From Providencia vermicola (lineage in GTDB: Bacteria > Pseudomonadota > Gammaproteobacteria > Enterobacterales > Enterobacteriaceae): DNA of 64,000 nt. The position numbers and the translations under genes are program-made. The notes under the pieces were generated by a model that was not told where the DNA came from, did not search any database, and was given only the letters and a program-made list of their open reading frames with translations. Shown here one piece after another: positions 1-64,000 of the stretch. The first letter of the stretch is position 1, and the number at the start of each line of letters is the position of its first letter. Location of the stretch: NCBI RefSeq assembly GCF_010748935.1, contig NZ_CP048796.1, positions 1,553,001-1,617,000 on the forward strand, given 5' to 3'.

Positions 1-51
1 GATAAGGGGTTGGTTTGTCTTGCCAATTTTGATGTTTTATTGTTTTTAGGC

Positions 52-117
52 ATCTCAAAAACGATAAAGGTTTGCGAGGTGCCTATCTCAAAAACGATAA
101 AGGTTTGCGAGGTGCCT
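52..117. repeat. 33-bp perfect tandem duplication
   Basis: Positions 52-84 and 85-117 are identical, back-to-back 33-base copies, followed at 121-128 by a partial third copy of the end of the unit (AAGGTGCCT). The repeat lies outside the proposed island end at 241. No coding sequence spans it. It could be a replication-slippage duplication or part of an older integration scar. Confidence 0.9.
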
Positions 118-174
118 ATCAAGGTGCCTAAGATGATTGGATTTAATTAGGTGACATCAGACTGCGCAGGACAT

Positions 175-210
175 AAAAAAGCCCGCAACTCATTGAGTTA
201 GCGGGCTTTT
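175..210. terminator. Rho-independent terminator near the island's left junction
   Basis: GCCCGC and GCGGGC flank a 14-base spacer, with A-rich sequence before and TTTT after, so the hairpin can act in both directions. It stands about 30 bases outside the degraded ssrA-end copy at 241. This matches the present ssrA layout, where a terminator lies about 30 bases beyond the gene end, so this may be the original ssrA terminator displaced by the island. Confidence 0.75.
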
Positions 211-240
211 CAGTCTTCTTTGGACGTTCTTAGAAGATAA

Positions 241-266
241 TTTGGTGGGCTGGCGTAAGTTGAATC
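241..266. other. Degraded ssrA 3'-end copy, candidate left attachment site
   Basis: The stretch begins TTTGGTGGGCTGGCG and continues to AGTTGAAT. It matches the ssrA 3' end at 20107-20132 apart from one missing base and a few substitutions. It is in direct orientation with that site, as expected for the two ends of an element integrated by the tyrosine recombinase at 18735-19943. The mismatches mean it may be an ancient junction and the element may no longer excise precisely. Confidence 0.65.
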
Positions 267-669
267 TGATATCTATTTAATTGATTTTTAATTATATTTT
301 ATTTTAATGAAATTTATGTATAACTAAACGTATAACTACAAGTTTATGCTATAGATATTGAGTGGAAATAAATAGAGTGTAGAGCTATACAGAAAATAGT
401 GTTTTTTGCGTTAAGCTTAGCGTTTATTATTTGAAATAAAACAGATTGACCATAGTAGCTTGATGCAGTTATTGCCTCAAGAAGAATTGAGAAAAAATTA
501 TTATCTAATATTTATAATTTGAAAGCAGCGTTGAAGTATGAAATATGACATTTGCTGATAATCCATCCTTTTGATAACTATCACAAGTTATCAGCCTATT
601 CTATTAGATTTCTGGCTATAAATAGGTAACAATAGTTCCATTATTTTTACTGATGTAAGTAATGGAACA
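267..669. promoter_or_regulatory. Upstream region of the hsd genes, with an operator-like inverted repeat
   Basis: This AT-rich 400-base stretch has no convincing gene. TGATAACT (572-579) and AGTTATCA (586-593) form an 8-base inverted repeat with a 6-base spacer about 80 bases before hsdM, which suggests a dimeric regulator site. A possible -10 element, TATAAAT, lies at 617-623. No controller gene is adjacent, so the regulator is unknown. Confidence 0.45.
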
Positions 670-2217
670 ATGGCTAAAAAACCGAAAGAAACCAAATCTG
701 AACCGTTAGAAGTTATCCTGTGGAAAGCCGCTGATAAATTGCGTAAGAATATAGATGCAGCAGAATACAAGCATGTTGTACTGGGATTAATATTCTTAAA
801 GTATATTTCTGATTCCTTCGAGTCTCATTATGAGAAGCTTAAAGCAGGTCAAGGCGAGTTTGCAGGGGCAGATCCCGAAGATAGTGATGAGTATCTTGCT
901 TACAATGTGTTCTTTGTGCCTGAAAAAGCACGTTGGACAAATTTACTCAATAATGCAAAACAGCCCAATATCGGTAAATTAGTCGATGATGCTATGGAAG
1001 CCATCGAAGAAGATAACCCGCAATTAAAAGGGGTATTACCAAAAGTTTATGCACGTCAAAACCTTGATGCAACGGTACTTGGCGAGTTAATTGACCTTGT
1101 AGGAGATATTGCACTAGGTGATGCTAAATCACGCTCTGCGGATGTACTAGGTCATGTTTTTGAATATTTCTTAGGTGAATTTGCGTTAGCAGAAGGTAAA
1201 CAGGGCGGTCAGTTCTATACGCCAAAGTCAATTGTTTCCTTACTGGTTCACATGCTAGAGCCTTATGAAGGACGTATTTTTGATCCATGCTGTGGCTCTG
1301 GCGGTATGTTTGTTCAATCAGAAAAATTTGTTGAATCCCACCAAGGGAATATTGATAACATTTCTATTTATGGTCAAGAGTCTAACCAAACCACATGGCG
1401 TTTGGCGAAAATGAACTTGGCTATTCGGGGTATTAACTCTGAGCAAGTAAAATGGAACAATGAAGGCTCGTTTTTAAACGATGCCCATAAAGATTTACGT
1501 GCGGATTTTATTATTGCTAATCCACCGTTCAACGTCTCTGATTGGTCTGGTGAACAATTACGTAAAGATGCCCGCTGGCAATACGGTGCGCCACCAGCAG
1601 GGAATGCAAACTTTGCATGGATGCAGCACTTTTTATACCACTTGTCACCGAAAGGGCAAGCGGGAGTGGTACTAGCTAAAGGCGCGCTAACCTCGAAAAC
1701 GTCGGGTGAAGGCGATATCCGTGCTGCATTAGTAAAAGATGCTAACGTGATTGATTGTATTGTTAACTTGCCTGCTAAGTTGTTCCTAAATACGCAGATC
1801 CCTGCCGCTCTATGGTTTATGCGCCGTGATCGTAATAACTCTTCGGTTTATCAAGATCGCAGCGGTGAAATTCTGTTCATTGATGCACGAAATCTTGGTC
1901 ATTTAATTAACCGCCGAACTAAAGTGTTATCTGATGAAGATATTAAACTGATTTCAGATACCTATCATAATTGGCGTAATAAAGGTGGCGAATATGAAGA
2001 TGTTGCTGGTTTTTGTGCCTCTGTCGCTATCGAAAAAGTGGCTGAGCTGGATTATGTGCTTACACCAGGTCGCTATGTGGGTCTTGCTGATGAAGAAGAT
2101 GACTTTGACTTTAAAGAGCGTTTTACTGCACTAAAAGCCGAGTTTGAAGCACAATTAGAAGAAGAGGCAAAGCTTAATCAGGCGATTGCTGAGAATTTGG
2201 CGAAGGTGATGGTATGA
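670..2217 (+). CDS. hsdM: Type I restriction-modification methyltransferase subunit HsdM
   Basis: This is the modification subunit that transfers a methyl group from S-adenosylmethionine to adenine in the HsdS-specified site. The N-terminal helical HsdM domain covers roughly residues 12-130. The catalytic domain shows the SAM-binding motif DPCCGSGGM from residue 205 and the N6-adenine motif NPPF at residue 284. The length of 515 aa is normal for the family. The ATG at 670 has a weak ribosome site (GGAAC). Its stop overlaps the hsdS start as ATGA, so translation of the two is probably coupled. Identification of the family is firm; the recognition sequence cannot be read from it. Confidence 0.97.
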
Positions 2218-3332
2218 GTGAGTGGCAAAATGTGGCTCTTAAACAGTTAGTCAAATTTGGAAATGGTAAAAGTAGACCAAAAGAAAAAGGGAAAATACCT
2301 GTTTATGGTGGTAATGGAATATTAGATTTCACTGATAAGTATAATTATGTTGGTAACACACTGATTATTGGTCGAGTTGGGGCGTATTGTGGGGCGACGT
2401 ATTTGGAGAAAAGTCCTGTATGGGTTTCTGATAATGCATTATCAGCCAAGGCGTTAGGTAATAATAATTCTAATTATTTATACTATTTATTTAAGTATTT
2501 AGATTTAAACCAGTATGCTCAGGGTTCAAGCCACCCTTTGTTAACACAGACATTACTAAATGCAATTGAGGTAGAAACAACGCTTGATTGTATAGAACAA
2601 AAAGCCATTGCTTCTGTTCTTTCCTCATTAGACAACAAAATCGACTTACTTCATCGTCAAAATAAAACGTTAGAAGCGATGGCAGAAACACTTTTTCGTC
2701 AGTGGTTTGTGGAAGAGGCGCAGGATGATTGGGTTGAGGTTAAAGTTAGTCATTTTGTAACATTAAATAAAAGCTCGATAACTAAAAAATATGATCATCA
2801 AAATATTCTATATTTAGATACAAGCTCTCTAACTAAAGGCTATATTAGTGAGTTGAAACCATTAATTTTATCGGAGGCACCTAGTCGAGCTAAAAGATTA
2901 GTCCAACATCTTGATATATTAATTTCAACTGTAAGACCTGACCAGTGCCATTATGGTTTTTGCTTTAAACCTGAAGCAAATCTAGTGGTATCAACGGGGT
3001 TTTGTACGATAACTTGTGACACTATTACACCATATTTTATCTATTATTTATTAACATCCGAAGATATGACCGAATATTTGCATTCTATAGCTGAAGGTTC
3101 TACATCGACTTATCCATCATTGAAACCTGAAGATATTGGAAATGTGTTATTTGCATTACCTCCAAAAGAAAAATTAAATGATTATCATAATGTTGTGGGA
3201 GCAATGTGGAATAAAATTAATCAAAATCAAAAGCAAATCCAAACTTTAGAAAACTTTCGCGACACGTTACTCCCTAAATTAATGAGTGGAGAAGTACGCG
3301 TTAATTATACACCAGAAGAAATAAAACAATAA
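2214..3332 (+). CDS. hsdS: Type I restriction-modification specificity subunit HsdS
   Basis: This is the DNA-recognition subunit of the HsdRMS complex. Two target-recognition domains are visible, roughly residues 1-130 and 175-330, each followed by a helical spacer ([23 protein letters not shown] after the first). The C-terminus has the usual [10 protein letters not shown] ending. At 372 aa it is at the short end of the family but has both halves and no internal stop. It overlaps hsdM by four bases. The two recognition domains differ, so a bipartite asymmetric site is expected. No inverted repeats or partial hsdS copies lie nearby, so there is no sign of specificity switching. Confidence 0.93.
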
Positions 3333-3341
3333 TCGTATTAG

Positions 3342-3369
3342 GCAGCGTACCTTCGGCGCTGCTTTTTTA
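3342..3369 (+). terminator. Terminator or attenuator between hsdS and hsdR
   Basis: GCAGCG (3342-3347) and CGCTGC (3357-3362) form a 6-bp GC-rich stem with a 9-base loop, followed by seven T residues. It lies in the 65-base gap before hsdR, so transcription into the restriction subunit would be reduced relative to the modification and specificity subunits unless hsdR has its own promoter. Confidence 0.75.
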
Positions 3370-3397
3370 TTCCCTTTTGCTAAAGGATGACAAAATA

Positions 3398-6300
3398 ATG
3401 TCAAAAATGACAGAATCCGATATCGAAACCATGACCATTGAGCAGTTACAAGCCTTAGGTTATGAATATGTGTATGGTCCAGACATTGAGCCATCGGGTA
3501 CAAATCCCCTGCGTACTTATCAGCAAGTCATTCTTCAGCAAAAAGTATTAGAAGCGATACAACGCTTAAACCCACATTTAACAGAAGATAAATGTGAGGA
3601 AGCCTTAAAACAAGTCACACAAATTAACTCGCCTGATTTAATGGCAAATAACCTGAGTTTTCATCGTTTACTGACAGAAGGGATCAACATTGAGGTCAGT
3701 AAAGATGGCAATACTCAAGGCGAATATGTGTGGCTGGTGGATTTTAATCAACCGGATAATAATGAATTTCTAGTAGTCAATCAGGTCACAATTCGAGAAG
3801 ATCGCAAAGAACGTCGCCCTGATGTGATTATCTATATTAATGGTTTACCACTGGTCGTAATTGAACTAAAAAATACGATTGATGAAAATGCCACTATTGA
3901 AGGGGCATATAATCAAATTAAAACCTATCAACAGCAAATTCCTTCATTATTTACCTACAATGCCTTTAGTGTGATTTCTGATGGATTAGAGGCAAAATCA
4001 GGGACTATTTCTGCCGATTTTAGCCGTTTTATGGCATGGAAAACCCATAATGGCATGACTGAGGCTAAAAATACTCAGCCACAGTTAGAAGTGTTAATTC
4101 AAGGTTTACTTAACCCTGTTACGCTATTAGATATGATCCGCTATTTTATCGTGTTTGAATCCAGTAAACAGGAAGATAGCAACGGTATCATTTCTATTAA
4201 AACTGTCAAAAAAATGGCTGCCTATCACCAATACTATGCAGTGAATGCGGCGGTACTTTCGACCATTCGCGCTTCAAATGTCAATGCGAATTCACCCTCT
4301 GCGGAAGTAGCGTTACAGCAACAAGGTAGAAACCAACAACACCTCGTATTAGAACAAAAAGCAGGCGATAGAAAAGCAGGTGTGGTATGGCATACCCAAG
4401 GTTCGGGTAAGTCTCTTTCAATGGTGTTTTATACAGGGAAGATTGTTTTAGCCCTCGATAACCCAACGGTTGTGGTGATCACCGACCGTAATGACTTAGA
4501 CGACCAATTATTTGGCACTTTTTCTTCTGCGGTACAATTGTTACGTCAAACCCCGAAACAAGCTGAAAATAGAGAAGAATTAAAAGAATTACTGAAAGTT
4601 GGCTCAGGTGGCGTGATATTTACCACTATTCAAAAGTTCCAACCTGATGATGGTAGTAGTGTTTATGAACTACTGTCTGATCGCAGCAATATCATTGTCA
4701 TTGCTGACGAGGCACATCGTTCTCAATATGGTTTTTCCGCAAAAGAAGTCGATGTGAAAGATGCGCACGGTAATGTTGTCGGTAAGCGCACTGTTTATGG
4801 TTTTGCCAAATATATGCGCGATGCTTTACCAAATGCGACTTACTTAGGCTTTACGGGGACACCCATTGAAAAAACAGATGTAAATACTCCCGCGGTATTT
4901 GGTAACTATGTTGATATCTATGATATCGCTCAGGCTGTAGAAGATGGGGCGACAGTGCCTATCTACTATGAAAGTCGTTTAGCAAAAGTCCAAATTAGCG
5001 ATGAAGGCCGCGAACTGATTGAAGCGTTCGATGAAAGCTTCACCGATGAAGACTTAACACAGACTCAGCAACAACGGGCTAAATGGGCGCGAGTTGAAAG
5101 TATTATTGGCAGTAAAGAGCGTATCAAAGCGATCGCTAAAGATTTAGTCTCGCACTTTGAAGAACGGTTAGTGGCGAATGCGGATCACGGTAAAGGCATG
5201 GTCGTTGCTATGTCACGTCGGATTGCTGCGGCATTGTATGAGGAAATCGTGGCACTCAAACCTGAATGGCACAGTGATGATCTCAATGATGGTGTGATTA
5301 AGGTCGTGATGACGTCTTCCGCATCTGATGGCCCTGATATCGCGAAACACCATACGACTAAGAAAGACAGGCAAGTACTCGCTAATCGCATGAAAGATGA
5401 AGATGACAAGCTGAAATTAGTCATTGTGCGCGATATGTGGTTAACGGGGTTTGATGCACCGAGTATGCACACGTTATACATTGATAAACCGATGAAAGGG
5501 CACAACCTGATGCAGGCGATTGCCCGTGTTAACCGAGTCTATAAAGATAAATCAGGTGGCTTAGTTGTCGATTATTTGGGAATTGCGGCTGATTTAAAAT
5601 CGGCACTGTCGTTTTACTCAGATGCGGGTGGTAAAGGTGATCCTGCACTTACTCAAGAAAAAGCCGTTGAGGTCATGAAAGAGAAATTAGACATCCTTGA
5701 CGGAATGCTCTTTGGTTTTGATTATCGTGAATATTTCACCGCATCCACATCTCGTAAACTAGCCATTATCTTAGAAGCAGAAGATTTTATTTTAGGGATT
5801 GATGAAGGTCAGGGGAAAGTGCGTTTTTTAACAGCGGTAACCGCTTTATCTCAAGCCTTTGCATTAGCAACGCCACACCCTGAAGCGATGGAGGCGGCAC
5901 CTGAAATAGCCTTTTTCCAAGCTGTAAAAGCCAGATTGAACAAGTTTGATTCAACTGGAGGAAGTGGCATTATCGGTGATGACAGCATGGAAGTTCGCGT
6001 TAAACAGACTATTGATCAAGCCTTAGTGACTGATACGGTAGTCGATGTATTTGATGCCGCAGGGATTAAAAAACCAGATATATCAATTCTCTCTGATGAT
6101 TTTTTAATGGAGATGCAGGATTACCAACATAAAAATATCGCGTTGGAAACCTTGAAAAAATTATTAGCAGATGAAATCAATGTGCGAACAAAAATGAGCG
6201 TTATTCAAGGTAAAAAGCTGATGGATATGCTCACTGGGGCGATTAAAAGCTATCAAAATAAAATTTTGACGGCAGCTGAAGTCATTGATGAGTTAATTAA

Positions 6301-6640
6301 ATTGGCGAAAGATATCAATAAGGTTGATAGCGAAGCGAATGACCTGAATTTATCACCTTATGAATATGCTTTCTATACGGCTGTGGCTGAAAATGATAGT
6401 GCTCAAGAACTAATCGGAAAATCAAAACTAAGGGAATTAGCGGTTGTACTAACTGAAATGATCCGCAATAACGTCACATTAGATTGGACTATCAAAGAGT
6501 CTGCAAGAGCAAAAATACGCGTTATTGTTAAACGGTTACTTAACCGTTATGGCTATCCGCCTGATATGTCTGTATTGGCAACGGAAACCGTCTTGGCGCA
6601 AGCGGAGTTACTATCGAATGAATTGTTGAAATCAAATTAG
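3398..6640 (+). CDS. hsdR: Type I restriction endonuclease motor subunit HsdR
   Basis: This subunit translocates DNA using ATP and cuts it when the HsdMS site is unmethylated. The N-terminal PD-(D/E)xK nuclease shows D142 and the ELK triad residues E156 and K158. The superfamily 2 helicase core has Walker A GSGKS from residue 335 and the DEAH box at 437-440, with TGTPI further on. The start at 3398 is chosen for the AAGGA ribosome site ten bases upstream, giving 1080 aa; the frame is open further upstream only through a TTG. It belongs with hsdM and hsdS but is separated from them by a terminator-like hairpin. Confidence 0.96.
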   Translation: MSKMTESDIETMTIEQLQALGYEYVYGPDIEPSGTNPLRTYQQVILQQKVLEAIQRLNPHLTEDKCEEALKQVTQINSPDLMANNLSFHRLLTEGINIEVSKDGNTQGEYVWLVDFNQPDNNEFLVVNQVTIREDRKERRPDVIIYINGLPLVVIELKNTIDENATIEGAYNQIKTYQQQIPSLFTYNAFSVISDGLEAKSGTISADFSRFMAWKTHNGMTEAKNTQPQLEVLIQGLLNPVTLLDMIRYFIVFESSKQEDSNGIISIKTVKKMAAYHQYYAVNAAVLSTIRASNVNANSPSAEVALQQQGRNQQHLVLEQKAGDRKAGVVWHTQGSGKSLSMVFYTGKIVLALDNPTVVVITDRNDLDDQLFGTFSSAVQLLRQTPKQAENREELKELLKVGSGGVIFTTIQKFQPDDGSSVYELLSDRSNIIVIADEAHRSQYGFSAKEVDVKDAHGNVVGKRTVYGFAKYMRDALPNATYLGFTGTPIEKTDVNTPAVFGNYVDIYDIAQAVEDGATVPIYYESRLAKVQISDEGRELIEAFDESFTDEDLTQTQQQRAKWARVESIIGSKERIKAIAKDLVSHFEERLVANADHGKGMVVAMSRRIAAALYEEIVALKPEWHSDDLNDGVIKVVMTSSASDGPDIAKHHTTKKDRQVLANRMKDEDDKLKLVIVRDMWLTGFDAPSMHTLYIDKPMKGHNLMQAIARVNRVYKDKSGGLVVDYLGIAADLKSALSFYSDAGGKGDPALTQEKAVEVMKEKLDILDGMLFGFDYREYFTASTSRKLAIILEAEDFILGIDEGQGKVRFLTAVTALSQAFALATPHPEAMEAAPEIAFFQAVKARLNKFDSTGGSGIIGDDSMEVRVKQTIDQALVTDTVVDVFDAAGIKKPDISILSDDFLMEMQDYQHKNIALETLKKLLADEINVRTKMSVIQGKKLMDMLTGAIKSYQNKILTAAEVIDELIKLAKDINKVDSEANDLNLSPYEYAFYTAVAENDSAQELIGKSKLRELAVVLTEMIRNNVTLDWTIKESARAKIRVIVKRLLNRYGYPPDMSVLATETVLAQAELLSNELLKSN

Positions 6641-6685
6641 TGGGTTTTACTTTAACCGATTTATCTTTAACGCAGGAATAGATTA

Positions 6686-7705
6686 ATGAGTCATAAAATG
6701 TGGATGGTTCGTGGTGATTCAGGGAAGTTATATGATGATTTTCGAGAAAAAGAACTGGTTGGTTTAGGCTGGTCTGGCTTAGCTCCATTATTGAAAATTG
6801 GGCAATCAAGAAAAGAGATACTGAAATTATACCGTCAAGTAGACCCAGCAACGAAACTCGGTACAGCGCGTTCAGGCGCATCTCAAGTATGGCGTTTTGT
6901 TAATGAAATTAAAGTTAGCGATTGGGTAATTACTTATTCACCTGCTAACCGTACCTATTTATTAGGGCAGGTTGTTTCTGAGTTTCAATACCGTGCTGAT
7001 CTTTGTTCTATGGGGATGGGAATTGCGCGTCAGATTAAATGGAATACTGATGAAATTGATCGGGATACCTTATCAACTAAAACCAAAAATACCCTAGGTT
7101 CTACATTGACTGTTTTTAAACTTCCTGATTTTGCAGTGAAAGAATTATTGGGTAATAAACCATTATCTGACAGCGAAAAAAACGCTAATATTTCAAATAT
7201 AGACGATGAAGAAATTGTATCTGATCCATTAAAGGATATGGAAATTCAAGCGTTAGAACGTATTAAAGATAAAATAATTACCCTTGATGCGGATGAAATG
7301 GAATTATTAGTTGCCGGTATTCTGCGTGGGATGGGATATAAAACCCAAGTTTCGCCAAATAGTGGTTCAGATAGAGGCAAAGATATTATCGCATCGCCTG
7401 ACGGTTTTGGATTTGAAAACCCAAGAATTGTGGTTGAAGTTAAGCATCGTAAAGGGCAAATAGGCAGCCAAGATTTAAGAGGATTTATCGGTGGGCGTCA
7501 TCATGATGATCGTGGCTTATATGTCAGTACGGGAGGATTTACTAAAGATGCACGCTATGAAGCGGAGCGATCAAAAATCCCGTTATCACTTTGGACATTA
7601 GATGACTTAGTGCGCACTTTGATTGAGTATTATGAGCACGTTGATATTGAGACTAAATTGCTTGTGCCACTGAGGAAAGTCTTTTTACCTGCGTTATCTG
7701 ATTAA
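6686..7705 (+). CDS. Mrr-type restriction endonuclease with N-terminal putative reader domain
   Basis: The C-terminal half (about residues 190-320) is an Mrr_cat nuclease: GSDRGKD with D233, then EVK with E251 and K253, the expected catalytic acidic residues and lysine. The N-terminal 130 residues begin MWMVRGDSGKLYDDF, which resembles the N-terminal domain found in other Mrr-like proteins and may read modified DNA; that role is inference. It follows hsdR by 45 bases with a good ribosome site (CAGGA) and probably shares transcription. Mrr-family enzymes usually cut modified DNA (type IV restriction), which complements the type I system beside it. Confidence 0.88.
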   Translation: MSHKMWMVRGDSGKLYDDFREKELVGLGWSGLAPLLKIGQSRKEILKLYRQVDPATKLGTARSGASQVWRFVNEIKVSDWVITYSPANRTYLLGQVVSEFQYRADLCSMGMGIARQIKWNTDEIDRDTLSTKTKNTLGSTLTVFKLPDFAVKELLGNKPLSDSEKNANISNIDDEEIVSDPLKDMEIQALERIKDKIITLDADEMELLVAGILRGMGYKTQVSPNSGSDRGKDIIASPDGFGFENPRIVVEVKHRKGQIGSQDLRGFIGGRHHDDRGLYVSTGGFTKDARYEAERSKIPLSLWTLDDLVRTLIEYYEHVDIETKLLVPLRKVFLPALSD

Positions 7706-7872
7706 TTTAGCTAGCCAGTTATTGCTAATAATTGAATATTTGACTTTATCCTAATGAATTTCACTCAAAGAGTGATTGCTTTCAAAGTAAATTTTTATGG
7801 ATGTGATATAACTTACTGACTAATAAATATTTACTTTATTTTTGAGTAATGTTGTGTTCATTAGGAGATTAT

Positions 7873-8486
7873 ATGGCTCAATATGAAATTGTGGTATTAG
7901 CTAATTCTATTAAGCATGGCCAACATTGTGTTGCAGGAAAATGTGTTAGTACAGGTAGATGGATAAGACCAGTTTCAAATATACAAGGTGGGGAGTTAAG
8001 TCATCAACAAGCTAAAATCAGAAACCCTCACGGTACTTTTAATGTTAAGCCATTTCAAAAAGTGCTTATGGAATTAGAAGAGCACGTCCCTCTTCCTCAT
8101 CAGCCTGAAAATTATTTGATTAATGACACTGAGTGGATTCAAAATTATTCATTTAATTCTGAGCAATTGCATACTCTACTAGATTCCCCTGTAGATCTTT
8201 GGGGACAACGAATAGAATCGATTTTACTCATATAACAGCTGGTTTGTATCATGTGCCTCAATCGTTGTATCTAGTGCGAGTACAAAACTTAAGGCTTTAT
8301 TATACCGTGGATGATAAAAGGAGAGCTTCATTCACATATAGAGGGATAGATTATGATTTTGCAGTGACGGATCCTAAATTTGATGAGATTGTAGCGAAAA
8401 ATTTGCAACTGTCAGGTATTCTATGTCTGAGTTTAGGGGAACAATACTTAGGTTATTGTTATAAACTTGTTGCTACAATTTTCTGA
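7873..8486 (+). pseudogene. Frameshifted dual-OB-domain-type protein gene
   Basis: Two overlapping frames together make one protein of about 204 residues. The first begins MAQYEIVVLANSIKHG (ATG 7873, ribosome site AGGAG) and runs to LLDSPVDLWG. The second resumes as TTNRIDFTHITAGLYH near 8203 and runs to 8486. Adding one base within the GGGG run at 8201-8204 restores a single open frame across exactly this interval. The family resemblance (dual OB-fold-type proteins that occur beside DUF488 genes) is from memory and moderate. The break is a real single-base deletion or a sequencing error in a homopolymer. As written, translation stops at 8235 with the C-terminal third lost. Confidence 0.75.
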
Positions 8487-8494
8487 GGGATATT

Positions 8495-8935
8495 ATGCGT
8501 ATATATACAATAGGATTTACTCAAAAGAAAGCTGAAACATTTTTTGGATACTTGAAAAAATCAAAAGTAAAAACACTAATTGATGTGCGTCTGAATAATG
8601 TATCTCAATTGGCTGGTTTTGCAAAAAAAGATGATTTGAAATTCTTTTTGAAGGAGCTATGTGGCTCAGAATATGTTCATATGCCTGAATTGGCACCAAC
8701 TAAAGAAATACTTAATCCATACAAAAAAGGTGATATATCTTGGGAGATGTATGAAGATAGGTTCTTAAATTTAATGGCAAAGCGTAACATCGAACGCTTT
8801 GCAAAACTCCCGCTATTTGATCAAGGCTGTTTACTTTGTAGTGAGCACGAACCTCATTTATGTCACAGGCGTTTAGTGATAGAATACCTAAACGAACATA
8901 CTGATTTAAACTTTAATGTTAAGCACCTGTACTAA
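8495..8935 (+). CDS. DUF488 family protein
   Basis: The 146-residue protein has the DUF488 signatures: YTIGFTQKKAETFF at the N-terminus, a DVRLNNVSQLAGFAKK block around residues 31-46, a central LAPTKE and a cysteine-histidine block CLLCSEHEPHLCHRRL near residues 112-127. The biochemical function of DUF488 proteins is not established. Its ribosome site GAGGG lies 8-12 bases before the ATG. It starts 8 bases after the frameshifted gene and its stop shares a base with the next start (TAATG), so the three genes look like one operon within a defence-rich island. Confidence 0.88.
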   Translation: MRIYTIGFTQKKAETFFGYLKKSKVKTLIDVRLNNVSQLAGFAKKDDLKFFLKELCGSEYVHMPELAPTKEILNPYKKGDISWEMYEDRFLNLMAKRNIERFAKLPLFDQGCLLCSEHEPHLCHRRLVIEYLNEHTDLNFNVKHLY

Positions 8936-9537
8936 TGGCTAAGATATTGATTTTGTACCCTAAGCTTTTTAATTGCTATTCAAAATTTGCAAGGAAAGTG
9001 GGTAAGATAACATCGAATTTAGATGATGTGGAATTGCTTTATCCTGAAGATCCAAACAAGCTGATTGAAGTTTTTTGTTCGGAGAATATAGGTACTGTAA
9101 GTTCTAATCATTTACCAAAGTGGTCATGTGATGATATAACACATGCGATTGTTTTTGATGATGGAGAGGAATTTGTTTTAGAGTTTGAATTATTGACAAA
9201 ATCTAAAATCCCTCTGAGATTTATACATATTCAGATAACTAGGGTGATTAATATAAAGTCTGATACAAAGTATAAAGCTGAAAAATGTACTCCTCACTAT
9301 GAATACATTGGTAGGGGATCATACTGGGGAAATCCCTACTCAATGTTTGAGGATGGAGATCGAGATGAAGTTATCAGAAAATTCAAGTATGACTTCGATT
9401 ATGATAAATTTTTAAATGTAGATAAATCAAAGGTTTATAGTTTGTCTGGGAAAAGGTTGGGATGCTTTTGTAAGCCACAGGCCTGTCATGGAGATATATT
9501 GGCTGATTTTCTGAACTCTTGGGATGATGGTAAGTAG
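8935..9537 (+). CDS. DUF4326 domain protein
   Basis: The C-terminal part (about residues 125-195) matches DUF4326: YIGRGSYWGNPYSM, then GKRLGCFCKPQACHGDILA, with cysteines and a histidine that could bind metal. The N-terminal 120 residues are not recognised and may be a separate domain. The start overlaps the DUF488 stop by one base, so translation is probably coupled. DUF488 and DUF4326 genes side by side in an island, after a dual-OB-type gene, suggest a functional cassette; an antiphage or DNA-modification-linked role is only an inference from the neighbourhood. Confidence 0.85.
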   Translation: MAKILILYPKLFNCYSKFARKVGKITSNLDDVELLYPEDPNKLIEVFCSENIGTVSSNHLPKWSCDDITHAIVFDDGEEFVLEFELLTKSKIPLRFIHIQITRVINIKSDTKYKAEKCTPHYEYIGRGSYWGNPYSMFEDGDRDEVIRKFKYDFDYDKFLNVDKSKVYSLSGKRLGCFCKPQACHGDILADFLNSWDDGK

Positions 9538-9658
9538 ATTTTTAAATTTATGAACTAAAGTCAATGGTGGAGGGAGTATGATTTATGCTTATATAAATCA
9601 TAGTTTATGATAAACTTTTTTAGAAATTGTGATTATTAATTGATTATATTCGCAATGG

Positions 9659-10459
9659 TTAAAACTGACTTTTCCAATAAATCAAATACCGTAAATAGTC
9701 CCCGCCATCCTCTTGCAGCCCATGCACCAACGGTTTCATGCTTTTATGGGGCAAGTCAGGCCACTCACCAATCCCTCTTGTTTGATGAATGTTTTCCTCA
9801 CTTAGGCTTTCCCATCCTGCTTCATTCGGTATCCATAAACCTTGCCATTCTTCTTGTGCTATACGGGGCAGCCTCCAGCACGGCTGAAAACTAATTCGTC
9901 CATGTTGTCGTAACACTTCCAATGGGGCTTCAGGGCGAAGGGTGGCAAGAAAACGGTAAGAACTGGCGTTGTTGCGGAGTGTATCCTGATAAATGTCATC
10001 GCTGTGGGTATCAATCAGGTATTCAAACGGTGAGACAGATTTCAATATATTGGTTGTACCGCTCTCGATCTCGATTTCTTCAACCCAGACTACAATACGC
10101 TGCCAGACGATAGCCTGAATCAAGCAACGGTATTCTAAGGATTGTGTATCCAGTGGTAATTCAGCGAATAATGGGGTTTGTGCTGTCTCTATAGGTGCTG
10201 CAAAGGCTGATGAATCAAAAGAGCGGTCGTGAGTCGGATACCCGAGCACTTCACGATAATCATATTGGTTTAAAGGTGTTATAACACCGAGATACTCAAG
10301 TTGATTAATGATTCGTTCAGCGCGATGAAATCCTATCCGAAAATGGCGCTGTAAACGTCTCGGTGACGCTCTGTTAATGAGAATGACATCATAATCAATG
10401 GCTTTAGCTGTCAATAGGTCATAGCTGCTGTCTAGCGTGTTGTGATGAGATAACTGCAT
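9659..10459 (-). CDS. Protein with N-terminal FtsK-gamma-like winged helix
   Basis: Residues about 20-63 (DYDVILINRASPRRLQRHF and the following RIGFHRAERIINQLEYLGVI) resemble the gamma domain of the DNA translocase FtsK, a winged helix that reads oriented chromosomal sites. No motor domain is present: the protein is only 266 aa, with no Walker motifs. The remaining 200 residues, rich in tryptophan near the C-terminus, are not recognised. It is transcribed toward the defence genes from a start next to the Mu-like repressor gene. It could be a regulator or a factor that acts at FtsK-type sites. Confidence 0.7.
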   Translation of the reverse strand: MQLSHHNTLDSSYDLLTAKAIDYDVILINRASPRRLQRHFRIGFHRAERIINQLEYLGVITPLNQYDYREVLGYPTHDRSFDSSAFAAPIETAQTPLFAELPLDTQSLEYRCLIQAIVWQRIVVWVEEIEIESGTTNILKSVSPFEYLIDTHSDDIYQDTLRNNASSYRFLATLRPEAPLEVLRQHGRISFQPCWRLPRIAQEEWQGLWIPNEAGWESLSEENIHQTRGIGEWPDLPHKSMKPLVHGLQEDGGDYLRYLIYWKSQF

Positions 10460-10520
10460 AGTGCCTCTGAGTCAGTGACGAAAATACAGTTATTAAAATA
10501 ACAAAAGGTATTAAAAGATA

Positions 10521-10937
10521 CTAATCTAGGTCTTCCTGTTTCATTGTGAGCGCATTCTTTAATAACGCTTTTCTTTTCTCAACTGACAGTGATTTGTAGA
10601 TTTCAAGTAAAAGGTTAAGATCTGCACTTTCAGAAGATAGCGTGTTTTGCTTGATGAGCTCTTTTTCATCAGTGTTTAGGATCACCTTAAATGCATCAAT
10701 ATGATAGAGGTCGCCACGCTTATTAGGGTTCTTCTTGCGAAAGTGGGGATGAAGAGCTGTGATTGACTCTAGACGGACTCTAACGCCTTTCGCTGTGGTA
10801 GGGATATCCATATCTTTATATTCAGGGTAACGTGTTGGATCGTCAGCTTTTTCTTTTCCTATAGCAGCTAGCTCCCCACTGGTAAACCAAAGCTTGGGCG
10901 CATTATCCATTTCAGTTAGTTGTTTTTTATCAGTCAT
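10521..10937 (-). CDS. Regulator with Mu-type DNA-binding domain
   Basis: Near the N-terminus, KLWFTSGELAAIGKEKADD resembles the Mu-type winged-helix domain of Mu repressor and transposase, in which WFS/T-x-x-E-L-A is typical. A charged middle and a C-terminal helix (LLLEIYKSLSVEKRKALLK) follow. The start at 10937 (MTDKKQ) is preferred; an upstream in-frame ATG would add nine residues. It is divergent from a Ner-like gene, which is the arrangement of the Mu early switch. It is probably a repressor of a decayed or domesticated mobile element. Confidence 0.65.
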   Translation of the reverse strand: MTDKKQLTEMDNAPKLWFTSGELAAIGKEKADDPTRYPEYKDMDIPTTAKGVRVRLESITALHPHFRKKNPNKRGDLYHIDAFKVILNTDEKELIKQNTLSSESADLNLLLEIYKSLSVEKRKALLKNALTMKQEDLD

Positions 10938-11074
10938 GATCTTTATAAATTCCATACATATCAAAAGGATAAAATAACCGCACTAGAAAGATGTTAAAAT
11001 AATAAAGATATCTATTGATAATTCCCTTTAATTGGTTTTTAATAGACGAGGAATTAAACAGTGGAGTTATTACT

Positions 11075-11359
11075 ATGTCTAACCCTGTAGCATCTCAAAA
11101 AAAGTCCCGAAAAGGAAGCACTGCGGATTGGCACCGCGCGGATATTGTGGCGGCTTTGCATAAAAAAGGGGTCACACTAGCACAATTATCTCGTGAGCAT
11201 GGTCTTTCTGCTCGGACGTTAAATAATGCGCTAGAGCGAGCTTACCCAAGAGCTGAACAGATTATTGCGGATGTGATTGGCACGGCTCCTGAAACAATAT
11301 GGCCGAGTCGTTACATCAATAAGCCATCCTCTAATAATCATAGAAGGTTATTGAAATAG
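11075..11359 (+). CDS. Ner/Nlp family helix-turn-helix regulator
   Basis: The 94-residue protein contains the Ner-type core DWHRADIVAALHKKGVTLAQ, then LSREHGLSARTLNNALERAYPRAEQIIADVIG, ending with PETIWPSRY; this matches Mu Ner and the bacterial Nlp/SfsB proteins, DNA-binding regulators of early promoters. The start at 11075 is chosen for the GGAG at 11063-11066. The intergenic space to the divergent Mu-type regulator is about 140 bases and presumably holds the operators. Confidence 0.88.
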   Translation: MSNPVASQKKSRKGSTADWHRADIVAALHKKGVTLAQLSREHGLSARTLNNALERAYPRAEQIIADVIGTAPETIWPSRYINKPSSNNHRRLLK

Positions 11360-11456
11360 CCTAAATATTTACCCTTGCCTATCGGTAAGGCATTGCCCCC
11401 ATTCTAGCGTCAACACCATGGAAAAACCCTTAATTCATTTAATTGAAGGAACAGTC

Positions 11457-11798
11457 ATGTCTATCAAAAATAAATTGCAAAAAATCCGAGAAGAAAACGA
11501 AGCGAAAGGCTTAAATGATCCAGCTTTATTTAAACAGCGTTTGTTCAACGGTGGCTTTGGATTAGCTAAAACCTTTTGGCTATTTTGGTTTTTACCGATT
11601 TTATTCTTAAATATCGTTGAATTTTTTATCACTAAAAAGGTGACATTGAATAAAATAGAAGCATTGATTCTCATTTGGGATGTTTGCTGCTTTTACTTTA
11701 TCGTGAAAATACCGAATCGTCGTGCTTGGTATTACGTGGCGTTGGTGGTGATTGCACTGGATATATTAGCAGGAATAACCGTGAATTTTCTGCTGTAA
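11457..11798 (+). CDS. Small three-segment inner-membrane protein
   Basis: The start at 11457 follows AAGGA with good spacing and gives 113 residues. A charged N-terminus (about 35 residues) precedes three hydrophobic stretches: FGLAKTFWLFWFLPILFLNI, IEALILIWDVCCFYFIV and the C-terminal ALVVIALDILAGITVNFLL. No family is recognised. The lipoprotein gene begins nine bases after its stop, so the two are probably one envelope-related operon. Confidence 0.7.
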   Translation: MSIKNKLQKIREENEAKGLNDPALFKQRLFNGGFGLAKTFWLFWFLPILFLNIVEFFITKKVTLNKIEALILIWDVCCFYFIVKIPNRRAWYYVALVVIALDILAGITVNFLL

Positions 11799-11807
11799 GG
11801 TGACAAT

Positions 11808-12125
11808 GTGAAAATGAAACTGAACCAGTGGATGAAATTAAGCATATTAACGGCGATGGTTGGTTTAACAGGATGTAATGAGAGCACCGTTAATTGTAAC
11901 AGTGATGGTGCAAAAGCATTAGCGTTACAAGTGGTCAATCAACATGTCGGTTGGGCGATGTATGAGCAGCTTGAGAATGTGCGAACGCAACGTCAAAATG
12001 CAGAACGAGGCGTTTATCTCTGTGCTGCCGAAGCAACGGGAAAAGCAGGCTCTGTCACCGTAATTTATTCCGTGCAGCTCACGGATGATAAAAAAAGTTT
12101 TGTTGTTACGTTACTTAACGGTTAA
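11808..12125 (+). CDS. Putative lipoprotein
   Basis: The protein has a basic N-terminus, a hydrophobic signal and the lipobox LTGC, so cysteine 23 would be lipidated and the remaining 82 residues placed in the periplasm. The GTG at 11808 has AAGG seven bases before it; the ATG at 11814 is an alternative. Two further cysteines could pair. The family is not recognised. It sits directly behind the small membrane protein gene and ahead of a terminator. Confidence 0.72.
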   Translation: MKMKLNQWMKLSILTAMVGLTGCNESTVNCNSDGAKALALQVVNQHVGWAMYEQLENVRTQRQNAERGVYLCAAEATGKAGSVTVIYSVQLTDDKKSFVVTLLNG

Positions 12126-12130
12126 TGGCT

Positions 12131-12160
12131 ATGCCAGCCTATTATTAGGTTGGCATTTTA
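12131..12160 (+). terminator. Terminator after the lipoprotein gene
   Basis: TGCCAGCCT and AGGTTGGCA pair around a short loop and are followed by TTTTA, five bases after the lipoprotein stop. The 245 bases from here to 12405 hold no gene. They contain AGTAAA-4-TTTACT (12287-12302), an operator-like inverted repeat. Confidence 0.65.
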
Positions 12161-12405
12161 CCTTTTGACGCTTCCATTTTTTCATTCACTTTCCACATCA
12201 ATATTCCCCCGCCATAAATAAAAATCACGGTAGGTATATCAAAATAGCAATGATGGCTAAATTCATGTAACTATCTGATTATAAACAGTAAAATACTTTA
12301 CTTTGCTAGTGGTTATGGTAAAATATTAGCATGGCACTATACCCATATATGATTGGGTTGTGCTTAACAGTTTATTTCCACTTTTTTATTTAAAGGCCAC
12401 TTTAT

Positions 12406-12840
12406 ATGACTATTCATCAGTCAGGGCTACGCTTGCCTATCGCACAAGTATTTAGCCAATTGTTATTACATGAACTGAATAATTCAGTGATTAACTCAGC
12501 GATTGATTTAACCACTGTTAGGGCGGTTACCTTAAATTTTCGAGACCCATTGTATAGTGCTGAAACAGGAGGTTTCCATCCTGTCGAAATACGTTTGTTA
12601 CGGCTGCATGAGCAATGGCAGTTTGATTATGTGACAGATTTTTCATACATGGGAAGCTATTATCCTGAGCTTGAAAAGGAACTCGATATTTGTTGGTCGC
12701 AGGGTTATATCTATCATTTTTTGATGGGGGATATTGATGAAGAAGAGGGCGGAGCACTGTTTGAATTGTGGCAACGCAATTTTATTCAATACCACAAAAT
12801 GAAATGTTATGAAGTCAGTATTCAGTGGGAAACCCACTAA
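12406..12840 (+). CDS. DUF2787 family protein
   Basis: The 144-residue protein carries the family core LNFRDPLYSAETGGFHPVEI, then RLLRLHEQWQFDYVTDFSYM, with the acidic ending DICWSQGYIYHFL further on. DUF2787 proteins are small, of unknown function, and common in integrative elements and islands of gammaproteobacteria. It appears to have its own promoter in the preceding gap (possible -10 TAAAAT). It is followed 70 bases later by the peptidase-like gene. Confidence 0.82.
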   Translation: MTIHQSGLRLPIAQVFSQLLLHELNNSVINSAIDLTTVRAVTLNFRDPLYSAETGGFHPVEIRLLRLHEQWQFDYVTDFSYMGSYYPELEKELDICWSQGYIYHFLMGDIDEEEGGALFELWQRNFIQYHKMKCYEVSIQWETH

Positions 12841-12910
12841 TTAAGTAAAAAATAATACCAGCGCTGGTTATTCCATTAAGTACAGTACAATCAATAGAAG
12901 GTTTGAGTTG

Positions 12911-13435
12911 ATGTTGATACCGTCCAAGCAAGGGGATTTAGATTGCCTCTGTGGGATTTACAGTCTGGTGAATATGAGTACATGGTTCTATGGTGACCGC
13001 ATTAAGTCCCGCCCATTATTTAATTATCTTTTGCGTGAATACAGCGAATACTGGTCACTGTACAAGTGTTTAAGTCAAGGTATTGATGTTCCTGAGATGG
13101 ATTACTTGATTAAGCGCCTAACCTCAAAGTACCCATCACAAGCTCCTCTGCGCGTCACCACGCCATTTCGTTACAAAGATGGACTTACCACACAAAAAAT
13201 ACTGTCTGCCTGTCAGGCGTTCTTAGACGCTCATACAACGTCACGTCGGCTTATTTTACTGGGAGACCAGTGGCATTGGTCGCTGGTGGAGCGTATGGAT
13301 AGTGACTATCTCTATTTCTTTGATAGCCACCAGCAAGAGAGGGTAAGCCGCACCAGCTATGGGTTAAAGGGGAGTAAGGTACGGCGGTTGTATAGTGAAT
13401 CTGTTTATTTTATTGAAACTAATATAGTTTATTGA
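12911..13435 (+). CDS. Papain-like cysteine peptidase-like protein
   Basis: No named family is recognised, but the layout is that of a papain-fold peptidase: DCLCGIYSLVN with Cys12 or Cys14 at the start of a helix, WHWSLVE with His122 and FFDSH with Asp138. The 174 residues have no signal peptide, so it should act in the cytoplasm. The ATG at 12911 is preceded by an in-frame TTG. The last 17 bases overlap the convergent gene at 13419. The role is unknown; a protease in a defence island could be an effector, but that is inference. Confidence 0.55.
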   Translation: MLIPSKQGDLDCLCGIYSLVNMSTWFYGDRIKSRPLFNYLLREYSEYWSLYKCLSQGIDVPEMDYLIKRLTSKYPSQAPLRVTTPFRYKDGLTTQKILSACQAFLDAHTTSRRLILLGDQWHWSLVERMDSDYLYFFDSHQQERVSRTSYGLKGSKVRRLYSESVYFIETNIVY

Positions 13436-13898
13436 GGAGTTTTATTAGATTTATTCTCTCATCATATTCCATCAAATATTCATAATCTATTGTTTTCCAT
13501 ATAGAATGGTTTTTCTTATTATTAATTAAATCAGCATATTTGAGAGTTAGAATATCATCTGGAGTGGGATGGTTGCGCTTATTCATATAACTAATTATTT
13601 CATTTCTATTTTTCCCTTCATGCTTTAATGTTCTAACAATCTGATAAATATAATAAAGCTTTAATGCTTTGCGACTTTTAGGTAATGGGAATTCCTGTTG
13701 GTATATCTCGCGTTTTGCTTTATTTTTCAAATCATTGTAAGCCACCTCGATACAGTAGTTAATTGTAGCTTCAATACTCTCACCTTCTGTAGGCAAGGAG
13801 TCTCCTTCATTAAGTTTGAATTTTAATTTTTTGTATAAATTTTCAACTTTTCGATATGTATCACTTCCAATTCTTATTTTTATAGATTTTAATCTCAT
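13419..13898 (-). CDS. Hypothetical island protein, possible DNA-binding N-terminus
   Basis: The product is about 159 residues, lysine rich, with no recognised family. It begins MRLKSIKIRIGSDTYRKVEN, a beta strand plus helix pattern that could be ribbon-helix-helix-like; this is a weak suggestion. The C-terminus is rich in tyrosine and asparagine. It is convergent with the peptidase-like gene and divergent from the AlpA gene. It could be the left-most gene of the satellite-like module. Confidence 0.5.
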   Translation of the reverse strand: MRLKSIKIRIGSDTYRKVENLYKKLKFKLNEGDSLPTEGESIEATINYCIEVAYNDLKNKAKREIYQQEFPLPKSRKALKLYYIYQIVRTLKHEGKNRNEIISYMNKRNHPTPDDILTLKYADLINNKKNHSIWKTIDYEYLMEYDERINLIKLLNKLY

Positions 13899-14207
13899 TA
13901 TTATCAAATCCTGTTTTATGATTTTTTGTGATTATTCTAGATGATATATCATAATTAAAATGAAAGTTATGTAATACATGGTATTACAACTTTAAGGGTG
14001 ACTTGAATCACAAATACAGATAATAAAAATAAGAAAAATAAGGAAAAAAAAGAGCAAAACAGAACTAATTTTAATATAGAAAATTCTGCAATCGATTGCG
14101 TCACTAACGAGAATAGAAAGTTCATTTTTCCGTTTGATTTTTGTACAAAATGAGGTGGTTTATAGTATTGGCTATTGATAGCGAGTTAGATAGCAAATAG
14201 GTGAGTT
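13899..14207. promoter_or_regulatory. Divergent intergenic region of the satellite module with two palindromes
   Basis: No gene fits in this very AT-rich stretch between two divergent genes. GTAATAC-ATG-GTATTAC at 13971-13987 is a perfect 17-base inverted repeat, and GCAATCGATTGC at 14088-14099 is a perfect 12-base palindrome. Both are candidate regulator or replication-protein sites, since an AlpA-like regulator and a replication-initiator-like gene follow at once. Confidence 0.5.
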
Positions 14208-14402
14208 ATGAATAATACAGATATATTACAGATAGTTTCAATAGCCGAGGTGATGTCTATTCTCGGTTATCGTTCCCGCAATTCGATCTATTTATTAGAA
14301 AAACATGAAGGCTTCCCTCCACGTATTCGTATTGGAGTACGCCGAGTCGGTTATGACTTAGGTTTAGTCAAGAAATGGCTAGAATCTAGGACGATGAAAT
14401 AA
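14208..14402 (+). CDS. AlpA family regulator/excisionase
   Basis: The 64-residue protein has the AlpA/MerR-like winged-helix pattern: IVSIAEVMSILGYRSRNSIY, then FPPRIRIGVRRVGYDLGLVK and a final KKWLESR. AlpA-type proteins activate the integrase gene or act as excisionases in P4-like satellites and islands. The distance to the HUH gene is 36 bases, so it is likely the first gene of that operon. Confidence 0.85.
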   Translation: MNNTDILQIVSIAEVMSILGYRSRNSIYLLEKHEGFPPRIRIGVRRVGYDLGLVKKWLESRTMK

Positions 14403-14438
14403 AAGTTTTTATCTAATATATGAAGGAGAAAGTTATGT

Positions 14439-15200
14439 ATGAAAATCTATGCCAATAGAAGAAGTATAAATAGGCGAATCAGTAAAGAAGATAAAGAAAA
14501 TAATGTTCGCATTAAAATATTGGAGTCTGTTTACAATAAAACAAAAAATAAAATCCATAAGAATTTAGCTAAAAAAATTTATAATTGTGAGGAAAATGAT
14601 CCATGTAATAGCTTAGCTTGTGCTAAATGTATTAATGTTAAACAGCTAGATATAGTTAATAAATATATTAGCTATGTAAGTGATAATTATATCTTCGTGA
14701 CTCTTGTTTTTTATAAAGATAAAATTGCAATAAATGAATTGCCAGATTTCAATCCTAATTTATTAAAGGATAAATTAAGAAAGAAGCTTAAATCTATTGG
14801 TTTTAATAACTTTATTTTTGGCAGTCTAGAATTAGATCTCCACTTATATGAGAGCATTAATTCTAGTTATTATCAACCTCATTTTCATTTATTAATTCCT
14901 AATGAAAGTGAAAAAATCAAATCTCTTAGAGATTACATGAAGTCATCTAAGAATTTAAACTCTCGGCAAGGCATTAAAAATAGACCTATGGTGGTTGATG
15001 AAATTAATGATATTGGCGGGGTTATCAAGTATATAACTAAAATCATGTGGTGCGAAATAGCATTTTTTACTAATAAGGAGGGAAAGCTCAAACACAGCAG
15101 TAAACGCCGTATATCAAATAGTCGTATGTTTGCTGATTCACTAGTTAAGCTAGATACAATGAAATTCAATGACATATTTTTTAAGTGTAATTTCCAGTAA
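14439..15200 (+). CDS. HUH-type replication initiator-like protein
   Basis: Three rolling-circle Rep motifs can be seen: a hydrophobic strand FVTLVF, the metal-binding PHFHLLI with His148 and His150, and GGVIKYITK with Tyr198 and Lys201 as candidate nicking residues. A CNSLACAKC cysteine cluster near residue 50 may bind zinc. The 253-residue length fits small phage and satellite initiators. AAGGAGA precedes the chosen ATG. It lies between AlpA and a DUF927 ATPase, a layout suggestive of a phage satellite replicon. It could instead be a relaxase-related remnant. Confidence 0.65.
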   Translation: MKIYANRRSINRRISKEDKENNVRIKILESVYNKTKNKIHKNLAKKIYNCEENDPCNSLACAKCINVKQLDIVNKYISYVSDNYIFVTLVFYKDKIAINELPDFNPNLLKDKLRKKLKSIGFNNFIFGSLELDLHLYESINSSYYQPHFHLLIPNESEKIKSLRDYMKSSKNLNSRQGIKNRPMVVDEINDIGGVIKYITKIMWCEIAFFTNKEGKLKHSSKRRISNSRMFADSLVKLDTMKFNDIFFKCNFQ

Positions 15201-15385
15201 CTAAATTCTAGATCTCTGTTTAGACAGCACCAGTATGCCTGTAGATATGGAAGATTGATTAGTCTGATAGTTTTTAGAATGAACACTGGTTAATTTATCT
15301 TTATTAGTATAATGCTAATACATATTGGTGTTGTAAATGGTGATTTGGTGATTTAGTGATTTTTTAATTATCAATGAGGTCATTT

Positions 15386-17002
15386 ATGACAATGAAAAAA
15401 TTTGGTTCGAAACATATTAAGCTTGTTGCTTTATCATACCAAGATGAAGGGCAAGAATCTTATCGTTTAGTTAAGTTTTTTAATATAAATAAAAAGCAGG
15501 ATGATTGTTTATTAATTCCAGCATCAATAATTGCAGTGCCTAATAAACTTAAAAGCCTTCTATTAGAGAATGGCTTTAAACCTAAAGTTATCCATGAGAA
15601 TTTCAAAGAAGTTTTTGATGTTATTTTAGGTGATTGTGATGAAAGAATTGTACTGTGTAATAAACCAGGTTTTCTTTATGTTGATAATAATTACTACTAT
15701 ATTAAAAATTCAGGAGAGGTATTAGGTGGACATAATAACTTGAAGATATTTCCAAACCCTAATGCTAGAACATTTAATTACTCATGTCAGGCTAAAGGGA
15801 CATTGGAACAATGGAAGAATAAGGTAGCAGAAACTGCTAAATATAGTCCTTATATTATGCTTGGCTTATGTTCAGCTTTTGCTGGCATGTGCATTTATTT
15901 TACAAAAATAGAATCAGGAGGATTTCATGCTCACGGTGAGAGTTCTTCTGGGAAAAGTACAATGTTAGAATCAGCAGCTTCTGTATTTGGAGACTCTTCA
16001 TACATTCTTGATTGGAATATCACTGAGGCTGCATTTGAGCAGCAAGCGGAGTCTCGTAATCATGGTTTATTATTGACAGACGAACTTATTTTAATAGACT
16101 CCAATCGTCAAGCAGCCGCCCAAAAAATGCAAAAGTTTGTGTATATGCTTGGTTCTGGTACTGGTAAGTCAAGAAGTAATACCTATCAAGAACGTTCGGC
16201 TAGTTGGCAATTAGTCGCTTTAAGCAACGGAGAAGAAGCTTTAAGCCAACATGCTAGCACTGGTTTAATGAATCGTAAGAATGGTGAAATAGCGCGGTTC
16301 ATCGATGTTCCTGTTGATTGTGATAATAATATGGGTATTTTTAGTTCATTACCTGAAGGTGTATCGTCATCTGCTGAATATGCAGAATATTTGAAAGAAA
16401 ATTGCAATAATTATTATGGCACAGCTGGGGATGCATTCGTACGGAAGATACTGGCAAAGGTCAATCAAAAGTCCTATGAGTACATTACTAATAAGCTAAA
16501 ATATTATATTGCCGAATTCTTAGAGCAGAATGATGTAGGTTCTAATGGATTAGAAAAACGTATAGCTACTCGTTTTGCCTTAGTATACGCAAGTGGGATC
16601 CTAGGTATTAAAACTAAGGTTCTCCCCTTTACTGAGAAGGAGGTTTTTGATGGAATTACACATTGTTATCTGAAAGCTATAGATCAAAATCCTATTAAAA
16701 AGGTTGTTTTCAATCAAAAACTATTAGATGCATTGAAAAAGCCCTGTAAACCGAAAAAGAGCCTAGTAGATGAGAACGAGCTAAATAACTTAGATGTTAT
16801 TGTTATTAAAATCAAAGGGAAACATTATGCTGCAGTAAAACCATCATTTTTTAATGATAATATCATAGGGAACAAAAAATCTGTGATTAGTCAGTTGGTC
16901 TCAGAAGGGCAGTTGCTTACTGATGCCCAAGGCAAAAGCACTCGCCAGTGTAAGGTTAATGGTGTGAAATTGAGTCGCCGTTACTGTTTGAAAGTTGAAT
17001 AG
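15386..17002 (+). CDS. DUF927 family P-loop ATPase/helicase-like protein
   Basis: The core (about residues 170-400) has a Walker A GESSSGKST at 184-192, WNITEAAFEQQAESRNHGLL leading into a Walker B-like LLLTDELILID, and the arginine-rich LMNRKNGEIARFID. This matches DUF927 proteins, which resemble the helicase part of phage and plasmid primases. The ATG at 15386 is preferred because GAGG lies seven bases upstream; an ATG at 15374 is also in frame. It is likely the replication helicase of the satellite module. Three imperfect 8-base repeats (TGGTGATT type) lie just upstream, at about 15338-15361. Confidence 0.8.
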   Translation: MTMKKFGSKHIKLVALSYQDEGQESYRLVKFFNINKKQDDCLLIPASIIAVPNKLKSLLLENGFKPKVIHENFKEVFDVILGDCDERIVLCNKPGFLYVDNNYYYIKNSGEVLGGHNNLKIFPNPNARTFNYSCQAKGTLEQWKNKVAETAKYSPYIMLGLCSAFAGMCIYFTKIESGGFHAHGESSSGKSTMLESAASVFGDSSYILDWNITEAAFEQQAESRNHGLLLTDELILIDSNRQAAAQKMQKFVYMLGSGTGKSRSNTYQERSASWQLVALSNGEEALSQHASTGLMNRKNGEIARFIDVPVDCDNNMGIFSSLPEGVSSSAEYAEYLKENCNNYYGTAGDAFVRKILAKVNQKSYEYITNKLKYYIAEFLEQNDVGSNGLEKRIATRFALVYASGILGIKTKVLPFTEKEVFDGITHCYLKAIDQNPIKKVVFNQKLLDALKKPCKPKKSLVDENELNNLDVIVIKIKGKHYAAVKPSFFNDNIIGNKKSVISQLVSEGQLLTDAQGKSTRQCKVNGVKLSRRYCLKVE

Positions 17003-17015
17003 TCATAACTAAGAA

Positions 17016-17052
17016 GTAACAGGCTGTATTTATAATCAATATAGCCTGTTAC
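17016..17052 (+). ncRNA. Hairpin in the reverse transcriptase leader
   Basis: GTAACAGGCT (17016-17025) and AGCCTGTTAC (17043-17052) form a perfect 10-bp stem with a 17-base loop. It lies between the DUF927 stop and the reverse transcriptase start, in a 144-base non-coding stretch. It may be a terminator, although a clean T run does not follow. Some antiviral reverse transcriptases use an adjacent non-coding RNA, so this is also a candidate for such an RNA. Confidence 0.4.
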
Positions 17053-17146
17053 TATCAATATGTTTTCTATCGTTTAGTATGCATATGAGCTATGATAATT
17101 ATAATATATGAATTTATCATTAGACGCTGTTATTCAAGGAATTATA

Positions 17147-18625
17147 ATGAGCACATTTAACTTCATGAAAGAGGATTTCAAATCAACCTTATTTCCTCTA
17201 AAAACGAACATAATTATGTCTGAACTTCATGGGGATGAAATTTCAAAATACATTTATGAAAAAATACTCAGGGATGACCAACCTAATGATAATTTTCTAC
17301 CTCAGCATAAGGTATATGCAACTAAACCTAAAGGTCATCTACGTAGGACCGTTAAATTAGATCCTGTATCAGAGTTTTTTATATATGATTTAGTTTTGAG
17401 AAATAGAACGAAATTTAGAGGAGAAGTGAGCGATACCCGTAGAAGTTTTGGTTATCGAATAGTTGAAGGTTCAAGAGTACCTGTAAATGTAGCCTATTCT
17501 AAATACAAACATCATCTTAATAATTGTTCAATGAAGTATAAACATAGTATTCAATTCGATATTGCATCATATTTTAATAGTTTATATCATCATGACCTAT
17601 CTTATTGGTTTGTAAATAAACAATTTTCAGATATCGATAGTAGTGCCGCTAGTCAATTTTTTCGAGAAATAAATGCAGGTAGAAGTATTGATTTTTTACC
17701 ACAAGGAATATATCCGTGCAAAATGATTGGAAATGAATTTCTTAAGTTTATTGACTTGTCAGGAACATTAAAATCATCACAATTTGTCAGGTTTATGGAT
17801 GATTTTACTCTTTTTGATGATGATCCAAGTGTGTTGCGCGAAGACTTTATTAGAATACAAAAATTGTTAGGTAAATATGGATTAAATATAAATCCATCTA
17901 AAACATTTTATGATACGAAAATTGGTAATTTACAGGGGCAGCTAAGCGAAATTCGCCAATCATTAAGTGAAATAGTTACGTGGTTTGAAGAGATCGATAC
18001 TGTGTCAGGTGTGGATATTCAAGAGGTTGAAATTATAGAGGAAAATAGGTTAAGCTCTCTGCAGGTTGAGCAGCTAATGTCTTTATTGATGGATGACTCT
18101 ATAGAGGAATCTGATGCTGATTTAATATTAAGTTTTTTAAGGAGTCATAGTGAGAATTTGTTAGAAATAATGCCAGTTTTATTATCTAAATTTCCTAATT
18201 TGATAAAACATATACACTCTGTTTGTAGTGATATAAAAGATAAAAAAGCTTTGGCTAGGGTTGTTTATGATTATTTAAAATCTGAATCTAACTTTCTAGA
18301 ATATCAATTGTTTTGGATAGGATGTATATTGGAGGATTATTTACGGGGGCAAGAGTTATATGGAGAATGTTTGATTATAATATTGGAGTTATCAGTAGAA
18401 TATAACATATCTAAAGCTAAAATTTTAGAAATACCAGAGCTAGGTTTCGGTTTAAAAGAAATAAGAGATGAGTATTTGAAAACAGGACAATCAGATTGGC
18501 TATCGTGGTCTTCTGCGATTGGTTCTCGTACTTTACCTTCAGCTGAACGTAATTACGTTCTGAAGTACTTTGCAAAGTGTTCACCTATGAATTTGTTGAT
18601 TTCAGAATGTGTCAATAAAATATAA
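17147..18625 (+). CDS. Reverse transcriptase of the antiviral (Abi/DRT) type
   Basis: The N-terminal half has reverse transcriptase motifs: QFDIASYFNS with Asp138 (motif A), LPQGIYPCKMIGNEF (motif B), RFMDDF with Asp218 and Asp219 (motif C) and GLNINPSKT (motif D). The C-terminal 230 residues are helical without a known enzyme domain, as in the AbiA/AbiK and unknown-group (DRT) enzymes that block phages. No maturase or endonuclease domain is seen, so it is not a group II intron. The ATG at 17147 follows AAGGA; an upstream ATG at 17108 has no ribosome site. It sits beside the integrase, a usual cargo position. The exact DRT class cannot be assigned here. Confidence 0.88.
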   Translation: MSTFNFMKEDFKSTLFPLKTNIIMSELHGDEISKYIYEKILRDDQPNDNFLPQHKVYATKPKGHLRRTVKLDPVSEFFIYDLVLRNRTKFRGEVSDTRRSFGYRIVEGSRVPVNVAYSKYKHHLNNCSMKYKHSIQFDIASYFNSLYHHDLSYWFVNKQFSDIDSSAASQFFREINAGRSIDFLPQGIYPCKMIGNEFLKFIDLSGTLKSSQFVRFMDDFTLFDDDPSVLREDFIRIQKLLGKYGLNINPSKTFYDTKIGNLQGQLSEIRQSLSEIVTWFEEIDTVSGVDIQEVEIIEENRLSSLQVEQLMSLLMDDSIEESDADLILSFLRSHSENLLEIMPVLLSKFPNLIKHIHSVCSDIKDKKALARVVYDYLKSESNFLEYQLFWIGCILEDYLRGQELYGECLIIILELSVEYNISKAKILEIPELGFGLKEIRDEYLKTGQSDWLSWSSAIGSRTLPSAERNYVLKYFAKCSPMNLLISECVNKI

Positions 18626-18649
18626 TTATATGTATCTCGGTTGCTCATG

Positions 18650-18667
18650 ATTTAACCATGGTTAAAT
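18650..18667. repeat. 18-bp perfect palindrome after the reverse transcriptase gene
   Basis: ATTTAACCATGGTTAAAT is its own reverse complement and lies 25 bases after the reverse transcriptase stop. It may bind a dimeric protein such as an island regulator or integrase helper, or add to termination. Confidence 0.6.
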
Positions 18668-18693
18668 TAAAAATTATGGACAAAATAACAGAC

Positions 18694-18731
18694 AAATTTT
18701 ATATTCCATTTAAAAATGGAATATAAAATTT
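18694..18731. terminator. Bidirectional terminator between reverse transcriptase and integrase
   Basis: AAATTTTATATTCCATTT (18694-18711) and its exact complement (18714-18731) form an 18-bp stem with a two-base loop, with A/T ends in both directions. It lies between convergent genes and overlaps nothing coding; the integrase stop is three bases away. Confidence 0.8.
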
Positions 18732-18734
18732 ACA

Positions 18735-19943
18735 CTAGCAATCTTTGATTGCATTTGTAACAAACTCTCCCCACCAATCCATCATTTCGCGCCTTTGTTC
18801 AAGATAAATAGCTCTGTTATAAGCACGTCTTACCTCATTACTATCTATATGGGCTAAAGCTGCTTCAATCACATCAGGTTGAAATCCATGCTCATTTAAT
18901 GCAGTTGATGCAATTGAACGGAATCCATGTGCTACAAGGCGACCTGCAAAGCCAACACGCTTGATAGCCGCATTAACTGTTTGGCTATTCATTGGTTTAG
19001 TGTGTGGTGATTTTATACTAGGAAAAATGTGTTCCCTATGACCGCTTATAGGTTTCATAGTTTCTAATATTGCCAATGCTTGAGGAGAGAGAGGTATGAT
19101 ATGTTCTCTTTTCATCTTCATTCTTGCTGGTGGGATAGTCCAAAGCTTATTATCAAGATCGATCTCACACCATGCCGCTTCGGCTGCTTCGGCTGGGCGG
19201 GTCATAGTTAATAATTGCCATTGCAGTAAACAATAAGTTTGTCGCTCAATGTTGACTCCTTGGATTGCAGCCATCAATTCAGGAAGCTGATCAGGTTTTA
19301 ATGCAGGTAAGTTTTTTACAACTGGATTTTCAAAGGCAGCGGTAATTTTTGCAGCAGGGTTAGCATCAAGAAAGCCAACATTCACAGCATAAAACATCAC
19401 TTCATTAATGCGTTGTGCTACTCGTTTAACTGATTCTAGTTTGCCTTGTGCTTTTAAGGGTTCTAATGCGCTAATAAAATGGCGAGCTTTTAAATCAGTT
19501 ATTGCTATATCACCAACATTAGGAAGTACATGCAGCTCAAGAGAACGCCAAATATCTTTCAAAGTTGATTCTTGCAAGCTAGATTTACTTTTGATTTTGA
19601 ACCACTGCTGAGCTATTTTTTCAAAAGTATTATTTTTTTCTTCAAATAGGCGTTGTTCTTCAGCTTTTTTGTGTTCTTGTGGATCTATATTTTTAGCTAG
19701 AAGCTCTCGCGCATTTTCTCGTTTAAGCCGAGCCTCTAAAAGGCTAACTGTAGGATAGCTACCAAAGCTAATAAGTGCTCGTTTCTTGGTTATAGGGCGG
19801 TAGTAGTTAAAGCGCCATATTTTTGAACCAGTTGTTTTGATTAGTAGATATAAGCCATTTCCATCTTGCAGCGTATAATCTTTATCTTTGGGTTTTGCTG
19901 ATTTAAGCTTGGTATCACTGAGTGGTACTGTTGTACGCGCCAT
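18735..19943 (-). CDS. int: Tyrosine recombinase (P4-type integrase) of the ssrA island
   Basis: The 402-residue integrase has an N-terminal DUF4102 arm-binding domain (LSDTKLKSAKPKDKDYTLQD) and a catalytic domain with TRPAEAAE (first arginine), HGFRSIAST (histidine and second arginine) and a C-terminal AYNRAIY carrying the nucleophilic tyrosine. It would insert and excise the element at the 3' end of ssrA, 160 bases from its start. It is intact, so mobility depends mostly on whether the far site at 241 is still usable. Confidence 0.96.
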   Translation of the reverse strand: MARTTVPLSDTKLKSAKPKDKDYTLQDGNGLYLLIKTTGSKIWRFNYYRPITKKRALISFGSYPTVSLLEARLKRENARELLAKNIDPQEHKKAEEQRLFEEKNNTFEKIAQQWFKIKSKSSLQESTLKDIWRSLELHVLPNVGDIAITDLKARHFISALEPLKAQGKLESVKRVAQRINEVMFYAVNVGFLDANPAAKITAAFENPVVKNLPALKPDQLPELMAAIQGVNIERQTYCLLQWQLLTMTRPAEAAEAAWCEIDLDNKLWTIPPARMKMKREHIIPLSPQALAILETMKPISGHREHIFPSIKSPHTKPMNSQTVNAAIKRVGFAGRLVAHGFRSIASTALNEHGFQPDVIEAALAHIDSNEVRRAYNRAIYLEQRREMMDWWGEFVTNAIKDC

Positions 19944-20041
19944 ATAGTTATACGCCTTTTAGTTATACATAAGGGATATAACTAATGATATAACTAAAAA
20001 TTTTGCTTGTCACTGAACATAACTGACCATTAATACATATA

Positions 20042-20077
20042 AAAAAAGCCTCCAACTATGATATTGAAGGCTTTTTT
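20042..20077 (-). terminator. Terminator downstream of ssrA
   Basis: AAAAAAGCCT and AGGCTTTTTT frame a stem with one mismatch and an 8-base loop, about 30 bases beyond the tmRNA 3' end. After island insertion this element-borne hairpin serves ssrA, and the counterpart at 175-210 may be the original one. Confidence 0.75.
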
Positions 20078-20106
20078 AATCATCACTGAGCATCAATGAT
20101 ACTATA

Positions 20107-20132
20107 TTTGGTGGAGCTGGCGGGAGTTGAAC
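20107..20132. other. Right attachment site (ssrA 3' end)
   Basis: This is the ssrA acceptor-stem and T-arm end, reading TTTGGTGGAGCTGGCGGG onward on the plus strand. ssrA 3' ends are common integrase targets. Integration preserves the gene here and leaves the imperfect direct repeat at 241-266. Confidence 0.75.
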
Positions 20133-20472
20133 CCGCGTCCGAAATTTCTACATCCTCGGTACTACATGCTTAGTCTAGTCTTTAAATTCATTTGCCAGCT
20201 GCGGACAGACACGCCACTAACAAACTATCCTGATTAAATTTAACGCTTCAACCCCAGGCAAGGCATCCACGCGATCTCTTTTAGGTTTGACCTCTCTTGA
20301 TCCCCGTCCTAAGAGCGGAGGCTAGGGAGAGAGGGCTCTATGCAGGTTATTAAGCTGCTAGTGCGTAGTTTTCGTCGTTTGCGACTATTTTTTTGCGGCT
20401 TTTATCGAGGCCAACCGCCCCTCGGCATGCACCTTGGGTTTCGCAAATCCCGTCGAATCCAGAATCAGCCCC
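20109..20472 (-). ncRNA. ssrA: Transfer-messenger RNA (tmRNA)
   Basis: The 364-base RNA has the conserved 5' end GGGGCTGATTCTGGATTCGA and an encoded CCA at the 3' end. The tag reading frame on the minus strand (plus-strand positions about 20350-20382) encodes ANDENYALAA followed by TAA TAA. tmRNA with SmpB rescues ribosomes stalled on broken mRNAs and tags the products for proteolysis. smpB lies just upstream in the same direction. The 3' end doubles as the island attachment site. Confidence 0.97.
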
Positions 20473-20520
20473 AAGTTGTTGAACGCAGTATAACAGAAAA
20501 ATACTCTAAAAAGCTAGAAC

Positions 20521-21003
20521 TTAGCGATTAGAATGTTTCATTATACGTGCTTTATCTAATTGCCACTCACGTTCTTTAATATCAGAACGTTTGTCATGCG
20601 CCTTTTTACCTTTTGCTACGCCAATTTTGACTTTGCACCAAGCATTTTTCCAATAAAGGGAAAGGGCGATGACCGTATAGCCTTCACGGTTAACACGACC
20701 ATAAAGGGTATCTAATTCTCGTTGGTTTAGTAACAACTTCCTGCTACGTGTCGGATCACAGACAACGTGAGATGATGCTACATTCAGTGGTGTGATATTT
20801 GCACCAAATAAATAAGCTTCACCATCTCTGAGTAAGACATAGCTATCACCAATGTTAGCTTTGCCAGCACGTAGTGATTTTACTTCCCAACCTTGTAAGG
20901 ACAGGCCAGCCTCGAACTCTTCTTCGATAGAATATTCGTGGCGAGCACGTTTGTTCAAGGCAATAGTTGCCGAACCAGGTTTATAAGCTTTTTTCTTTGT
21001 CAT
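20521..21003 (-). CDS. smpB: SsrA-binding protein SmpB
   Basis: The 160-residue protein has the SmpB fold signatures: [39 protein letters not shown] and a basic C-terminal tail ([22 protein letters not shown]) that enters the empty mRNA channel of the stalled ribosome. It binds tmRNA, whose gene follows by 48 bases on the same strand. It is divergent from ratA. Confidence 0.98.
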
Positions 21004-21157
21004 AGTTTGTTCATTATACTGTAAGCTGAAGTTAAATAAATCTTTCTACGTTTAAAAATGTGCCGATTGTGCAATTATTGTGCTTAAGGCGTTTTGTTTT
21101 TTGTTTAACCAATCAATAGTGGTATTATATGTGCAGTTTTTGGGGATAGGAATTGAT

Positions 21158-21592
21158 ATGCCACAGATTAGTCGCTCTGCGTTAGTGCCATTTAGCGCAG
21201 AACAAATGTATAAACTTGTTAATGATGTTATTGCATATCCAAGTTTTTTGCCTGGATGTGTTGGTAGTCGGGTGATTAGTCATAGTGATGATGAGATGAC
21301 GGCCTCTGTAGAGGTTTCAAAAGCAGGTATTAGTAAAACGTTCATAACCAAAAATGTGTTAGAGGATAATAAAGGTATCCACATGCAATTGGTTGAAGGG
21401 CCTTTTCGAAAGCTAACAGGGGGATGGCGTTTTATACCGTTAAGCTCGGATGCGTGTAAGATTGAATTTCACCTTGATTTTGAGTTTACGAATAAGCTGA
21501 TTGAACTTGCTTTTGGCAAAATCTTTAAAGAATTAGCGAATAACATGGTTCAGGCATTCACGCTCAGAGCAAAGGATGTTTATAGTGTCTGA
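21158..21592 (+). CDS. ratA: START-like protein RatA
   Basis: The 144-residue polyketide cyclase/START-type protein ([20 protein letters not shown], then [13 protein letters not shown]) is orthologous to E. coli RatA, reported to bind the 50S subunit and block subunit joining; an ancestral role in ubiquinone binding (Coq10-like) is also proposed. The ATG at 21158 is preceded by AGGA. It overlaps rnfH by 17 bases, so the pair is cotranscribed, and it is divergent from smpB as in related genomes. Confidence 0.93.
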
Positions 21593-21878
21593 GTTAAACG
21601 TTGAAGTCACTTATGCTTTACCTGAGAAGCAATATCTACTGTCGGTCAATGTCGCTGAAGGGGCAACGGTTGAAGATGCGATTATTGCTTCAGGTATTCT
21701 TGCACTACGAGCAGATATTGACCTGAAAAAAAATAAAGTTGGTATCTATAGTCGCCCGGTAAAGCTAAGCGATACATTGAAAGACGGGGACCGTGTTGAA
21801 ATTTATCGGCCACTGATTGCTGACCCTAAAGAGTTACGCCGTAAAAGAGCTGAAAAATCGAAAGATAACAAAAAATAG
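21576..21878 (+). CDS. rnfH: RnfH family ubiquitin-like protein (RatB)
   Basis: The 100-residue beta-grasp protein has the RnfH pattern [40 protein letters not shown] and [20 protein letters not shown]. Its function is not well defined; family members occur beside ratA or with rnf electron-transport genes. The annotated ATG overlaps the ratA end; an in-frame GTG four codons later could also serve. A terminator follows at 21905. Confidence 0.93.
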
Positions 21879-21904
21879 TGACTGTTTTTTGTTCCTTCTA
21901 TTAA

Positions 21905-21927
21905 ACCGAGAGTTCTCTCGGTTTTTT
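21905..21927 (+). terminator. Terminator after rnfH
   Basis: ACCGAGAG and CTCTCGGT form an 8-bp stem with a two-base loop, followed by TTTTTT, 27 bases after the rnfH stop. Confidence 0.9.
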
Positions 21928-22075
21928 ATTGTCCGCTGTAAACCACCAGCTAAGGTGATGATTGAGCCTGTGAGGCTATAGTCTGAAAGAAACCCCATGT
22001 CAGAAAACATCCTCTTATTCACCACAAGTACAAAGGAAATCACACGGGTTTTATACACAGTTCATCACATGGTAT

Positions 22076-22240
22076 TGGCACTGCACATATCATCGAGTTT
22101 GGACACCTAAATATCGTTATAAGATGTTGAAAGATAAAGTAGTTAAGGCGCTTTATAGAACAATTTATATTCTCTGTAATATGAAGGACTGTGAAGCGCT
22201 AGAGCTAAATGTTCAGTCAGACCCTGTCCATACATCGGTA
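22076..22240 (+). pseudogene. IS200/IS605 transposase (TnpA) 5' fragment
   Basis: In one frame the sequence reads WHCTYHRVWTPKYRYKMLKD, then ALYRTIYILCNMKDCEALEL and NVQSDPVHTSVSI. This matches the first 60 or so residues of TnpA from IS200-type elements, including the region of the catalytic HUH histidines, here degraded to DPVH. There is no start in this frame and nothing matching the tyrosine half, so it is a dead fragment. It joins directly to a DUF296 remnant. Confidence 0.75.
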
Positions 22241-22242
22241 AG

Positions 22243-22467
22243 TATAAAGTTGTTTCTCTGTTCGGCACCTTAGATGCGATGAGTGAACATTTACATCTAG
22301 CTATCTCAGATGAAAATAGCCATGTTCAAGGTGGGCATATGATGAACGGTTGTACCGTTAGAACAACCTTAGAATGAGTCATTGAAGAGTGAGATAACAT
22401 CACCTTTACTCGAGAATATTATCAAAATGATTTGATCGAGGTGAGGCTGGTTAAAATTGTAATAACT
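22243..22467 (+). pseudogene. DUF296 (PPC domain) protein 3' fragment
   Basis: Continuing in one frame: VSLFGTLDAMSEHLHLAISD, then VQGGHMMNGCTVRTTLE, a stop, VIEE, a stop and DNITFTREYYQNDLIEVRLV. GEHLH-type and GGH-type motifs with the FxRE segment are those of the PPC/DUF296 domain, a DNA-binding-associated domain of unknown enzymatic role. Two in-frame stops and the missing front half make it non-functional. The remaining bases between rnfH and bamE hold no other gene. Confidence 0.65.
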
Positions 22468-22553
22468 ACCTGTATTTATTGATGGCAGGTAGCTATTACA
22501 AATTGAGTAAAAAATAGCCAGCCGATGTAAGCTAGCTATTATTTATTAGTCAA

Positions 22554-23033
22554 TTACTGACTTAGCATTTTTTTAGCAGGAGCTGGTTGCTCAGTAGTCG
22601 GCATACTGGGCTCTGCTGGGCTAGTAGCAGGTGCTGGCTCAGCAGAAGCTGGTTCAGATGGTGAACTTTCAATTTCTTTGGCTTCCATCGCTTCTTGCTC
22701 TGCAAGATTTTTCTCATTTTTGATCTCAGTAAGGATACCGTTGCGATCAAAAGTTAAGGTCAGCGTTTCTTGCTTAACAGGGTCATGACCAAGCTCTTGG
22801 CGGAAAACATAGTACCAAGTTTGAGTACCAAACGGGTCGGTTAACATTGGTGTGCCCAAAGTATAAGCGACCTGTTGCTGAGTCATTCCTTTTTGGATCT
22901 TAGCAACATCTTTCGCTGTCAGGTAATTACCTTGGTTAATGTCAGGATGATAGACCAAACGTTCCATCATTGAACAGCCCGTGGACATTAATGCGAGTGA
23001 TAGTGCAGCAGCAGTTAACAGTTTATAACGCAT
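22554..23033 (-). CDS. bamE: Outer membrane assembly lipoprotein BamE
   Basis: BamE is a lipoprotein of the BAM complex that inserts outer-membrane proteins. A signal peptide ends in the lipobox STGC (Cys20), and the SmpA/OmlA domain follows with [30 protein letters not shown] and TWYYVFRQ. At 159 residues it is longer than the 113 of E. coli BamE: the extra C-terminal 45 residues are a proline, alanine, serine and glutamate-rich tail, probably disordered. It lies downstream of recN on the same strand, separated by about 110 bases. Confidence 0.96.
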
Positions 23034-23145
23034 GGATATCTCATTCCTTTTGGAGTCAGAACATCAATGATAATCGACATTGATACAATTTAAAACCTTC
23101 CGTATTGACTCTAAGACCATAGGAGAGCAAAAAAGTTGTCAAAAT

Positions 23146-24807
23146 TTATGCTGCGAGTAATTCTTTTGCATTCGCCAGTGTATTTTTGGTCACTTCGCTG
23201 CCCGCTAATAAACGTGCAAGTTCTTGTAAACGTGATTTTTTATCTAGCAATTGCATCCGAGTTTCTGTTTCTACGCCATTTGTTTCTTTGCTGACATAAA
23301 AATGTTGGTGTCCACACCCTGCAACTTGAGGTAAATGTGTAACGCACATGACTTGAGTGGATTCACCTAATTCACGGAGTAGTCGACCAACAATAGCGGC
23401 GGTAGGGCCACTAATTCCGACATCAACTTCATCAAAAATCAGGGCTGGTGTATCCATTTTTTTCGCGGTGATCACTTGGATTGCTAAGGCAATACGTGAT
23501 AACTCGCCCCCTGACGCAACTTTCGCGAGTGATTGATGCGGTTGCCCTGGGTTTGTTGTAACGTTAAACGCGACTTTGCTTGCACCATCGATTTGCAAAT
23601 GGTCGGGGGTGAATGTGACATCGATGGTGAAGCGACCATGGGGCATGGAGAGTTGATGCATACTATTTGTGATCAACTGACTGAGCTCTTGAGCATACTC
23701 GACACGAACCTGATGTAGCTGTTGAGCGCAGGCAAGCGCATGTTGATGGTCTCGGCGTACTTGTTCACTGAGCATTTCACAGTCATCATTTTGCTCCGCA
23801 GTCTTTTGCTGTTCATCTAATAATTGCTGGTATAGCTCAGGTAGCGCTTCAGGCATAATGTGGTGCTTACGAGCAAGATGAATTTGCTTTGAGATACGTT
23901 GTTCAAGCTCATACAAACGATTAGGATCTAATTCATATTGATCACAATAATGCCTTAGTTCATCGCTTGCTTCACTCACTTGAATAGAGGCTTCCTCGAG
24001 CATATCCAACAAGCTAGAAAACTTAGTATCCAGAGTGGCTAACTCAGTTAACTCATGTTTTGCGCTATTTAGTAAACTTAAAATATTAACGCCATCATTT
24101 TCAGACATAATCTGCATTGCATTTTGTCCGAGTGTTAAAAATTGCCCATAATTAGCTAGCTGTTTATATTCTTGTTCAATACTTTCAAATTCCCCTTGGA
24201 CAGGGTTAAACTCATTTAACTCTTTTAAATGATACTCCAAAAGCTGTTGGCGTGATTCACGCTCCTGCATCTGTTTTTGAAACATGGCGAGTTGTTGGCA
24301 GGAGTGATGCCATTGTTGCCAAGCCTGTTTCATATTAGCAAGTTGTGCTTGCTGATTTGCATAAGCATCCAGTAATGATTTTTGGTGTGTATTATCTAAG
24401 AGGAGTTGATGCGCGTGCTGGCCATGAATTTGGATCAGTAAGGCACCCAGTTCACGTAATTGAGAAAGAGGGACAGCAGTACCATTGATAAAACCACGAG
24501 AGCGGCCATCTAACGTGATCGTACGCCGTAAGAGGCATTCATTATGATTATCCAGTTCGTGAGCGATAAGCCATTTAGCCGCCATATCGGCATCCACTAA
24601 GGAAAAACGCGCACATAAGTCAGCTCGTTGTGCGCCAGGGCGGACCATATTCGCATCACCCCGGTTACCTAAGCACAGACCAAGTGCATCAATAGCGATA
24701 GATTTACCTGCACCAGTTTCACCTGTAATTGTGGTCATACCGCTACGGAAATCAATTTCCAGATCACGAACGATAGCAAAATTATTAATGGTAAGTTGGG
24801 TAAGCAT
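23146..24807 (-). CDS. recN: DNA repair protein RecN
   Basis: RecN is an SMC-like ATPase that acts in double-strand break repair. The N-terminal Walker A is [13 protein letters not shown], near residue 33, two long coiled-coil arms lie in the middle, and the C-terminal signature [14 protein letters not shown] with Walker [13 protein letters not shown] completes the ATPase head. The start at 24807 ([10 protein letters not shown]) gives 553 aa, the usual size. Two LexA boxes overlap the promoter, so expression should be strongly SOS-induced. Confidence 0.98.
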
Positions 24808-24833
24808 CTGCGCTCTCCTGTAAAAATACACAC

Positions 24834-24871
24834 CTGTGTTTGTATACAGTGTATCCTGTTTTTTTATACAG
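24834..24871 (-). promoter_or_regulatory. Two LexA boxes upstream of recN
   Basis: Both sites match CTGT-8-ACAG exactly: 24834-24849 and 24856-24871. They lie 27 and 49 bases before the recN start. Tandem LexA sites are known for E. coli recN, and the same layout here predicts tight repression and strong induction after DNA damage. Confidence 0.9.
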
Positions 24872-24892
24872 TAAAGAGGCAGATGAAAAAAA

Positions 24893-25810
24893 TTAGAAAG
24901 TTTTTTTAGCCCAACCCAATTTTGAACTTAATGTATTGAAATAATTGTAATCTTTAGGGTGAATGAGATTAAGGCTTTTGTTACTACGCTGTATAACAAC
25001 CTCTTCACCATCTTGGATGGGTAACATAATTTGGCTATCACAACTCACTTCATAGTCAATGTTACTACGTAAAAATTTAAGTCGGATACGGCTGTCACTG
25101 CTGATAACCAGTGGGCGTGATGACAGGGTATGAGGAAACATCGGAACGAGTACAATCGCATCTAAATTAGGTGTCAGAATAGGCCCTCCGGCAGAGAGCG
25201 AATATGCTGTCGACCCCGTTGGTGTGGCAATGATTAAGCCATCTGAGCGTTGTGAAAAGGCAAAACGATCATCAATATAGACTTCAAACTCAATCATATG
25301 AGCAACTTTGCCGGGGTGGAGAACCACTTCATTAATCGCGCTACTTTTACGCGCTTTTTGGTTTGGTTTGATGACTTGAGCTTCAAGTAAAAAACGCTGC
25401 TCTTCTCGGTATTCACCATCAAGAACCCGTGAAAGTTGTTGCAAAGCGTTGTCTGGGTCAAGGTCGGTAAGGAAACCAAGATTGCCGCGGTTGATACCAA
25501 TCACTTTGTTATTGTAACGGGATAAAATTCGGGCGGCTCCCAGCATGTTGCCATCGCCTCCGACAACAATCACTAAGTCTGCTTGTTGACCGATCTCTGT
25601 TAAGTTTCCCGTATTCGCATTTTGGAGTTTTAAATCTTTGGCAACTTGCTTATCAATAATGGCGTGATAGTTTTTAGATAATAGCCAATTATAGATTAAT
25701 TCATGGGTAGCCAAAGCTTCGGGGTGGCGTGGGTGACCAACGATACCGATGGTTCGAAAAATGGTTTGGTGCGTGCTTTTATCCTGACGCATAATTTTTT
25801 GGCCTCTCAT
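24893..25810 (-). CDS. nadK: NAD kinase
   Basis: This enzyme phosphorylates NAD to NADP using ATP. It has the NAD kinase motifs [30 protein letters not shown] (the GGDGN motif) and [19 protein letters not shown]. The length of 305 aa is a little over the E. coli 292 because of an N-terminal extension. The ATG at 25810 has AAGGGA nine bases before it; an ATG six codons later is possible. It is divergent from grpE and follows the same direction as recN. Confidence 0.97.
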
Positions 25811-25822
25811 TGCATGACGTCC

Positions 25823-25850
25823 CTTGAATCCCTGTTTTATATCCCCATAA
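25823..25850 (+). promoter_or_regulatory. Sigma-32-type heat-shock promoter of grpE
   Basis: CTTGAA (25823-25828) and CCCCATAA (25843-25850) are separated by 14 bases, matching the sigma-32 consensus (CTTGAA and CCCCATnT). The grpE start is 44 bases downstream. grpE is a heat-shock gene in related bacteria. Confidence 0.85.
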
Positions 25851-25893
25851 TACTCTAATAAATGGGATTAATGCTAAATACGCGGAGATATTC

Positions 25894-26484
25894 ATGAGTA
25901 GTAAAGAACAAAACATGCATGATGAGCAAGCCCCTGAGCTGAATGAAGTCCAAAAATCGGAGTCAGAGCAAGAGCAAGAAGCGCAGCAGGCTGAGTCACA
26001 GGCAGAGGTGCAAGCGTTAGCAGCGCGTATTGCTGAGCTTGAAGAACAACTCGCAGCTTCACAAAAAGTTGAGCGTGAAGCGATGTTACGTGCGCAAGCT
26101 GAAATTGAGAATATTCGTCGCCGTACAGAACAAGATATCGAAAAAGCACATAAATTTGCGCTTGAGAAGTTTTCTAACGAGTTATTGCCTGTTATCGATA
26201 ATTTAGAGCGCGCAATTGATGCCGCGGATCACGAAAGTGAAACGTCGAAGGCGATGTTAGAGGGCTTAGATTTGACACTGAAATCATTTTTAAATGCTGT
26301 AGGTAAATTCGGCATTGAAGTGGTTGGTGAATCTAATGTGGCATTTAACCCTGAAATACATCAGGCTATGACGATGATTGAGTCGCCTGATCATCAACCA
26401 AACCATGTTATTGACGTGATGCAGAAGGGCTATCTATTAAACGGTCGTTTGTTAAGACCGGCAATGGTTATCGTCTCTAAATAA
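25894..26484 (+). CDS. grpE: Nucleotide exchange factor GrpE
   Basis: GrpE releases ADP from DnaK in the Hsp70 cycle. It has an acidic, glutamine-rich N-terminal tail, a long dimerising helix ([20 protein letters not shown] and on) and the C-terminal beta domain with [10 protein letters not shown] and the conserved ending [12 protein letters not shown]. At 196 residues it is normal. It is transcribed alone, divergent from nadK, from a sigma-32-type promoter, and is followed by several terminator-like hairpins. Confidence 0.98.
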
Positions 26485-26501
26485 GGTCGCGTGAATGATG
26501 A

Positions 26502-26701
26502 AACCGGGTCACTTATGTATTACCCGGTTCAGACGGCTGACAAACCTATGATGTTTGGCGGCAAGTCGAACAGGTTTTGAAAATAAACGAGGAAAATCAA
26601 TTTATTGATTTTCGGCTGATAACACAAAGCGGGAAAACCACACTTTATCCCGCTTTGTCAACAACCTCAACCGGGTCACTTATGTGTTACCCGGTTTTTT
26701 T
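26502..26701. repeat. Duplicated terminator hairpins between grpE and ung
   Basis: Two nearly identical 28-base hairpins (AACCGGGT ... ACCCGGTT) lie at 26502-26529 and 26669-26696, differing at one loop base; the second is followed by seven T residues. Between them are GAAAATCAA-4-TTGATTTTC (26592-26613) and AAAGCGGG ... CCCGCTTT (26626-26656). The region separates convergent genes. The duplication probably arose by copying the terminator together with intervening sequence. Confidence 0.75.
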
Positions 26702-26715
26702 ATGGCGATAAAACG

Positions 26716-27396
26716 TCACGCTTCAATGACGGGAGTCCAATCTATTGGTGTGAGGCCTTGTTGTTGTAGCAGCGCATTCGTTTGTGAAAAGTGTCCACAT
26801 CCCAAAAAGCCACGATGCGCAGAGAGTGGAGAAGGGTGCGGTGCTTTTAATACATGATGGCGTTTGGTATTAATGATCTTGCCTTTTTTCTGAGCATGTG
26901 AGCCCCATAATAAGAAAATGACCCCCTCTCTGTGCTCATTAATTGCGGCAATCACTTTATCTGTAAATGTTTCCCATCCTAAATGCGCGTGGGAATGCGC
27001 ATTACCTTGTTCAACCGTTAATACGGTATTGAGTAAAAGCACCCCCTGTTTAGCCCAACTGAGTAAATAACCGTGATCAGGGCGTTTAAAACCTGGGATA
27101 TCCTTTTCTAACTCTTTATACATATTGACTAATGAAGGGGGTGGCTTAATGCCGGGTAGCACTGAAAAAGATAGGCCATGAGCCTGCCCTGGGCCGTGAT
27201 AAGGGTCTTGCCCTAAAATGACGACTTTAACGTCAGCGAGCTCGGTATATCTAAAGGCATTAAACACATCTTGTTGAGGCGGATAAATAATTTTTCCGTT
27301 TTGACGTTCATTCGCCACATAGGCGAGAGTGTCTTTAAAGTAACTTTGTGTTTTTTCTGAACCAATAACATCGTGCCAAGTTGGAGTATTTGACAT
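26716..27396 (-). CDS. ung: Uracil-DNA glycosylase
   Basis: Ung removes uracil from DNA to begin base excision repair. It has the family I motifs [16 protein letters not shown] (catalytic Asp and uracil-binding Tyr), LLNTVLTV and [14 protein letters not shown] (catalytic His). The start at 27396 ([10 protein letters not shown]) is chosen because AGGA lies nine bases before it and it aligns with E. coli Ung; the length is 226 residues. Confidence 0.98.
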
Positions 27397-27586
27397 GAAA
27401 ATTCCTATAACAACCAAATTATAGCTATAAGCTTACTGGTTAAGTTGCGAGAGATAAAGATGAGTTTTCGCTTAAATCATTAAAAAATAGTTTAAAAACA
27501 GCAAAAAAAATTGATTTCAATAAATGATAAAAATTGATTTAAAACATGGTGTTGAGTTAATGAGCGTTAATTCCCTCTGGAAATTA

Positions 27587-27630
27587 TTGATAAATATCAA
27601 AGAAGCCCTAGGTTCTTGCTGGTATATAAT
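27587..27630 (+). promoter_or_regulatory. FNR-type promoter of grcA
   Basis: TTGATAAATATCAA at 27587-27600 is a perfect FNR box. A TATAAT -10 element at 27625-27630 places the start near 27637, so the FNR box is centred about 43 bases upstream, as in class II activation. Half-site-like TTGAT sequences occur upstream near 27515. Anaerobic activation of grcA is therefore expected. The rest of the 320-base gap holds no gene. Confidence 0.85.
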
Positions 27631-27716
27631 GTGTAGAGAAATTGGTTAGACCAAATATTTAACTGACAGTCAAATGATGGGATTGATCTCAATCCTGCTC
27701 GAGCGTGGAGGTCGAC

Positions 27717-28100
27717 ATGATTACAGGTATTCAAATTACTAAAACTGACAATGCTGCATTACTAAACTCTTTTTGGTTACTTGATGAAGAGAAAAATGAA
27801 GCACGTTGTGTCTGTGCAAAAGCAGATTACAGTGAAGGGCAAATTGTGGCTAAAGATGAACTCGGTGCTTTTGAGTATCGTGAAGTGCCTTTAGAAGTCA
27901 AACCAACCGTCCGTGTTGAAGGTGGTCAGCATTTAAACGTCAACGTGTTAAGCCGTGAGACTTTAGAAGATGCGGTTAAAAACCCTGAAAAATACCCACA
28001 ATTAACGATTCGTGTTTCGGGTTATGCAGTGCGTTTCAACTCATTAACGCCAGAACAACAACGTGATGTTATTACTCGTACTTTCACTGAAAGCCTGTAA
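27717..28100 (+). CDS. grcA: Autonomous glycyl radical cofactor GrcA
   Basis: GrcA (YfiD) replaces the damaged glycyl-radical end of pyruvate formate-lyase. It has the C-terminal glycyl radical motif VSGYAVRFN near residue 102 and is 127 aa, as in E. coli. The ATG at 27717 follows GGAGG. Expression is expected under low oxygen from the FNR promoter. A terminator follows at 28147. Confidence 0.97.
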
Positions 28101-28146
28101 TAACGATATTGTTCAAGATAAAAGTATTAGCCTATAACTAATTTAT

Positions 28147-28173
28147 AAAGCCATTGAATTCAATGGCTTTTTT
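28147..28173 (+). terminator. Terminator after grcA
   Basis: AAAGCCATTG and CAATGGCTTT form a 10-bp stem with an AATT loop, followed by TTTTT, 47 bases after the grcA stop. Confidence 0.9.
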
Positions 28174-28259
28174 ATGCCCATCTAACAAAGTACATTCTTT
28201 TTCCCTTCTGGATTTTCCCTTTTAATGTTGTTTCCTATCACCATTATTTGGGAGGCTTT

Positions 28260-29714
28260 ATGTCCTCAATTAACCAAAATATGCAAATTGAACCTGATAA
28301 TCAAATTGCTATGATCCAAGAAATCATCAGCATTTATTTGAAGAAGAAGGGGTCATTGCCACAGTGTGCTCATCAAATGGAGGAGCCAGAACAATTATCA
28401 TTTCAGCAATTTTTTGGTCGTGATCCACAAAATTATGATTATTTGATGGGGTTAATTGCGTATGGCGCTTATTTTTCGGATTGGGAAAATAGATATGGTG
28501 TTGAGCGTCTTAACCATCAGCAACTGAGTGACATTGGCGTTGATCCAAGACTGTTATCTGATAAGGCGACAGGCTTTGAAGCGCATATTTGTCGCATGAA
28601 TGATTTATATATTATTAGCTTTGCTGGCTCAAATGAGCTCATTGATTTTTATGCGGATATACGGCAAGGGATTGGTTGCTTTGAACCTCAATATTTTCAA
28701 GCGGTTAATTTAACTAATGTGTTATTTAACGCGTCAAAAGGAAATATGATCTGTGTCGGTCATTCTTTAGGGGGAGGGCTTGCAACTTTTGCTTCCTTAG
28801 CTAGCCAAACCCCCTGTATTGGATATACGCCAGCAGGAATTGCCAAAAATACGTTACGGCAGATTGGGATGGATTATCAAGAAGCGAAAAAAATGGCAGA
28901 AAATGGTTTATCGCGTTTTTATGTTGTTCGTTACGATTGGTTAGATTTACTACAATCGCTATCGCCTTTTCCATCCGCATTAGGGAGTCGAATACTGTTA
29001 GATTATTATGATGACAGGAAATCATGGCGTGACTGGTTACCTCATCGCATAGTGACTCGTAATTTTATTGCCCATACGATGCCTAAAATACTCAAAATGA
29101 TGTGTCATTTTGCGCCTTGGTCAAATTATCAAAAGGTTGTTAATGATGATTTTGATAAGCAATTAGAGGAGTTTAGTTGTAACGTATCATCCAGCCATGA
29201 TCATTATACCGAATGCTGGCAAAACTGTTGTGAAAACAGTATTAGGCAAGGGAATATAACGGAATTTTCAAGATTAGTCGCAATTAGCAATAAAACGGCG
29301 CAGTTTGATGAATTAGTCAGTTATACCGTCAGATCAACAGATCCTGAGTTTATGCAAATCTTGCTGAATTCTTTCTATGCCAAGGAAATCAAAAAAACAC
29401 ATTTGGCCGACAATCGAAGCTATTTACACCTTGCTGCTCAATCAGGAAGGTTGGAACAATCGAAAGTGTTGTTGCAAAGCGGATTTGCGGTGAATGTCGT
29501 TGATGACTTTGGGAATACACCATTACATGATGCGCTAGGTAGTCATGCGTTATCCGTCGCTGAGTATTTATTAAATAAAGGTGCTGATTGGAGGGTTAAA
29601 AATCACCGAGGGTATAACTGTCGCGATGTATTAAAAAATCATATGGTTAAGGCTGACTGGTTATCTTCACAAGGACGTATAATACGCGAAAGATTGATGG
29701 CCAAAATGTCGTAA
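28260..29714 (+). CDS. Lipase-like alpha/beta hydrolase with ankyrin repeats
   Basis: The N-terminal two thirds is a class 3-type lipase fold: FAGSNELIDFYADIRQG, then CVGHSLGGGLATF with nucleophile Ser169. The last 130 residues contain ankyrin repeats (NRSYLHLAAQSGRLEQSKVL, then FGNTPLHDALGSHALSVAEY). The ATG at 28260 follows GGAGG; 484 aa. No signal peptide or transmembrane segment is seen. The combination is reminiscent of secreted phospholipase effectors, but no secretion gene or obvious immunity gene is adjacent. It is absent from the E. coli version of this locus as remembered, so it is probably an accessory insertion. Confidence 0.72.
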   Translation: MSSINQNMQIEPDNQIAMIQEIISIYLKKKGSLPQCAHQMEEPEQLSFQQFFGRDPQNYDYLMGLIAYGAYFSDWENRYGVERLNHQQLSDIGVDPRLLSDKATGFEAHICRMNDLYIISFAGSNELIDFYADIRQGIGCFEPQYFQAVNLTNVLFNASKGNMICVGHSLGGGLATFASLASQTPCIGYTPAGIAKNTLRQIGMDYQEAKKMAENGLSRFYVVRYDWLDLLQSLSPFPSALGSRILLDYYDDRKSWRDWLPHRIVTRNFIAHTMPKILKMMCHFAPWSNYQKVVNDDFDKQLEEFSCNVSSSHDHYTECWQNCCENSIRQGNITEFSRLVAISNKTAQFDELVSYTVRSTDPEFMQILLNSFYAKEIKKTHLADNRSYLHLAAQSGRLEQSKVLLQSGFAVNVVDDFGNTPLHDALGSHALSVAEYLLNKGADWRVKNHRGYNCRDVLKNHMVKADWLSSQGRIIRERLMAKMS

Positions 29715-29720
29715 TCAAAA

Positions 29721-29738
29721 AACGGGCCTAAGCCCGTT
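29721..29738. terminator. Hairpin between convergent lipase-like gene and srmB
   Basis: AACGGGC and GCCCGTT pair with a four-base loop, with A-rich sequence before it on the left and T-containing sequence on the right. It lies in the 31-base gap between convergent genes. Confidence 0.7.
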
Positions 29739-29745
29739 AAGTCAT

Positions 29746-31086
29746 TTATTCAGATTTTTGATGACTAGGTTCTGAAGCTGTTGTCACGGGTTTACGGCGT
29801 TTACCGATGTTCTTTTTATCACGATGACGGACTTTAGCTTTTTTCTTCGATTCTTCTTCTTTTTTCTTTTCTTTACGTTTAGCGAGCACTTTCTTAGATG
29901 GTTTTGGTTTGTTCATCATTGATGCAGAAGGTGCTTTAGTTGATGGACGTAAAGAATCGACAACACGCATTTTTATAGGATCTTCAATATAACGTGTCAC
30001 TTTACCGAATAAAGGGTAATCGTGTGATTCAATCAGTGAAATCGCGGTACCTTTTCGGCCAGCACGACCGGTACGACCAATACGATGCAGATAAACGTCA
30101 GCAGTCCGTGGCATATCAAAGTTAAACACATGGCTGACATTTTCGATATCTAAACCTCGAGAGGCCACATCGGTAGCCACAAGAACTTTGACTTGGCCTG
30201 AAACTAAACGGCGAACCGCTTCATTACGTTTTGCTTGAACCATTTCTCCTTCAAGATAGCAAGGCTCAATACCCGCATCACGTAACCACTGAACAACTTC
30301 GCGCACACGTTCACGTTTGCGAACAAACACAATTGATTTCGTCACATCGCTCTGTGCAATGAGATGGCATAACAAGGCGGTTTTGTGTTCTAAATTATCT
30401 GCACGATAGTAAAATTGCTGTATTTTTTTCCGTTCGCGGCGGGAAGATTCAGCGTCGATCTCAACGGGGTCTTCCAACAGACGCTCGGAGAAGTCACGAA
30501 TCGCCTCGCCTTCAAGAGTCGCAGAAAACAGCATCGTTTGCTTACGCCAGCGTGTTTCCCCCGCAATTGTTTCAATATCATTAGCAAAGCCCATGTCGAG
30601 CATACGGTCTGCTTCATCAAGAATGAGAATTTCAACAGCACGGCAGTCAAAATTTTCTTCTTTAATGTATTGAAGTAAGCGACCTGTTGTTGCAACAACA
30701 ATATCTTGGTTTTCGCTAAAGACTTCAGCATGGTTCATATAGGCGACACCACCAGTGATTGTCGCGACATCAAGATGATTATGTGCACATAATTCTTTTG
30801 CTTGATCTGCAACCTGCATCGCGAGTTCGCGAGTTGGCGTTAATACAAGAACTCGCGGAGGGCCTGATTTTTTTCTTGGAAAATCAAGTAAATGTTGGAT
30901 GGCTGGTAGCAAGAATGCCGCGGTTTTCCCTGTACCAGTTGGGGCTGAACCTAAAACGTCACGGCCATCCATCGCCGCAGGGATAGCGGCTGCCTGAATT
31001 GCAGTAGGGCGTTCATAGCCTTTATCTGCCAGCGCGTTGATCAGGCTTTCATCTAATTCAAGTTCAGAAAATGTGGTTGCAGTCAT
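29746..31086 (-). CDS. srmB: DEAD-box RNA helicase SrmB
   Basis: SrmB assists early 50S ribosomal subunit assembly. All DEAD-box motifs are visible: FSELELDESLINAL and the Q motif, APTGTGKTAAF, PTRELA, DEADRMLDMGF, SATLEG, RGLDIENVSHV and HRIGRTGRAG. The C-terminal 70 residues are highly basic (repeats of lysine, arginine and glutamate), consistent with RNA binding. At 446 residues it matches E. coli SrmB (444). It is divergent from no close neighbour, and trmN6 is nearby as in E. coli. Confidence 0.95.
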   Translation of the reverse strand: MTATTFSELELDESLINALADKGYERPTAIQAAAIPAAMDGRDVLGSAPTGTGKTAAFLLPAIQHLLDFPRKKSGPPRVLVLTPTRELAMQVADQAKELCAHNHLDVATITGGVAYMNHAEVFSENQDIVVATTGRLLQYIKEENFDCRAVEILILDEADRMLDMGFANDIETIAGETRWRKQTMLFSATLEGEAIRDFSERLLEDPVEIDAESSRRERKKIQQFYYRADNLEHKTALLCHLIAQSDVTKSIVFVRKRERVREVVQWLRDAGIEPCYLEGEMVQAKRNEAVRRLVSGQVKVLVATDVASRGLDIENVSHVFNFDMPRTADVYLHRIGRTGRAGRKGTAISLIESHDYPLFGKVTRYIEDPIKMRVVDSLRPSTKAPSASMMNKPKPSKKVLAKRKEKKKEEESKKKAKVRHRDKKNIGKRRKPVTTASEPSHQKSE

Positions 31087-31208
31087 GATATACCTCTATT
31101 TGGGGCGCTGATTATAAACAGGTTAGCCAAATTGTTCATTATAAAATATAGATCTTTTAGCAAAGTGTACCTGTTTTAGCGTTTAACGGGCAGTCTTATT
31201 GCCAGAAA

Positions 31209-31236
31209 GCGTGCTTTTCCGAGGTGAAAAGCACGC
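31209..31236 (-). terminator. Hairpin downstream of gltS
   Basis: GCGTGCTTTT and AAAAGCACGC pair over 10 bp with an 8-base loop, 14 bases beyond the gltS stop. There is no long T run on the minus strand, so its strength is uncertain. Confidence 0.6.
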
Positions 31237-31249
31237 ATGCCCAAGAAGA

Positions 31250-32455
31250 TTAACTGAGGATGTTAATTAACCAAGTGTGGTAAGGAATACCCACTAAATC
31301 AATGAGTACAGCTCCACTTAATGGAACAATCATGAAGGCTTTCATGGAAACTTGCTTATAGCGTTCACACACGGAAGACATGTTTGCCATTGCATTCGGG
31401 GTCGCTCCTAATCCGTGCCCCATTAATCCTGCACACATAACGGCAGCGTCGTAGTTTTTGCCGAGGAGTCTAAAGATAACGAATACCACTAACAGAATTA
31501 ATACCACGACCTGAGCAAAAAGAATGATAAAGAGGGGTAAGGCAACATCTTTCAGTTCCCAAATCTTAAGGGACATCATTGCCATGGTTAAAAATAGGCC
31601 GAGAGAAACTTCAGAAATTAAATCGACAGATTTTTGGTTAATTTTAAATAGATGAACTTGGTCGTTGATATTACGAATGACAATCGCAATGATCATTGCT
31701 CCCACATAACTGGGTAAAGAGAAGCCCGTCGCTTTGGTAAATTGTGCTGACGCAAATTGCCCAATGACCATGATACCTAATACTAATGCCAACATTTTTA
31801 AAAAGGCATGGGCATCAATAGACTCAATTTTACTTGAAATGGTTTCGGTGACTTTTGGACTGGTGACGGTCTCATCGGCTTGAATAGTCACACGATGCTT
31901 TTTGATTAAGAAAGAGGCGATTGGTCCACCTAATAAGCTGCCAGTAATTAAACCAAAAGTCGCTGCTGCAATGGCGGCAACTGTTGCTGATTGTACACCT
32001 AAGCCTTCGGCCATTTGACCAAATGCGGCTGCACCACCATGACCACCAGTTAAAGAGACGCCTCCTGCCATCACGCCAATGACGGGGTTGATATCTAATA
32101 AATGTGCGAGTCCGGCACCAAAGGTGTCTTGGAATAATACGGTAAACCAACAAATAAATAAGTAGATAAACAGTAGACGCCCGCCACTTTTTAGAATACG
32201 GAAGCTGCCATCAATTCCGATTGTTGTGAAGAAAGCAACCATTAAAAAAGTCTGTAGGCTGGTATCAAAATGGATTTCAGCCAAATTAAAGGATTTCAGT
32301 CCCCAAATAATGAGACTCACTAAAAAGCCACCGATAACAGGTGATGGAATACAAAAGCGTTGTAACCATTCAATACGCTTTTTTAAGTGAATGCCCATTA
32401 GGAGGCACAGTACCGTAAGGAGGAGTGTAGATAATGTATCGAGTTGTAATGTCAT
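31250..32455 (-). CDS. gltS: Sodium/glutamate symporter GltS
   Basis: GltS imports glutamate with sodium across the inner membrane. The 401-residue protein has ten or more hydrophobic segments and the duplicated re-entrant loop motifs GGVSLTGGHGGAAAFG and LMGHGLGATPNAMANM, which are typical of the family. It is a single gene between srmB and hutG. The 294 bases upstream hold no clear gene. Confidence 0.95.
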   Translation of the reverse strand: MTLQLDTLSTLLLTVLCLLMGIHLKKRIEWLQRFCIPSPVIGGFLVSLIIWGLKSFNLAEIHFDTSLQTFLMVAFFTTIGIDGSFRILKSGGRLLFIYLFICWFTVLFQDTFGAGLAHLLDINPVIGVMAGGVSLTGGHGGAAAFGQMAEGLGVQSATVAAIAAATFGLITGSLLGGPIASFLIKKHRVTIQADETVTSPKVTETISSKIESIDAHAFLKMLALVLGIMVIGQFASAQFTKATGFSLPSYVGAMIIAIVIRNINDQVHLFKINQKSVDLISEVSLGLFLTMAMMSLKIWELKDVALPLFIILFAQVVVLILLVVFVIFRLLGKNYDAAVMCAGLMGHGLGATPNAMANMSSVCERYKQVSMKAFMIVPLSGAVLIDLVGIPYHTWLINILS

Positions 32456-32749
32456 ATGGATGTTTCCCTGTGTAATCTATAACCGTTCTCGCCATTTGCC
32501 GTTTTTGGCGACACGCCTACGCTCTAGCCACAGTGTGAATGTCTCTAAAGAAGTATTCGGCTACCCTTTCGCAACAGTTTAATTCTCAAGTTTTAAATTT
32601 TTATTTTGTGGTTAACGTCATAAAATAAACTTTAATGTTAAAACTGTTGCGATATTTTTTTGTCAGTATTGTTTTAATTACTGTTATGGTTATTGGGTTA
32701 CAAATGTATTGAACGGTATATTTATCAGTCGCGTTGTTGTGTTTGTTTA

Positions 32750-33667
32750 TTAGAATAAAAATTGGTAAATCAAATAAGCTGCTAATTTTGACGTGTGGTT
32801 ATCAATATCAAATTCTGGATTACATTCAGCAATGTCAAATACCGCAATTTTTTTGCTCGTTTTAATGACTGAAAATAATTGTTCGAATGTTTCTGTATTA
32901 ATTCCTCTCGCCGCGGGGGCGCTAACGCCTGGAGCGATTGCCGCAGAAAAAACATCAAGATCAACGGTGACATATAAATAATCGACGCGATTAATAAATT
33001 GTTGAACTTGTTCTATGGCTTTAGGTAATTGAGAAGCGGTCAGTGCCTTATCACGAATATATTGGCAACCTAATTTATCCGCCGTATCGAATAACACTTT
33101 AGTGTTGCCATGATCGGCAATACCAAGACAGAGATAATGAAAAGGGCGATTATGCTGTTCGCATAATTGTGCCGCTTGTAAAAATGGCGTGCCAGATGTT
33201 GCTATTGGCGCTGAACGTAAATCAAAGTGGGCATCAAAATTAATGATGCCAATGGTTTTCGTTGGTTGAGTCTGTTTAACGAAATCAAACAGTCCTTGAA
33301 AACTGGCAAATGCCACTTCATGTCCTCCCCCTAAAACAATAGGGGTTTGTTTCGATGATAAAATCGTGATGAGCTCATCCGAAAGACGGCGTTGTGCTGA
33401 TTCTAATTGGCCATCGTCACAATAGATCGTTCCTGCATCTCGAATCGCTAAAGGTTGATGCAGTGGTAGACCTGCAAGTTGCTGGCGGATAGCATCAGGT
33501 CCTGCTTTAGCGCCTAGTCGTCCTTTATTACGTTTAACGCCTTCATCGGAAGCAAAGCCAATTAAAGCAAATTGTGCAGGGGTATTTTTATTCATGACTT
33601 GATGGATCCGTAGGTGTTCTTCGGTATCACCATCAGTACGGCCTTGCCAAATAAAAGGTGCTGCCAT
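32750..33667 (-). CDS. hutG: Formimidoylglutamase HutG
   Basis: HutG hydrolyses N-formimino-L-glutamate to glutamate and formamide, the last step of one histidine degradation route. It is a ureohydrolase with the binuclear manganese motifs GGGHEVAFAS, NFDAHFDLR and TVDLDVFSAAIAPG, plus AVFDIAECNPEFD. The N-terminus WQGRTDGD is typical of HutG rather than of arginase or agmatinase. It lies two bases after the IclR-type regulator gene. The other hut genes are not in this window. Confidence 0.92.
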   Translation of the reverse strand: MAAPFIWQGRTDGDTEEHLRIHQVMNKNTPAQFALIGFASDEGVKRNKGRLGAKAGPDAIRQQLAGLPLHQPLAIRDAGTIYCDDGQLESAQRRLSDELITILSSKQTPIVLGGGHEVAFASFQGLFDFVKQTQPTKTIGIINFDAHFDLRSAPIATSGTPFLQAAQLCEQHNRPFHYLCLGIADHGNTKVLFDTADKLGCQYIRDKALTASQLPKAIEQVQQFINRVDYLYVTVDLDVFSAAIAPGVSAPAARGINTETFEQLFSVIKTSKKIAVFDIAECNPEFDIDNHTSKLAAYLIYQFLF

Positions 33668-33669
33668 AA

Positions 33670-34401
33670 TTACTCCAGATTAATGAGTTTGGTCATGTTA
33701 TGAGCTGCTTTGCAGGTCTCAGCGATAAATTCGTCAATTCGATGAGTTGAACGAAATTCCGGTGCCATTACAGAAACAACTGCAATAACATCATTGCCTT
33801 TAAAAATAGGTGCGGATACACCTAAAACGCCTTCATCTATTTCGCCACATGAGATGCCATAGCCTTGCTGGCGTATTTGCATGAGTGAATGTTTTAACTG
33901 CTGTATACTGCCGGGTGATTGCAATTGTTCTGTATGGGTTTCAAACACTAATGATTGATATTCTTCGTCGCGAAACGCGAGCAATGTTTTTGCACTCGCC
34001 CCTTTGATGAGGGTATTGCCTCGCCCGATGACAAAGGAACAGCGTAGTGCTTGTGAACTCTCTATCATGTCAACACAGATGGTCTCGCACAGATTTGATG
34101 TAATAATTGCGACGGTTTCTTGTGTCTTTTTACTCAGTGATAGCAGTTCTATTTTTGATGAATTCATTAACAGGCTGTGGTGATAGTATTTTTCTTGAGT
34201 TTTGATACTCTGCGCACCAACAGTATAGGTACCATATTGTTTAGCATAAGTCACAAATTCCCAGTTTATGAGAATGGCGAGTAGTCGATAAACAGTCGAA
34301 ACAGGAATATTCAATGCCTTGGATATCACTTGTGGAGTGACGGGAACCGCACTAGCAGTGATATAAGATAGAATATTTAATGTTCGGTTAATACTGTTCA
34401 T
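33670..34401 (-). CDS. IclR family regulator next to hutG
   Basis: The N-terminal winged helix (TLNILSYITASAVPVTPQVI, SKALNIPVSTVYRLLAIL) is followed by the IclR effector domain ending with GVSAPIFKGNDVIAVVSVMA. The start at 34401 is chosen for a strong GGGGGA ribosome site five bases upstream, giving 243 residues. It forms a two-gene operon with hutG and probably controls it; the inducer is unknown, with a histidine-degradation intermediate as a natural guess. It is not the usual GntR-type HutC repressor. Confidence 0.9.
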   Translation of the reverse strand: MNSINRTLNILSYITASAVPVTPQVISKALNIPVSTVYRLLAILINWEFVTYAKQYGTYTVGAQSIKTQEKYYHHSLLMNSSKIELLSLSKKTQETVAIITSNLCETICVDMIESSQALRCSFVIGRGNTLIKGASAKTLLAFRDEEYQSLVFETHTEQLQSPGSIQQLKHSLMQIRQQGYGISCGEIDEGVLGVSAPIFKGNDVIAVVSVMAPEFRSTHRIDEFIAETCKAAHNMTKLINLE

Positions 34402-34565
34402 GGTATCCCCCTTTTTTTCGAAGTTAGCAGTAAAAATTTTTAGGCTCAAATAATATTCTCATATTGTGAGAATTATTTTGTGAGAAAAGTGTAAATATTG
34501 CATTTTAAAATTGTCGTATAATGAAAATTTGAATGATTAAAAAATAATTAGAGTGGTTGAATAAC

Positions 34566-35294
34566 GTGAAAAAAAGTTATCGCAAAGGCGGTTTTACCTT
34601 TAAGCAGTTTTTTGTGGGACATGATCGCTGTGCAATGAAAGTTGGAACGGATGGGGTATTACTGGGGGCATGGGCGCCCGTGCAACAGGCAAAAACAGCC
34701 TTAGATATTGGTAGTGGCAGTGGCTTAATTGCTTTGATGCTTGCTCAACGAAATCAACAAGTCATTATTGATGCGGTTGAATTGGATAGTGCGGCGGCAC
34801 AGCAAGCACAAGAAAACTTTATCGAATCTCAATGGCGTGAAAGGTTACAAGTCTTTGCGCAAGATATTGTTGAGTTTTGTACTCAAAGACAACATGACTA
34901 TGATTTGATCGTCAGTAATCCGCCTTATTTTGAGCCATCTGTGTCATGCAGTAGCGAGCAGCGCGAACAGGCTCGCTATACTGCCACGTTAACTCATCAA
35001 ACATTATTAGATAGTGCACGGCACTGTTTGGCACCGGATGGCTTATTTTGTCTTGTACTACCTTATGATGTTGGTGAAAAGGTTGAAGCAATGGCGCATA
35101 GCGATAACTGGTTTACCGCTTATCGAGTGAATATTCGTGACAAAGCCACGATGCCATTTCACCGCATGCTATTGGGGTTAAAACGAGAGCCTGTGGTAGC
35201 GCAAATCACAACGTTAGTATTAAAAGAGGCCGATAATACGATTTATACCGAAGATTTTCAGCGGCTCATACGTGATTTTTATTTGAAATATTAA
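34566..35294 (+). CDS. trmN6: tRNA1(Val) adenine-37 N6-methyltransferase TrmN6
   Basis: This SAM-dependent enzyme (YfiC) methylates A37 of tRNA1(Val). It has FKQFFVGHDRCAMKVGTDGV, then the SAM motif LDIGSGSGLIAL and the N6-adenine motif NPPYFEPS. The start is GTG at 34566 or a TTG three codons earlier; GAGTGG lies before both. It is the neighbour of srmB and nadB as in E. coli, with gltS, hutG and the IclR gene inserted between. Confidence 0.96.
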   Translation: MKKSYRKGGFTFKQFFVGHDRCAMKVGTDGVLLGAWAPVQQAKTALDIGSGSGLIALMLAQRNQQVIIDAVELDSAAAQQAQENFIESQWRERLQVFAQDIVEFCTQRQHDYDLIVSNPPYFEPSVSCSSEQREQARYTATLTHQTLLDSARHCLAPDGLFCLVLPYDVGEKVEAMAHSDNWFTAYRVNIRDKATMPFHRMLLGLKREPVVAQITTLVLKEADNTIYTEDFQRLIRDFYLKY

Positions 35295-35330
35295 TAGCTA
35301 ATCCAACGGACTAGCTATTAATTCATGAGA

Positions 35331-36932
35331 TTAAGGTTTGAGGATAGTCGGACCTGAGAGTGGCAATAACGCGGGATAATCTAACGTATAGTGTAAGCCG
35401 CGGCTCTCTTTACGTTCCAGCGCACAGCGAACCATCAATTCAGCGACTTGAACTAGGTTTCTAAGCTCTAGTAAGTTATTTGAAATACGGAAATTAGCAT
35501 AATAGTCATGGATTTCTTGCTGTAATAGATGGATGCGTCGTAAGGCGCGTTCTAAGCGTTTAGTTGTTCGAACGATCCCCATGTAATCCCACATAAACAA
35601 ACGTAATTCATGCCAATTATGTTGAATGACGACTTGTTCATCTGAATTATGCACACGGCTTTCATCCCACTCAGGGAGTATCGGGATATCATCGACCTGT
35701 GAGATCGTTTGATTAATATGCTCCGATGCTGACCAGCCATAAACCAAGCACTCTAAAAGTGAATTGGATGCCATGCGATTAGCCCCGTGCAGTCCTGTAT
35801 AACTGACTTCTCCAATGGCGTAGAGGTTGGGGATATCGGTCATGCCATTTTGGTCAACCATGACGCCGCCACAGGTGTAATGCGCTGCTGGTACAATAGG
35901 GATTGGGTCTTTAGTCAGATCAAGCCCTAAGGTCATTAGTTTTTCATAGATAGTTGGGAAGTGGCTCTGAACAAAGTCCGCGGGTTTGTGGCTAATATCA
36001 AGGTACATGCAGTCCGCACCGAGTCGTTTCATTTCATGATCAATGGCTCTTGCAACAATATCCCTTGGTGCCAGTTCACTACGAGGATCATAGTCTGGCA
36101 TGAATCGACTTCCATCAGGGCGTTTCAAATAAGCGCCTTCTCCACGCAATGCTTCCGTTAATAAAAAATTTCTGGCCTGTGGATGGAACAAGCATGTTGG
36201 ATGGAATTGATTAAATTCCAAATTTGCCACACGGCAGCCGATGCGCCATGCCATTGCAATACCATCTCCCGATGAAATATCAGGGTTTGTGGTATATTGA
36301 TAAACTTTCGCTGCACCGCCAGTGGCTAGAATGACGATTTTGGCACGGATCGTTTCGACGTGTTCTTTTTGTCGATTCCAGACATAAGCCCCGACAATAC
36401 GCGGTTGGCCAGATGTGTCGATTTTATCAGATCGAATAAGATCGACAGCGTTATAACGCTCTTTGACATGAATATTGGGGTGGGAAAAAGCCAGATTGAC
36501 GAGAGTCGTCTCAACTTCTTTGCCTGTGGCATCGGCATGATGGAGTATTCGGCGATGGCTGTGCCCACCTTCACGGGTAAGATGATACTGTGTTTCACCC
36601 GTTTCAGTCACTTCAGTATCAAACAATACGCCTTGATCAATCAACCATTGAACACAGTTTTTGGCATTGGAAGCAATAAATTCGACCGCTTGTGGATCAC
36701 AAATACCTGCGCCGGCAATTAAGGTATCTTCGACGTGAGACTCTACGCTGTCTGTATTATCAAAAACAGCAGCAATTCCGCCTTGTGCATAGTAAGATGC
36801 ACCTTCACTGAGCGTGCTTTTGCTTAGGATGGTCACTTGATGAAATGGTGCGAGCCGTAATGCAGCGGAAAGCCCTGCGACACCGCTACCAATAATAAGT
36901 ATATCAGTGTAATGCTGTGGGTAATCGTTCAT
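35331..36932 (-). CDS. nadB: L-aspartate oxidase NadB
   Basis: NadB oxidises L-aspartate to iminoaspartate, the first step of NAD synthesis. It has the FAD-binding motif [13 protein letters not shown] at the N-terminus, [11 protein letters not shown], and [13 protein letters not shown] and [20 protein letters not shown] in the succinate dehydrogenase-like flavoprotein fold. The length of 533 aa is normal. It is divergent from rpoE, with a 440-base intergenic region that contains a palindromic repeat element. Confidence 0.98.
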
Positions 36933-36949
36933 AAGTGTTTTGCATGTTG

Positions 36950-37078
36950 TATATGCTCGCCATCTTTCAAGTTGCAGTATTGTTGGCTAGGATGACTGGT
37001 ACGAGTCACTGACTGATAGACGCGTCTAGCGGTTCATTGGTTGTTGCCTAGCTGCACCTCGAAGTATTTAGAGTATAG
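36950..37078. repeat. ERIC-like palindromic repeat element (about 130 bp)
   Basis: The left end (TATATGCTCGCCATCTTTCAA and on to GTTGCAG) and the right end (CTGCACCTCGAAG to GAGTATA) are roughly inverted copies, with TAGACGCGTCTA near the centre (37017-37028). The CTTTCAAGTTGCAG-type end resembles the intergenic palindromic repeats of Yersinia, Photorhabdus and related genera. Such elements are non-coding and form long imperfect hairpins in transcripts. It lies between divergent nadB and rpoE. Confidence 0.5.
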
Positions 37079-37321
37079 TATCTATTGGAAGTTTCATGTT
37101 AGCCTATCAGACTTGGTAATGCTATTTTTGAAGTTGGGCTTACGCTGATTTTATTGACTCACTATTGAGTACTGTTTTACCGTTTTGTATCAGAGGGGAT
37201 AACACGCAACACGCTTGGTTATCTATCTGAACTTAAAGTGAATTATTGAGGATCGTGTGGATCCTTTATCAGTAAAAACATCTTTTTTTTGTAAGTTTTT
37301 TACTATTTTTATGTATTAAAT

Positions 37322-37349
37322 TGAACTTCACTTGTTTTTACTACTCAAA
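37322..37349 (+). promoter_or_regulatory. Sigma-E-type promoter of rpoE
   Basis: TGAACTT (37322-37328) and TCAAA (37345-37349) are spaced by 16 bases, which fits the sigma-E consensus (GGAACTT and TCAAA). The ORF start of the leader is about 25 bases downstream. This predicts the autoregulation known for rpoE. Confidence 0.85.
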
Positions 37350-37375
37350 GTAACGCTTGCTTTAGGAAGGGAGAC

Positions 37376-37429
37376 ATGATCGAGTTAACAAATTTACAGC
37401 CTGATTGCGGGAGATTTTCCCAGGAATGA
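37376..37429 (+). CDS. rseD: rseD-like leader peptide overlapping rpoE
   Basis: A 17-residue ORF (MIELTNLQPDCGRFSQE) has a strong ribosome site GGAAGGGAG and its TGA stop overlaps the rpoE ATG as ATGA. E. coli rpoE has an upstream overlapping ORF called rseD that couples translation to rpoE; this looks like its short counterpart. The rpoE start itself has a poorly spaced site (AGGA two bases before ATG), which supports coupling. Confidence 0.7.
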   Translation: MIELTNLQPDCGRFSQE

Positions 37430-38004
37430 GCGAGCAACTGACAGACCAGATGTTGGTCGAAAAAGTTCAAAAGGGCGATCAAAAAGCGTTCAATTTACTG
37501 GTGGTGAAATACCAGCATAAAGTCGCAAGTTTGGTTTCCCGTTATGTGCCACAAGCGGATGTGCCTGACGTTGCTCAGGAGTCATTCATTAAAGCTTATC
37601 GTGCGATTGGCTCGTTTCGTGGTGACAGTGCTTTTTATACTTGGCTATACCGGATTGCGGTTAACACGGCCAAAAATTATTTAGTCGCTCAAGATCGACG
37701 CCCTCCCGCGTCGGATCTGGAAGCGAGCGATGCAGAAAATTACGAAACTGCAGGCGCACTGAAAGAAATTTCGAACCCAGAGAACTTAATGTTGTCTGAA
37801 GAATTGAAGAAGGTAGTTTTTCGAACGATTGAGTCGTTACCTGAAGATTTAAAAATGGCAATAACACTCAGGGAACTTGATGGTTTAAGCTATGAAGAAA
37901 TCGCGGAGATTATGGATTGCCCTGTAGGCACTGTGCGCTCCCGTATCTTTAGAGCAAGGGAAGCTATCGATAATAAAGTACAACCGTTGATTCAGCAGCA
38001 CTAG
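37426..38004 (+). CDS. rpoE: Envelope stress sigma factor RpoE
   Basis: Sigma-E directs transcription of outer-membrane repair genes. Region 2 (DVPDVAQESFIKAYRAIGSF, GDSAFYTWLYRIAVNTAKN) and region 4 (LREL DGLSYEEIAEIMDCPVGT with the VRSRIFRAREAID helix) are intact. From ATG 37426 (MSEQLTDQ) the protein is 192 residues, as in E. coli. It leads the rpoE-rseA-rseB-rseC operon and is inhibited by RseA. Confidence 0.98.
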   Translation: MSEQLTDQMLVEKVQKGDQKAFNLLVVKYQHKVASLVSRYVPQADVPDVAQESFIKAYRAIGSFRGDSAFYTWLYRIAVNTAKNYLVAQDRRPPASDLEASDAENYETAGALKEISNPENLMLSEELKKVVFRTIESLPEDLKMAITLRELDGLSYEEIAEIMDCPVGTVRSRIFRAREAIDNKVQPLIQQH

Positions 38005-38109
38005 AAGTTGTTTGTATTCATGTTATTTTTGGAATACAACACCGTGCAATATAGCGAAATCAGGGTATTAAACTGTAATTGTGATGCAATTAACTGAAGG
38101 TATTCGGGC

Positions 38110-38736
38110 ATGCAAAGAGAGAAACTTTCCGCAATGATGGATGGCGAAGTTCTAGATGTAGAACTGATTAACGCTATCTCATGTGATTCAACGTTACAAA
38201 AACGTTGGGAGAGCTATCATCTTATTCGTGATACTCTGCGTAACGACACCCCTGATGTCATGAATTTTGACATAGCAGGTAAGGTCGCCGCAGCATTAGA
38301 GAATGAAGTTGTGCAATTTAATCCTCAGGGAGTTGTTGAGTCACAGCCTGAGCCGGCAACATGGGGAAGTATGCCGTTTTGGCAGAAGGTTCGCCCATGG
38401 GCTAGCCAAATCACCCAAATTGGTGTTGCAGCATGTGTGTCTCTTGCCGTCATCGTTGGTGTGCAACAATATAACCAAAGTAACTCCGATGAGTCGATGA
38501 TTGATGAACCCGTGTTTAACACTATTCCTGTTGGGGCTGGCGCACCTGTAAGCCTAAATTTCTCTGATGGCCAACTTTTTGGTAACGAGCAACAAATGCA
38601 ACAAGTTGAGCAACAAAATCAGCGTGTTAATGCAATGCTTCAGCAATATGAAATTGAAAGACGCTCCATGCTAAATCAGCAATATCATGAAAATGATGAT
38701 AAAGCAGCGGTATCGGCTGGAGTTAAACAGCACTAA
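38110..38736 (+). CDS. rseA: Anti-sigma-E factor RseA
   Basis: RseA holds sigma-E at the inner membrane until cut by DegS and RseP. The N-terminal sigma-binding domain (MQREKLSAMMDGEVLDVELI) is followed by one membrane segment around residues 98-120 (ITQIGVAACVSLAVIVGV) and a glutamine-rich periplasmic part. At 208 residues it is close to the family size. Its stop overlaps the rseB start (TAATG). Confidence 0.95.
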   Translation: MQREKLSAMMDGEVLDVELINAISCDSTLQKRWESYHLIRDTLRNDTPDVMNFDIAGKVAAALENEVVQFNPQGVVESQPEPATWGSMPFWQKVRPWASQITQIGVAACVSLAVIVGVQQYNQSNSDESMIDEPVFNTIPVGAGAPVSLNFSDGQLFGNEQQMQQVEQQNQRVNAMLQQYEIERRSMLNQQYHENDDKAAVSAGVKQH

Positions 38737-39680
38737 TGAATAAGTGGTTATCCGTCATCTGCCTGGCGGGCAGCCTGATTATTGCTAATCAAGCTTCGGC
38801 ATCTCAACAAGATGCCGAAGTTCTCTTTAAAGAGATGGGAAGTGCTGCCCAGAATCTTTCCTACGAAATGTCATTCATGTCTTTTAGCCCGAGAAGTATC
38901 GTTCCTGTTCGCTACCGCCATGGACTCATCAATAATGTGCCGATATCTCAGATGATCCAAATGGATTCGACGCGGCGTGAGATTGTTCAAAAGGGCGAGC
39001 GAATTAGTTATTTCGAACCCGGTTTCGATGCCTTTAGTTTGAATGGCAAACACATTGTCGATAACTTGCCTTCAGTGCTGTTCGCTGATTACGACAAAAT
39101 TAAGCCATACTATAATTTTATCGATGCAGGACGCACACATATTGGTGATAAGCCGTCGTTAGTTATTCGTATTATCTCTAAAGATAACTCACGCTTTAAT
39201 TATGTGTTGTTAATTGATGAAGAGAACAAGTTACCCCTACGAGTTGATCTTCTTAATAACAATAATCAAACGTTAGAACAATTTCGCGTGATCTCGACCG
39301 TGTTAGATAGTAAAGCGGTGAATGACTCTTTGGTGAACTTAAGTAAAATTAATTTACCACCATTATTAGTCTCTCCTCAAAATACGAGCCCGTCATTTAA
39401 ATGGCGCGTGGGTTTTTTACCCCCAGGATTTGAAGAAATTTCACGTTCAAAGCGTAGTCTCGCACAGAATGATGAGGTTGAAAGCGCATTATTTAGTGAT
39501 GGCTTGTTCACCTTTTCTGTGAATGTCACTAAGGCCGAACAAGGGCAACCTTTAGAGCAACCTATTCAAAATGGTCGCCGCACAATTTATACAATGACTC
39601 AGAAACAAAATGTGATTACCATAATAGGCGAATTGCCGTTGTTAACGGCACAGCAAGTCGCTGCGAGCATTCGTTTTTAG
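38736..39680 (+). CDS. rseB: Sigma-E regulator RseB
   Basis: RseB is a periplasmic lipid/LPS sensor that shields RseA from DegS. A signal peptide (MNKWLSVICLAGSLIIANQA, cut after ASA) precedes a MucB/RseB domain with the family ending QQVAASIRF. It overlaps rseA by one base and precedes rseC by six bases, consistent with a single operon. Confidence 0.96.
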   Translation: MNKWLSVICLAGSLIIANQASASQQDAEVLFKEMGSAAQNLSYEMSFMSFSPRSIVPVRYRHGLINNVPISQMIQMDSTRREIVQKGERISYFEPGFDAFSLNGKHIVDNLPSVLFADYDKIKPYYNFIDAGRTHIGDKPSLVIRIISKDNSRFNYVLLIDEENKLPLRVDLLNNNNQTLEQFRVISTVLDSKAVNDSLVNLSKINLPPLLVSPQNTSPSFKWRVGFLPPGFEEISRSKRSLAQNDEVESALFSDGLFTFSVNVTKAEQGQPLEQPIQNGRRTIYTMTQKQNVITIIGELPLLTAQQVAASIRF

Positions 39681-39686
39681 GAGTAA

Positions 39687-40151
39687 ATGATGGTAAAAGA
39701 GTGGGCAACAGTTATTCGTTGGCACCAAGGAAGGGCATTATTGCGTTATGGGGCTTCTTCCGGGTGTGGTAGCTGTAGTGCACGTGGGGCTTGTGGTTCG
39801 TATGCATTGAGTAAGATAGGACCAAATACTGAACATCAATTAGAGGTTGAAATACAACAACCTTTAGTTGTGGGGCAGAAAGTTGAAGTCGGTATTCCTG
39901 AAGGGAGTTTACTTCGATCTGCGATGTTAGTGTATTTGACACCCTTAATTGGCCTATTTTTCGTTGCAGCGTTAGTACAGTTAGCAGGCTTGGAACAAAT
40001 TTGGGTCGCGATTTCTGGTGTCATAGGTGGGTTTTTAGGATTCTTTTTGGCCCGAAAAATCGCCTCTTATTGGCGGGATGAGACAGCGTTTCAACCTGTT
40101 ATCCTACAAATAGGCTTGCCTCCAGAAGAACGCTTAGTTCAAGTTGATTAA
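39687..40151 (+). CDS. rseC: SoxR-reducing/sigma-E operon protein RseC
   Basis: The inner-membrane protein has a cysteine cluster in the cytoplasmic N-terminus (SGCGSCSARGACGSYAL) and two membrane segments (MLVYLTPLIGLFFVAALVQL; WVAISGVIGGFLGFFLA). RseC in E. coli contributes to reduction of SoxR with the Rsx complex. It ends the rpoE operon, with a terminator at 40159. Confidence 0.95.
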   Translation: MMVKEWATVIRWHQGRALLRYGASSGCGSCSARGACGSYALSKIGPNTEHQLEVEIQQPLVVGQKVEVGIPEGSLLRSAMLVYLTPLIGLFFVAALVQLAGLEQIWVAISGVIGGFLGFFLARKIASYWRDETAFQPVILQIGLPPEERLVQVD

Positions 40152-40158
40152 TCAGTTA

Positions 40159-40188
40159 AACCACCTGTTATTTGCAGGTGGTTTTGTT
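40159..40188 (+). terminator. Terminator of the rpoE operon
   Basis: AACCACCTG and CAGGTGGTT form a 9-bp stem with a 7-base loop followed by a T-rich stretch, seven bases after the rseC stop. Confidence 0.85.
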
Positions 40189-40389
40189 TCATTAAAGTAC
40201 CATTCATTGCCATTATTAGGCTAAAACCCGCATAGTTTACAGTTGTTTTACATTGAACCTTTGTGTTACAGGGATCTTCTATGTAAAATGCAGCTAATTA
40301 GCAATCTTGTGATAATCATAGCATTTTAGTTCTGTGATATATTTTTATACAGAGCTGATTTTGTAGGCAATTTAAAAGAAGATATTACC

Positions 40390-42192
40390 TTGAAAATCAA
40401 TAACATAAGAAACTTTTCTATCATTGCTCACATTGACCATGGTAAGTCCACGTTATCTGACCGTATTATTCAAATTTGTGGTGGTTTGACGGACAGAGAA
40501 ATGGCGGCTCAAGTTCTAGACTCCATGGATTTAGAGCGTGAACGCGGAATTACAATTAAAGCGCAAAGTGTGACGCTTGATTATAAGGCCTCCGATGGGG
40601 AGACCTATCAGTTAAACTTCATTGATACGCCTGGCCACGTTGACTTCTCTTATGAAGTATCACGTTCGTTAGCCGCTTGTGAAGGCGCACTGTTGGTTGT
40701 TGATGCGGGGCAAGGGGTTGAAGCCCAAACACTGGCTAACTGCTATACAGCGATTGAAATGGATCTCGAAGTTGTTCCAGTCTTGAACAAAATCGACTTG
40801 CCAGCGGCAGATCCGGAACGCGTAGCGGAAGAGATTGAAGATATTGTGGGCATTGATGCTCATGATGCAGTGCGGTGTTCAGCGAAAACCGGTATCGGCG
40901 TGCAAGAGGTTATTGAACGTTTGGTTCAATCAATTCCTGCTCCCGTCGGTGATTCTGAAGCACCTCTGCAAGCCCTGATTATTGATTCATGGTTTGATAA
41001 CTATTTAGGTGTTGTATCGCTTATCCGTATTAAAAACGGTACCTTGCGTAAGGGCGATAAAATTAAGGTTATGAGTACTGGCCAGGTATATAACGCTGAT
41101 CGACTCGGTATTTTCACACCTAAACAAATCGACCGTGATTCATTAAGCTGCGGTGAAGTGGGCTGGTTAGTTTGTGCGATTAAAGATATTACCGGTGCAC
41201 CAGTAGGGGATACGCTCACAGGTGCTCGTCATCCAGCAGAAAAAGCCTTACCTGGATTCAAAAAAGTGAAGCCGCAAGTTTATGCCGGTTTATTCCCAGT
41301 CAGTTCAGATGATTATGAAGCATTCCGTGATGCACTGGGCAAACTGAGTTTAAATGATGCTTCATTATTCTATGAGCCAGAAACGTCGAGTGCGCTAGGT
41401 TTTGGTTTCCGTTGTGGTTTCCTCGGCTTACTGCATATGGAGATCATCCAAGAGCGTTTAGAGCGTGAATATGATTTAGATCTGATCACCACGGCGCCAA
41501 CCGTCGTTTATGAAGTTGTACAAACGAACGGTGAGGTTGTGTATGTTGATAGCCCTGCTAAATTGCCACCGCTGAATAACATTGAAGAGCTGCGTGAGCC
41601 GATCGCGGAATGTCATATGTTGATGCCGAAAGAGTATCTCGGAAACGTGATTACACTTTGTGTTGAAAAACGCGGCGTTCAGACAAACATGGTCTATCAT
41701 GGTAATCAGGTATCGCTAACCTATGACATTCCAATGTCAGAAGTTGTGCTAGATTTCTTCGATCGTTTGAAGTCTACCTCCCGAGGTTATGCTTCTTTAG
41801 ATTATACGTTTAAGCGTTTCCAAGCGTCAGATATGGTGCGTGTGGATGTGATGATTAACGGTGAGCGTGTGGATGCACTGGCATTGATTACTCACCGCGC
41901 AAATTCACAGTATCGTGGTCGTGAACTGGTTGAAAAAATGAAGGAGTTGATTCCTCGTCAACAGTTTGATATCGCGATTCAAGCGGCGATCGGTAACCAT
42001 ATTATTGCTCGTTCTACAGTTAAACAATTACGTAAAAACGTGCTTGCTAAGTGTTACGGTGGTGACGTTAGCCGTAAGAAAAAACTGTTACAGAAGCAAA
42101 AGGAAGGTAAGAAACGTATGAAGCAAGTCGGTAATGTTGAATTGCCTCAAGAAGCGTTCTTGGCGATATTGCATGTTGGTAAAGACAACTAA
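40390..42192 (+). CDS. lepA: Elongation factor 4 (LepA)
   Basis: LepA is a ribosome-associated GTPase. G motifs are [17 protein letters not shown] and [10 protein letters not shown], followed by the EF-G-like domains and the LepA-specific C-terminus with [20 protein letters not shown]. The start is TTG at 40390 (reads [10 protein letters not shown]), two residues longer than E. coli; a GAAGA lies about ten bases upstream. It is cotranscribed with lepB, 17 bases downstream. Confidence 0.98.
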
Positions 42193-42209
42193 AATTACAA
42201 GGAGTCTCA

Positions 42210-43181
42210 ATGGCTAACACCTTTGCCTTGATCCTAACACTGGCAACAGTGATTACGGGGATTATCTGGTGTTTAGATCGCTTTAAATTTTCGCCTGCGC
42301 GGAAGAAGAAGCTCAAACATATACAGGAAGTGAGTCAAGGCTCATTGACTCAAGACGAGATGGAGAAAGTGGTACGCCGTCCGTCATGGGTCGAAACAGG
42401 ATCTTCAATTTTTCCTGTTTTAGCAATTGTTTTGGTGGTTCGTTCGTTTATTTACGAACCATTTCAAATTCCATCTGGATCGATGATGCCAACGTTATTA
42501 GTTGGGGATTTCATGTTGGTTGAAAAGTTTGCTTATGGGTTGAAAGACCCAATAACGCAAACCACCTTGATTGAAACCGGTAAACCCTCTCGCGGTGATA
42601 TTGCAGTATTTAAATATCCAAAGGATCCGAGTGTGGACTTTGTTAAACGTGTGATTGGTTTACCCGGCGATAAAATTGTTTATAACCCAGATGCGAAGGA
42701 ACTGACAATTTATCCGAATTGTGCGGACAATAACTGTACCAAGCAATTGCCAATTAAATATGGCCCATTAGCGCCAAGTGAATGGACAATGTTCTTCAAT
42801 GTTGATTCTGTCGTTGAGAGCCAAAAAGGGAACTATGAAATCCCCGTTGATCAACCTGTTCCAAGTAATGCATTACGTCAATATCAAAGAAGTGAAAAGC
42901 TTGATACTGTCGAGCACCAGATATTGATTATTCGTCAGGCAATAACAGAATCGCGTTATATTCAACCGAATATGCCACCAAATGAATGGATTGTGCCTGA
43001 AAAACATTATTTTATGATGGGTGATAACAGGGATAACAGTTCTGATAGCCGTATGTGGGGCTTTGTTCCTGAAGAAAATCTTGTTGGTCGCGCGGTGTTT
43101 ATTTGGTTAAGCCTCGATAAACAAGAAAACGAGTGGCCTACCGGTATTCGTTTTAGTCGTATTGGACCACTAGGTTCATAA
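42210..43181 (+). CDS. lepB: Signal peptidase I (LepB)
   Basis: LepB cleaves signal peptides at the periplasmic face of the inner membrane. Two N-terminal membrane segments are seen (FALILTLATVITGIIWCLDR; IFPVLAIVLVVRSFIY), then the catalytic serine motif PSGSMMPTL and the lysine motif VDFVKRVIGLPGDKI, with MGDNRDNSSDSR further on. At 323 residues it matches E. coli (324). It forms an operon with lepA and precedes rnc. Confidence 0.97.
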   Translation: MANTFALILTLATVITGIIWCLDRFKFSPARKKKLKHIQEVSQGSLTQDEMEKVVRRPSWVETGSSIFPVLAIVLVVRSFIYEPFQIPSGSMMPTLLVGDFMLVEKFAYGLKDPITQTTLIETGKPSRGDIAVFKYPKDPSVDFVKRVIGLPGDKIVYNPDAKELTIYPNCADNNCTKQLPIKYGPLAPSEWTMFFNVDSVVESQKGNYEIPVDQPVPSNALRQYQRSEKLDTVEHQILIIRQAITESRYIQPNMPPNEWIVPEKHYFMMGDNRDNSSDSRMWGFVPEENLVGRAVFIWLSLDKQENEWPTGIRFSRIGPLGS

Positions 43182-43187
43182 TCATGT

Positions 43188-43217
43188 TATACGGGTTTTC
43201 GCACGAAAACCCGTATA
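43188..43217 (+). terminator. Perfect 14-bp hairpin after lepB
   Basis: TATACGGGTTTTCG and its exact complement flank a two-base loop, seven bases after lepB. It lacks a T tract, so it may be an RNA processing or stability element rather than a simple terminator. Confidence 0.65.
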
Positions 43218-43373
43218 AACCGAAGCATTATTGTTTTTCTCAGTGTACAATATAATTTAATTAAATATTTATTGGCTTCTTAATTAACTCCTATAATCAT
43301 ATTAATAGTATTTAGCTATATTTTTAGCTGAAATTTATTATTTAAAATTAAGGATAAAGCGTTAAGAGTCAGT

Positions 43374-43416
43374 GCAAACGCAACAGTTTTGTTCCTTACA
43401 GGTCTGTTGCGTGTGC
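43374..43416 (+). promoter_or_regulatory. Leader stem-loop of rnc, candidate RNase III autoregulation site
   Basis: ACGCAACAG (43378-43386) pairs with CTGTTGCGT (43404-43412), extended by GCA/TGC beyond a mismatch, about 35 bases before the rnc start. In E. coli RNase III cleaves a stem-loop in its own leader and so lowers its expression. The placement here suggests the same control, although the stem is short. Confidence 0.6.
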
Positions 43417-43449
43417 TTTTTTGTCAATCAGAAAAATGGCTGGGCGCGC

Positions 43450-44130
43450 ATGAACCCCTCTTTACTTGAGCAATTACAACGAAAACTTGGTTACAAGTTT
43501 AATCAACACGACCTTTTAATTCAGGCGCTTACACATCGTAGTGCGAGCAGTAAACATAATGAACGCTTAGAATTCCTTGGCGATTCTATTTTAAGTTTTG
43601 TTATTGCCAATGATTTATATCATCGATTCCCTAAAGTGGATGAAGGGGATATGAGTCGTATGAGAGCAACGTTAGTTCGTGGAAACACGTTAGCGGAAAT
43701 TGCTCGTGAATTTGAGCTTGGTGAATGTTTACGTTTAGGACCGGGTGAATTAAAAAGTGGCGGATTCCGCCGTGAATCTATACTCGCAGATACAGTTGAA
43801 GCACTGATCGGCGGGATTTTTCTCGATAGTGATATTCAAACGATAGAACGAATTATTCTAGATTGGTATCAAAATAGGTTGAATGAAATCAGCCCGGGCG
43901 ATAAACAAAAAGACCCGAAAACGAGATTACAAGAATATCTACAGGGGCGTCATTTGCCTTTACCTAATTATATGGTTGTTCAGGTAAAAGGTGAGGCTCA
44001 TGATCAGGAGTTTACTATCCACTGTCAAGTGAGTGGTATTGAACAGCCTATTCATGGTGTTGGTTCAAGTCGTCGTAAAGCTGAACAAGCCGCTGCGGAG
44101 CAAGCATTGAAAATTTTGGAGATTGAATGA
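43450..44130 (+). CDS. rnc: Ribonuclease III
   Basis: RNase III cuts double-stranded RNA in rRNA processing and antisense control. The catalytic signature [13 protein letters not shown] and the second acidic motif [14 protein letters not shown] are present, followed by a dsRNA-binding domain ([36 protein letters not shown]). The start at 43450 (MNPSLLEQ) gives 226 residues, identical in size to E. coli. Its stop overlaps the era start as ATGA. Confidence 0.98.
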
Positions 44131-45035
44131 GTGAAAAACAACCCCACTGTGGCTTTGTGGCTATTGTTGGGCGACCCAATGTCGGCAAATCAACGTTATT
44201 AAACCAGTTGTTAGGGCAAAAAGTTTCGATTACATCGAGAAAGCCCCAAACGACTCGTCACCGTATTATGGGGATCCATACTGAAGAGGAATACCAAATC
44301 ATCTATGTGGATACTCCAGGGCTGCATATTGAAGAGAAACGGGCAATAAATCGTTTGATGAACCGAGCTGCTTCAAGCTCCATTGGTGATGTTGAGCTGG
44401 TTATTTTCGTTGTTGAAGGCACGAACTGGACCGACGATGATGAAATGGTGCTTAATAAGCTAAAAAGTCTACGCTGCCCAGTCATTTTAGCGATCAATAA
44501 AATTGATAATGTAACGGATAAAACGGTTCTGTTACCGCATATTAGTTTTGTTAGCCAAAAAATGAACTTTTTGGATGTGGTACCAATTAGTGCAGAAAAA
44601 GGCAAAGGTGTTGATACAATTGCAAAAATTGTCAAGCAACACATTCCTGAAGCTGAACACCATTTCCCAGAAGACTATATTACTGATCGTTCTCAACGCT
44701 TTATGGCATCGGAAATCATCCGTGAAAAATTAATGCGTTTCTTGGGCGATGAATTACCTTATTCTGTCACTGTTGAAATCGAACAATTCAAAGTTATGGA
44801 AAAGGGCGGTTATCATATCAATGGCCTTATTTTGGTTGAACGTGAAGGCCAAAAGAAAATGGTTATTGGGAATAAAGGCAGTAAACTCAAAACGATCGGC
44901 ACAGAAGCCCGTATCGATATGGAAAGACTGTTTGATACCAAAGTCCATCTTGAACTTTGGGTGAAAGTTAAAGCTGGCTGGGCTGATGATGAACGAGCGC
45001 TACGCAGCTTAGGCTATGTTGATGACCTAAAATAA
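44127..45035 (+). CDS. era: GTPase Era
   Basis: Era binds the 3' end of 16S rRNA during 30S maturation. It shows [12 protein letters not shown] (G1), DTPGLHIEE (G3) and NKIDNV (G4), and a C-terminal KH domain with [17 protein letters not shown]. The 302 residues match E. coli. It overlaps rnc by four bases and recO by one (TAATG), so the three are translated in a coupled way. Confidence 0.98.
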
Positions 45036-45778
45036 TGGGTGAAACGGTGAGTGCGGGCTGGCAACGTGCATTTGTGCTTCATTCTAGGCCTTTCAGTGAA
45101 ACAAGCCTATTAATTGATTTTTTTACTGAAGGTGAAGGCAAAATTCGACTGTTAGCAAAAGGTGCTCGCCGTAATCGTTCACCGCTGAGGGGCTGCTTGC
45201 AGCCCTTTACGCCATTACTTATCCGTTGGGGAGGTAAAGGCGAAATCAAAACGTTAACCCATGCGGATCCGATTTCACTCTCGCTGCCATTATCGGGTAC
45301 TGTGCTTTATAGCGGTTTATATCTCAATGAGTTAGTTTCGCGCGTCATTGAGTTTGGAACACCGTATTCCGCGTTATTCTTTGACTACCTTTCATGTTTA
45401 CAATTACTTGCCGCGAGTGAACAAACACCTGAATCGGCATTACGTCAATTTGAATTAGCATTATTATCCTACCTTGGTTATGGAGTTGATTTCCTTCATT
45501 GTGCAGGCAGTGGCGAACCCGTTGCAGATACAATGACTTATCGTTATCGCGAAGAAAAAGGGTTTATCGGTAGTTTGGTGATAGATCAATTAAGCTTCAC
45601 GGGTAGGCAGCTCAAAGCGTTAGCCGCTCGTGAGTTTCCAGACAGTGATACGCTAAAAGCGGCAAAACGTTTTACACGCATGGCGTTAAAGCCTTATTTG
45701 GGCGGAAAGCCATTAAAAAGTCGTGAGTTATTTAGGCAATTCGTGAAAGTTCCGCCTACCCATCCCCCTAAAGCCTGA
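45035..45778 (+). CDS. recO: DNA repair protein RecO
   Basis: RecO helps RecR load RecA on SSB-coated DNA. It has an N-terminal OB fold ([35 protein letters not shown]) and a helical C-terminus ending [20 protein letters not shown]. At 247 residues it is slightly longer than in E. coli. It closes the rnc-era-recO operon. The 210 bases to pdxJ hold no gene that I can see. Confidence 0.97.
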
Positions 45779-45991
45779 TTGAATCTGCACATATCCCGCA
45801 TTGTGCACCGTTGACTGTTTTACCCTCCAAGTTTTATTCACCGTTATCAAACGATAAGAGATTGTAGAAAAAAACAGCGAAATGTGGAAAGGTACGCGTA
45901 GTGATAGAGATTTATTCCCAATAAATATTAAATTGCAGTAGGATAGGGGCATTCGTGCGTATTTGACCGTATCAATTATAGGGAGTGAAAA

Positions 45992-46723
45992 ATGGCTGAG
46001 CTTTTGTTAGGTGTCAACATAGATCATATCGCGACAGTGAGAAATGCGCGGGGCACCCAGTATCCTGATCCTGTTCAGGCGGCATTTGTTGCTGAGCAAG
46101 CAGGCGCTGATGGCATTACTGTACATTTACGCGAAGACCGTCGTCATATCACTGATAGGGATATTGAATTGCTGAAAGAGACTATCCAAACGCGGATGAA
46201 TCTTGAAATGGCAGTGACAGAGGAAATGCTGACGATCGCATGCCGTATTAAACCGACCTTTTGTTGTCTTGTACCTGAAAAACGTGAAGAAGTGACCACC
46301 GAGGGTGGATTAGATGTGGCGGGCCAATTACCAAAAATCACAGAAGCAGTGAAACGTCTCACTGAAGCAGGTATTCAAGTCTCTCTATTTATCGATGCTG
46401 ACCACGCACAAATTGATGCAGCCCAAGCCGCAGGCGCGCCATTTATTGAGATTCATACTGGTGCATATGCAGATGCAAAAACAGAGCAAGAACAGGAAAT
46501 TGAGTATCGTCGTATTCGTGATGGCGTAACTTACGCGGCGAATAAAGGTTTAAAAGTTAATGCGGGTCATGGGTTAACCTATCATAATGTTCAACGCATC
46601 GCGTTATTGCCTGAAATTTATGAACTGAATATCGGACATGCGATCATTGGTCGAGCATTGTTCAGTGGATTAGCCGATGCAGTATCCGATATGAAGAAAT
46701 TACTACGAGAAGCGCGTGACTAA
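45992..46723 (+). CDS. pdxJ: Pyridoxine 5'-phosphate synthase PdxJ
   Basis: PdxJ condenses 3-hydroxy-1-aminoacetone phosphate with deoxyxylulose 5-phosphate in vitamin B6 synthesis. It has [20 protein letters not shown] at the N-terminus, HLREDRRHI, and [15 protein letters not shown] near the C-terminus. At 243 residues it is normal. Its stop overlaps the acpS start (TAATG), as in other enterobacteria. Confidence 0.98.
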
Positions 46724-47109
46724 TGGCAATTATCGGTCTAGGTACAGATATTGTCGAAGTTGCTCGGATTGAAGGTGTCATTAAGCGTTCGGCCGATAGC
46801 TTGGCTAAGCGTATATTAACCGAAAATGAATTTAAGCAATTTCAGCAACAAGCTCAACCAGCGCGTTTTCTGGCAAAGCGCTTTGCGGTTAAAGAAGCGG
46901 CGGCTAAAGCTTTAGGTACTGGCATTCGTAATGGCTTGGCATTTAATCAATTTGAAGTCAGCAATGATGCCCTAGGCAAGCCACAACTTACATTGCTCGG
47001 AGAGGCGAATCAGTTGGCTCAACGAATGAAAGTGACGCATATCCATGTTTCTATTACCGATGAGCGTCATTATGCCGTGGCGACGGTGATCATTGAAAGT
47101 TTGTCGTGA
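46723..47109 (+). CDS. acpS: Holo-acyl-carrier-protein synthase AcpS
   Basis: AcpS attaches phosphopantetheine to acyl carrier protein. The magnesium and CoA motifs [14 protein letters not shown] and [20 protein letters not shown] are present; 128 residues. It is translationally coupled to pdxJ by one-base overlap and is followed by a terminator. Confidence 0.98.
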
Positions 47110-47171
47110 TAATCGTTTAAACGCCATTTTGATAAATGGAATTCTCAGGCGGTAATCGCGATTCAAAACAG

Positions 47172-47199
47172 GATGCCTCGCCGTTTACGGCGGGGTATC
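47172..47199. terminator. Hairpin between acpS and yfhL
   Basis: GATGCCTCGCCG and CGGCGGGGTATC pair around TTTA with two mismatches. It lies between convergent acpS and yfhL. Confidence 0.7.
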
Positions 47200-47259
47200 T
47201 CATTTCGTCATAGTCATAGGTTGGTTTATTAGCGACGAACGGCAAAACGTATAAACTGA

Positions 47260-47520
47260 TTAAATCTTATCAGCGTGATGGATCATCACAAATTTATCCC
47301 ACAGTTGTTCTTGGGTTTCGATATGCTGGGGGTCGGTAATAATAGTATTAGTGATAGGACAAACGGACTGACAGGTCGGTTTATCATAATGGCCAACACA
47401 CTCAGTACAGAGATCTGTGTCGATCTCGTAGATTTCATCGCCCATATAGATTGCATCATTAGGACATTCAGGCTCACACATATCGCAATTGATGCATTTT
47501 TTGGTAATTAATAGTGCCAT
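47260..47520 (-). CDS. yfhL: YfhL family 4Fe-4S dicluster ferredoxin
   Basis: The 86-residue protein has two cluster motifs: CINCDMCEPECP and a second set, CTECVGHYDKPTCQSVCP, the latter with the inserted loop typical of the YfhL/Alvin ferredoxin type. It transfers electrons; partners are not known from this sequence. It is the last core gene before the prophage-like region. Confidence 0.95.
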   Translation of the reverse strand: MALLITKKCINCDMCEPECPNDAIYMGDEIYEIDTDLCTECVGHYDKPTCQSVCPITNTIITDPQHIETQEQLWDKFVMIHHADKI

Positions 47521-48237
47521 ATCAATAGGTTATATATTATTCAGTTAAAGTCAGTGAGTGATATTATTTCAGTATTCGTTATTTTTGGCGATGAGCTGCC
47601 ATTTAATACCGTCTATTTTACATTGTAAAACCTAAATTCATAACACAAAACCGCAACGCATATTCTTTTTATCGATTCAAAAACAGTGAATGTGTGAGCT
47701 TTATACTTAATGTGTTGATATAAATAGGTAATCTCATGCCGACTATCGTATCACAAAAGGGCAAAAGCCCCGATTCTGATGATCATACTGACGCTTTATC
47801 GTATTGAGAATTACCTAAGTTATACACATAACTCACTGTCGTATAAGCATTTTAAAATAGCTCAATAAGCCGCGTCGATGACATGGCGAAAAAGCGCTCA
47901 ATTTCCTATCAATCAACTCTCTCTTTCGCCGAAGAGGTTCCTATCAAATTTTTCCATTATTGTAGCGATCTATCTGGCAGTACTTATGACGACCTTGTGT
48001 TTTTCTCTTTGTATCCTTTCAAGATTATTGCGACCCAAAATAACGTGGCGAACCCCGAATATAAAAAGCCTCGCGTGTTCCCGTCATTGATCGGGGCGAG
48101 GCTTTTGACTGGGGCTTTGTACTCCATAACATGTTGTTACCATCTGGCAGAATACGCCCCTACTGGGGGGATCTTGACCATTAGGAGACGTCAATGTATA
48201 AGCAATACCACCGATTTTTGGTTCATTTTCATGTACT
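47521..48237. other. Boundary region between yfhL and the prophage with no confident gene
   Basis: Several short frames overlap here but none is convincing. Two plus-strand frames from about 47878 and 47883 overlap each other; one has a hydrophobic stretch (SIIVAIYLAVLMTTLCFSL) and the other runs through a strong hairpin. No tRNA is seen, and no repeated att sequence could be recognised. AAAAGCCTCG (48064-48073) and CGAGGCTTTT (48097-48106) form a hairpin that on the minus strand would end the ANR gene transcript. Confidence 0.5.
48063..48106 (-). terminator. Terminator downstream of the ANR regulator gene
   Basis: A 10-bp stem (AAAAGCCTCG / CGAGGCTTTT) reads on the minus strand into TTTTTAT. 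It would end the leftward early transcript of the prophage. Confidence 0.65.
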
Positions 48238-48456
48238 TTACTTATGACTCGCGAGTTTATACTGTTCGCGTTTAATTTGCATAAAGCAAAAGTCAGAGCG
48301 TCGTTCGCTCCATATTTGGTTATCTCGTGATCGGGATAATCTATGGGCTTGTGACCAAGCTTTAGAAGCCTCAAAATATTTCTTTGCCTGTTCAAGACGA
48401 ATCGCATCCCGAGCCGCGCGGAAATACAACGGGCTATCGTTGTTTATGAATGTCAT
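48238..48456 (-). CDS. ANR family transcriptional regulator
   Basis: The 72-residue protein follows the ANR (aggregative-adherence negative regulator, PerC-like) pattern: SPLYFRAARDAIRLEQAKKY, then SKAWSQAHRLSRSRDNQIWS and ERRSDFC. ANR proteins bind and inhibit activators or modulate phage and virulence genes. It is probably the last gene of the leftward prophage operon, 130 bases after the DNA polymerase gene. Confidence 0.8.
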   Translation of the reverse strand: MTFINNDSPLYFRAARDAIRLEQAKKYFEASKAWSQAHRLSRSRDNQIWSERRSDFCFMQIKREQYKLASHK

Positions 48457-48588
48457 ATAGGATTCTCAAAGATGAAATTGATATGGATAGATTAAAGTGA
48501 AGATAAAGTGTGTTGTTCAACCAACGCATTAGATTGCGTAACCGTTGGGCGGCATAGGAGCCAATGTCATTGTAGTCAGCGGGACAAT

Positions 48589-50646
48589 TTAATCCTTCCT
48601 GTAGTGATAGGCCTCAAAGCCTCCGGCATTAAGCGGAAGGTCTAAGGCCCATTCGGGGTTGGTGGCAAGTAATTTGGATAAGTGTTCATGGTTGAATGCA
48701 GGGGTATCGAGTGCCTCGGTCAACACCTCATCGTGAATGGTGAGTACAATGTCATAACCGTGATCTTCAATAATTGGCATGTTACTGGCGAGAATATCAC
48801 GGGCAGCGGCTTGGGTTACGTTTTCTACCAATTTCCCGCCATAGGTTTTCAAACGTTGCCATTTGCGGTTATAAGGATTAATCCCCATATAGCTGATTTG
48901 GCCGTTATCATGACGTGGGGCGGGGTAGCAAACCGCGCGGCCTGACGGTAAAACAATACGTAGCCATGCTTTATCCCGTCTAATTTTAAGCTTACGACAT
49001 GGAAAGGTTACCCTTGGTGAAGCAATCGCCCGACGCACGGTATTTTCCAATTCATACCAGAAAGAGACCGTTTCGGGGTGTGCATTGCGCCACATGCGCT
49101 TAAGTGAGTCACAGGTGATAAATACGGTTTCACTGAGACCATAGGTTTTTTGGGTTTCCACCGATTTTCTATACCAACTGATCGCCTCGTGTTTCACTTT
49201 GGGTGGAATGTTAGGCAATGCCGCTTCAGCCAGTTCCTCTAAATTCAGACCATAGGTGAGGGCAAATGTTAAGAATGCGGCGACTCCTCCCCCGTAACCT
49301 AAGCCGAGTTCCATCACTTTACCGATTTGGCGCATATCTTTATTAACCTCTTCTGGACTGATATTGAATGCGCGCGCGTAAGCCAATTTATAGAGATCAG
49401 CGCCGATACCCCTGTCGAATTCGCTAAACGCGTTAATCTTCCACGCTTCACCGGCTAACCAAGCGAGCATACGGCCCTCAATATTGGAAAGGTCGGATAC
49501 TACAAGCTTTTTACCTTCAGGTGCTATAATGCAACCGCGCAAAGCTGAGCTGGTCAGTTGCATAATGTCATCGTAAATGAGGTCGGCACATCCTGCTTTT
49601 AACGCTTCAATACCGTTATCAATGGTCTCTTGGTCAAGTGTTGGCCTTGGTAAATTTTGTGGCTGAAATAATCGACCCGCCCAACGCCCCGTGCGTGAAG
49701 CACCACAAAATTGCAATGTTCCACGTAAACGACCGTCTGAGCTTACGCCATTGATCAGCGCTTTGTATTTACTGGTGCTGGTGCTACTGGCTTGTAATCG
49801 AATGGCTAACAATTCACGTAGAGATAAGGGAATATCAGGATCGTTAATGCGACGTTCTAATGTGCTTTTTTGCATATCAGGCAAATCAACACCAAAAGCG
49901 GCAGAGATATGTTTTAGTAGGGCATCACGCTGAGTTGCCGCCTGAACTTCATTATCTGTCAGTTTTTGGGTGAGTTGGGCTAAACGTTTTTGTTCAACTT
50001 CAACCGCTTTAATCGCGGAGGCGGCTAATTGAATATCCATACACACCCCGCGATCGTTAATTCGTTGGTCACGATGCCAGTGTTTTAATTCACTGTCGCG
50101 GTAGTTCCAATTTGGCAAACGTTGGTGCACTTCGCGCATGGCTTCGATATCTCGCCCTGCATAGGCCACAAAACGCTTCCACTCTTCGGGATGGGTTTTG
50201 CTTGTTGCGCGGCGTAATGCTGAGTTGTTAGGTCGAGGCTTACAAAATAGCTGTATTAATGCTTTACCTTCTTGGTCTTTGGCTTTATCCAAAGGCACAC
50301 CAAGCACGTCACATAACGCCCCTAAAGCACCGGGTAAACCGTGCGCGAGTGCTTGTACCATCGTATCACGCCAACGACTAACATCTATTTTGATACCACT
50401 ATGGTTGAGCATGGTGCGGTCAAAATGGCTGTTATGTGCATAAATTATAGTGTTAGGGTCTGTTAACGCTTGCTGTAATTCAGTAGGCATAGAGGATTTA
50501 TGCGTAATATCCCAAACGTTAACTGAATCGTTGTTTAACGCCCAAGCAAAAAGCATAATTTCAACGGTTTCTGCGTAAGAATGCGTACCGTATTGAATTG
50601 GCTTTTCACTGAATGTTTCGAGGTCTAGCCAGAGTGTATTTTTCAT
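48589..50646 (-). CDS. Phage family A DNA polymerase
   Basis: The 685-residue protein starts with a DnaQ-like exonuclease domain (LWLDLETFS) and ends with the polymerase palm: motif [13 protein letters not shown] near residue 383, motif [17 protein letters not shown] near 445, motif C TIHDEVL near 636. It is like the DNA polymerases of phages that carry DUF2815 and DUF2800 genes beside it, and would replicate the phage genome. It is intact. An oppositely oriented gene separates it from DUF2815. Confidence 0.93.
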
Positions 50647-50665
50647 AATTTATAGGAGGTAATGT

Positions 50666-51229
50666 ATGAGTAATAGTAGGGATAGATTGGCACTCGGTAT
50701 TGCAATTTTATCACTAGCGGTATCTGCCGTGGCTGTTTACCTTACTTATTCAGGAAATAAAAGTCAGGAAGCTAACTTTATTCGTGCGGTTCAGCCTCGT
50801 ATTTCTATTGTTCCCCAAGCGGATCCTAATAATAACGGGATAGGTTTTTATTTTTATAATGATGGTCCTGGCGTTGGCTATATTGAAAATTTAATAGTTA
50901 TTGATAAAAACGGTCAGAAATTTGATTTATCTGATACCAGCGAAAAAAGTCCCTCTATAGCGTTAGCGGATATAATTGAATTCAATCAAACTTGTTTAAG
51001 GATGGGGTACCCTAAAAAAGGAAATTCGTTAGCAGTAGATAAAATGGAGCCGTTAATTGCGATTAGTACCCCAATTACCAGAATAGATTGTGCTAAATAT
51101 TTAAATGAAATGGCTCGATACACAAAAAATAAAACATATAACTTTCAAGTTGAAATAATTTACCTTTCAAGTTATGGGAAGAAATACGAATATTCCTTCC
51201 CGTCAAATATAACAAGAGAACTAGATTAG
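50666..51229 (+). CDS. Membrane-anchored hypothetical protein inserted in the replication block
   Basis: The 187-residue protein has one N-terminal membrane segment (LALGIAILSLAVSAVAVYLT) and a soluble remainder with no family recognised. It has a strong ribosome site (AGGAGG). It points opposite to its neighbours and its last nine bases overlap the end of the DUF2815 gene, so it looks like a moron: a gene added to a prophage that may serve the host or exclude other phages. The latter is inference. Confidence 0.7.
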   Translation: MSNSRDRLALGIAILSLAVSAVAVYLTYSGNKSQEANFIRAVQPRISIVPQADPNNNGIGFYFYNDGPGVGYIENLIVIDKNGQKFDLSDTSEKSPSIALADIIEFNQTCLRMGYPKKGNSLAVDKMEPLIAISTPITRIDCAKYLNEMARYTKNKTYNFQVEIIYLSSYGKKYEYSFPSNITRELD

Positions 51230-51772
51230 TGATTCTTCCTCTTCGGCGACGCTTAAGTCGTCGAAGTCATCTTCACTCGCGACACGGGCACCTGCGAAAG
51301 CGTCACCATCACGGAAGAACTGAACACCACCAAGTGAGGCGGAAATACCCTTGCCTTGGTTGTCATAGGCAAAAATGGTGATGGTTGCGTTAACATAACA
51401 ACCGGAGTAAGGGCGATGATCTTGTGTTGTTAACGGAGTGCGGTCACGGTCAATAACCAGCGGTCGCACTTTATTGCTCGCACTGATGTACATATGATCT
51501 GCATAACCGTCATACTCAATCTTTTCATCACCATCACGGAAGTTAAAACGTTTAGAATTACCACGAATTGATTTGAGAATAGCACTGGCTTTTGCCCCCC
51601 ATTTTGCGGTAGCGGCTTGTTTAATCGCGCTTTCAATCGCTTCGATTAAATCAGTACGGTTTTTCGGGATGAGAAACGTTCCGCGGAATTTATAATCACC
51701 TTGCCCGTTAACTTGGGTTGCTTCAAATAAATCAGGGAATGCCAAACGGACGTTGGATAATTTAACTTTCAT
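51221..51772 (-). CDS. DUF2815 family protein (SSB-like)
   Basis: The 183-residue protein has the DUF2815 start VKLSNVRLAFPDLFEATQVN, then YKFRGTFLIPKNRT and, further on, SGCYVNATITIFAYDNQGKG, ending with a very acidic tail (DDFDDLSVAEEEES). The acidic tail and family resemble single-stranded DNA-binding proteins; such proteins accompany family A phage DNA polymerases. It lies between the DUF2800 remnant and the polymerase gene. Confidence 0.88.
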   Translation of the reverse strand: MKVKLSNVRLAFPDLFEATQVNGQGDYKFRGTFLIPKNRTDLIEAIESAIKQAATAKWGAKASAILKSIRGNSKRFNFRDGDEKIEYDGYADHMYISASNKVRPLVIDRDRTPLTTQDHRPYSGCYVNATITIFAYDNQGKGISASLGGVQFFRDGDAFAGARVASEDDFDDLSVAEEEESLI

Positions 51773-51787
51773 ATTGGGGACCTTTAA

Positions 51788-51892
51788 TTAAATGGGATCA
51801 GCGATAAGTGATTTTTCGGTCACATTATCAAAATCATTTTTAGGATTCATAATGAGGGCTGCGGGGAATACAACCACAGGCTTACCTTCAGC
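51788..51892 (-). pseudogene. C-terminal remnant of a DUF2800-type gene
   Basis: The minus strand reads AEGKPVVVFPAALIMNPKND, then FDNVTEKSLIADPI and a stop, with a stop codon just upstream. The GKPVVV... NDFDNV ending and the position directly before DUF2815 match the tail of DUF2800 (PD-(D/E)xK nuclease) genes in similar phage modules. Only this tail is recognisable, so the gene has been lost. The family match is from memory and moderate. Confidence 0.45.
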
Positions 51893-52280
51893 TCAGCGAA
51901 TGAGTGCCGCGAGTTTTGTCTAGCGATGAGGGTTAACTTGCTTAACCAATTTTCGGTTTTGTCAATTTTAGCTTGGCTACCCCATTTATTCGTGACTAGC
52001 TTTAAGCCTTATATTGTGTGGCTTGTATAGAATAGTTCTTTCCTACGGCGAGTTACCAAACGGTGTTAACATGCGGGCTTATTGCCTCGGCTATTTCAGC
52101 ATTAACTTATGGGCTATCTGTTTTATTTAACGGATATGACCTAGCCCTGAGCTATTTTCTTATCGATTTTGTAAAACAGATTCAACCAGCGTATGAGCGA
52201 CGGTACTTGCTAAAGTCCATTCAGGTTTCGTATTGAGTACCGTTAATTCTAAGGATAAGTTCCTGCTGCATATCAGGGAG
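51893..52280. other. Gap left by the lost DUF2800 gene
   Basis: No frame of useful length is open in this 390-base stretch on either strand, and no operator or terminator is clear. It probably contains decayed or unrelated sequence from the deletion that removed most of the DUF2800 gene. Confidence 0.5.
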
Positions 52281-52982
52281 TTAACTTTCTAAGGCTTTTT
52301 TCGCCAGCGCAACCACTTCGGCTAATTTATCTTCGGGCACTTGACCTAATTTTTTAGCACCAAACTGAGTAAGAATTTCAACCGCGTTATTGCGATAGCC
52401 GCCTTTTGCTAACTGCAAAATGAGTTTTTCAGCTTGCTCAAACAGCACTTTAGGGTCGGTATCTTCTGGCGTTTTGCTCGTGACCTTACCGGCCCTGAGA
52501 AGTTCGATAGCAAATTCGCGACGTTCAGTAATACCGACGATATCAGACCAATGGCGTAGCATTTCCAAACACAGGTCGTGGATGGTGTTATTTGGTAAGT
52601 TGGTGACTTCCTCTAAATTCACTAGCGCCATATAGAGGGCATCGGCTTGGGTATTTCGATGTTTACCCGTAGCAGCTATGGTTGCATTGACTTTATCAAG
52701 TTGTTCAGTCGTGAGTTCGTCAAAGTTACCGTTAAATAATACCGCTAAGACAGCGAGTTGCTCTAAATTGAGGGTATGAATATCAATCGGGTTAATGACA
52801 GAGTGTGTGTCTATTTTAGCAGTTTCTTTTTTACTGATTGTTTTTGTTTCAGCTTTGCTCAGTTGAGATTCTGCATCTAGTGTTAATGTGGTATGAGGCT
52901 GTGCGACTGCGCCTGATTGCATTGTGGCAATTAATTGGCGCATGACTTCGGTGTTTTCTTTAATTGCTAGTTCGAGACTCAT
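52281..52982 (-). CDS. Hypothetical phage protein in the replication block
   Basis: The 233-residue protein has no recognised family. It is mostly helical and charged, with a short coiled-coil-like N-terminus (MSLELAIKENTEVMRQLIAT) and a lysine/threonine linker around residues 45-65. It is in the early leftward operon, ten bases after a small basic ORF. A DNA-binding or accessory replication role is possible, but is not shown. Confidence 0.65.
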   Translation of the reverse strand: MSLELAIKENTEVMRQLIATMQSGAVAQPHTTLTLDAESQLSKAETKTISKKETAKIDTHSVINPIDIHTLNLEQLAVLAVLFNGNFDELTTEQLDKVNATIAATGKHRNTQADALYMALVNLEEVTNLPNNTIHDLCLEMLRHWSDIVGITERREFAIELLRAGKVTSKTPEDTDPKVLFEQAEKLILQLAKGGYRNNAVEILTQFGAKKLGQVPEDKLAEVVALAKKALES

Positions 52983-52991
52983 TTTGATACC

Positions 52992-53126
52992 TCAAAGATA
53001 TAAGGTGATAGGGAAGGTGGTGTTAGGATTTTGTTTAAGAGCTTTACGTTTTTGTTGATAACGTAAACGGCGAACGTTGTTATTCATCGGAAATTTATCC
53101 GATGGCAAAATTTTGGCTTTTTTCAT
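52992..53126 (-). CDS. Small basic protein (44 aa)
   Basis: A 45-codon ORF begins MKKAKILPSDKFPMNNNVRR and continues with many lysines and arginines (LRYQQKRKALKQ), ending at a stop ten bases before the 233-residue gene. GGAA lies about 13 bases upstream. It fits the operon spacing exactly, so it may be a real small gene. It is too short to place in a family. Confidence 0.5.
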   Translation of the reverse strand: MKKAKILPSDKFPMNNNVRRLRYQQKRKALKQNPNTTFPITLYL

Positions 53127-53265
53127 TGAATGATTTCCGAGGAATAATAAAGAATTATTTTTTAAATATTAGGTGGAGTATTTTTGATGATCATTGACAA
53201 TACTCCTTTGCGTTATCATTAAACACAAATACTGATATACTCCATTTCACTTAAATAAATGGATT

Positions 53266-53667
53266 ATGATTGTGAAATTACTTACTGCTGCTGCGATCTT
53301 GTTCTCAGCATCTGGCATGGCTACAAATCAGTGCAAGCCGGATGATGTTTGTATTGTATTTAGGCCAGACTCTATAGAAGAGAAGGGCTTCTCTGTTGAG
53401 TGTGAAAATATTTACTTGGCTGAGTTAAAAGATGACTTGTACGACAGCAAGAAATTGATTGTAAAAATGACAAACCCCATAGACATAAAAAATAAATCGT
53501 CACTAACCGGCTATAGTTTTGGGGTTATCAATATCCTTAACCATAACTATGGCGGAGCAAGAATTGACATTAGCCTTTCAGATAATATTTATTTATCCAT
53601 AGATGAATCTCAAGTCAATGCCGCAAATGCACTAATAAGTTGCGTTGATTCGCTTAAAGCTAAGTAG
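53266..53667 (+). CDS. Secreted or periplasmic hypothetical protein
   Basis: The 133-residue protein has a signal peptide (MIVKLLTAAAILFSASGMAT) and three or four cysteines that could form disulfides, so it is expected in the periplasm. It points opposite to the early operon around it. The family is unknown. Like 50666-51229 it has the look of an added accessory (moron) gene. Confidence 0.65.
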   Translation: MIVKLLTAAAILFSASGMATNQCKPDDVCIVFRPDSIEEKGFSVECENIYLAELKDDLYDSKKLIVKMTNPIDIKNKSSLTGYSFGVINILNHNYGGARIDISLSDNIYLSIDESQVNAANALISCVDSLKAK

Positions 53668-53696
53668 TTAACTACCATTTTTAACTAAACACGATG

Positions 53697-53966
53697 CTAG
53701 CTGTTATATTTCACGCCGCAGAAAGGGCAGAACGAGAATGTAACGGGGAAATCCTGCCTAGTCATGCGAGCTTTTGGTGTGCCGTCCTTCTTGAATTCTT
53801 GATAACTGATACTGTATTCAATGAAATAATTAACTGACATGATGCCGCTAGACATAAACAAGCCCGACTGTTTCCACCCAGCGGATCGTAGGTTTGCGTC
53901 TTCTGGACGTTTTGCTTTGATGCGACTTTCCATGTCCTTGCCTAGTTTCGTAAAGCATTCACACAT
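53697..53966 (-). CDS. Phage hypothetical protein with a zinc-ribbon-like end
   Basis: The 89-residue protein ends FSFCPFCGVKYNS, a CxxC knuckle, and begins MCECFTKLGKDMESRIKA. Small phage proteins of this kind are frequent in early regions, but no function is known. It is the first gene of the leftward early operon and follows a 15-bp stem-loop at 53992-54030. Confidence 0.65.
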   Translation of the reverse strand: MCECFTKLGKDMESRIKAKRPEDANLRSAGWKQSGLFMSSGIMSVNYFIEYSISYQEFKKDGTPKARMTRQDFPVTFSFCPFCGVKYNS

Positions 53967-53991
53967 ATCTCCATCGCCTGCCTATTAATCA

Positions 53992-54030
53992 ACTCATTAT
54001 AGGCCACTCATTGAATGGCCTATAATGAGT
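53992..54030. repeat. Perfect 15-bp stem-loop in the leftward leader
   Basis: ACTCATTATAGGCCA (53992-54006) and TGGCCTATAATGAGT (54016-54030) are exact complements with a 9-base loop. It lies just before the first gene of the leftward early transcript. It may be a leader terminator that the boxA upstream overcomes, although no T run follows. Confidence 0.65.
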
Positions 54031-54196
54031 GGTTTTGCGTTTGTACAACGCCTTACTGCCAGTGTTGCCCATTCCTTGCCGTTCTCACTCTCGTGCGGAA
54101 GTAACCTTCTTAGCAAACAGATCGTGCCTGCTAATACGTCGCATTTTTGCGTAGGGGTCTAAACAGGTGGCTTTGTACTGTTCCGACTTTCTAGAT

Positions 54197-54208
54197 TGTT
54201 AAAGAGCA
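54197..54208 (-). promoter_or_regulatory. boxA-type antitermination site in the leftward leader
   Basis: The minus strand reads TGCTCTTTAACA, the boxA sequence of ribosomal RNA leaders and lambdoid nut sites. It lies about 40 bases downstream of the leftward early promoter. A small CGCA-TTTT-TGCG hairpin follows at 54145-54156, where a boxB would stand. Nus-factor-dependent antitermination of the early transcript is suggested. Confidence 0.6.
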
Positions 54209-54243
54209 AAATCTTACTAGTTATGTAGTAAGTCGTGTGAATA

Positions 54244-54271
54244 ACAATACTATAAAAATAGTATTTGTAAA
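54244..54271 (-). promoter_or_regulatory. Leftward early promoter with repressor operator
   Basis: On the minus strand TTTACA (54266-54271) and TATTGT (54244-54249) are 16 bases apart. The spacer is part of a 20-base inverted repeat (AATACTATAAAAATAGTATT, 54246-54265) that shares its arms with the operators beside the repressor gene. Binding there would block the early promoter. The layout is that of PL with an operator. Confidence 0.65.
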
Positions 54272-54417
54272 CAGTTAAAATTGTATTTTAGTCTGTGAGA
54301 TACTTATCTATTTGTTTTATAAATTAATTAAACGAGTAAAAATGATATGGAGATGTGGCAAAGAGTCTTCTTGGCTGCTTGCAAGAAAACTCTCTTTGCA
54401 GGAATTGGGGGGAGAAA

Positions 54418-55041
54418 TTACCTTTTTCGACGGTAAATTCGGTGTTCCACCATGACACCAATAAGCGCAATTTGGTAGTCGTGGCTATTGAGTGTAGGAT
54501 AATCGGGATTTAACGGAACAAGCTCAAACTCGCCGGTACCAATGCCTAGCGGGCGATACTTCTTAAATGTTCCCTGATTTCCGCCATTTTTTGCAAAAAC
54601 GAATTCGCCAGGATTAGGGCAAAGTTCCGTGTCGATAACAACGATATCCCCCTCTTTAAACTCAGGGTTCATGCTGTCACCTTCTATTCTTAGTGCGAAT
54701 GCGTTTTCACTAATATCATCATCAACTAAGATATATTCAAAATTTCCTTCATGATCAGTAATGGGGTCTGCATCCTTAAATAATCCGGCCTGAACGTAGC
54801 TTAATAGGGGAACTCTACGAGAGTTTACCTCTGCCATTGGCATAATGCTTTTACCATTGAGTAGCCACTCTGGGTGACACTGTAAAGCTTTAGCCAGTTC
54901 TATGATATTTCTTGGTTTTCGTGTCCTACCGTTTTCAATCGACTCGACAGATTGCTGGCTGATATTTGCGCGTTCAGCTAATTCAGATTGGGTTAAATTA
55001 AGTGCTAACCTACGCTGTCGTACCCTTGTTGCTAGTGACAT
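54418..55041 (-). CDS. S24-family phage repressor (CI/LexA-like)
   Basis: This is the lysogeny repressor. The N-terminal helix-turn-helix (LTQSELAERANISQQSVESI) is followed by a LexA-type self-cleavage domain with cleavage pair Ala85-Gly86 (YVQAGLF), nucleophile Ser123 (EGDSMNPEF) and a general base lysine around Lys160 (GTFKKYR). It should be cleaved under RecA activation and so links the prophage to DNA damage. It is divergent from the Cro-like gene. Confidence 0.93.
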   Translation of the reverse strand: MSLATRVRQRRLALNLTQSELAERANISQQSVESIENGRTRKPRNIIELAKALQCHPEWLLNGKSIMPMAEVNSRRVPLLSYVQAGLFKDADPITDHEGNFEYILVDDDISENAFALRIEGDSMNPEFKEGDIVVIDTELCPNPGEFVFAKNGGNQGTFKKYRPLGIGTGEFELVPLNPDYPTLNSHDYQIALIGVMVEHRIYRRKR

Positions 55042-55077
55042 TTTTGTGATTCCTAGGAGTATTTTTACCTCCCACTA

Positions 55078-55144
55078 TTAATACTAATTTTATTGTATTT
55101 GACAAACAGTTTTTGTGGTGATGAAATACTACGAATATTGTTAA
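55078..55144. promoter_or_regulatory. Repressor/Cro operator-promoter region
   Basis: Two operator-like sites share AATACTA at the left and TTGT on the right: 55080-55099 and 55125-55144, similar to that at 54246-54265. The leftward repressor promoter (TTGTCA, TATTAA, 16 bases apart, at 55100-55105 and 55078-55083) has the first site in its spacer. The rightward -35 TTGACA is at 55099-55104; its -10 (about 55122-55127) is poor. An ACAAA-5-TTTGT repeat lies at 55102-55116. Confidence 0.6.
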
Positions 55145-55156
55145 AGGGGGTCGTTA

Positions 55157-55369
55157 ATGACACTTGGTAATAGAGTAAAACAAAGACGTAAGCTACTTGG
55201 TTATACGCAGCACGATTTAGCTGAAGAAGTAGGTTTAACGCAACAAGCGATCAATAGAATAGAGAGTAATGTCATTTCTCGACCTCGATTTATCCTTGAA
55301 TTAGCACAAGTTTTACAGTGTGACCCGGAGTGGTTGTTAAAGGGCTCATCAGTTTCAACGAAGGTTTAG
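55157..55369 (+). CDS. Cro-like helix-turn-helix regulator
   Basis: The 70-residue protein is a single XRE domain (LGNRVKQRRKLLGYTQHDLA, then EEVGLTQQAINRIESNV and ILELAQVLQCDPEWLL) closely related to the N-terminus of the adjacent repressor. Its position as the first rightward gene, divergent from the repressor, is that of Cro. It precedes the helicase gene by three bases. Confidence 0.9.
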   Translation: MTLGNRVKQRRKLLGYTQHDLAEEVGLTQQAINRIESNVISRPRFILELAQVLQCDPEWLLKGSSVSTKV

Positions 55370-55372
55370 CCT

Positions 55373-57610
55373 ATGCGGATCACCTATTCAGTAGGGCGCT
55401 CCGCTAGGGATAATCGTCCTCAATTAGCGCAAGCGCCTAGCTTTGATGAGTATAAGTTAGCTATCAAAGCGCTTAAAAAAACGATTAATGTGTCTCCAAA
55501 TGACTCAATAGAGGCCATGCGTGAGAAAAAGGCACGTCTTAATTATATTTGGGGTGCGTTGATCAATAAAACCAAAGGGCGTAGTGCGGCTAATGCCGGT
55601 CATCGTCACGTTCTTTGGTTAGATATGGATGGCTGCTCTTTAGATGCTTGGAACCGGTTAACCGGTGTCCTGAGTATGTACCGCTGTTTTTGTTATACGA
55701 CGGCTAGCCATGAACACCCAACCGCCAATAATGAGCAACGCTGGCGCATCGGCATTATGCTAGATAACAGCGTGACAGCTCACATGTATGCCGAATTAGG
55801 TCCACGTGTTGAACAAGAGATCATGGACTGTTACCAGCTGTTAAGCGATGAGCCTGTCAAATGGGATCGCTCTGTTTATGAGCCATCTCATATGGTATTT
55901 GCCCCGCATGAAGGCGCTGAATTCTTAGAGTTCGATGGTGCGGTGATTAATGTTGATACCGTTCTGGCATCCAATCTCGTCTTGCACAGTAATGCTGTTG
56001 ATGGCTCTGATTTTAATACAGTATCGGGCGATGACCTAACGCGTTTAGTCGATTTAAGCCACATTGATAGTCACACTTTTGAGGATATTCGCTCTGCGCT
56101 GTGGCATCCGCGGGTATTACGCTTTGCCGAAAATTACCCAACTTGGGTTGATATGGGTAATCGTTTGGCCTGGTTCAAAGATACCGATTATGAAGATAAG
56201 GCCAAAGCGTTATGGGTTGAATGGTCCGCTAAAGCAGATAAGGGCGATGAAGAGGCTGCAATAAATAAGTGGTCTCAACTCCGTGCTGACCGCACCGGCT
56301 ACCAAGCGATATTCACGTTAGCCCAAAAAGAAGGGTGGATTAACCCTGGTTGTGAGCGTTTAAAAACAGCGGTTGTAACCGTAGACGATTTTGAGGCGAT
56401 CCAAGTCGTTAACAAGCCATTGCCTTTACCTTCATTTAAGCGTGATAAATATGGCCGGATAGAATCTACCATTGATAATGTGGCTAAAGCGGTCATGCAC
56501 CCCGACTTTATCGATATCGAAATTCGCTTTGATACCTTTCGCGATGAAATTATGTTCGCGCCAACCGGAACCAATGAATGGCAACAGTTTAGCGATGCGG
56601 ACTATTCGCGTTTACGTATTGCGATGGAAAAGCGCGATTTTAAACCTGTAGGGCGTGAGCTGATCCGTGATGTGGTTTTACTTGCTGCGGAAGAGAATCA
56701 ATTCGACTCGGCTATCGAGTGGCTGACTAACCTAGAGTGGGATGGCGTTAGGCGTGTTGAGACGTTTTACCACACGCATTTTGGTGCGGAGAACACACCT
56801 TATACCCGCGCTGTTTCTCTCTATATGTGGACGGCGATGGCAGGGCGTGTTTTGGTACCGAGGATTAAAGCTGACATGGTGCCTATCTTAATTGGTGCTC
56901 AAGGATGTGGGAAGTCCACGGGGGTCGCGGCGCTATGCCCTGATCCGACGTTCTTTACAGAAATCTCTTTTGCTGAAAAAGATGATGACTTAGCACGTAA
57001 AATGCGCGGTCGTTTAGTCGCTGAAATTGGCGAGCTACGCGGACTGAATACGAAAGAGCTTGAATCCATCAAAGCCTTTGTCACCCGCACACATGAGAAC
57101 TGGATCCCAAAGTTTAAGGAGTTTGCCACACAGTTCCCGCGTCGTTCATTAATTATCGGTACCACCAATGAGGACGAGTTCTTAGCCGACCGTACGGGGA
57201 ATCGCCGTTGGCTTCCGGTCGAGGTGATTAAGGTCAACGTTGATGATATTCGGCGTGATGTTCTTCAACTGTGGGCCGAAGCCCGCGAAATGTTTAAAGC
57301 GGATGGTGTCCAATATGAAGCCGCTGAATATTTAGCCTCACACATTTATGAAAAATACACCATTAAAGACGCTTGGTTAGAAATTATTGAACGTTGGTTG
57401 GATGAGCCTGATTTGATGACGGGTGAAAAACCGCGAACGCGTGGTTTTTTACGTGCTGCCGACGTTTTGCGAGAAGCGTTGAATCTCGATCCTAAAAATA
57501 TCTCAAGACGCGAACAAATGCGAATTAGCAATGTTCTGCAAAATTGTGGGTATAAATCGATGCGTAAATTCCTTGAAGGTAAGCAGCAACGTGTATTTAT
57601 TTGCGAATAA
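55373..57610 (+). CDS. VapE-type phage primase/helicase
   Basis: The C-terminal half is the VapE-type P-loop domain: Walker A GAQGCGKSTG near residue 510, then EIGELRGLNTKELESIKAFV, then NEDEFLADRTGNRRWLPVEV. The N-terminal 280 residues, with the LDMDG segment, resemble an archaeo-eukaryotic primase-like region but are less certain. At 745 residues it would unwind, and perhaps prime, phage replication with the DNA polymerase at 48589. It is followed by iteron-like repeats. Confidence 0.85.
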   Translation: MRITYSVGRSARDNRPQLAQAPSFDEYKLAIKALKKTINVSPNDSIEAMREKKARLNYIWGALINKTKGRSAANAGHRHVLWLDMDGCSLDAWNRLTGVLSMYRCFCYTTASHEHPTANNEQRWRIGIMLDNSVTAHMYAELGPRVEQEIMDCYQLLSDEPVKWDRSVYEPSHMVFAPHEGAEFLEFDGAVINVDTVLASNLVLHSNAVDGSDFNTVSGDDLTRLVDLSHIDSHTFEDIRSALWHPRVLRFAENYPTWVDMGNRLAWFKDTDYEDKAKALWVEWSAKADKGDEEAAINKWSQLRADRTGYQAIFTLAQKEGWINPGCERLKTAVVTVDDFEAIQVVNKPLPLPSFKRDKYGRIESTIDNVAKAVMHPDFIDIEIRFDTFRDEIMFAPTGTNEWQQFSDADYSRLRIAMEKRDFKPVGRELIRDVVLLAAEENQFDSAIEWLTNLEWDGVRRVETFYHTHFGAENTPYTRAVSLYMWTAMAGRVLVPRIKADMVPILIGAQGCGKSTGVAALCPDPTFFTEISFAEKDDDLARKMRGRLVAEIGELRGLNTKELESIKAFVTRTHENWIPKFKEFATQFPRRSLIIGTTNEDEFLADRTGNRRWLPVEVIKVNVDDIRRDVLQLWAEAREMFKADGVQYEAAEYLASHIYEKYTIKDAWLEIIERWLDEPDLMTGEKPRTRGFLRAADVLREALNLDPKNISRREQMRISNVLQNCGYKSMRKFLEGKQQRVFICE

Positions 57611-57805
57611 GACAACCTAGACAACCTAGACAACCTAGACAACCTATAAGCGCGAGGTTGTCTGCTTTTAACATATTGATAATTCATTAATTAGTTAACC
57701 TAGACAACCTAGACAACCGTTTAAAAAACGATACACATATAAGTATATCGGCGCTAAAAAAGTATTAATAGAAATAGGTTGTCTAGGTTGTCATGGGTTG
57801 TCTAG
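57611..57805. repeat. Iteron-like repeat cluster after the helicase gene
   Basis: GACAACCTA occurs four times in direct tandem (57611-57646). An inverted copy (AGGTTGTC) follows at 57655-57662, a two- to three-unit direct block at 57697-57718, and inverted copies at 57776-57783, 57784-57792 and 57795-57805. The cluster sits between the replicative helicase gene and the Q-type gene in sequence otherwise rich in A and T. Such arrays often bind a replication initiator. Confidence 0.7.
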
Positions 57806-57911
57806 TTGCTCAATGAGTTATTTTTACTTGCTTCAGTTAACCAAATGCTTTTTGTCGTGATCGATGCCTGAAATTGGGGCAATTGGTACAGAAAAACACA
57901 GGTCGGAAACT

Positions 57912-58343
57912 ATGAACAGAGATATACAGAAAATTTTGACACATTGGGGCGGCTGGTCTGCTGGTAATCATTATGCTGCGTTAGGTTGGTCAACAGTGGC
58001 GGCAGGCTTTAGCGATTATTCACCGAGATCTAGTGGTAATAGGCTGTCGTGTAGTGATGAGGACGGTTTAGTCATTGACTTATGTGTCGCTAAACTTTCA
58101 ACCGTCGGTATGGAACGTGAGCGCGCTTATCTTGAAGAATATTACATCAAGGGCAAATCTAAACGTGCCGTTGGGCGTAAGTTCAAAATCCGAGAAGATG
58201 AAGTGCGAAGGCAGATGCAAATTGCTGAAAGTTTTGTTTTGGGTTTCTTAGAAGCACTTAATATTCAATTGGATATAGATATTTTGTATAAAAAACACTC
58301 AATCGATACGCTGAAATTAGTGCGACCGCAAAATGTGTGTTAA
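57912..58343 (+). CDS. Phage late antiterminator, Q-like (DUF1133-type)
   Basis: The 143-residue protein has the Q-type features MNRDIQKILTHWGGWSAGNH, YSPRSSGN and the helix-turn-helix-like EEYYIKGKSKRAVGRKFKIR, then EDEVRRQMQIAESFVLGFLE. It should let RNA polymerase pass terminators in the late region. The ATG at 57912 follows GGAAA with good spacing. A terminator and a promoter-terminator pair follow, as expected for the Q target. Confidence 0.8.
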   Translation: MNRDIQKILTHWGGWSAGNHYAALGWSTVAAGFSDYSPRSSGNRLSCSDEDGLVIDLCVAKLSTVGMERERAYLEEYYIKGKSKRAVGRKFKIREDEVRRQMQIAESFVLGFLEALNIQLDIDILYKKHSIDTLKLVRPQNVC

Positions 58344-58372
58344 TCTGATAAAAATGGTGTTCTACCCATGGC

Positions 58373-58405
58373 AAAGGCCCTCAGTTTGAGGGCCTTTTCT
58401 TTTTG
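58373..58405 (+). terminator. Terminator after the Q-like gene
   Basis: AAAGGCCCTC and GAGGGCCTTTT pair around a 5-base loop and are followed by CTTTTT, 30 bases after the stop of the Q-like gene. Confidence 0.9.
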
Positions 58406-58590
58406 GGGACCGCAAAAAAACTATCAAAAATAAACCTTACGCTCCGGTTTTTAGTTAAACAGCAATAGTGACGATTTGTTAATAAAATGTTGTTCGCGAT
58501 AAACAGTAAAAATAGCCTAGAAGATAGTGATTTTTAGCTGTTTGAGGTGACATTTTAATTGAGTTCAAAAATCGCGGGGCGTGTAAGGGC

Positions 58591-58652
58591 TATAATGTTA
58601 AATAGACCTGTTTTTCACGAAATTATTTAAAAGTCACCTCGGTGGCTTTTTT
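58591..58652 (+). promoter_or_regulatory. Candidate late promoter with closely following terminator
   Basis: TATAAT at 58591-58596 would start transcription near 58603. AAAGTCACC (58630-58638) and GGTGGCTTT (58641-58649) with a T run end at 58652, only about 30-50 bases later. A promoter followed at once by a terminator, downstream of a Q gene and upstream of lysis genes, is the lambdoid PR' and tR' arrangement. No good -35 is visible. Confidence 0.6.
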
Positions 58653-58971
58653 GCTTTCTAGGCAATGAAAACTCTATTTGCTAGCTTCTATCTTGCACAT
58701 AGCGGCATTAAAGCGAGTAGGGTTCTCATTGTGGGGAAAATTAGCCGCAGGTGACTGATGCTTGATAAGGCATGGCGCAAACTCAAACTGACGAAAGACT
58801 GCCTTCACAATACCTATAACACGCTGAAAAAGTTCTGGTAGCACGGAACAGCCCGCATGAGCTAAATCATGCTTCAAATAATCACTTCTTCTTTTATCCC
58901 CTCAAATGAGGGCGAAAAAACAGAAATCCCCAAAAACTTTTAATTTCGGGCACTCCGTAGGGGGTGGGATT
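58653..58971. other. Leader of the lysis cassette, no clear gene
   Basis: The only frames here are very short (about 30 residues or fewer) and not supported. A CCCTCAAATGAGGG palindrome at 58899-58912 recurs inside the hairpin at 60649-60668. The holin start follows at 58972. Confidence 0.5.
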
Positions 58972-59241
58972 ATGCGTATGGATAAATACAGCAACGCAGC
59001 CTACGGCAGTGCTGGGCTTACAGCATTCTTTGCAAGCTTATCGCTGTATGAGTGGGGCTTTATTATCGGGATGGCGTTTAGCATCATTCTTGGACTCGCC
59101 ACCTTCTTTATGAATCGACGAGAGCAGCGAAAACGAACGCGTTTATTTGAAGAACTGGTACATAAAACCGATCCACAAAATCCCTCTGCGACAGCACGAA
59201 TAGCGGCTGAACTTATGGCAAAAGCGCCTAAGGATATCTAA
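58972..59241 (+). CDS. Class II holin (S21-type) with possible dual start
   Basis: The protein forms inner-membrane pinholes that trigger lysis. From ATG 58972 it begins MRMDKYSNAAYGSAGLTAFF, with two short membrane segments (SAGLTAFFASLSLYEWGFII and the following MAFSIILGLATFF) and a basic C-terminal tail. The second ATG two codons later suggests a long and a short product, as in S21 where the longer acts as antiholin. A ribosome site GGGG with G at 58961-58968 lies before it. The stop overlaps the endolysin start. Confidence 0.85.
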   Translation: MRMDKYSNAAYGSAGLTAFFASLSLYEWGFIIGMAFSIILGLATFFMNRREQRKRTRLFEELVHKTDPQNPSATARIAAELMAKAPKDI

Positions 59242-59711
59242 TGTCACTCAAACAAAAATTAACTGTGCTTGTAGGTGCAGGGGCATCGGCTATCGCTTTA
59301 ACCGTGATTGCGCATTTTGAAGGGGTTAGATATGAGCCTTATGAAGATGTCGGCGGGGTATTAACGGTCTGCTATGGGCATACAGGGAAAGACATTGTTC
59401 CTAATAAAGTTTATTCAAAAGAAGAGTGCAACGAGCTGTTAGAACGGGATTTCATGAGAACCAAACAGCAGGTCGACCGGCTAATCAAAGTTCCCATCAA
59501 CGAACACACAAAAGCGGCACTATATTCATTTGCTTTCAATGTGGGTACCGGCGCATTCGCTAAATCAACCATGCTTAAAAAGCTTAATGCAGGTGATCAA
59601 TATGGCGCTTGTGAAGAGTTAAAAAGATGGGTTTACGCGGGTGGCAAAGTGTGGCGTGGGTTGGTTAGTCGCCGAGAAGTGGAGGCCGCTATATGTCATG
59701 GAAAGCTGTAG
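59241..59711 (+). CDS. SAR endolysin, lysozyme family (GH24)
   Basis: This is a muramidase with an N-terminal signal-anchor-release segment (LTVLVGAGASAIALTVIAHF) that keeps it inactive in the membrane until the pinholin collapses the potential. The catalytic set is HFEGVRYEPYEDVGGVLTVC, in which Glu27 and Asp/Thr are expected, with YGHTGKDI after it. At 156 residues it matches R21-type enzymes. It overlaps the holin by one base. Confidence 0.93.
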   Translation: MSLKQKLTVLVGAGASAIALTVIAHFEGVRYEPYEDVGGVLTVCYGHTGKDIVPNKVYSKEECNELLERDFMRTKQQVDRLIKVPINEHTKAALYSFAFNVGTGAFAKSTMLKKLNAGDQYGACEELKRWVYAGGKVWRGLVSRREVEAAICHGKL

Positions 59712-59866
59712 TGGTTATTGCTGGTTTTGTTATTTATTTCATGGTGTTCATTGTTTCGGGCGTATACCTGCTTACTGACAACACGTGCGCTATTGACAAA
59801 ACCAGTTTAGAAAAACGTTGCTTGAAGGCATTCGAACATTACAAAGGGCGACAAGTTAACTTTTAA
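59693..59866 (+). CDS. Small membrane protein in the lysis cassette (57 aa)
   Basis: A 57-codon ORF begins MSWKAVVVIAGFVIYFMVFI, continues VSGVYLL and ends in a basic tail with two cysteines. GGAGG lies about ten bases upstream within the endolysin end. It overlaps the endolysin by 19 bases and is 20 bases before Rz. One membrane segment with the tail outside fits a lysis accessory protein; no family is recognised. Confidence 0.7.
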   Translation: MSWKAVVVIAGFVIYFMVFIVSGVYLLTDNTCAIDKTSLEKRCLKAFEHYKGRQVNF

Positions 59867-59886
59867 TTTTCTAGACGGTAATTGTC

Positions 59887-60336
59887 ATGAATACAGCGAG
59901 AGCATTGCTATTTATTGCAGCGTGGGTGGCCGTATGGGGGATGTGGAAGCAGCATGAAAGGATAGAGGAATTACACACCCAAAATGCTAGGTTGCTGGCT
60001 GAACTTACAGAGCAAATCAAAATCAATGAAGATTTCCAAGAGCGCGTCCAATCCCTTCATAAGCTGGATATTAAGCATACTCAGGAATTAGCCAATGCAC
60101 AGATTGAAATTGACCAGTTGCGTATTGCTGCTGAGCGTCATCCTGAGCGGGTGTACATCAAAGCCAGTTGTAAAAAATCCGAAGGCACTACCGCCTCCGG
60201 CTTGGATGATGCAACCACCGCCCGACCTGATGACGCCGCTATCCGAAATTATTGGTTACTCAGAGAGCGAATTGCGGAGTCAACTCAAATCATCTTAGGT
60301 TTGCAAGATTACATAAAAATGCAGTGTATCCAATAA
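59887..60336 (+). CDS. Rz-type inner-membrane spanin
   Basis: The i-spanin joins inner and outer membranes during lysis. It has an N-terminal membrane anchor (ALLFIAAWVAVWGMW) and a long periplasmic coiled coil (ERIEELHTQNARLLAELTEQ, then LANAQIEIDQLRIAAERH) with a C-terminal cysteine pair. The gene for its partner is nested in the other frame at 60095. Confidence 0.85.
   Translation: MNTARALLFIAAWVAVWGMWKQHERIEELHTQNARLLAELTEQIKINEDFQERVQSLHKLDIKHTQELANAQIEIDQLRIAAERHPERVYIKASCKKSEGTTASGLDDATTARPDDAAIRNYWLLRERIAESTQIILGLQDYIKMQCIQ
60095..60298 (+). CDS. Rz1-type outer-membrane spanin lipoprotein
   Basis: The 67-residue lipoprotein lies wholly inside the Rz gene in another frame. Its lipobox is LSGC (Cys20) and it is proline rich (ALPPPAWMMQPPPDLMTP), as o-spanins are. 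It would pair with the Rz product to fuse the membranes. Confidence 0.85.
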   Translation: MHRLKLTSCVLLLSVILSGCTSKPVVKNPKALPPPAWMMQPPPDLMTPLSEIIGYSESELRSQLKSS

Positions 60337-60808
60337 CCAATATGCAAGGTTTTACCCATGTCATTCGGTGAGTGGTATGTAACCTTGTGGCACCCAGTGA
60401 AGTGAGATACCAGCAGATAAACGCCAATTATCCCAAATTTTGTTTTCTCACCTAAATTCATCGGGCTAAGCGGTGGGAGATAGCTCAATACAATGAGTGT
60501 GGCGATTCGACATGTGCTTCCCGTCAAATATCAGTTGCTAGGTTAATCATCTCAAATCAAAGGGAATTCAGTCGATACGACGAACACAGACGCTGACCTA
60601 TTTGGCCCAACCGCCTGACTACTGTTTGATTAACGCCATCTTTTTTACGCCCTCAAATGAGGGCTTTTGGGTATACACGATATTCAAGCCATACAGCGTG
60701 GCTTATCACCCGGTTTTCAGTTGTTAACGGTCGAAACATGATGTGCGGGTGATACGAATTGAAAATGAAATGGTTGTAAATCAATGTTTTGTATAGAGAC
60801 AGAAATTT
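60337..60808. other. Gap between lysis and tail genes where head genes are expected
   Basis: No frame resembling terminase, portal, protease or capsid is present. A hairpin (GCCCTC-AAAT-GAGGGC with TTTT, 60649-60668) acts as a terminator of the lysis transcript. TATCACCCG (60704-60712) and CGGGTGATA (60746-60754) form a second stem. The only readable frame on the minus strand is weak. Confidence 0.7.
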
Positions 60809-61324
60809 ATGAAAGATTATGATGTTGAAATAGCTATTCAAAAACAAATCTTGATGCAGCTGAAAGAAGTTGGCATCGAGATCCCCGTTAAAGCGGGTTT
60901 TCCGTCTATCAAGCAAGACCGTGAAGATAATATGGTGGTCTTTTTTCCCATAAATGAACACGGTCACGGTTGGCAAAGTAGAACCTATCACGTTCAAGGT
61001 AATAAAGCGGGTCACCAAGAACATCAGTTATCTGAAAAAACGTATCAAGTTCAAGTGTTTGTGACTCAAATAGAACATTATACGTCCACTGATATCGCGG
61101 CTATTGTCAGAATGATTGTCAATTCGCTACCTTTTGCCACCACGCTGAGAAAGCAAGGTATTGGCGTGCAGCGAGCAACGTCAGTTCGCCAACCTTACTC
61201 TGTGAACGAACATGGTGATTACGAACAAAATCCTTCATTTGATTTTAATGTGACCTTTAAACGTTCTCTTTTCCCTGATACAGCTGCCATTAGTGCACTT
61301 TATCCTGATATCCATCGCATATAA
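60809..61324 (+). CDS. Gateway/neck-type tail protein (LIC_12616-like)
   Basis: The 171-residue protein has the pattern DYDVEIAIQKQILMQLKEVG, then the QVQVFVTQIE and YEQNPSFDFNVTFKR blocks, typical of the small head-tail joining or tail-terminator proteins that precede DUF3383 genes. The assignment rests on order and fold resemblance from memory. It would cap the tail at the neck. It is the first structural gene here. Confidence 0.65.
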   Translation: MKDYDVEIAIQKQILMQLKEVGIEIPVKAGFPSIKQDREDNMVVFFPINEHGHGWQSRTYHVQGNKAGHQEHQLSEKTYQVQVFVTQIEHYTSTDIAAIVRMIVNSLPFATTLRKQGIGVQRATSVRQPYSVNEHGDYEQNPSFDFNVTFKRSLFPDTAAISALYPDIHRI

Positions 61325-61334
61325 GGTTTTTACT

Positions 61335-62822
61335 ATGCCAATTAAACAAACTCGATACGTTGATATCGCATCGGCGGTTGTTGGCGCGTCTTCTGTTCCG
61401 ATGCGTAAACTAACTGCTCGTTTATTTTCTACCAATCCTAAAATTCCAGCGGGTAAAGTGCTTGAATTTGCAAATGGTCAAGTCGATGAATTTCTGGGTG
61501 TTGATTCTCCAGAAGCGCATTTTGCTCGACAATATTTTAGCTATGTCAGTCCTGCTCCCGTGAGTAAGCCAAAAGAATTACAAATTGCGTCTTATGAACC
61601 AGTAGGGCGGATGCCTACACTGTTTGGTGTTAAAGCGGCAGCGTTAGCGGACTTAAGCGCGATTGCCGATGGCACTCTCTCTGTCACTATCGGTACTGTG
61701 ACCAAAAACTATAAAGACATTGATTTATCGGAAGCAAAATCTTATGCGGATATTGCGTCCATCATTCAAACGAAACTCAATGCAGAAAAGGAACCGCAAT
61801 TTTCCAGCAGTTACTTGACGTTTAATGCATTAGAGAGTGCTTTTGAACTCAGTGGAGGAGTGCAAGAGAGTGCTTCTATCCACGTTGATTATTCCGTGCT
61901 GGCTGATGCCATGGGGCTGTCTTCAGGTAGCGCATCTGAAGGTAACCCTGCACAAACACCGCTGGAAGCCTTTATTGTGGCAGAGCAAGTGTCGGACTCA
62001 TTTGGGAGTGCCACCTTTTTAGCTGAACTGACGTTAGAGCAAGCAGTGCCATTAGCGCAGTATGTATCGGGTGAGAACGTCAAATACCAGTTACACATTA
62101 ACGTTAGTGAAAAGCAGGTTGAAGATTTCAGCGCGGCTTTAATGGACACTGCGTCTGTGGGCTTGAACCTAAAAACGGACAACGTTCACTTTATTCAATC
62201 GTTACCTATGGCGGTGATGGCGGCGACCGATTATGACCGGACTAACGCCACGACAAACTATATGTTTCGCCAACTCGGAGTGACATTCCCAGCACAAGTG
62301 ACCACGGATAAAGCGGCTGATCGATTCGATAAGTTGCGTGTGAATTATTACGGTGAAACCGCGATAGCAGGCTCACAAATTCGTTTTTATCAGCGAGGCT
62401 TCTTATGCGGTGGAGCATCAAACCCATTAGATATGAGTGTGCACGCCAATGAACAGTGGTTAAAAGCCTATATTGCTCAGCAGTGGTTTAGCTTGCTGTT
62501 GGCAACACGCGGTGTTCCAGCGAATAAAGACGGTGAAGCACGAGCGTTAATGGTGATTGCTGGTGCGGTCACAAAGGCGATTAATAATGGCACGATTTTA
62601 GCCGGGAAAACATTGACAGATGCGCAAAAACTCGCCATTGCGGACGCATCCGGTGATGACCTCGCATGGTATGACGTACAAGATAAAGGCTATTGGTATA
62701 ACGCACAGATTGTTGAAAATACAGGAAAAAGTGGTCTGCCTGAGTATGTCATGAAATACGTATTGATTTATGGCAAAGGCGATTGGGTTCGCAAAGTCGA
62801 AGGTTCTCATAATTTAGTCTAG
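61335..62822 (+). CDS. DUF3383 family tail sheath protein
   Basis: The 495-residue protein matches DUF3383, a sheath-type family of contractile tails. Visible blocks are YVDIASAVVGASSVPMRKLT, ARQYFSYVSPAP and a C-terminal WYDVQDKGYWYNAQIV. The sheath contracts to drive the tube through the cell envelope. ATG 61335 follows a weak ribosome site; the previous gene ends ten bases before it. It is followed directly by the tube gene. Confidence 0.88.
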   Translation: MPIKQTRYVDIASAVVGASSVPMRKLTARLFSTNPKIPAGKVLEFANGQVDEFLGVDSPEAHFARQYFSYVSPAPVSKPKELQIASYEPVGRMPTLFGVKAAALADLSAIADGTLSVTIGTVTKNYKDIDLSEAKSYADIASIIQTKLNAEKEPQFSSSYLTFNALESAFELSGGVQESASIHVDYSVLADAMGLSSGSASEGNPAQTPLEAFIVAEQVSDSFGSATFLAELTLEQAVPLAQYVSGENVKYQLHINVSEKQVEDFSAALMDTASVGLNLKTDNVHFIQSLPMAVMAATDYDRTNATTNYMFRQLGVTFPAQVTTDKAADRFDKLRVNYYGETAIAGSQIRFYQRGFLCGGASNPLDMSVHANEQWLKAYIAQQWFSLLLATRGVPANKDGEARALMVIAGAVTKAINNGTILAGKTLTDAQKLAIADASGDDLAWYDVQDKGYWYNAQIVENTGKSGLPEYVMKYVLIYGKGDWVRKVEGSHNLV

Positions 62823-62831
62823 GAGTAGAAC

Positions 62832-63284
62832 ATGCATGATGTATCTGCAACCGGTTTGAGTTTTATTATTCAAGCCAACAAAACATTTCCCACAGGGATT
62901 TTAATTACCGCCTTTGCTGACGATGCGGATCCGCTGGATTTACCCGCGGTCGATATCGCACAAACGGGCATGGATATTAACGGTAACTTGGTGAGTTGGT
63001 CCACTCCGACACCACAAACCGTCACAATTAACGTCGTAGCAGGTAGTGAAGAAGATCAGAATCTGTCTATTTTGCTCGAGGCTAATACCGCTAAAAAAGG
63101 GCGTCGACATGCTGGGGATATCATTACCTTTGTGGCGTCTTATGGTGATGGTTCAACGGTCACGGCGCGTAATGGCAAAATTACCAATGGGAGCCGTGGT
63201 AACTCAGCGGCTTCCGCAGGGCGTTTGAAATCCAAAGCCTATACCTTTGTGTTTCAGGATTTCGATAGCACGCGAGTACGTTAA
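62832..63284 (+). CDS. DUF3277 family tail tube-type protein
   Basis: The 150-residue protein resembles DUF3277, the tube protein that accompanies DUF3383 sheaths: LSFIIQANKTFPTGILITAF, VDIAQTGMDINGNLVSWSTP and a YTFVFQDFDSTRVR ending. It would polymerise into the inner tube within the sheath. The ribosome site GGAG lies seven bases before the start. Confidence 0.85.
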   Translation: MHDVSATGLSFIIQANKTFPTGILITAFADDADPLDLPAVDIAQTGMDINGNLVSWSTPTPQTVTINVVAGSEEDQNLSILLEANTAKKGRRHAGDIITFVASYGDGSTVTARNGKITNGSRGNSAASAGRLKSKAYTFVFQDFDSTRVR

Positions 63285-63299
63285 TTTATTTCAAATTAT

Positions 63300-63321
63300 G
63301 GCGGGGGATCCCGCCTTTTTT
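63300..63321 (+). terminator. Terminator between tube and tail-chaperone genes
   Basis: GGCGGG and CCCGCC pair around GGAT and are followed by six T residues. It would lower transcription of the later tail genes after the abundant tube protein, a frequent arrangement. Confidence 0.85.
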
Positions 63322-63334
63322 ATTGGTGTTCACT

Positions 63335-63876
63335 ATGCTAATTAAGCCTAAAGAAGTTGCTATCAAAGATGTTGATGGTATTGAAAAATCATTTGTAATT
63401 AGTCGACTACCCGCTACGGTTGGGCGCGAAATCTTAGCTAAGTACCCGTTATCCAATGCACCTAAAATTGGTAATTACGAGGTCAGCAAAGAAGCCATGC
63501 TGAAGATGATGGCATACGTATGTGTGGTTATCGACGGTGAAGAAATACCGCTTAAAACACAAACGCTCATTGATAATCATGTGACTGACGGCGAATCCCT
63601 GATCCGCTTAGAGTTGGAAATGCTGAAATATAACACCAGTTTTTTCGGGAACGACGGGAGTCAAGGTTTCCTCCACTTCCTGCTCAGCAAGGTAAGCGGT
63701 TCACTCCCGTCGATTATAAAAACGCTGATGGGTTCTTTGCCGTCATCGTCAGTGAACGCCTCGCCACCTTCACAGAGCTCAAAACCTCAATAGATTTAGA
63801 AGAAGCAATGGACCTATGGGAAATTGCCATTACTAACCGTTATAACGAAGCCCTTGCGGCTTCAAAGGATCGCTAA
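63335..63876 (+). CDS. Tail assembly chaperone with -1 programmed frameshift
   Basis: From ATG 63335 the zero frame runs to 63793 (152 aa; MLIKPKEVAIKDVDGIEKSF, then ISRLPATVGREILAKYPL). At 63640-63646 the heptamer T TTT TTC occurs in the right frame, and the -1 frame downstream is open to 63876 (DYKNADGFFAVIVSERLATF, then DLEEAMDLWEIAITNRYNEA). A slip would give a fusion of about 180 aa, as in lambda G/GT and other tail chaperones. The end coordinate is that of the frameshift product, and the tape-measure start overlaps it. Confidence 0.8.
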
Positions 63877-64000
63877 TGTCATTAATGGATACCTTTGTGC
63901 AGGTCTTTGAGTTTGATACAAGGCAAGCGAATGAGGCATTTAAAAAAGTGCAACGTTCGACCGATGACATTATTGATGCCATGAAACAAACTCAACAGGC
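63876..64000 (+). CDS. Tail tape-measure protein, partial
   Basis: Only the N-terminus is in the window: MSLMDTFVQVFEFDTRQANE, then AFKKVQRSTDDIIDAMKQTQ. The pattern of a short helical start followed by repeats, and the position after the tail chaperone with a one-base overlap, are those of tape-measure proteins. The gene continues beyond the window. Confidence 0.75.
   Translation, partial: MSLMDTFVQVFEFDTRQANEAFKKVQRSTDDIIDAMKQTQQ

Follow-up and report, generated by a model that had tools for sequence, protein, structure and literature searches.

A contractile tail locus of Providencia vermicola that probably derives from a temperate phage and works like an R-type tailocin

R-type tailocins such as the pyocins, carotovoricin and xenorhabdicin are fixed in the chromosome and comprise a complete contractile tail with baseplate and fibre together with a lysis cassette, with no genes for a head or for packaging; carotovoricin is akin to phage ZF40. 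PMC12090994 describes tailocins as being without genes for nucleic acid replication, and a reference title in PMC13280938 refers to xenorhabdicin as P2-like. The locus described here is likewise fixed in the chromosome, between acpS and mltF of Providencia vermicola, and starts within the window, by which we mean the whole 64,000-nucleotide stretch that was analysed. It carries a complete and intact set of contractile tail, baseplate and fibre genes and a lysis cassette of holin, lysozyme and Rz/Rz1, and the tested head, neck and packaging families are present as relics at most. The best reading is that of a domesticated contractile tailocin-like element under an S24-type CI switch. We put at about 0.75 the probability that it was formerly a temperate contractile phage, that its head module and integrase were lost long ago and that it functions today in the manner of an R-type tailocin locus.

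Gene content of the element

The likely left attachment site (47477..47535, + strand) is a gene 3' end beside acpS, the gene presumably being yfhL, and a copy of it lies at either end of the headed prophage of G015 (in L129, and in L128 with 91.5% over 59 bp); no convincing match to it that could serve as the right attachment site was found within the window. The genes that follow on the – strand encode an intact 685-aa phage DNA polymerase (48589..50646; phrog_17, HDEV motif), an intact Gp2.5-like ssDNA-binding protein (51221..51772; phrog_112), a conserved unknown protein (52281..52982; phrog_6784) with a 44% homologue beside cI in compact headless clusters, and the CI repressor with its HTH and S24 peptidase domains (54418..55041; PF00717, PF01381). 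CI is identical to its counterpart in G010 at 204 of 207 residues despite 91 synonymous codon differences. Two operator-like palindromes lie to the left of cI (54247..54286), assigned by position only, and another lies to the right (55081..55098; ATACTAATTTTATTGTAT). Because operator-like matches in the window were not above chance (8, against a mean of 4.75), we relied only on the right palindrome, which is the single exact pattern match in the 4.43-Mb genome (control, 0), and on its conservation in G010, G011, G020, L239 and L240, where the pattern shows 0-1 changes.

The + strand encodes a Cro-like regulator (55157..55369; phrog_8/phrog_4), an intact 745-aa VapE-type primase-helicase (55373..57610; phrog_256, Walker A GAQGCGKS) and a Q-like antiterminator (57864..58343; phrog_79), after which stands a terminator-like hairpin (58373-58397). 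The holin (58906..59241; phrog_1350, with PF16080 slightly above the cut-off), the lysozyme/endolysin (59241..59711; phrog_7, PF00959), the Rz spanin (59887..60336; phrog_13) and, nested in Rz, the Rz1 reading frame with a lipobox-like LSGC (60095-60298) are all on the same strand. As the initial annotation had it, these lysis genes stand directly before contractile tail genes with the head module absent, and the reading frames were found where it had placed them. The + strand tail operon opens with the gateway or tail terminator protein (60809..61324; PF22756, E217 gateway gp29, E 7e-48) and the contractile sheath (61293..62822; phrog_205, E 2.4e-48), followed by the tail tube (62832..63284), assigned by position and matching phrog_2420, which is named a tail fiber protein there, and the tail assembly chaperone (63323..63793), also assigned by position and with no match in PHROG; both reading frames occupy the same place in headed relatives. 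The tape measure of 837 aa starts at 63876 and runs past the window end, in L005, to ~66389; the sheath, tube, chaperone and tape measure, earlier described as intact, are all open. Baseplate genes and the fibre gene (L005:11896-13398, window ~70896-72398) complete the operon, and a GT8 glycosyltransferase on the – strand (~72498-73508, also in L005) and host genes follow.

The suggestion of possible head genes past the end of the window did not hold, as reading beyond 64000 through the next 35 kb of chromosome yielded the rest of the tail operon, the glycosyltransferase and host genes, and no tested head gene. Ten head proteins of the headed relative L047, searched at E 1e-3, had the capsid relic described below as their sole match in L004/L005 and no match in L006. 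The search was extended to the whole genome with the capsid, terminase and portal proteins of L047 and with the Pfam terminase family PF03354: the capsid protein matched the same relic only (E 1.7e-6), the terminase and portal proteins, which do match headed relatives, found nothing, and PF03354 had no match.

Relics of head, integrase and nuclease genes

The end of Rz (60336) and the start of the gateway gene (60809) are 472 bp apart. Headed prophages, unlike the element here, carry terminase, portal, protease, capsid and neck genes in this interval; here no recognisable intact gene is present, and the earlier statement that terminase, portal and capsid are missing from it agrees with our finding of relics only. 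An ORF scan of 60337-60808 found no + strand reading frame of at least 60 aa, and two – strand reading frames, of 72 and 123 aa, overlap the interval. The identical junction is present in L135, an independent metagenome contig, which counts against an assembly error.

The 3' end of a major capsid gene (residues ~272-342) persists at 60433..60603 on the + strand (tblastn E 6e-13, 45% over 71 columns), interrupted by two in-frame stops and by gaps, and its FastTree branch measures 0.49, compared to no more than 0.14 for functional tips (170 bp). An intergenic stretch of 29 nt kept from the head module (60640..60668, +), with a terminator-like hairpin at 60649-60664, is identical at 29 of 29 positions to the sequence behind the capsid gene in the 12 headed loci listed and at 27-28 positions in others. 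At 60676..60798 (+) a remnant of the final neck gene, its 3' end, matches L026:9359-9487 within the neck gene of L026 (70.5% nucleotide identity over 129 columns, E 5e-5). Near the left end, the N-terminus of an integrase gene remains at 47694..47953 (+); in tblastn it matched the acpS-adjacent integrase of G016 (60% over 35 aa and 39% over 44 aa, E 3.8e-8) and the G015 integrase at E 0.8 only, both full-length proteins being matches to the phrog_1 integrase. The fourth relic (51791..52136, –) comes from a DUF2800 PD-(D/E)XK nuclease gene, which in the headed relatives L239/L240 is complete at 428 aa; what remains here are two pieces, one matching at 46% across 61 aa and the other at 55% across 38 aa. 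Of the integrase and the tested head and packaging genes that a functional temperate phage would be expected to have, only relics remain. As the relatives have their head genes in exactly this interval and four relics are found in the element, we read the locus as having lost its head module, in support of the initial proposal of such a loss from a prophage and of a step toward a contractile tailocin.

Selection on the retained genes and competing explanations

Between the window and G014 the tail genes have dN/dS values of 0.015-0.127, with 0.186 for the fibre, similar to pairs of headed elements, after pairs with saturated synonymous sites were dropped; the tail and lysis genes are open and, as judged from sequence, under purifying selection. 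Over ten tail genes the window branch accumulated 122 amino-acid changes and its headed sister 61, and N/S was higher on the window branch for the gateway (1.0 vs 0.39) and for Dit (1.23 vs 0.34), which would reflect partial relaxation or adaptation. The replication genes also have raised N/S on the window branch, and the DNA polymerase, ssDNA-binding protein and helicase are intact yet, by this measure, under relaxed constraint. On a tail tree of 40 rows, from which L209 was left out and in which L039 (Bordetella pseudohinzii) and L204 had no headed/headless label, the headed/headless character requires five changes, four of them imposed by starred branches. A common origin of all headless forms was rejected (one headless clade, p-AU 1.1e-90), and a clade of G000 and G008 was not (p 0.12); we read the changes, at least four, as losses. 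Headless elements of the Proteus type (L038, G359) and of the Morganella type (L166, L169, G227) share neighbour genes. Faster evolution of the gateway in headless lineages was considered and set aside, as the gateway/sheath difference ratio did not clearly separate headless pairs (2.1-3.3, n = 7) from headed pairs (0.4-4.0, n = 16); suspect extractions that look misaligned or truncated (hub 0.74 and 0.67 in Proteus-type headless elements, sheath 0.80 in headed L032) were not relied on. A shorter tape measure in headless forms was likewise rejected, with no trend between 483-837 aa and the 538-841 aa of headed forms, among which values of 21 and 451 are likely misreadings or broken genes, L039 and L204 being uncounted.

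The element of P. rettgeri RB151 (G008) is missing most of its gateway gene and the last part of Rz, which shows that plain decay can befall headless elements, and the window could hold a cryptic prophage in the course of erosion, with tail genes that have not decayed yet. RB151 would then be a more eroded state, and such erosion would fit the four relics already present (integrase, DUF2800, capsid and neck), the twofold amino-acid changes and the raised N/S of the replication genes. We nevertheless consider erosion unlikely, given that the tail, baseplate, lysis, repressor and replication reading frames are open while the capsid relic has diverged by ~0.49 substitutions per site, that simulated decay at 0.1 per site left 0/500 stop-free copies of the DNA polymerase and 0/500 of the helicase, and that tail dN/dS is close to that of headed phages. 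It is far less probable that the locus is a defective yet mobile element, a tail-making satellite that borrows the heads and packaging of a helper phage; the replication genes are retained and headed relatives occur in the genus, but its own integrase is a relic, which leaves it short of mobility, it no longer has the neck genes by which a head would attach to the tail, and the genome-wide searches turned up neither a further capsid, terminase or portal gene of the cognate type nor a PF03354 terminase. Equally improbable, and already contradicted, is one recent deletion from a functional prophage, an idea that was first suggested on account of the intact repressor and replication genes and that the intact lysis and tail genes would also suit. 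The capsid and neck remains are separated, diverged and interrupted by stops, so at least two deletions are needed, and since the integrase and DUF2800 genes are relics too, the loss is old.

On the tailocin-like reading that we favour, the element probably produces tail-shaped weapons aimed at rival bacteria. DNA damage would make the S24-type CI repressor cleave itself, as an SOS release, and Q, as antiterminator, would let transcription of the late operon read through the hairpins that lie behind Q and ahead of the tail genes. Tails bearing a baseplate and fibre would be assembled and capped by the retained gateway protein, the producer would be lysed by holin, lysozyme and spanins, and the freed tails would bind and depolarise related cells; the right-end glycosyltransferase may modify the LPS of the producer, sparing sister cells. 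A more tentative idea, which we rather doubt, is that the locus copies itself in place on induction, the higher dosage giving a bigger tail burst, with CI as a dedicated tailocin switch. Were this true, a phage polymerase, ssDNA-binding protein and primase-helicase would be under selection in a locus unable to excise or package, and CI, a near-invariant protein, would govern a second headless cluster of unrelated tail type in sister species.

Comparison with related and described systems

Headed prophages in Providencia, Morganella and Proteus (e.g. G001, G015, L025 and L239) have the same tail operon order, and sheath identity to headed relatives ranges from 78% (L025) to 92% (G014). L239 also shares the cI-cro-helicase-Q-lysis order, and the headed prophage of G015 occupies the same acpS-mltF site, with a full-length integrase that the element here lacks. 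The APSE phages of Hamiltonella, which are short-tailed, have a primase-helicase 69-71% identical to that of the element, this being the sole gene compared. The compact headless clusters of G011 and G020, both Providencia, have a CI 89-91% identical and a near-identical operator, followed by Q, lysis genes and a contractile tail with no head genes between; they differ in their sheath, only ~23-25% identical to that of the element, and no replication genes were seen in them. The tail proteins of the element match E217/Pam3-type Pfam families, and its sheath had no significant BLAST match to that of phage ZF40, to which the G011 sheath showed 25% similarity (E 1.6e-6).

The element presents a conversion from phage to tailocin part-way, its lost parts still recognisable as scraps and its kept parts clearly listed, and with at least four headed/headless changes in the family, read as losses, the order of loss and the use of the retained replication genes become testable. 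A literature search, with most subscription journals outside its reach, returned no paper on a comparable tailocin locus from Providencia or Morganella. Both this element and, as PMC13280938 notes, xenorhabdicin loci have a glycosyltransferase close to the fibre. Unlike R-type tailocins, and at variance with the description in PMC12090994, the element unusually keeps an intact DNA polymerase, ssDNA-binding protein and primase-helicase, a departure from the textbook tailocin; for this reason we describe it as working like a tailocin, in a transitional state, rather than as a strict member of that group.

The gap between the lysis and tail genes

We searched the window and the following 35 kb with ten head proteins from the headed relative L047 and recovered nothing besides one capsid fragment. 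Three of these proteins, searched against the whole P. vermicola genome (4.43 Mb, two contigs), gave that fragment as the single match, in the 472-bp gap between Rz (ending at 60336) and the gateway gene (60809). The initial annotation correctly placed the lysis and contractile tail genes (ORFs, PHROG and Pfam matches) and correctly reported no head module between Rz and gateway, where only head-gene remains are found. Its suggestion that head genes might lie beyond the window was not borne out: the following 35 kb holds the rest of the tail operon (tape measure, Dit-like, plug, hub, spike, wedge, J-like, DUF2612 and fibre proteins), a GT8 glycosyltransferase gene (PF01501, PF08437) after the fibre gene, and host genes as far as a gene resembling mltF, with SLT and SBP domains. 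On its left side, the element starts past acpS.

The gap contains, in order, a 40-bp stretch weakly resembling the post-Rz sequence of locus L188 (82.5%, E 6e-4), a capsid-gene end interrupted by two stops (45% over 71 columns), a 29-nt stretch (60640-60668) identical to what follows the capsid gene of headed relatives, and a stretch about 70% similar to the final part of the last neck gene. No fewer than two deletions, together with extensive decay, are needed to account for this layout. The 29-nt stretch, perfectly conserved amid otherwise decayed head-gene remains, holds a terminator-like hairpin that is perhaps a Q-controlled terminator ahead of the tail genes. The capsid relic is 58-68% identical over 170 bp to 20 functional capsid genes, and the functional genes shown, from Providencia genomes and the nearest viral contigs, are 85-99% alike; its tree branch is 0.49, on a short segment whose position in the tree is weak. 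The integrase gene adjoining acpS, full-length in P. rustigianii (G015) and G016, is a fragment in the window, as is the DUF2800 gene. Because the capsid relic has diverged and these two genes are also fragments, the loss is old; the proposal of a recent loss fails against diverged relics of capsid, neck, integrase and DUF2800 genes. The head module is truly missing, and has been for long.

At the same mltF-acpS insertion site, G016 (L130) carries an integrase, SSB and DNA polymerase; tail and head genes were not found between mltF and acpS there, and this insertion is another kind of remnant. Two early-region ORFs of the window, at 50666-51229 (187 aa) and 53266-53667 (133 aa), lack PHROG matches, the former also a Pfam match, and are possible cargo. 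An integrase (phrog_1) adjoining the tmRNA gene at 18735-20472 may mark a separate island; judged by ORF sizes alone, G013 and G014 seem to carry their headed prophages beside a neighbourhood of this kind. A second holin-lysozyme-Rz cassette (93%, 94% and 80%), elsewhere in the window genome (G000) at G000:C1:2759285-2759611 (L002, L060), probably belongs to another prophage.

Headed and headless relatives

Among 24 Providencia genomes, 11 gave some sheath match and nine a close one. A head module lies between lysis and gateway in six of the nine (G001, G011, G013, G014, G015, G018) and is lacking in the window genome, P. rettgeri RB151 (G008) and G010, the last retaining three of ten head proteins. 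In a family sample of 392 genomes drawn, 12 had a sheath at the cut-off of E 1e-100 or better; in their short loci, a neck gene beside gateway was absent from G000, G227, G296 and G359, and at least one was present in the other eight. The best 80 of 154 viral-contig loci, picked by similarity and thus giving no unbiased rate, included 65 with nine or all ten of the head proteins, 13 without a head module (L135, L148, L162, L164-L169, L205, L206, L208, L210) and two truncated loci with visible neck genes (L204, L209). Three head proteins are retained in L162 and the capsid relic in L135. The headed L239 and L240 have the ancestral layout: DNA polymerase, SSB, DUF2800 nuclease, cI/cro, helicase, Q, lysozyme, terminase (small subunit PF03592) and portal.

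On a tree built from six tail proteins, with 39 rows, five headed/headless changes were needed, four of them forced by starred branches; a single headless clade was rejected (p-AU 1.1e-90). The tree by itself is blind to gain versus loss, and we read the changes as losses because of the relics. L038, from Proteus mirabilis, forms one headless clade with G296 and G359 (genus code g83). L038 and G359 share left-hand neighbours (897-aa gene, about 90%; 218-aa gene, 98%); the comparison covers these two on the left side, as the G296 contig stops too early and the L038 sequence to the right is too short. The sheath match at L038:10025-11510 (ATCC 29906) spans only 73%, with a separate ORF over the sheath start and near-complete matches in L208 and L210, and the gene looks split in its record. 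Left-hand genes are likewise common to the Morganella-type headless forms L166, L169 and G227 (93-99.7%); in G227 one of these genes is in pieces. One headed and one headless element occur together in each of the IMG/VR genomes 2846609383 and 2630968756 (Morganella-type) and 2858365878 and 2855083472 (Proteus-type).

Constraint on the retained genes

Between the window and headed G014, dN/dS ranged from 0.015 (tube) to 0.127 (tape measure), with 0.186 for the fibre, and between headed G014 and G001 from 0.029 to 0.122 in nine tail genes where defined; the ratios are rough, several dS values exceeding 1. Over ten tail genes the window branch carries 122 amino-acid changes against 61 in its headed sister (131 versus 56 and 130 versus 65 in alternative trios). 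Headless G010 and G008 show a like excess, and two headed rows compared gave 19 versus 33. Together with the low dN/dS, this excess and an N/S of about 1 for gateway and Dit on the window branch indicate that the tail is still constrained, but more loosely, or else is adapting.

The replication genes retain open frames and motifs. With a neutral N/S of 2-3, the window branch gave 0.59-0.69 for the helicase (sisters 0.24-0.33) and 0.40-0.49 for the polymerase (sisters 0.14-0.24), and 15 nonsynonymous SSB changes against 0 in the sister. For polymerase and SSB that sister is G016, which is also a remnant, its fetched stretch lacking tail genes. Constraint is therefore relaxed, yet N/S stays below the neutral value. 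In simulations without selection, stop-free copies numbered 0 of 500 for both polymerase and helicase at 0.1 substitutions per site, 0.8% and 0.2% at 0.05, and about 15% at 0.02. On the assumption that the capsid relic dates the head loss, both genes have been maintained by selection. The open frames may instead reflect a short neutral spell, or the early region could have been exchanged after head loss.

The window CI (54418-55041; HTH and S24 peptidase domains) differs from that of G010 at 3 of 207 residues, with 91 further codons differing synonymously; for a phage repressor, the protein is strongly constrained. CI matches at E 1e-20 occur in 10 of 24 Providencia genomes. Those of at least 89% (G000, G010, G011, G020) all lie in headless clusters; that of G019 is 60%, with no tail within the 18 kb fetched, and the others are 37-39%. 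In G011 and G020, CI adjoins a Q-like gene, a lysis module and contractile tail genes with head genes absent between, in compact clusters (L227:5046-20000, L228:3936-18458) whose sheaths are 23-25% identical to that of the window; this second type also occurs in viral contigs L235-L238. Six of eight viral-contig CI loci lie in headless clusters, including L135 and L162, and two in headed prophages (CI 84%). The operator-like ATACTAATTTTATTGTAT, with 0-1 pattern changes, and an adjoining TTGACA box are retained in G000, G010, G011, G020 and the headed L239 and L240; the whole genome that holds the window has a single exact match to the pattern.

Comparison with tailocins

We consider it most likely that the locus functions like an R-type tailocin, with killing as a predicted activity. 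We stop short of calling it a strict member, as it still has replication genes and its killing is a prediction: the tailocins in the accounts of PMC12090994 and PMC13195805 are described without capsid and replication genes, whereas the window element retains the latter. Among ten proteins right of the relatives' tail operons, Pfam identified two glycosyltransferases (GT52 in G014, GT2 in G015), one DUF6056 protein (G011), one tail fibre assembly protein (G227) and four other proteins; the remaining two had no match. Xenorhabdicin loci, in the account of PMC13280938, carry glycosyltransferases, and LPS change is proposed there as the route to self-resistance; the GT8 glycosyltransferase beyond the fibre gene fits this idea.
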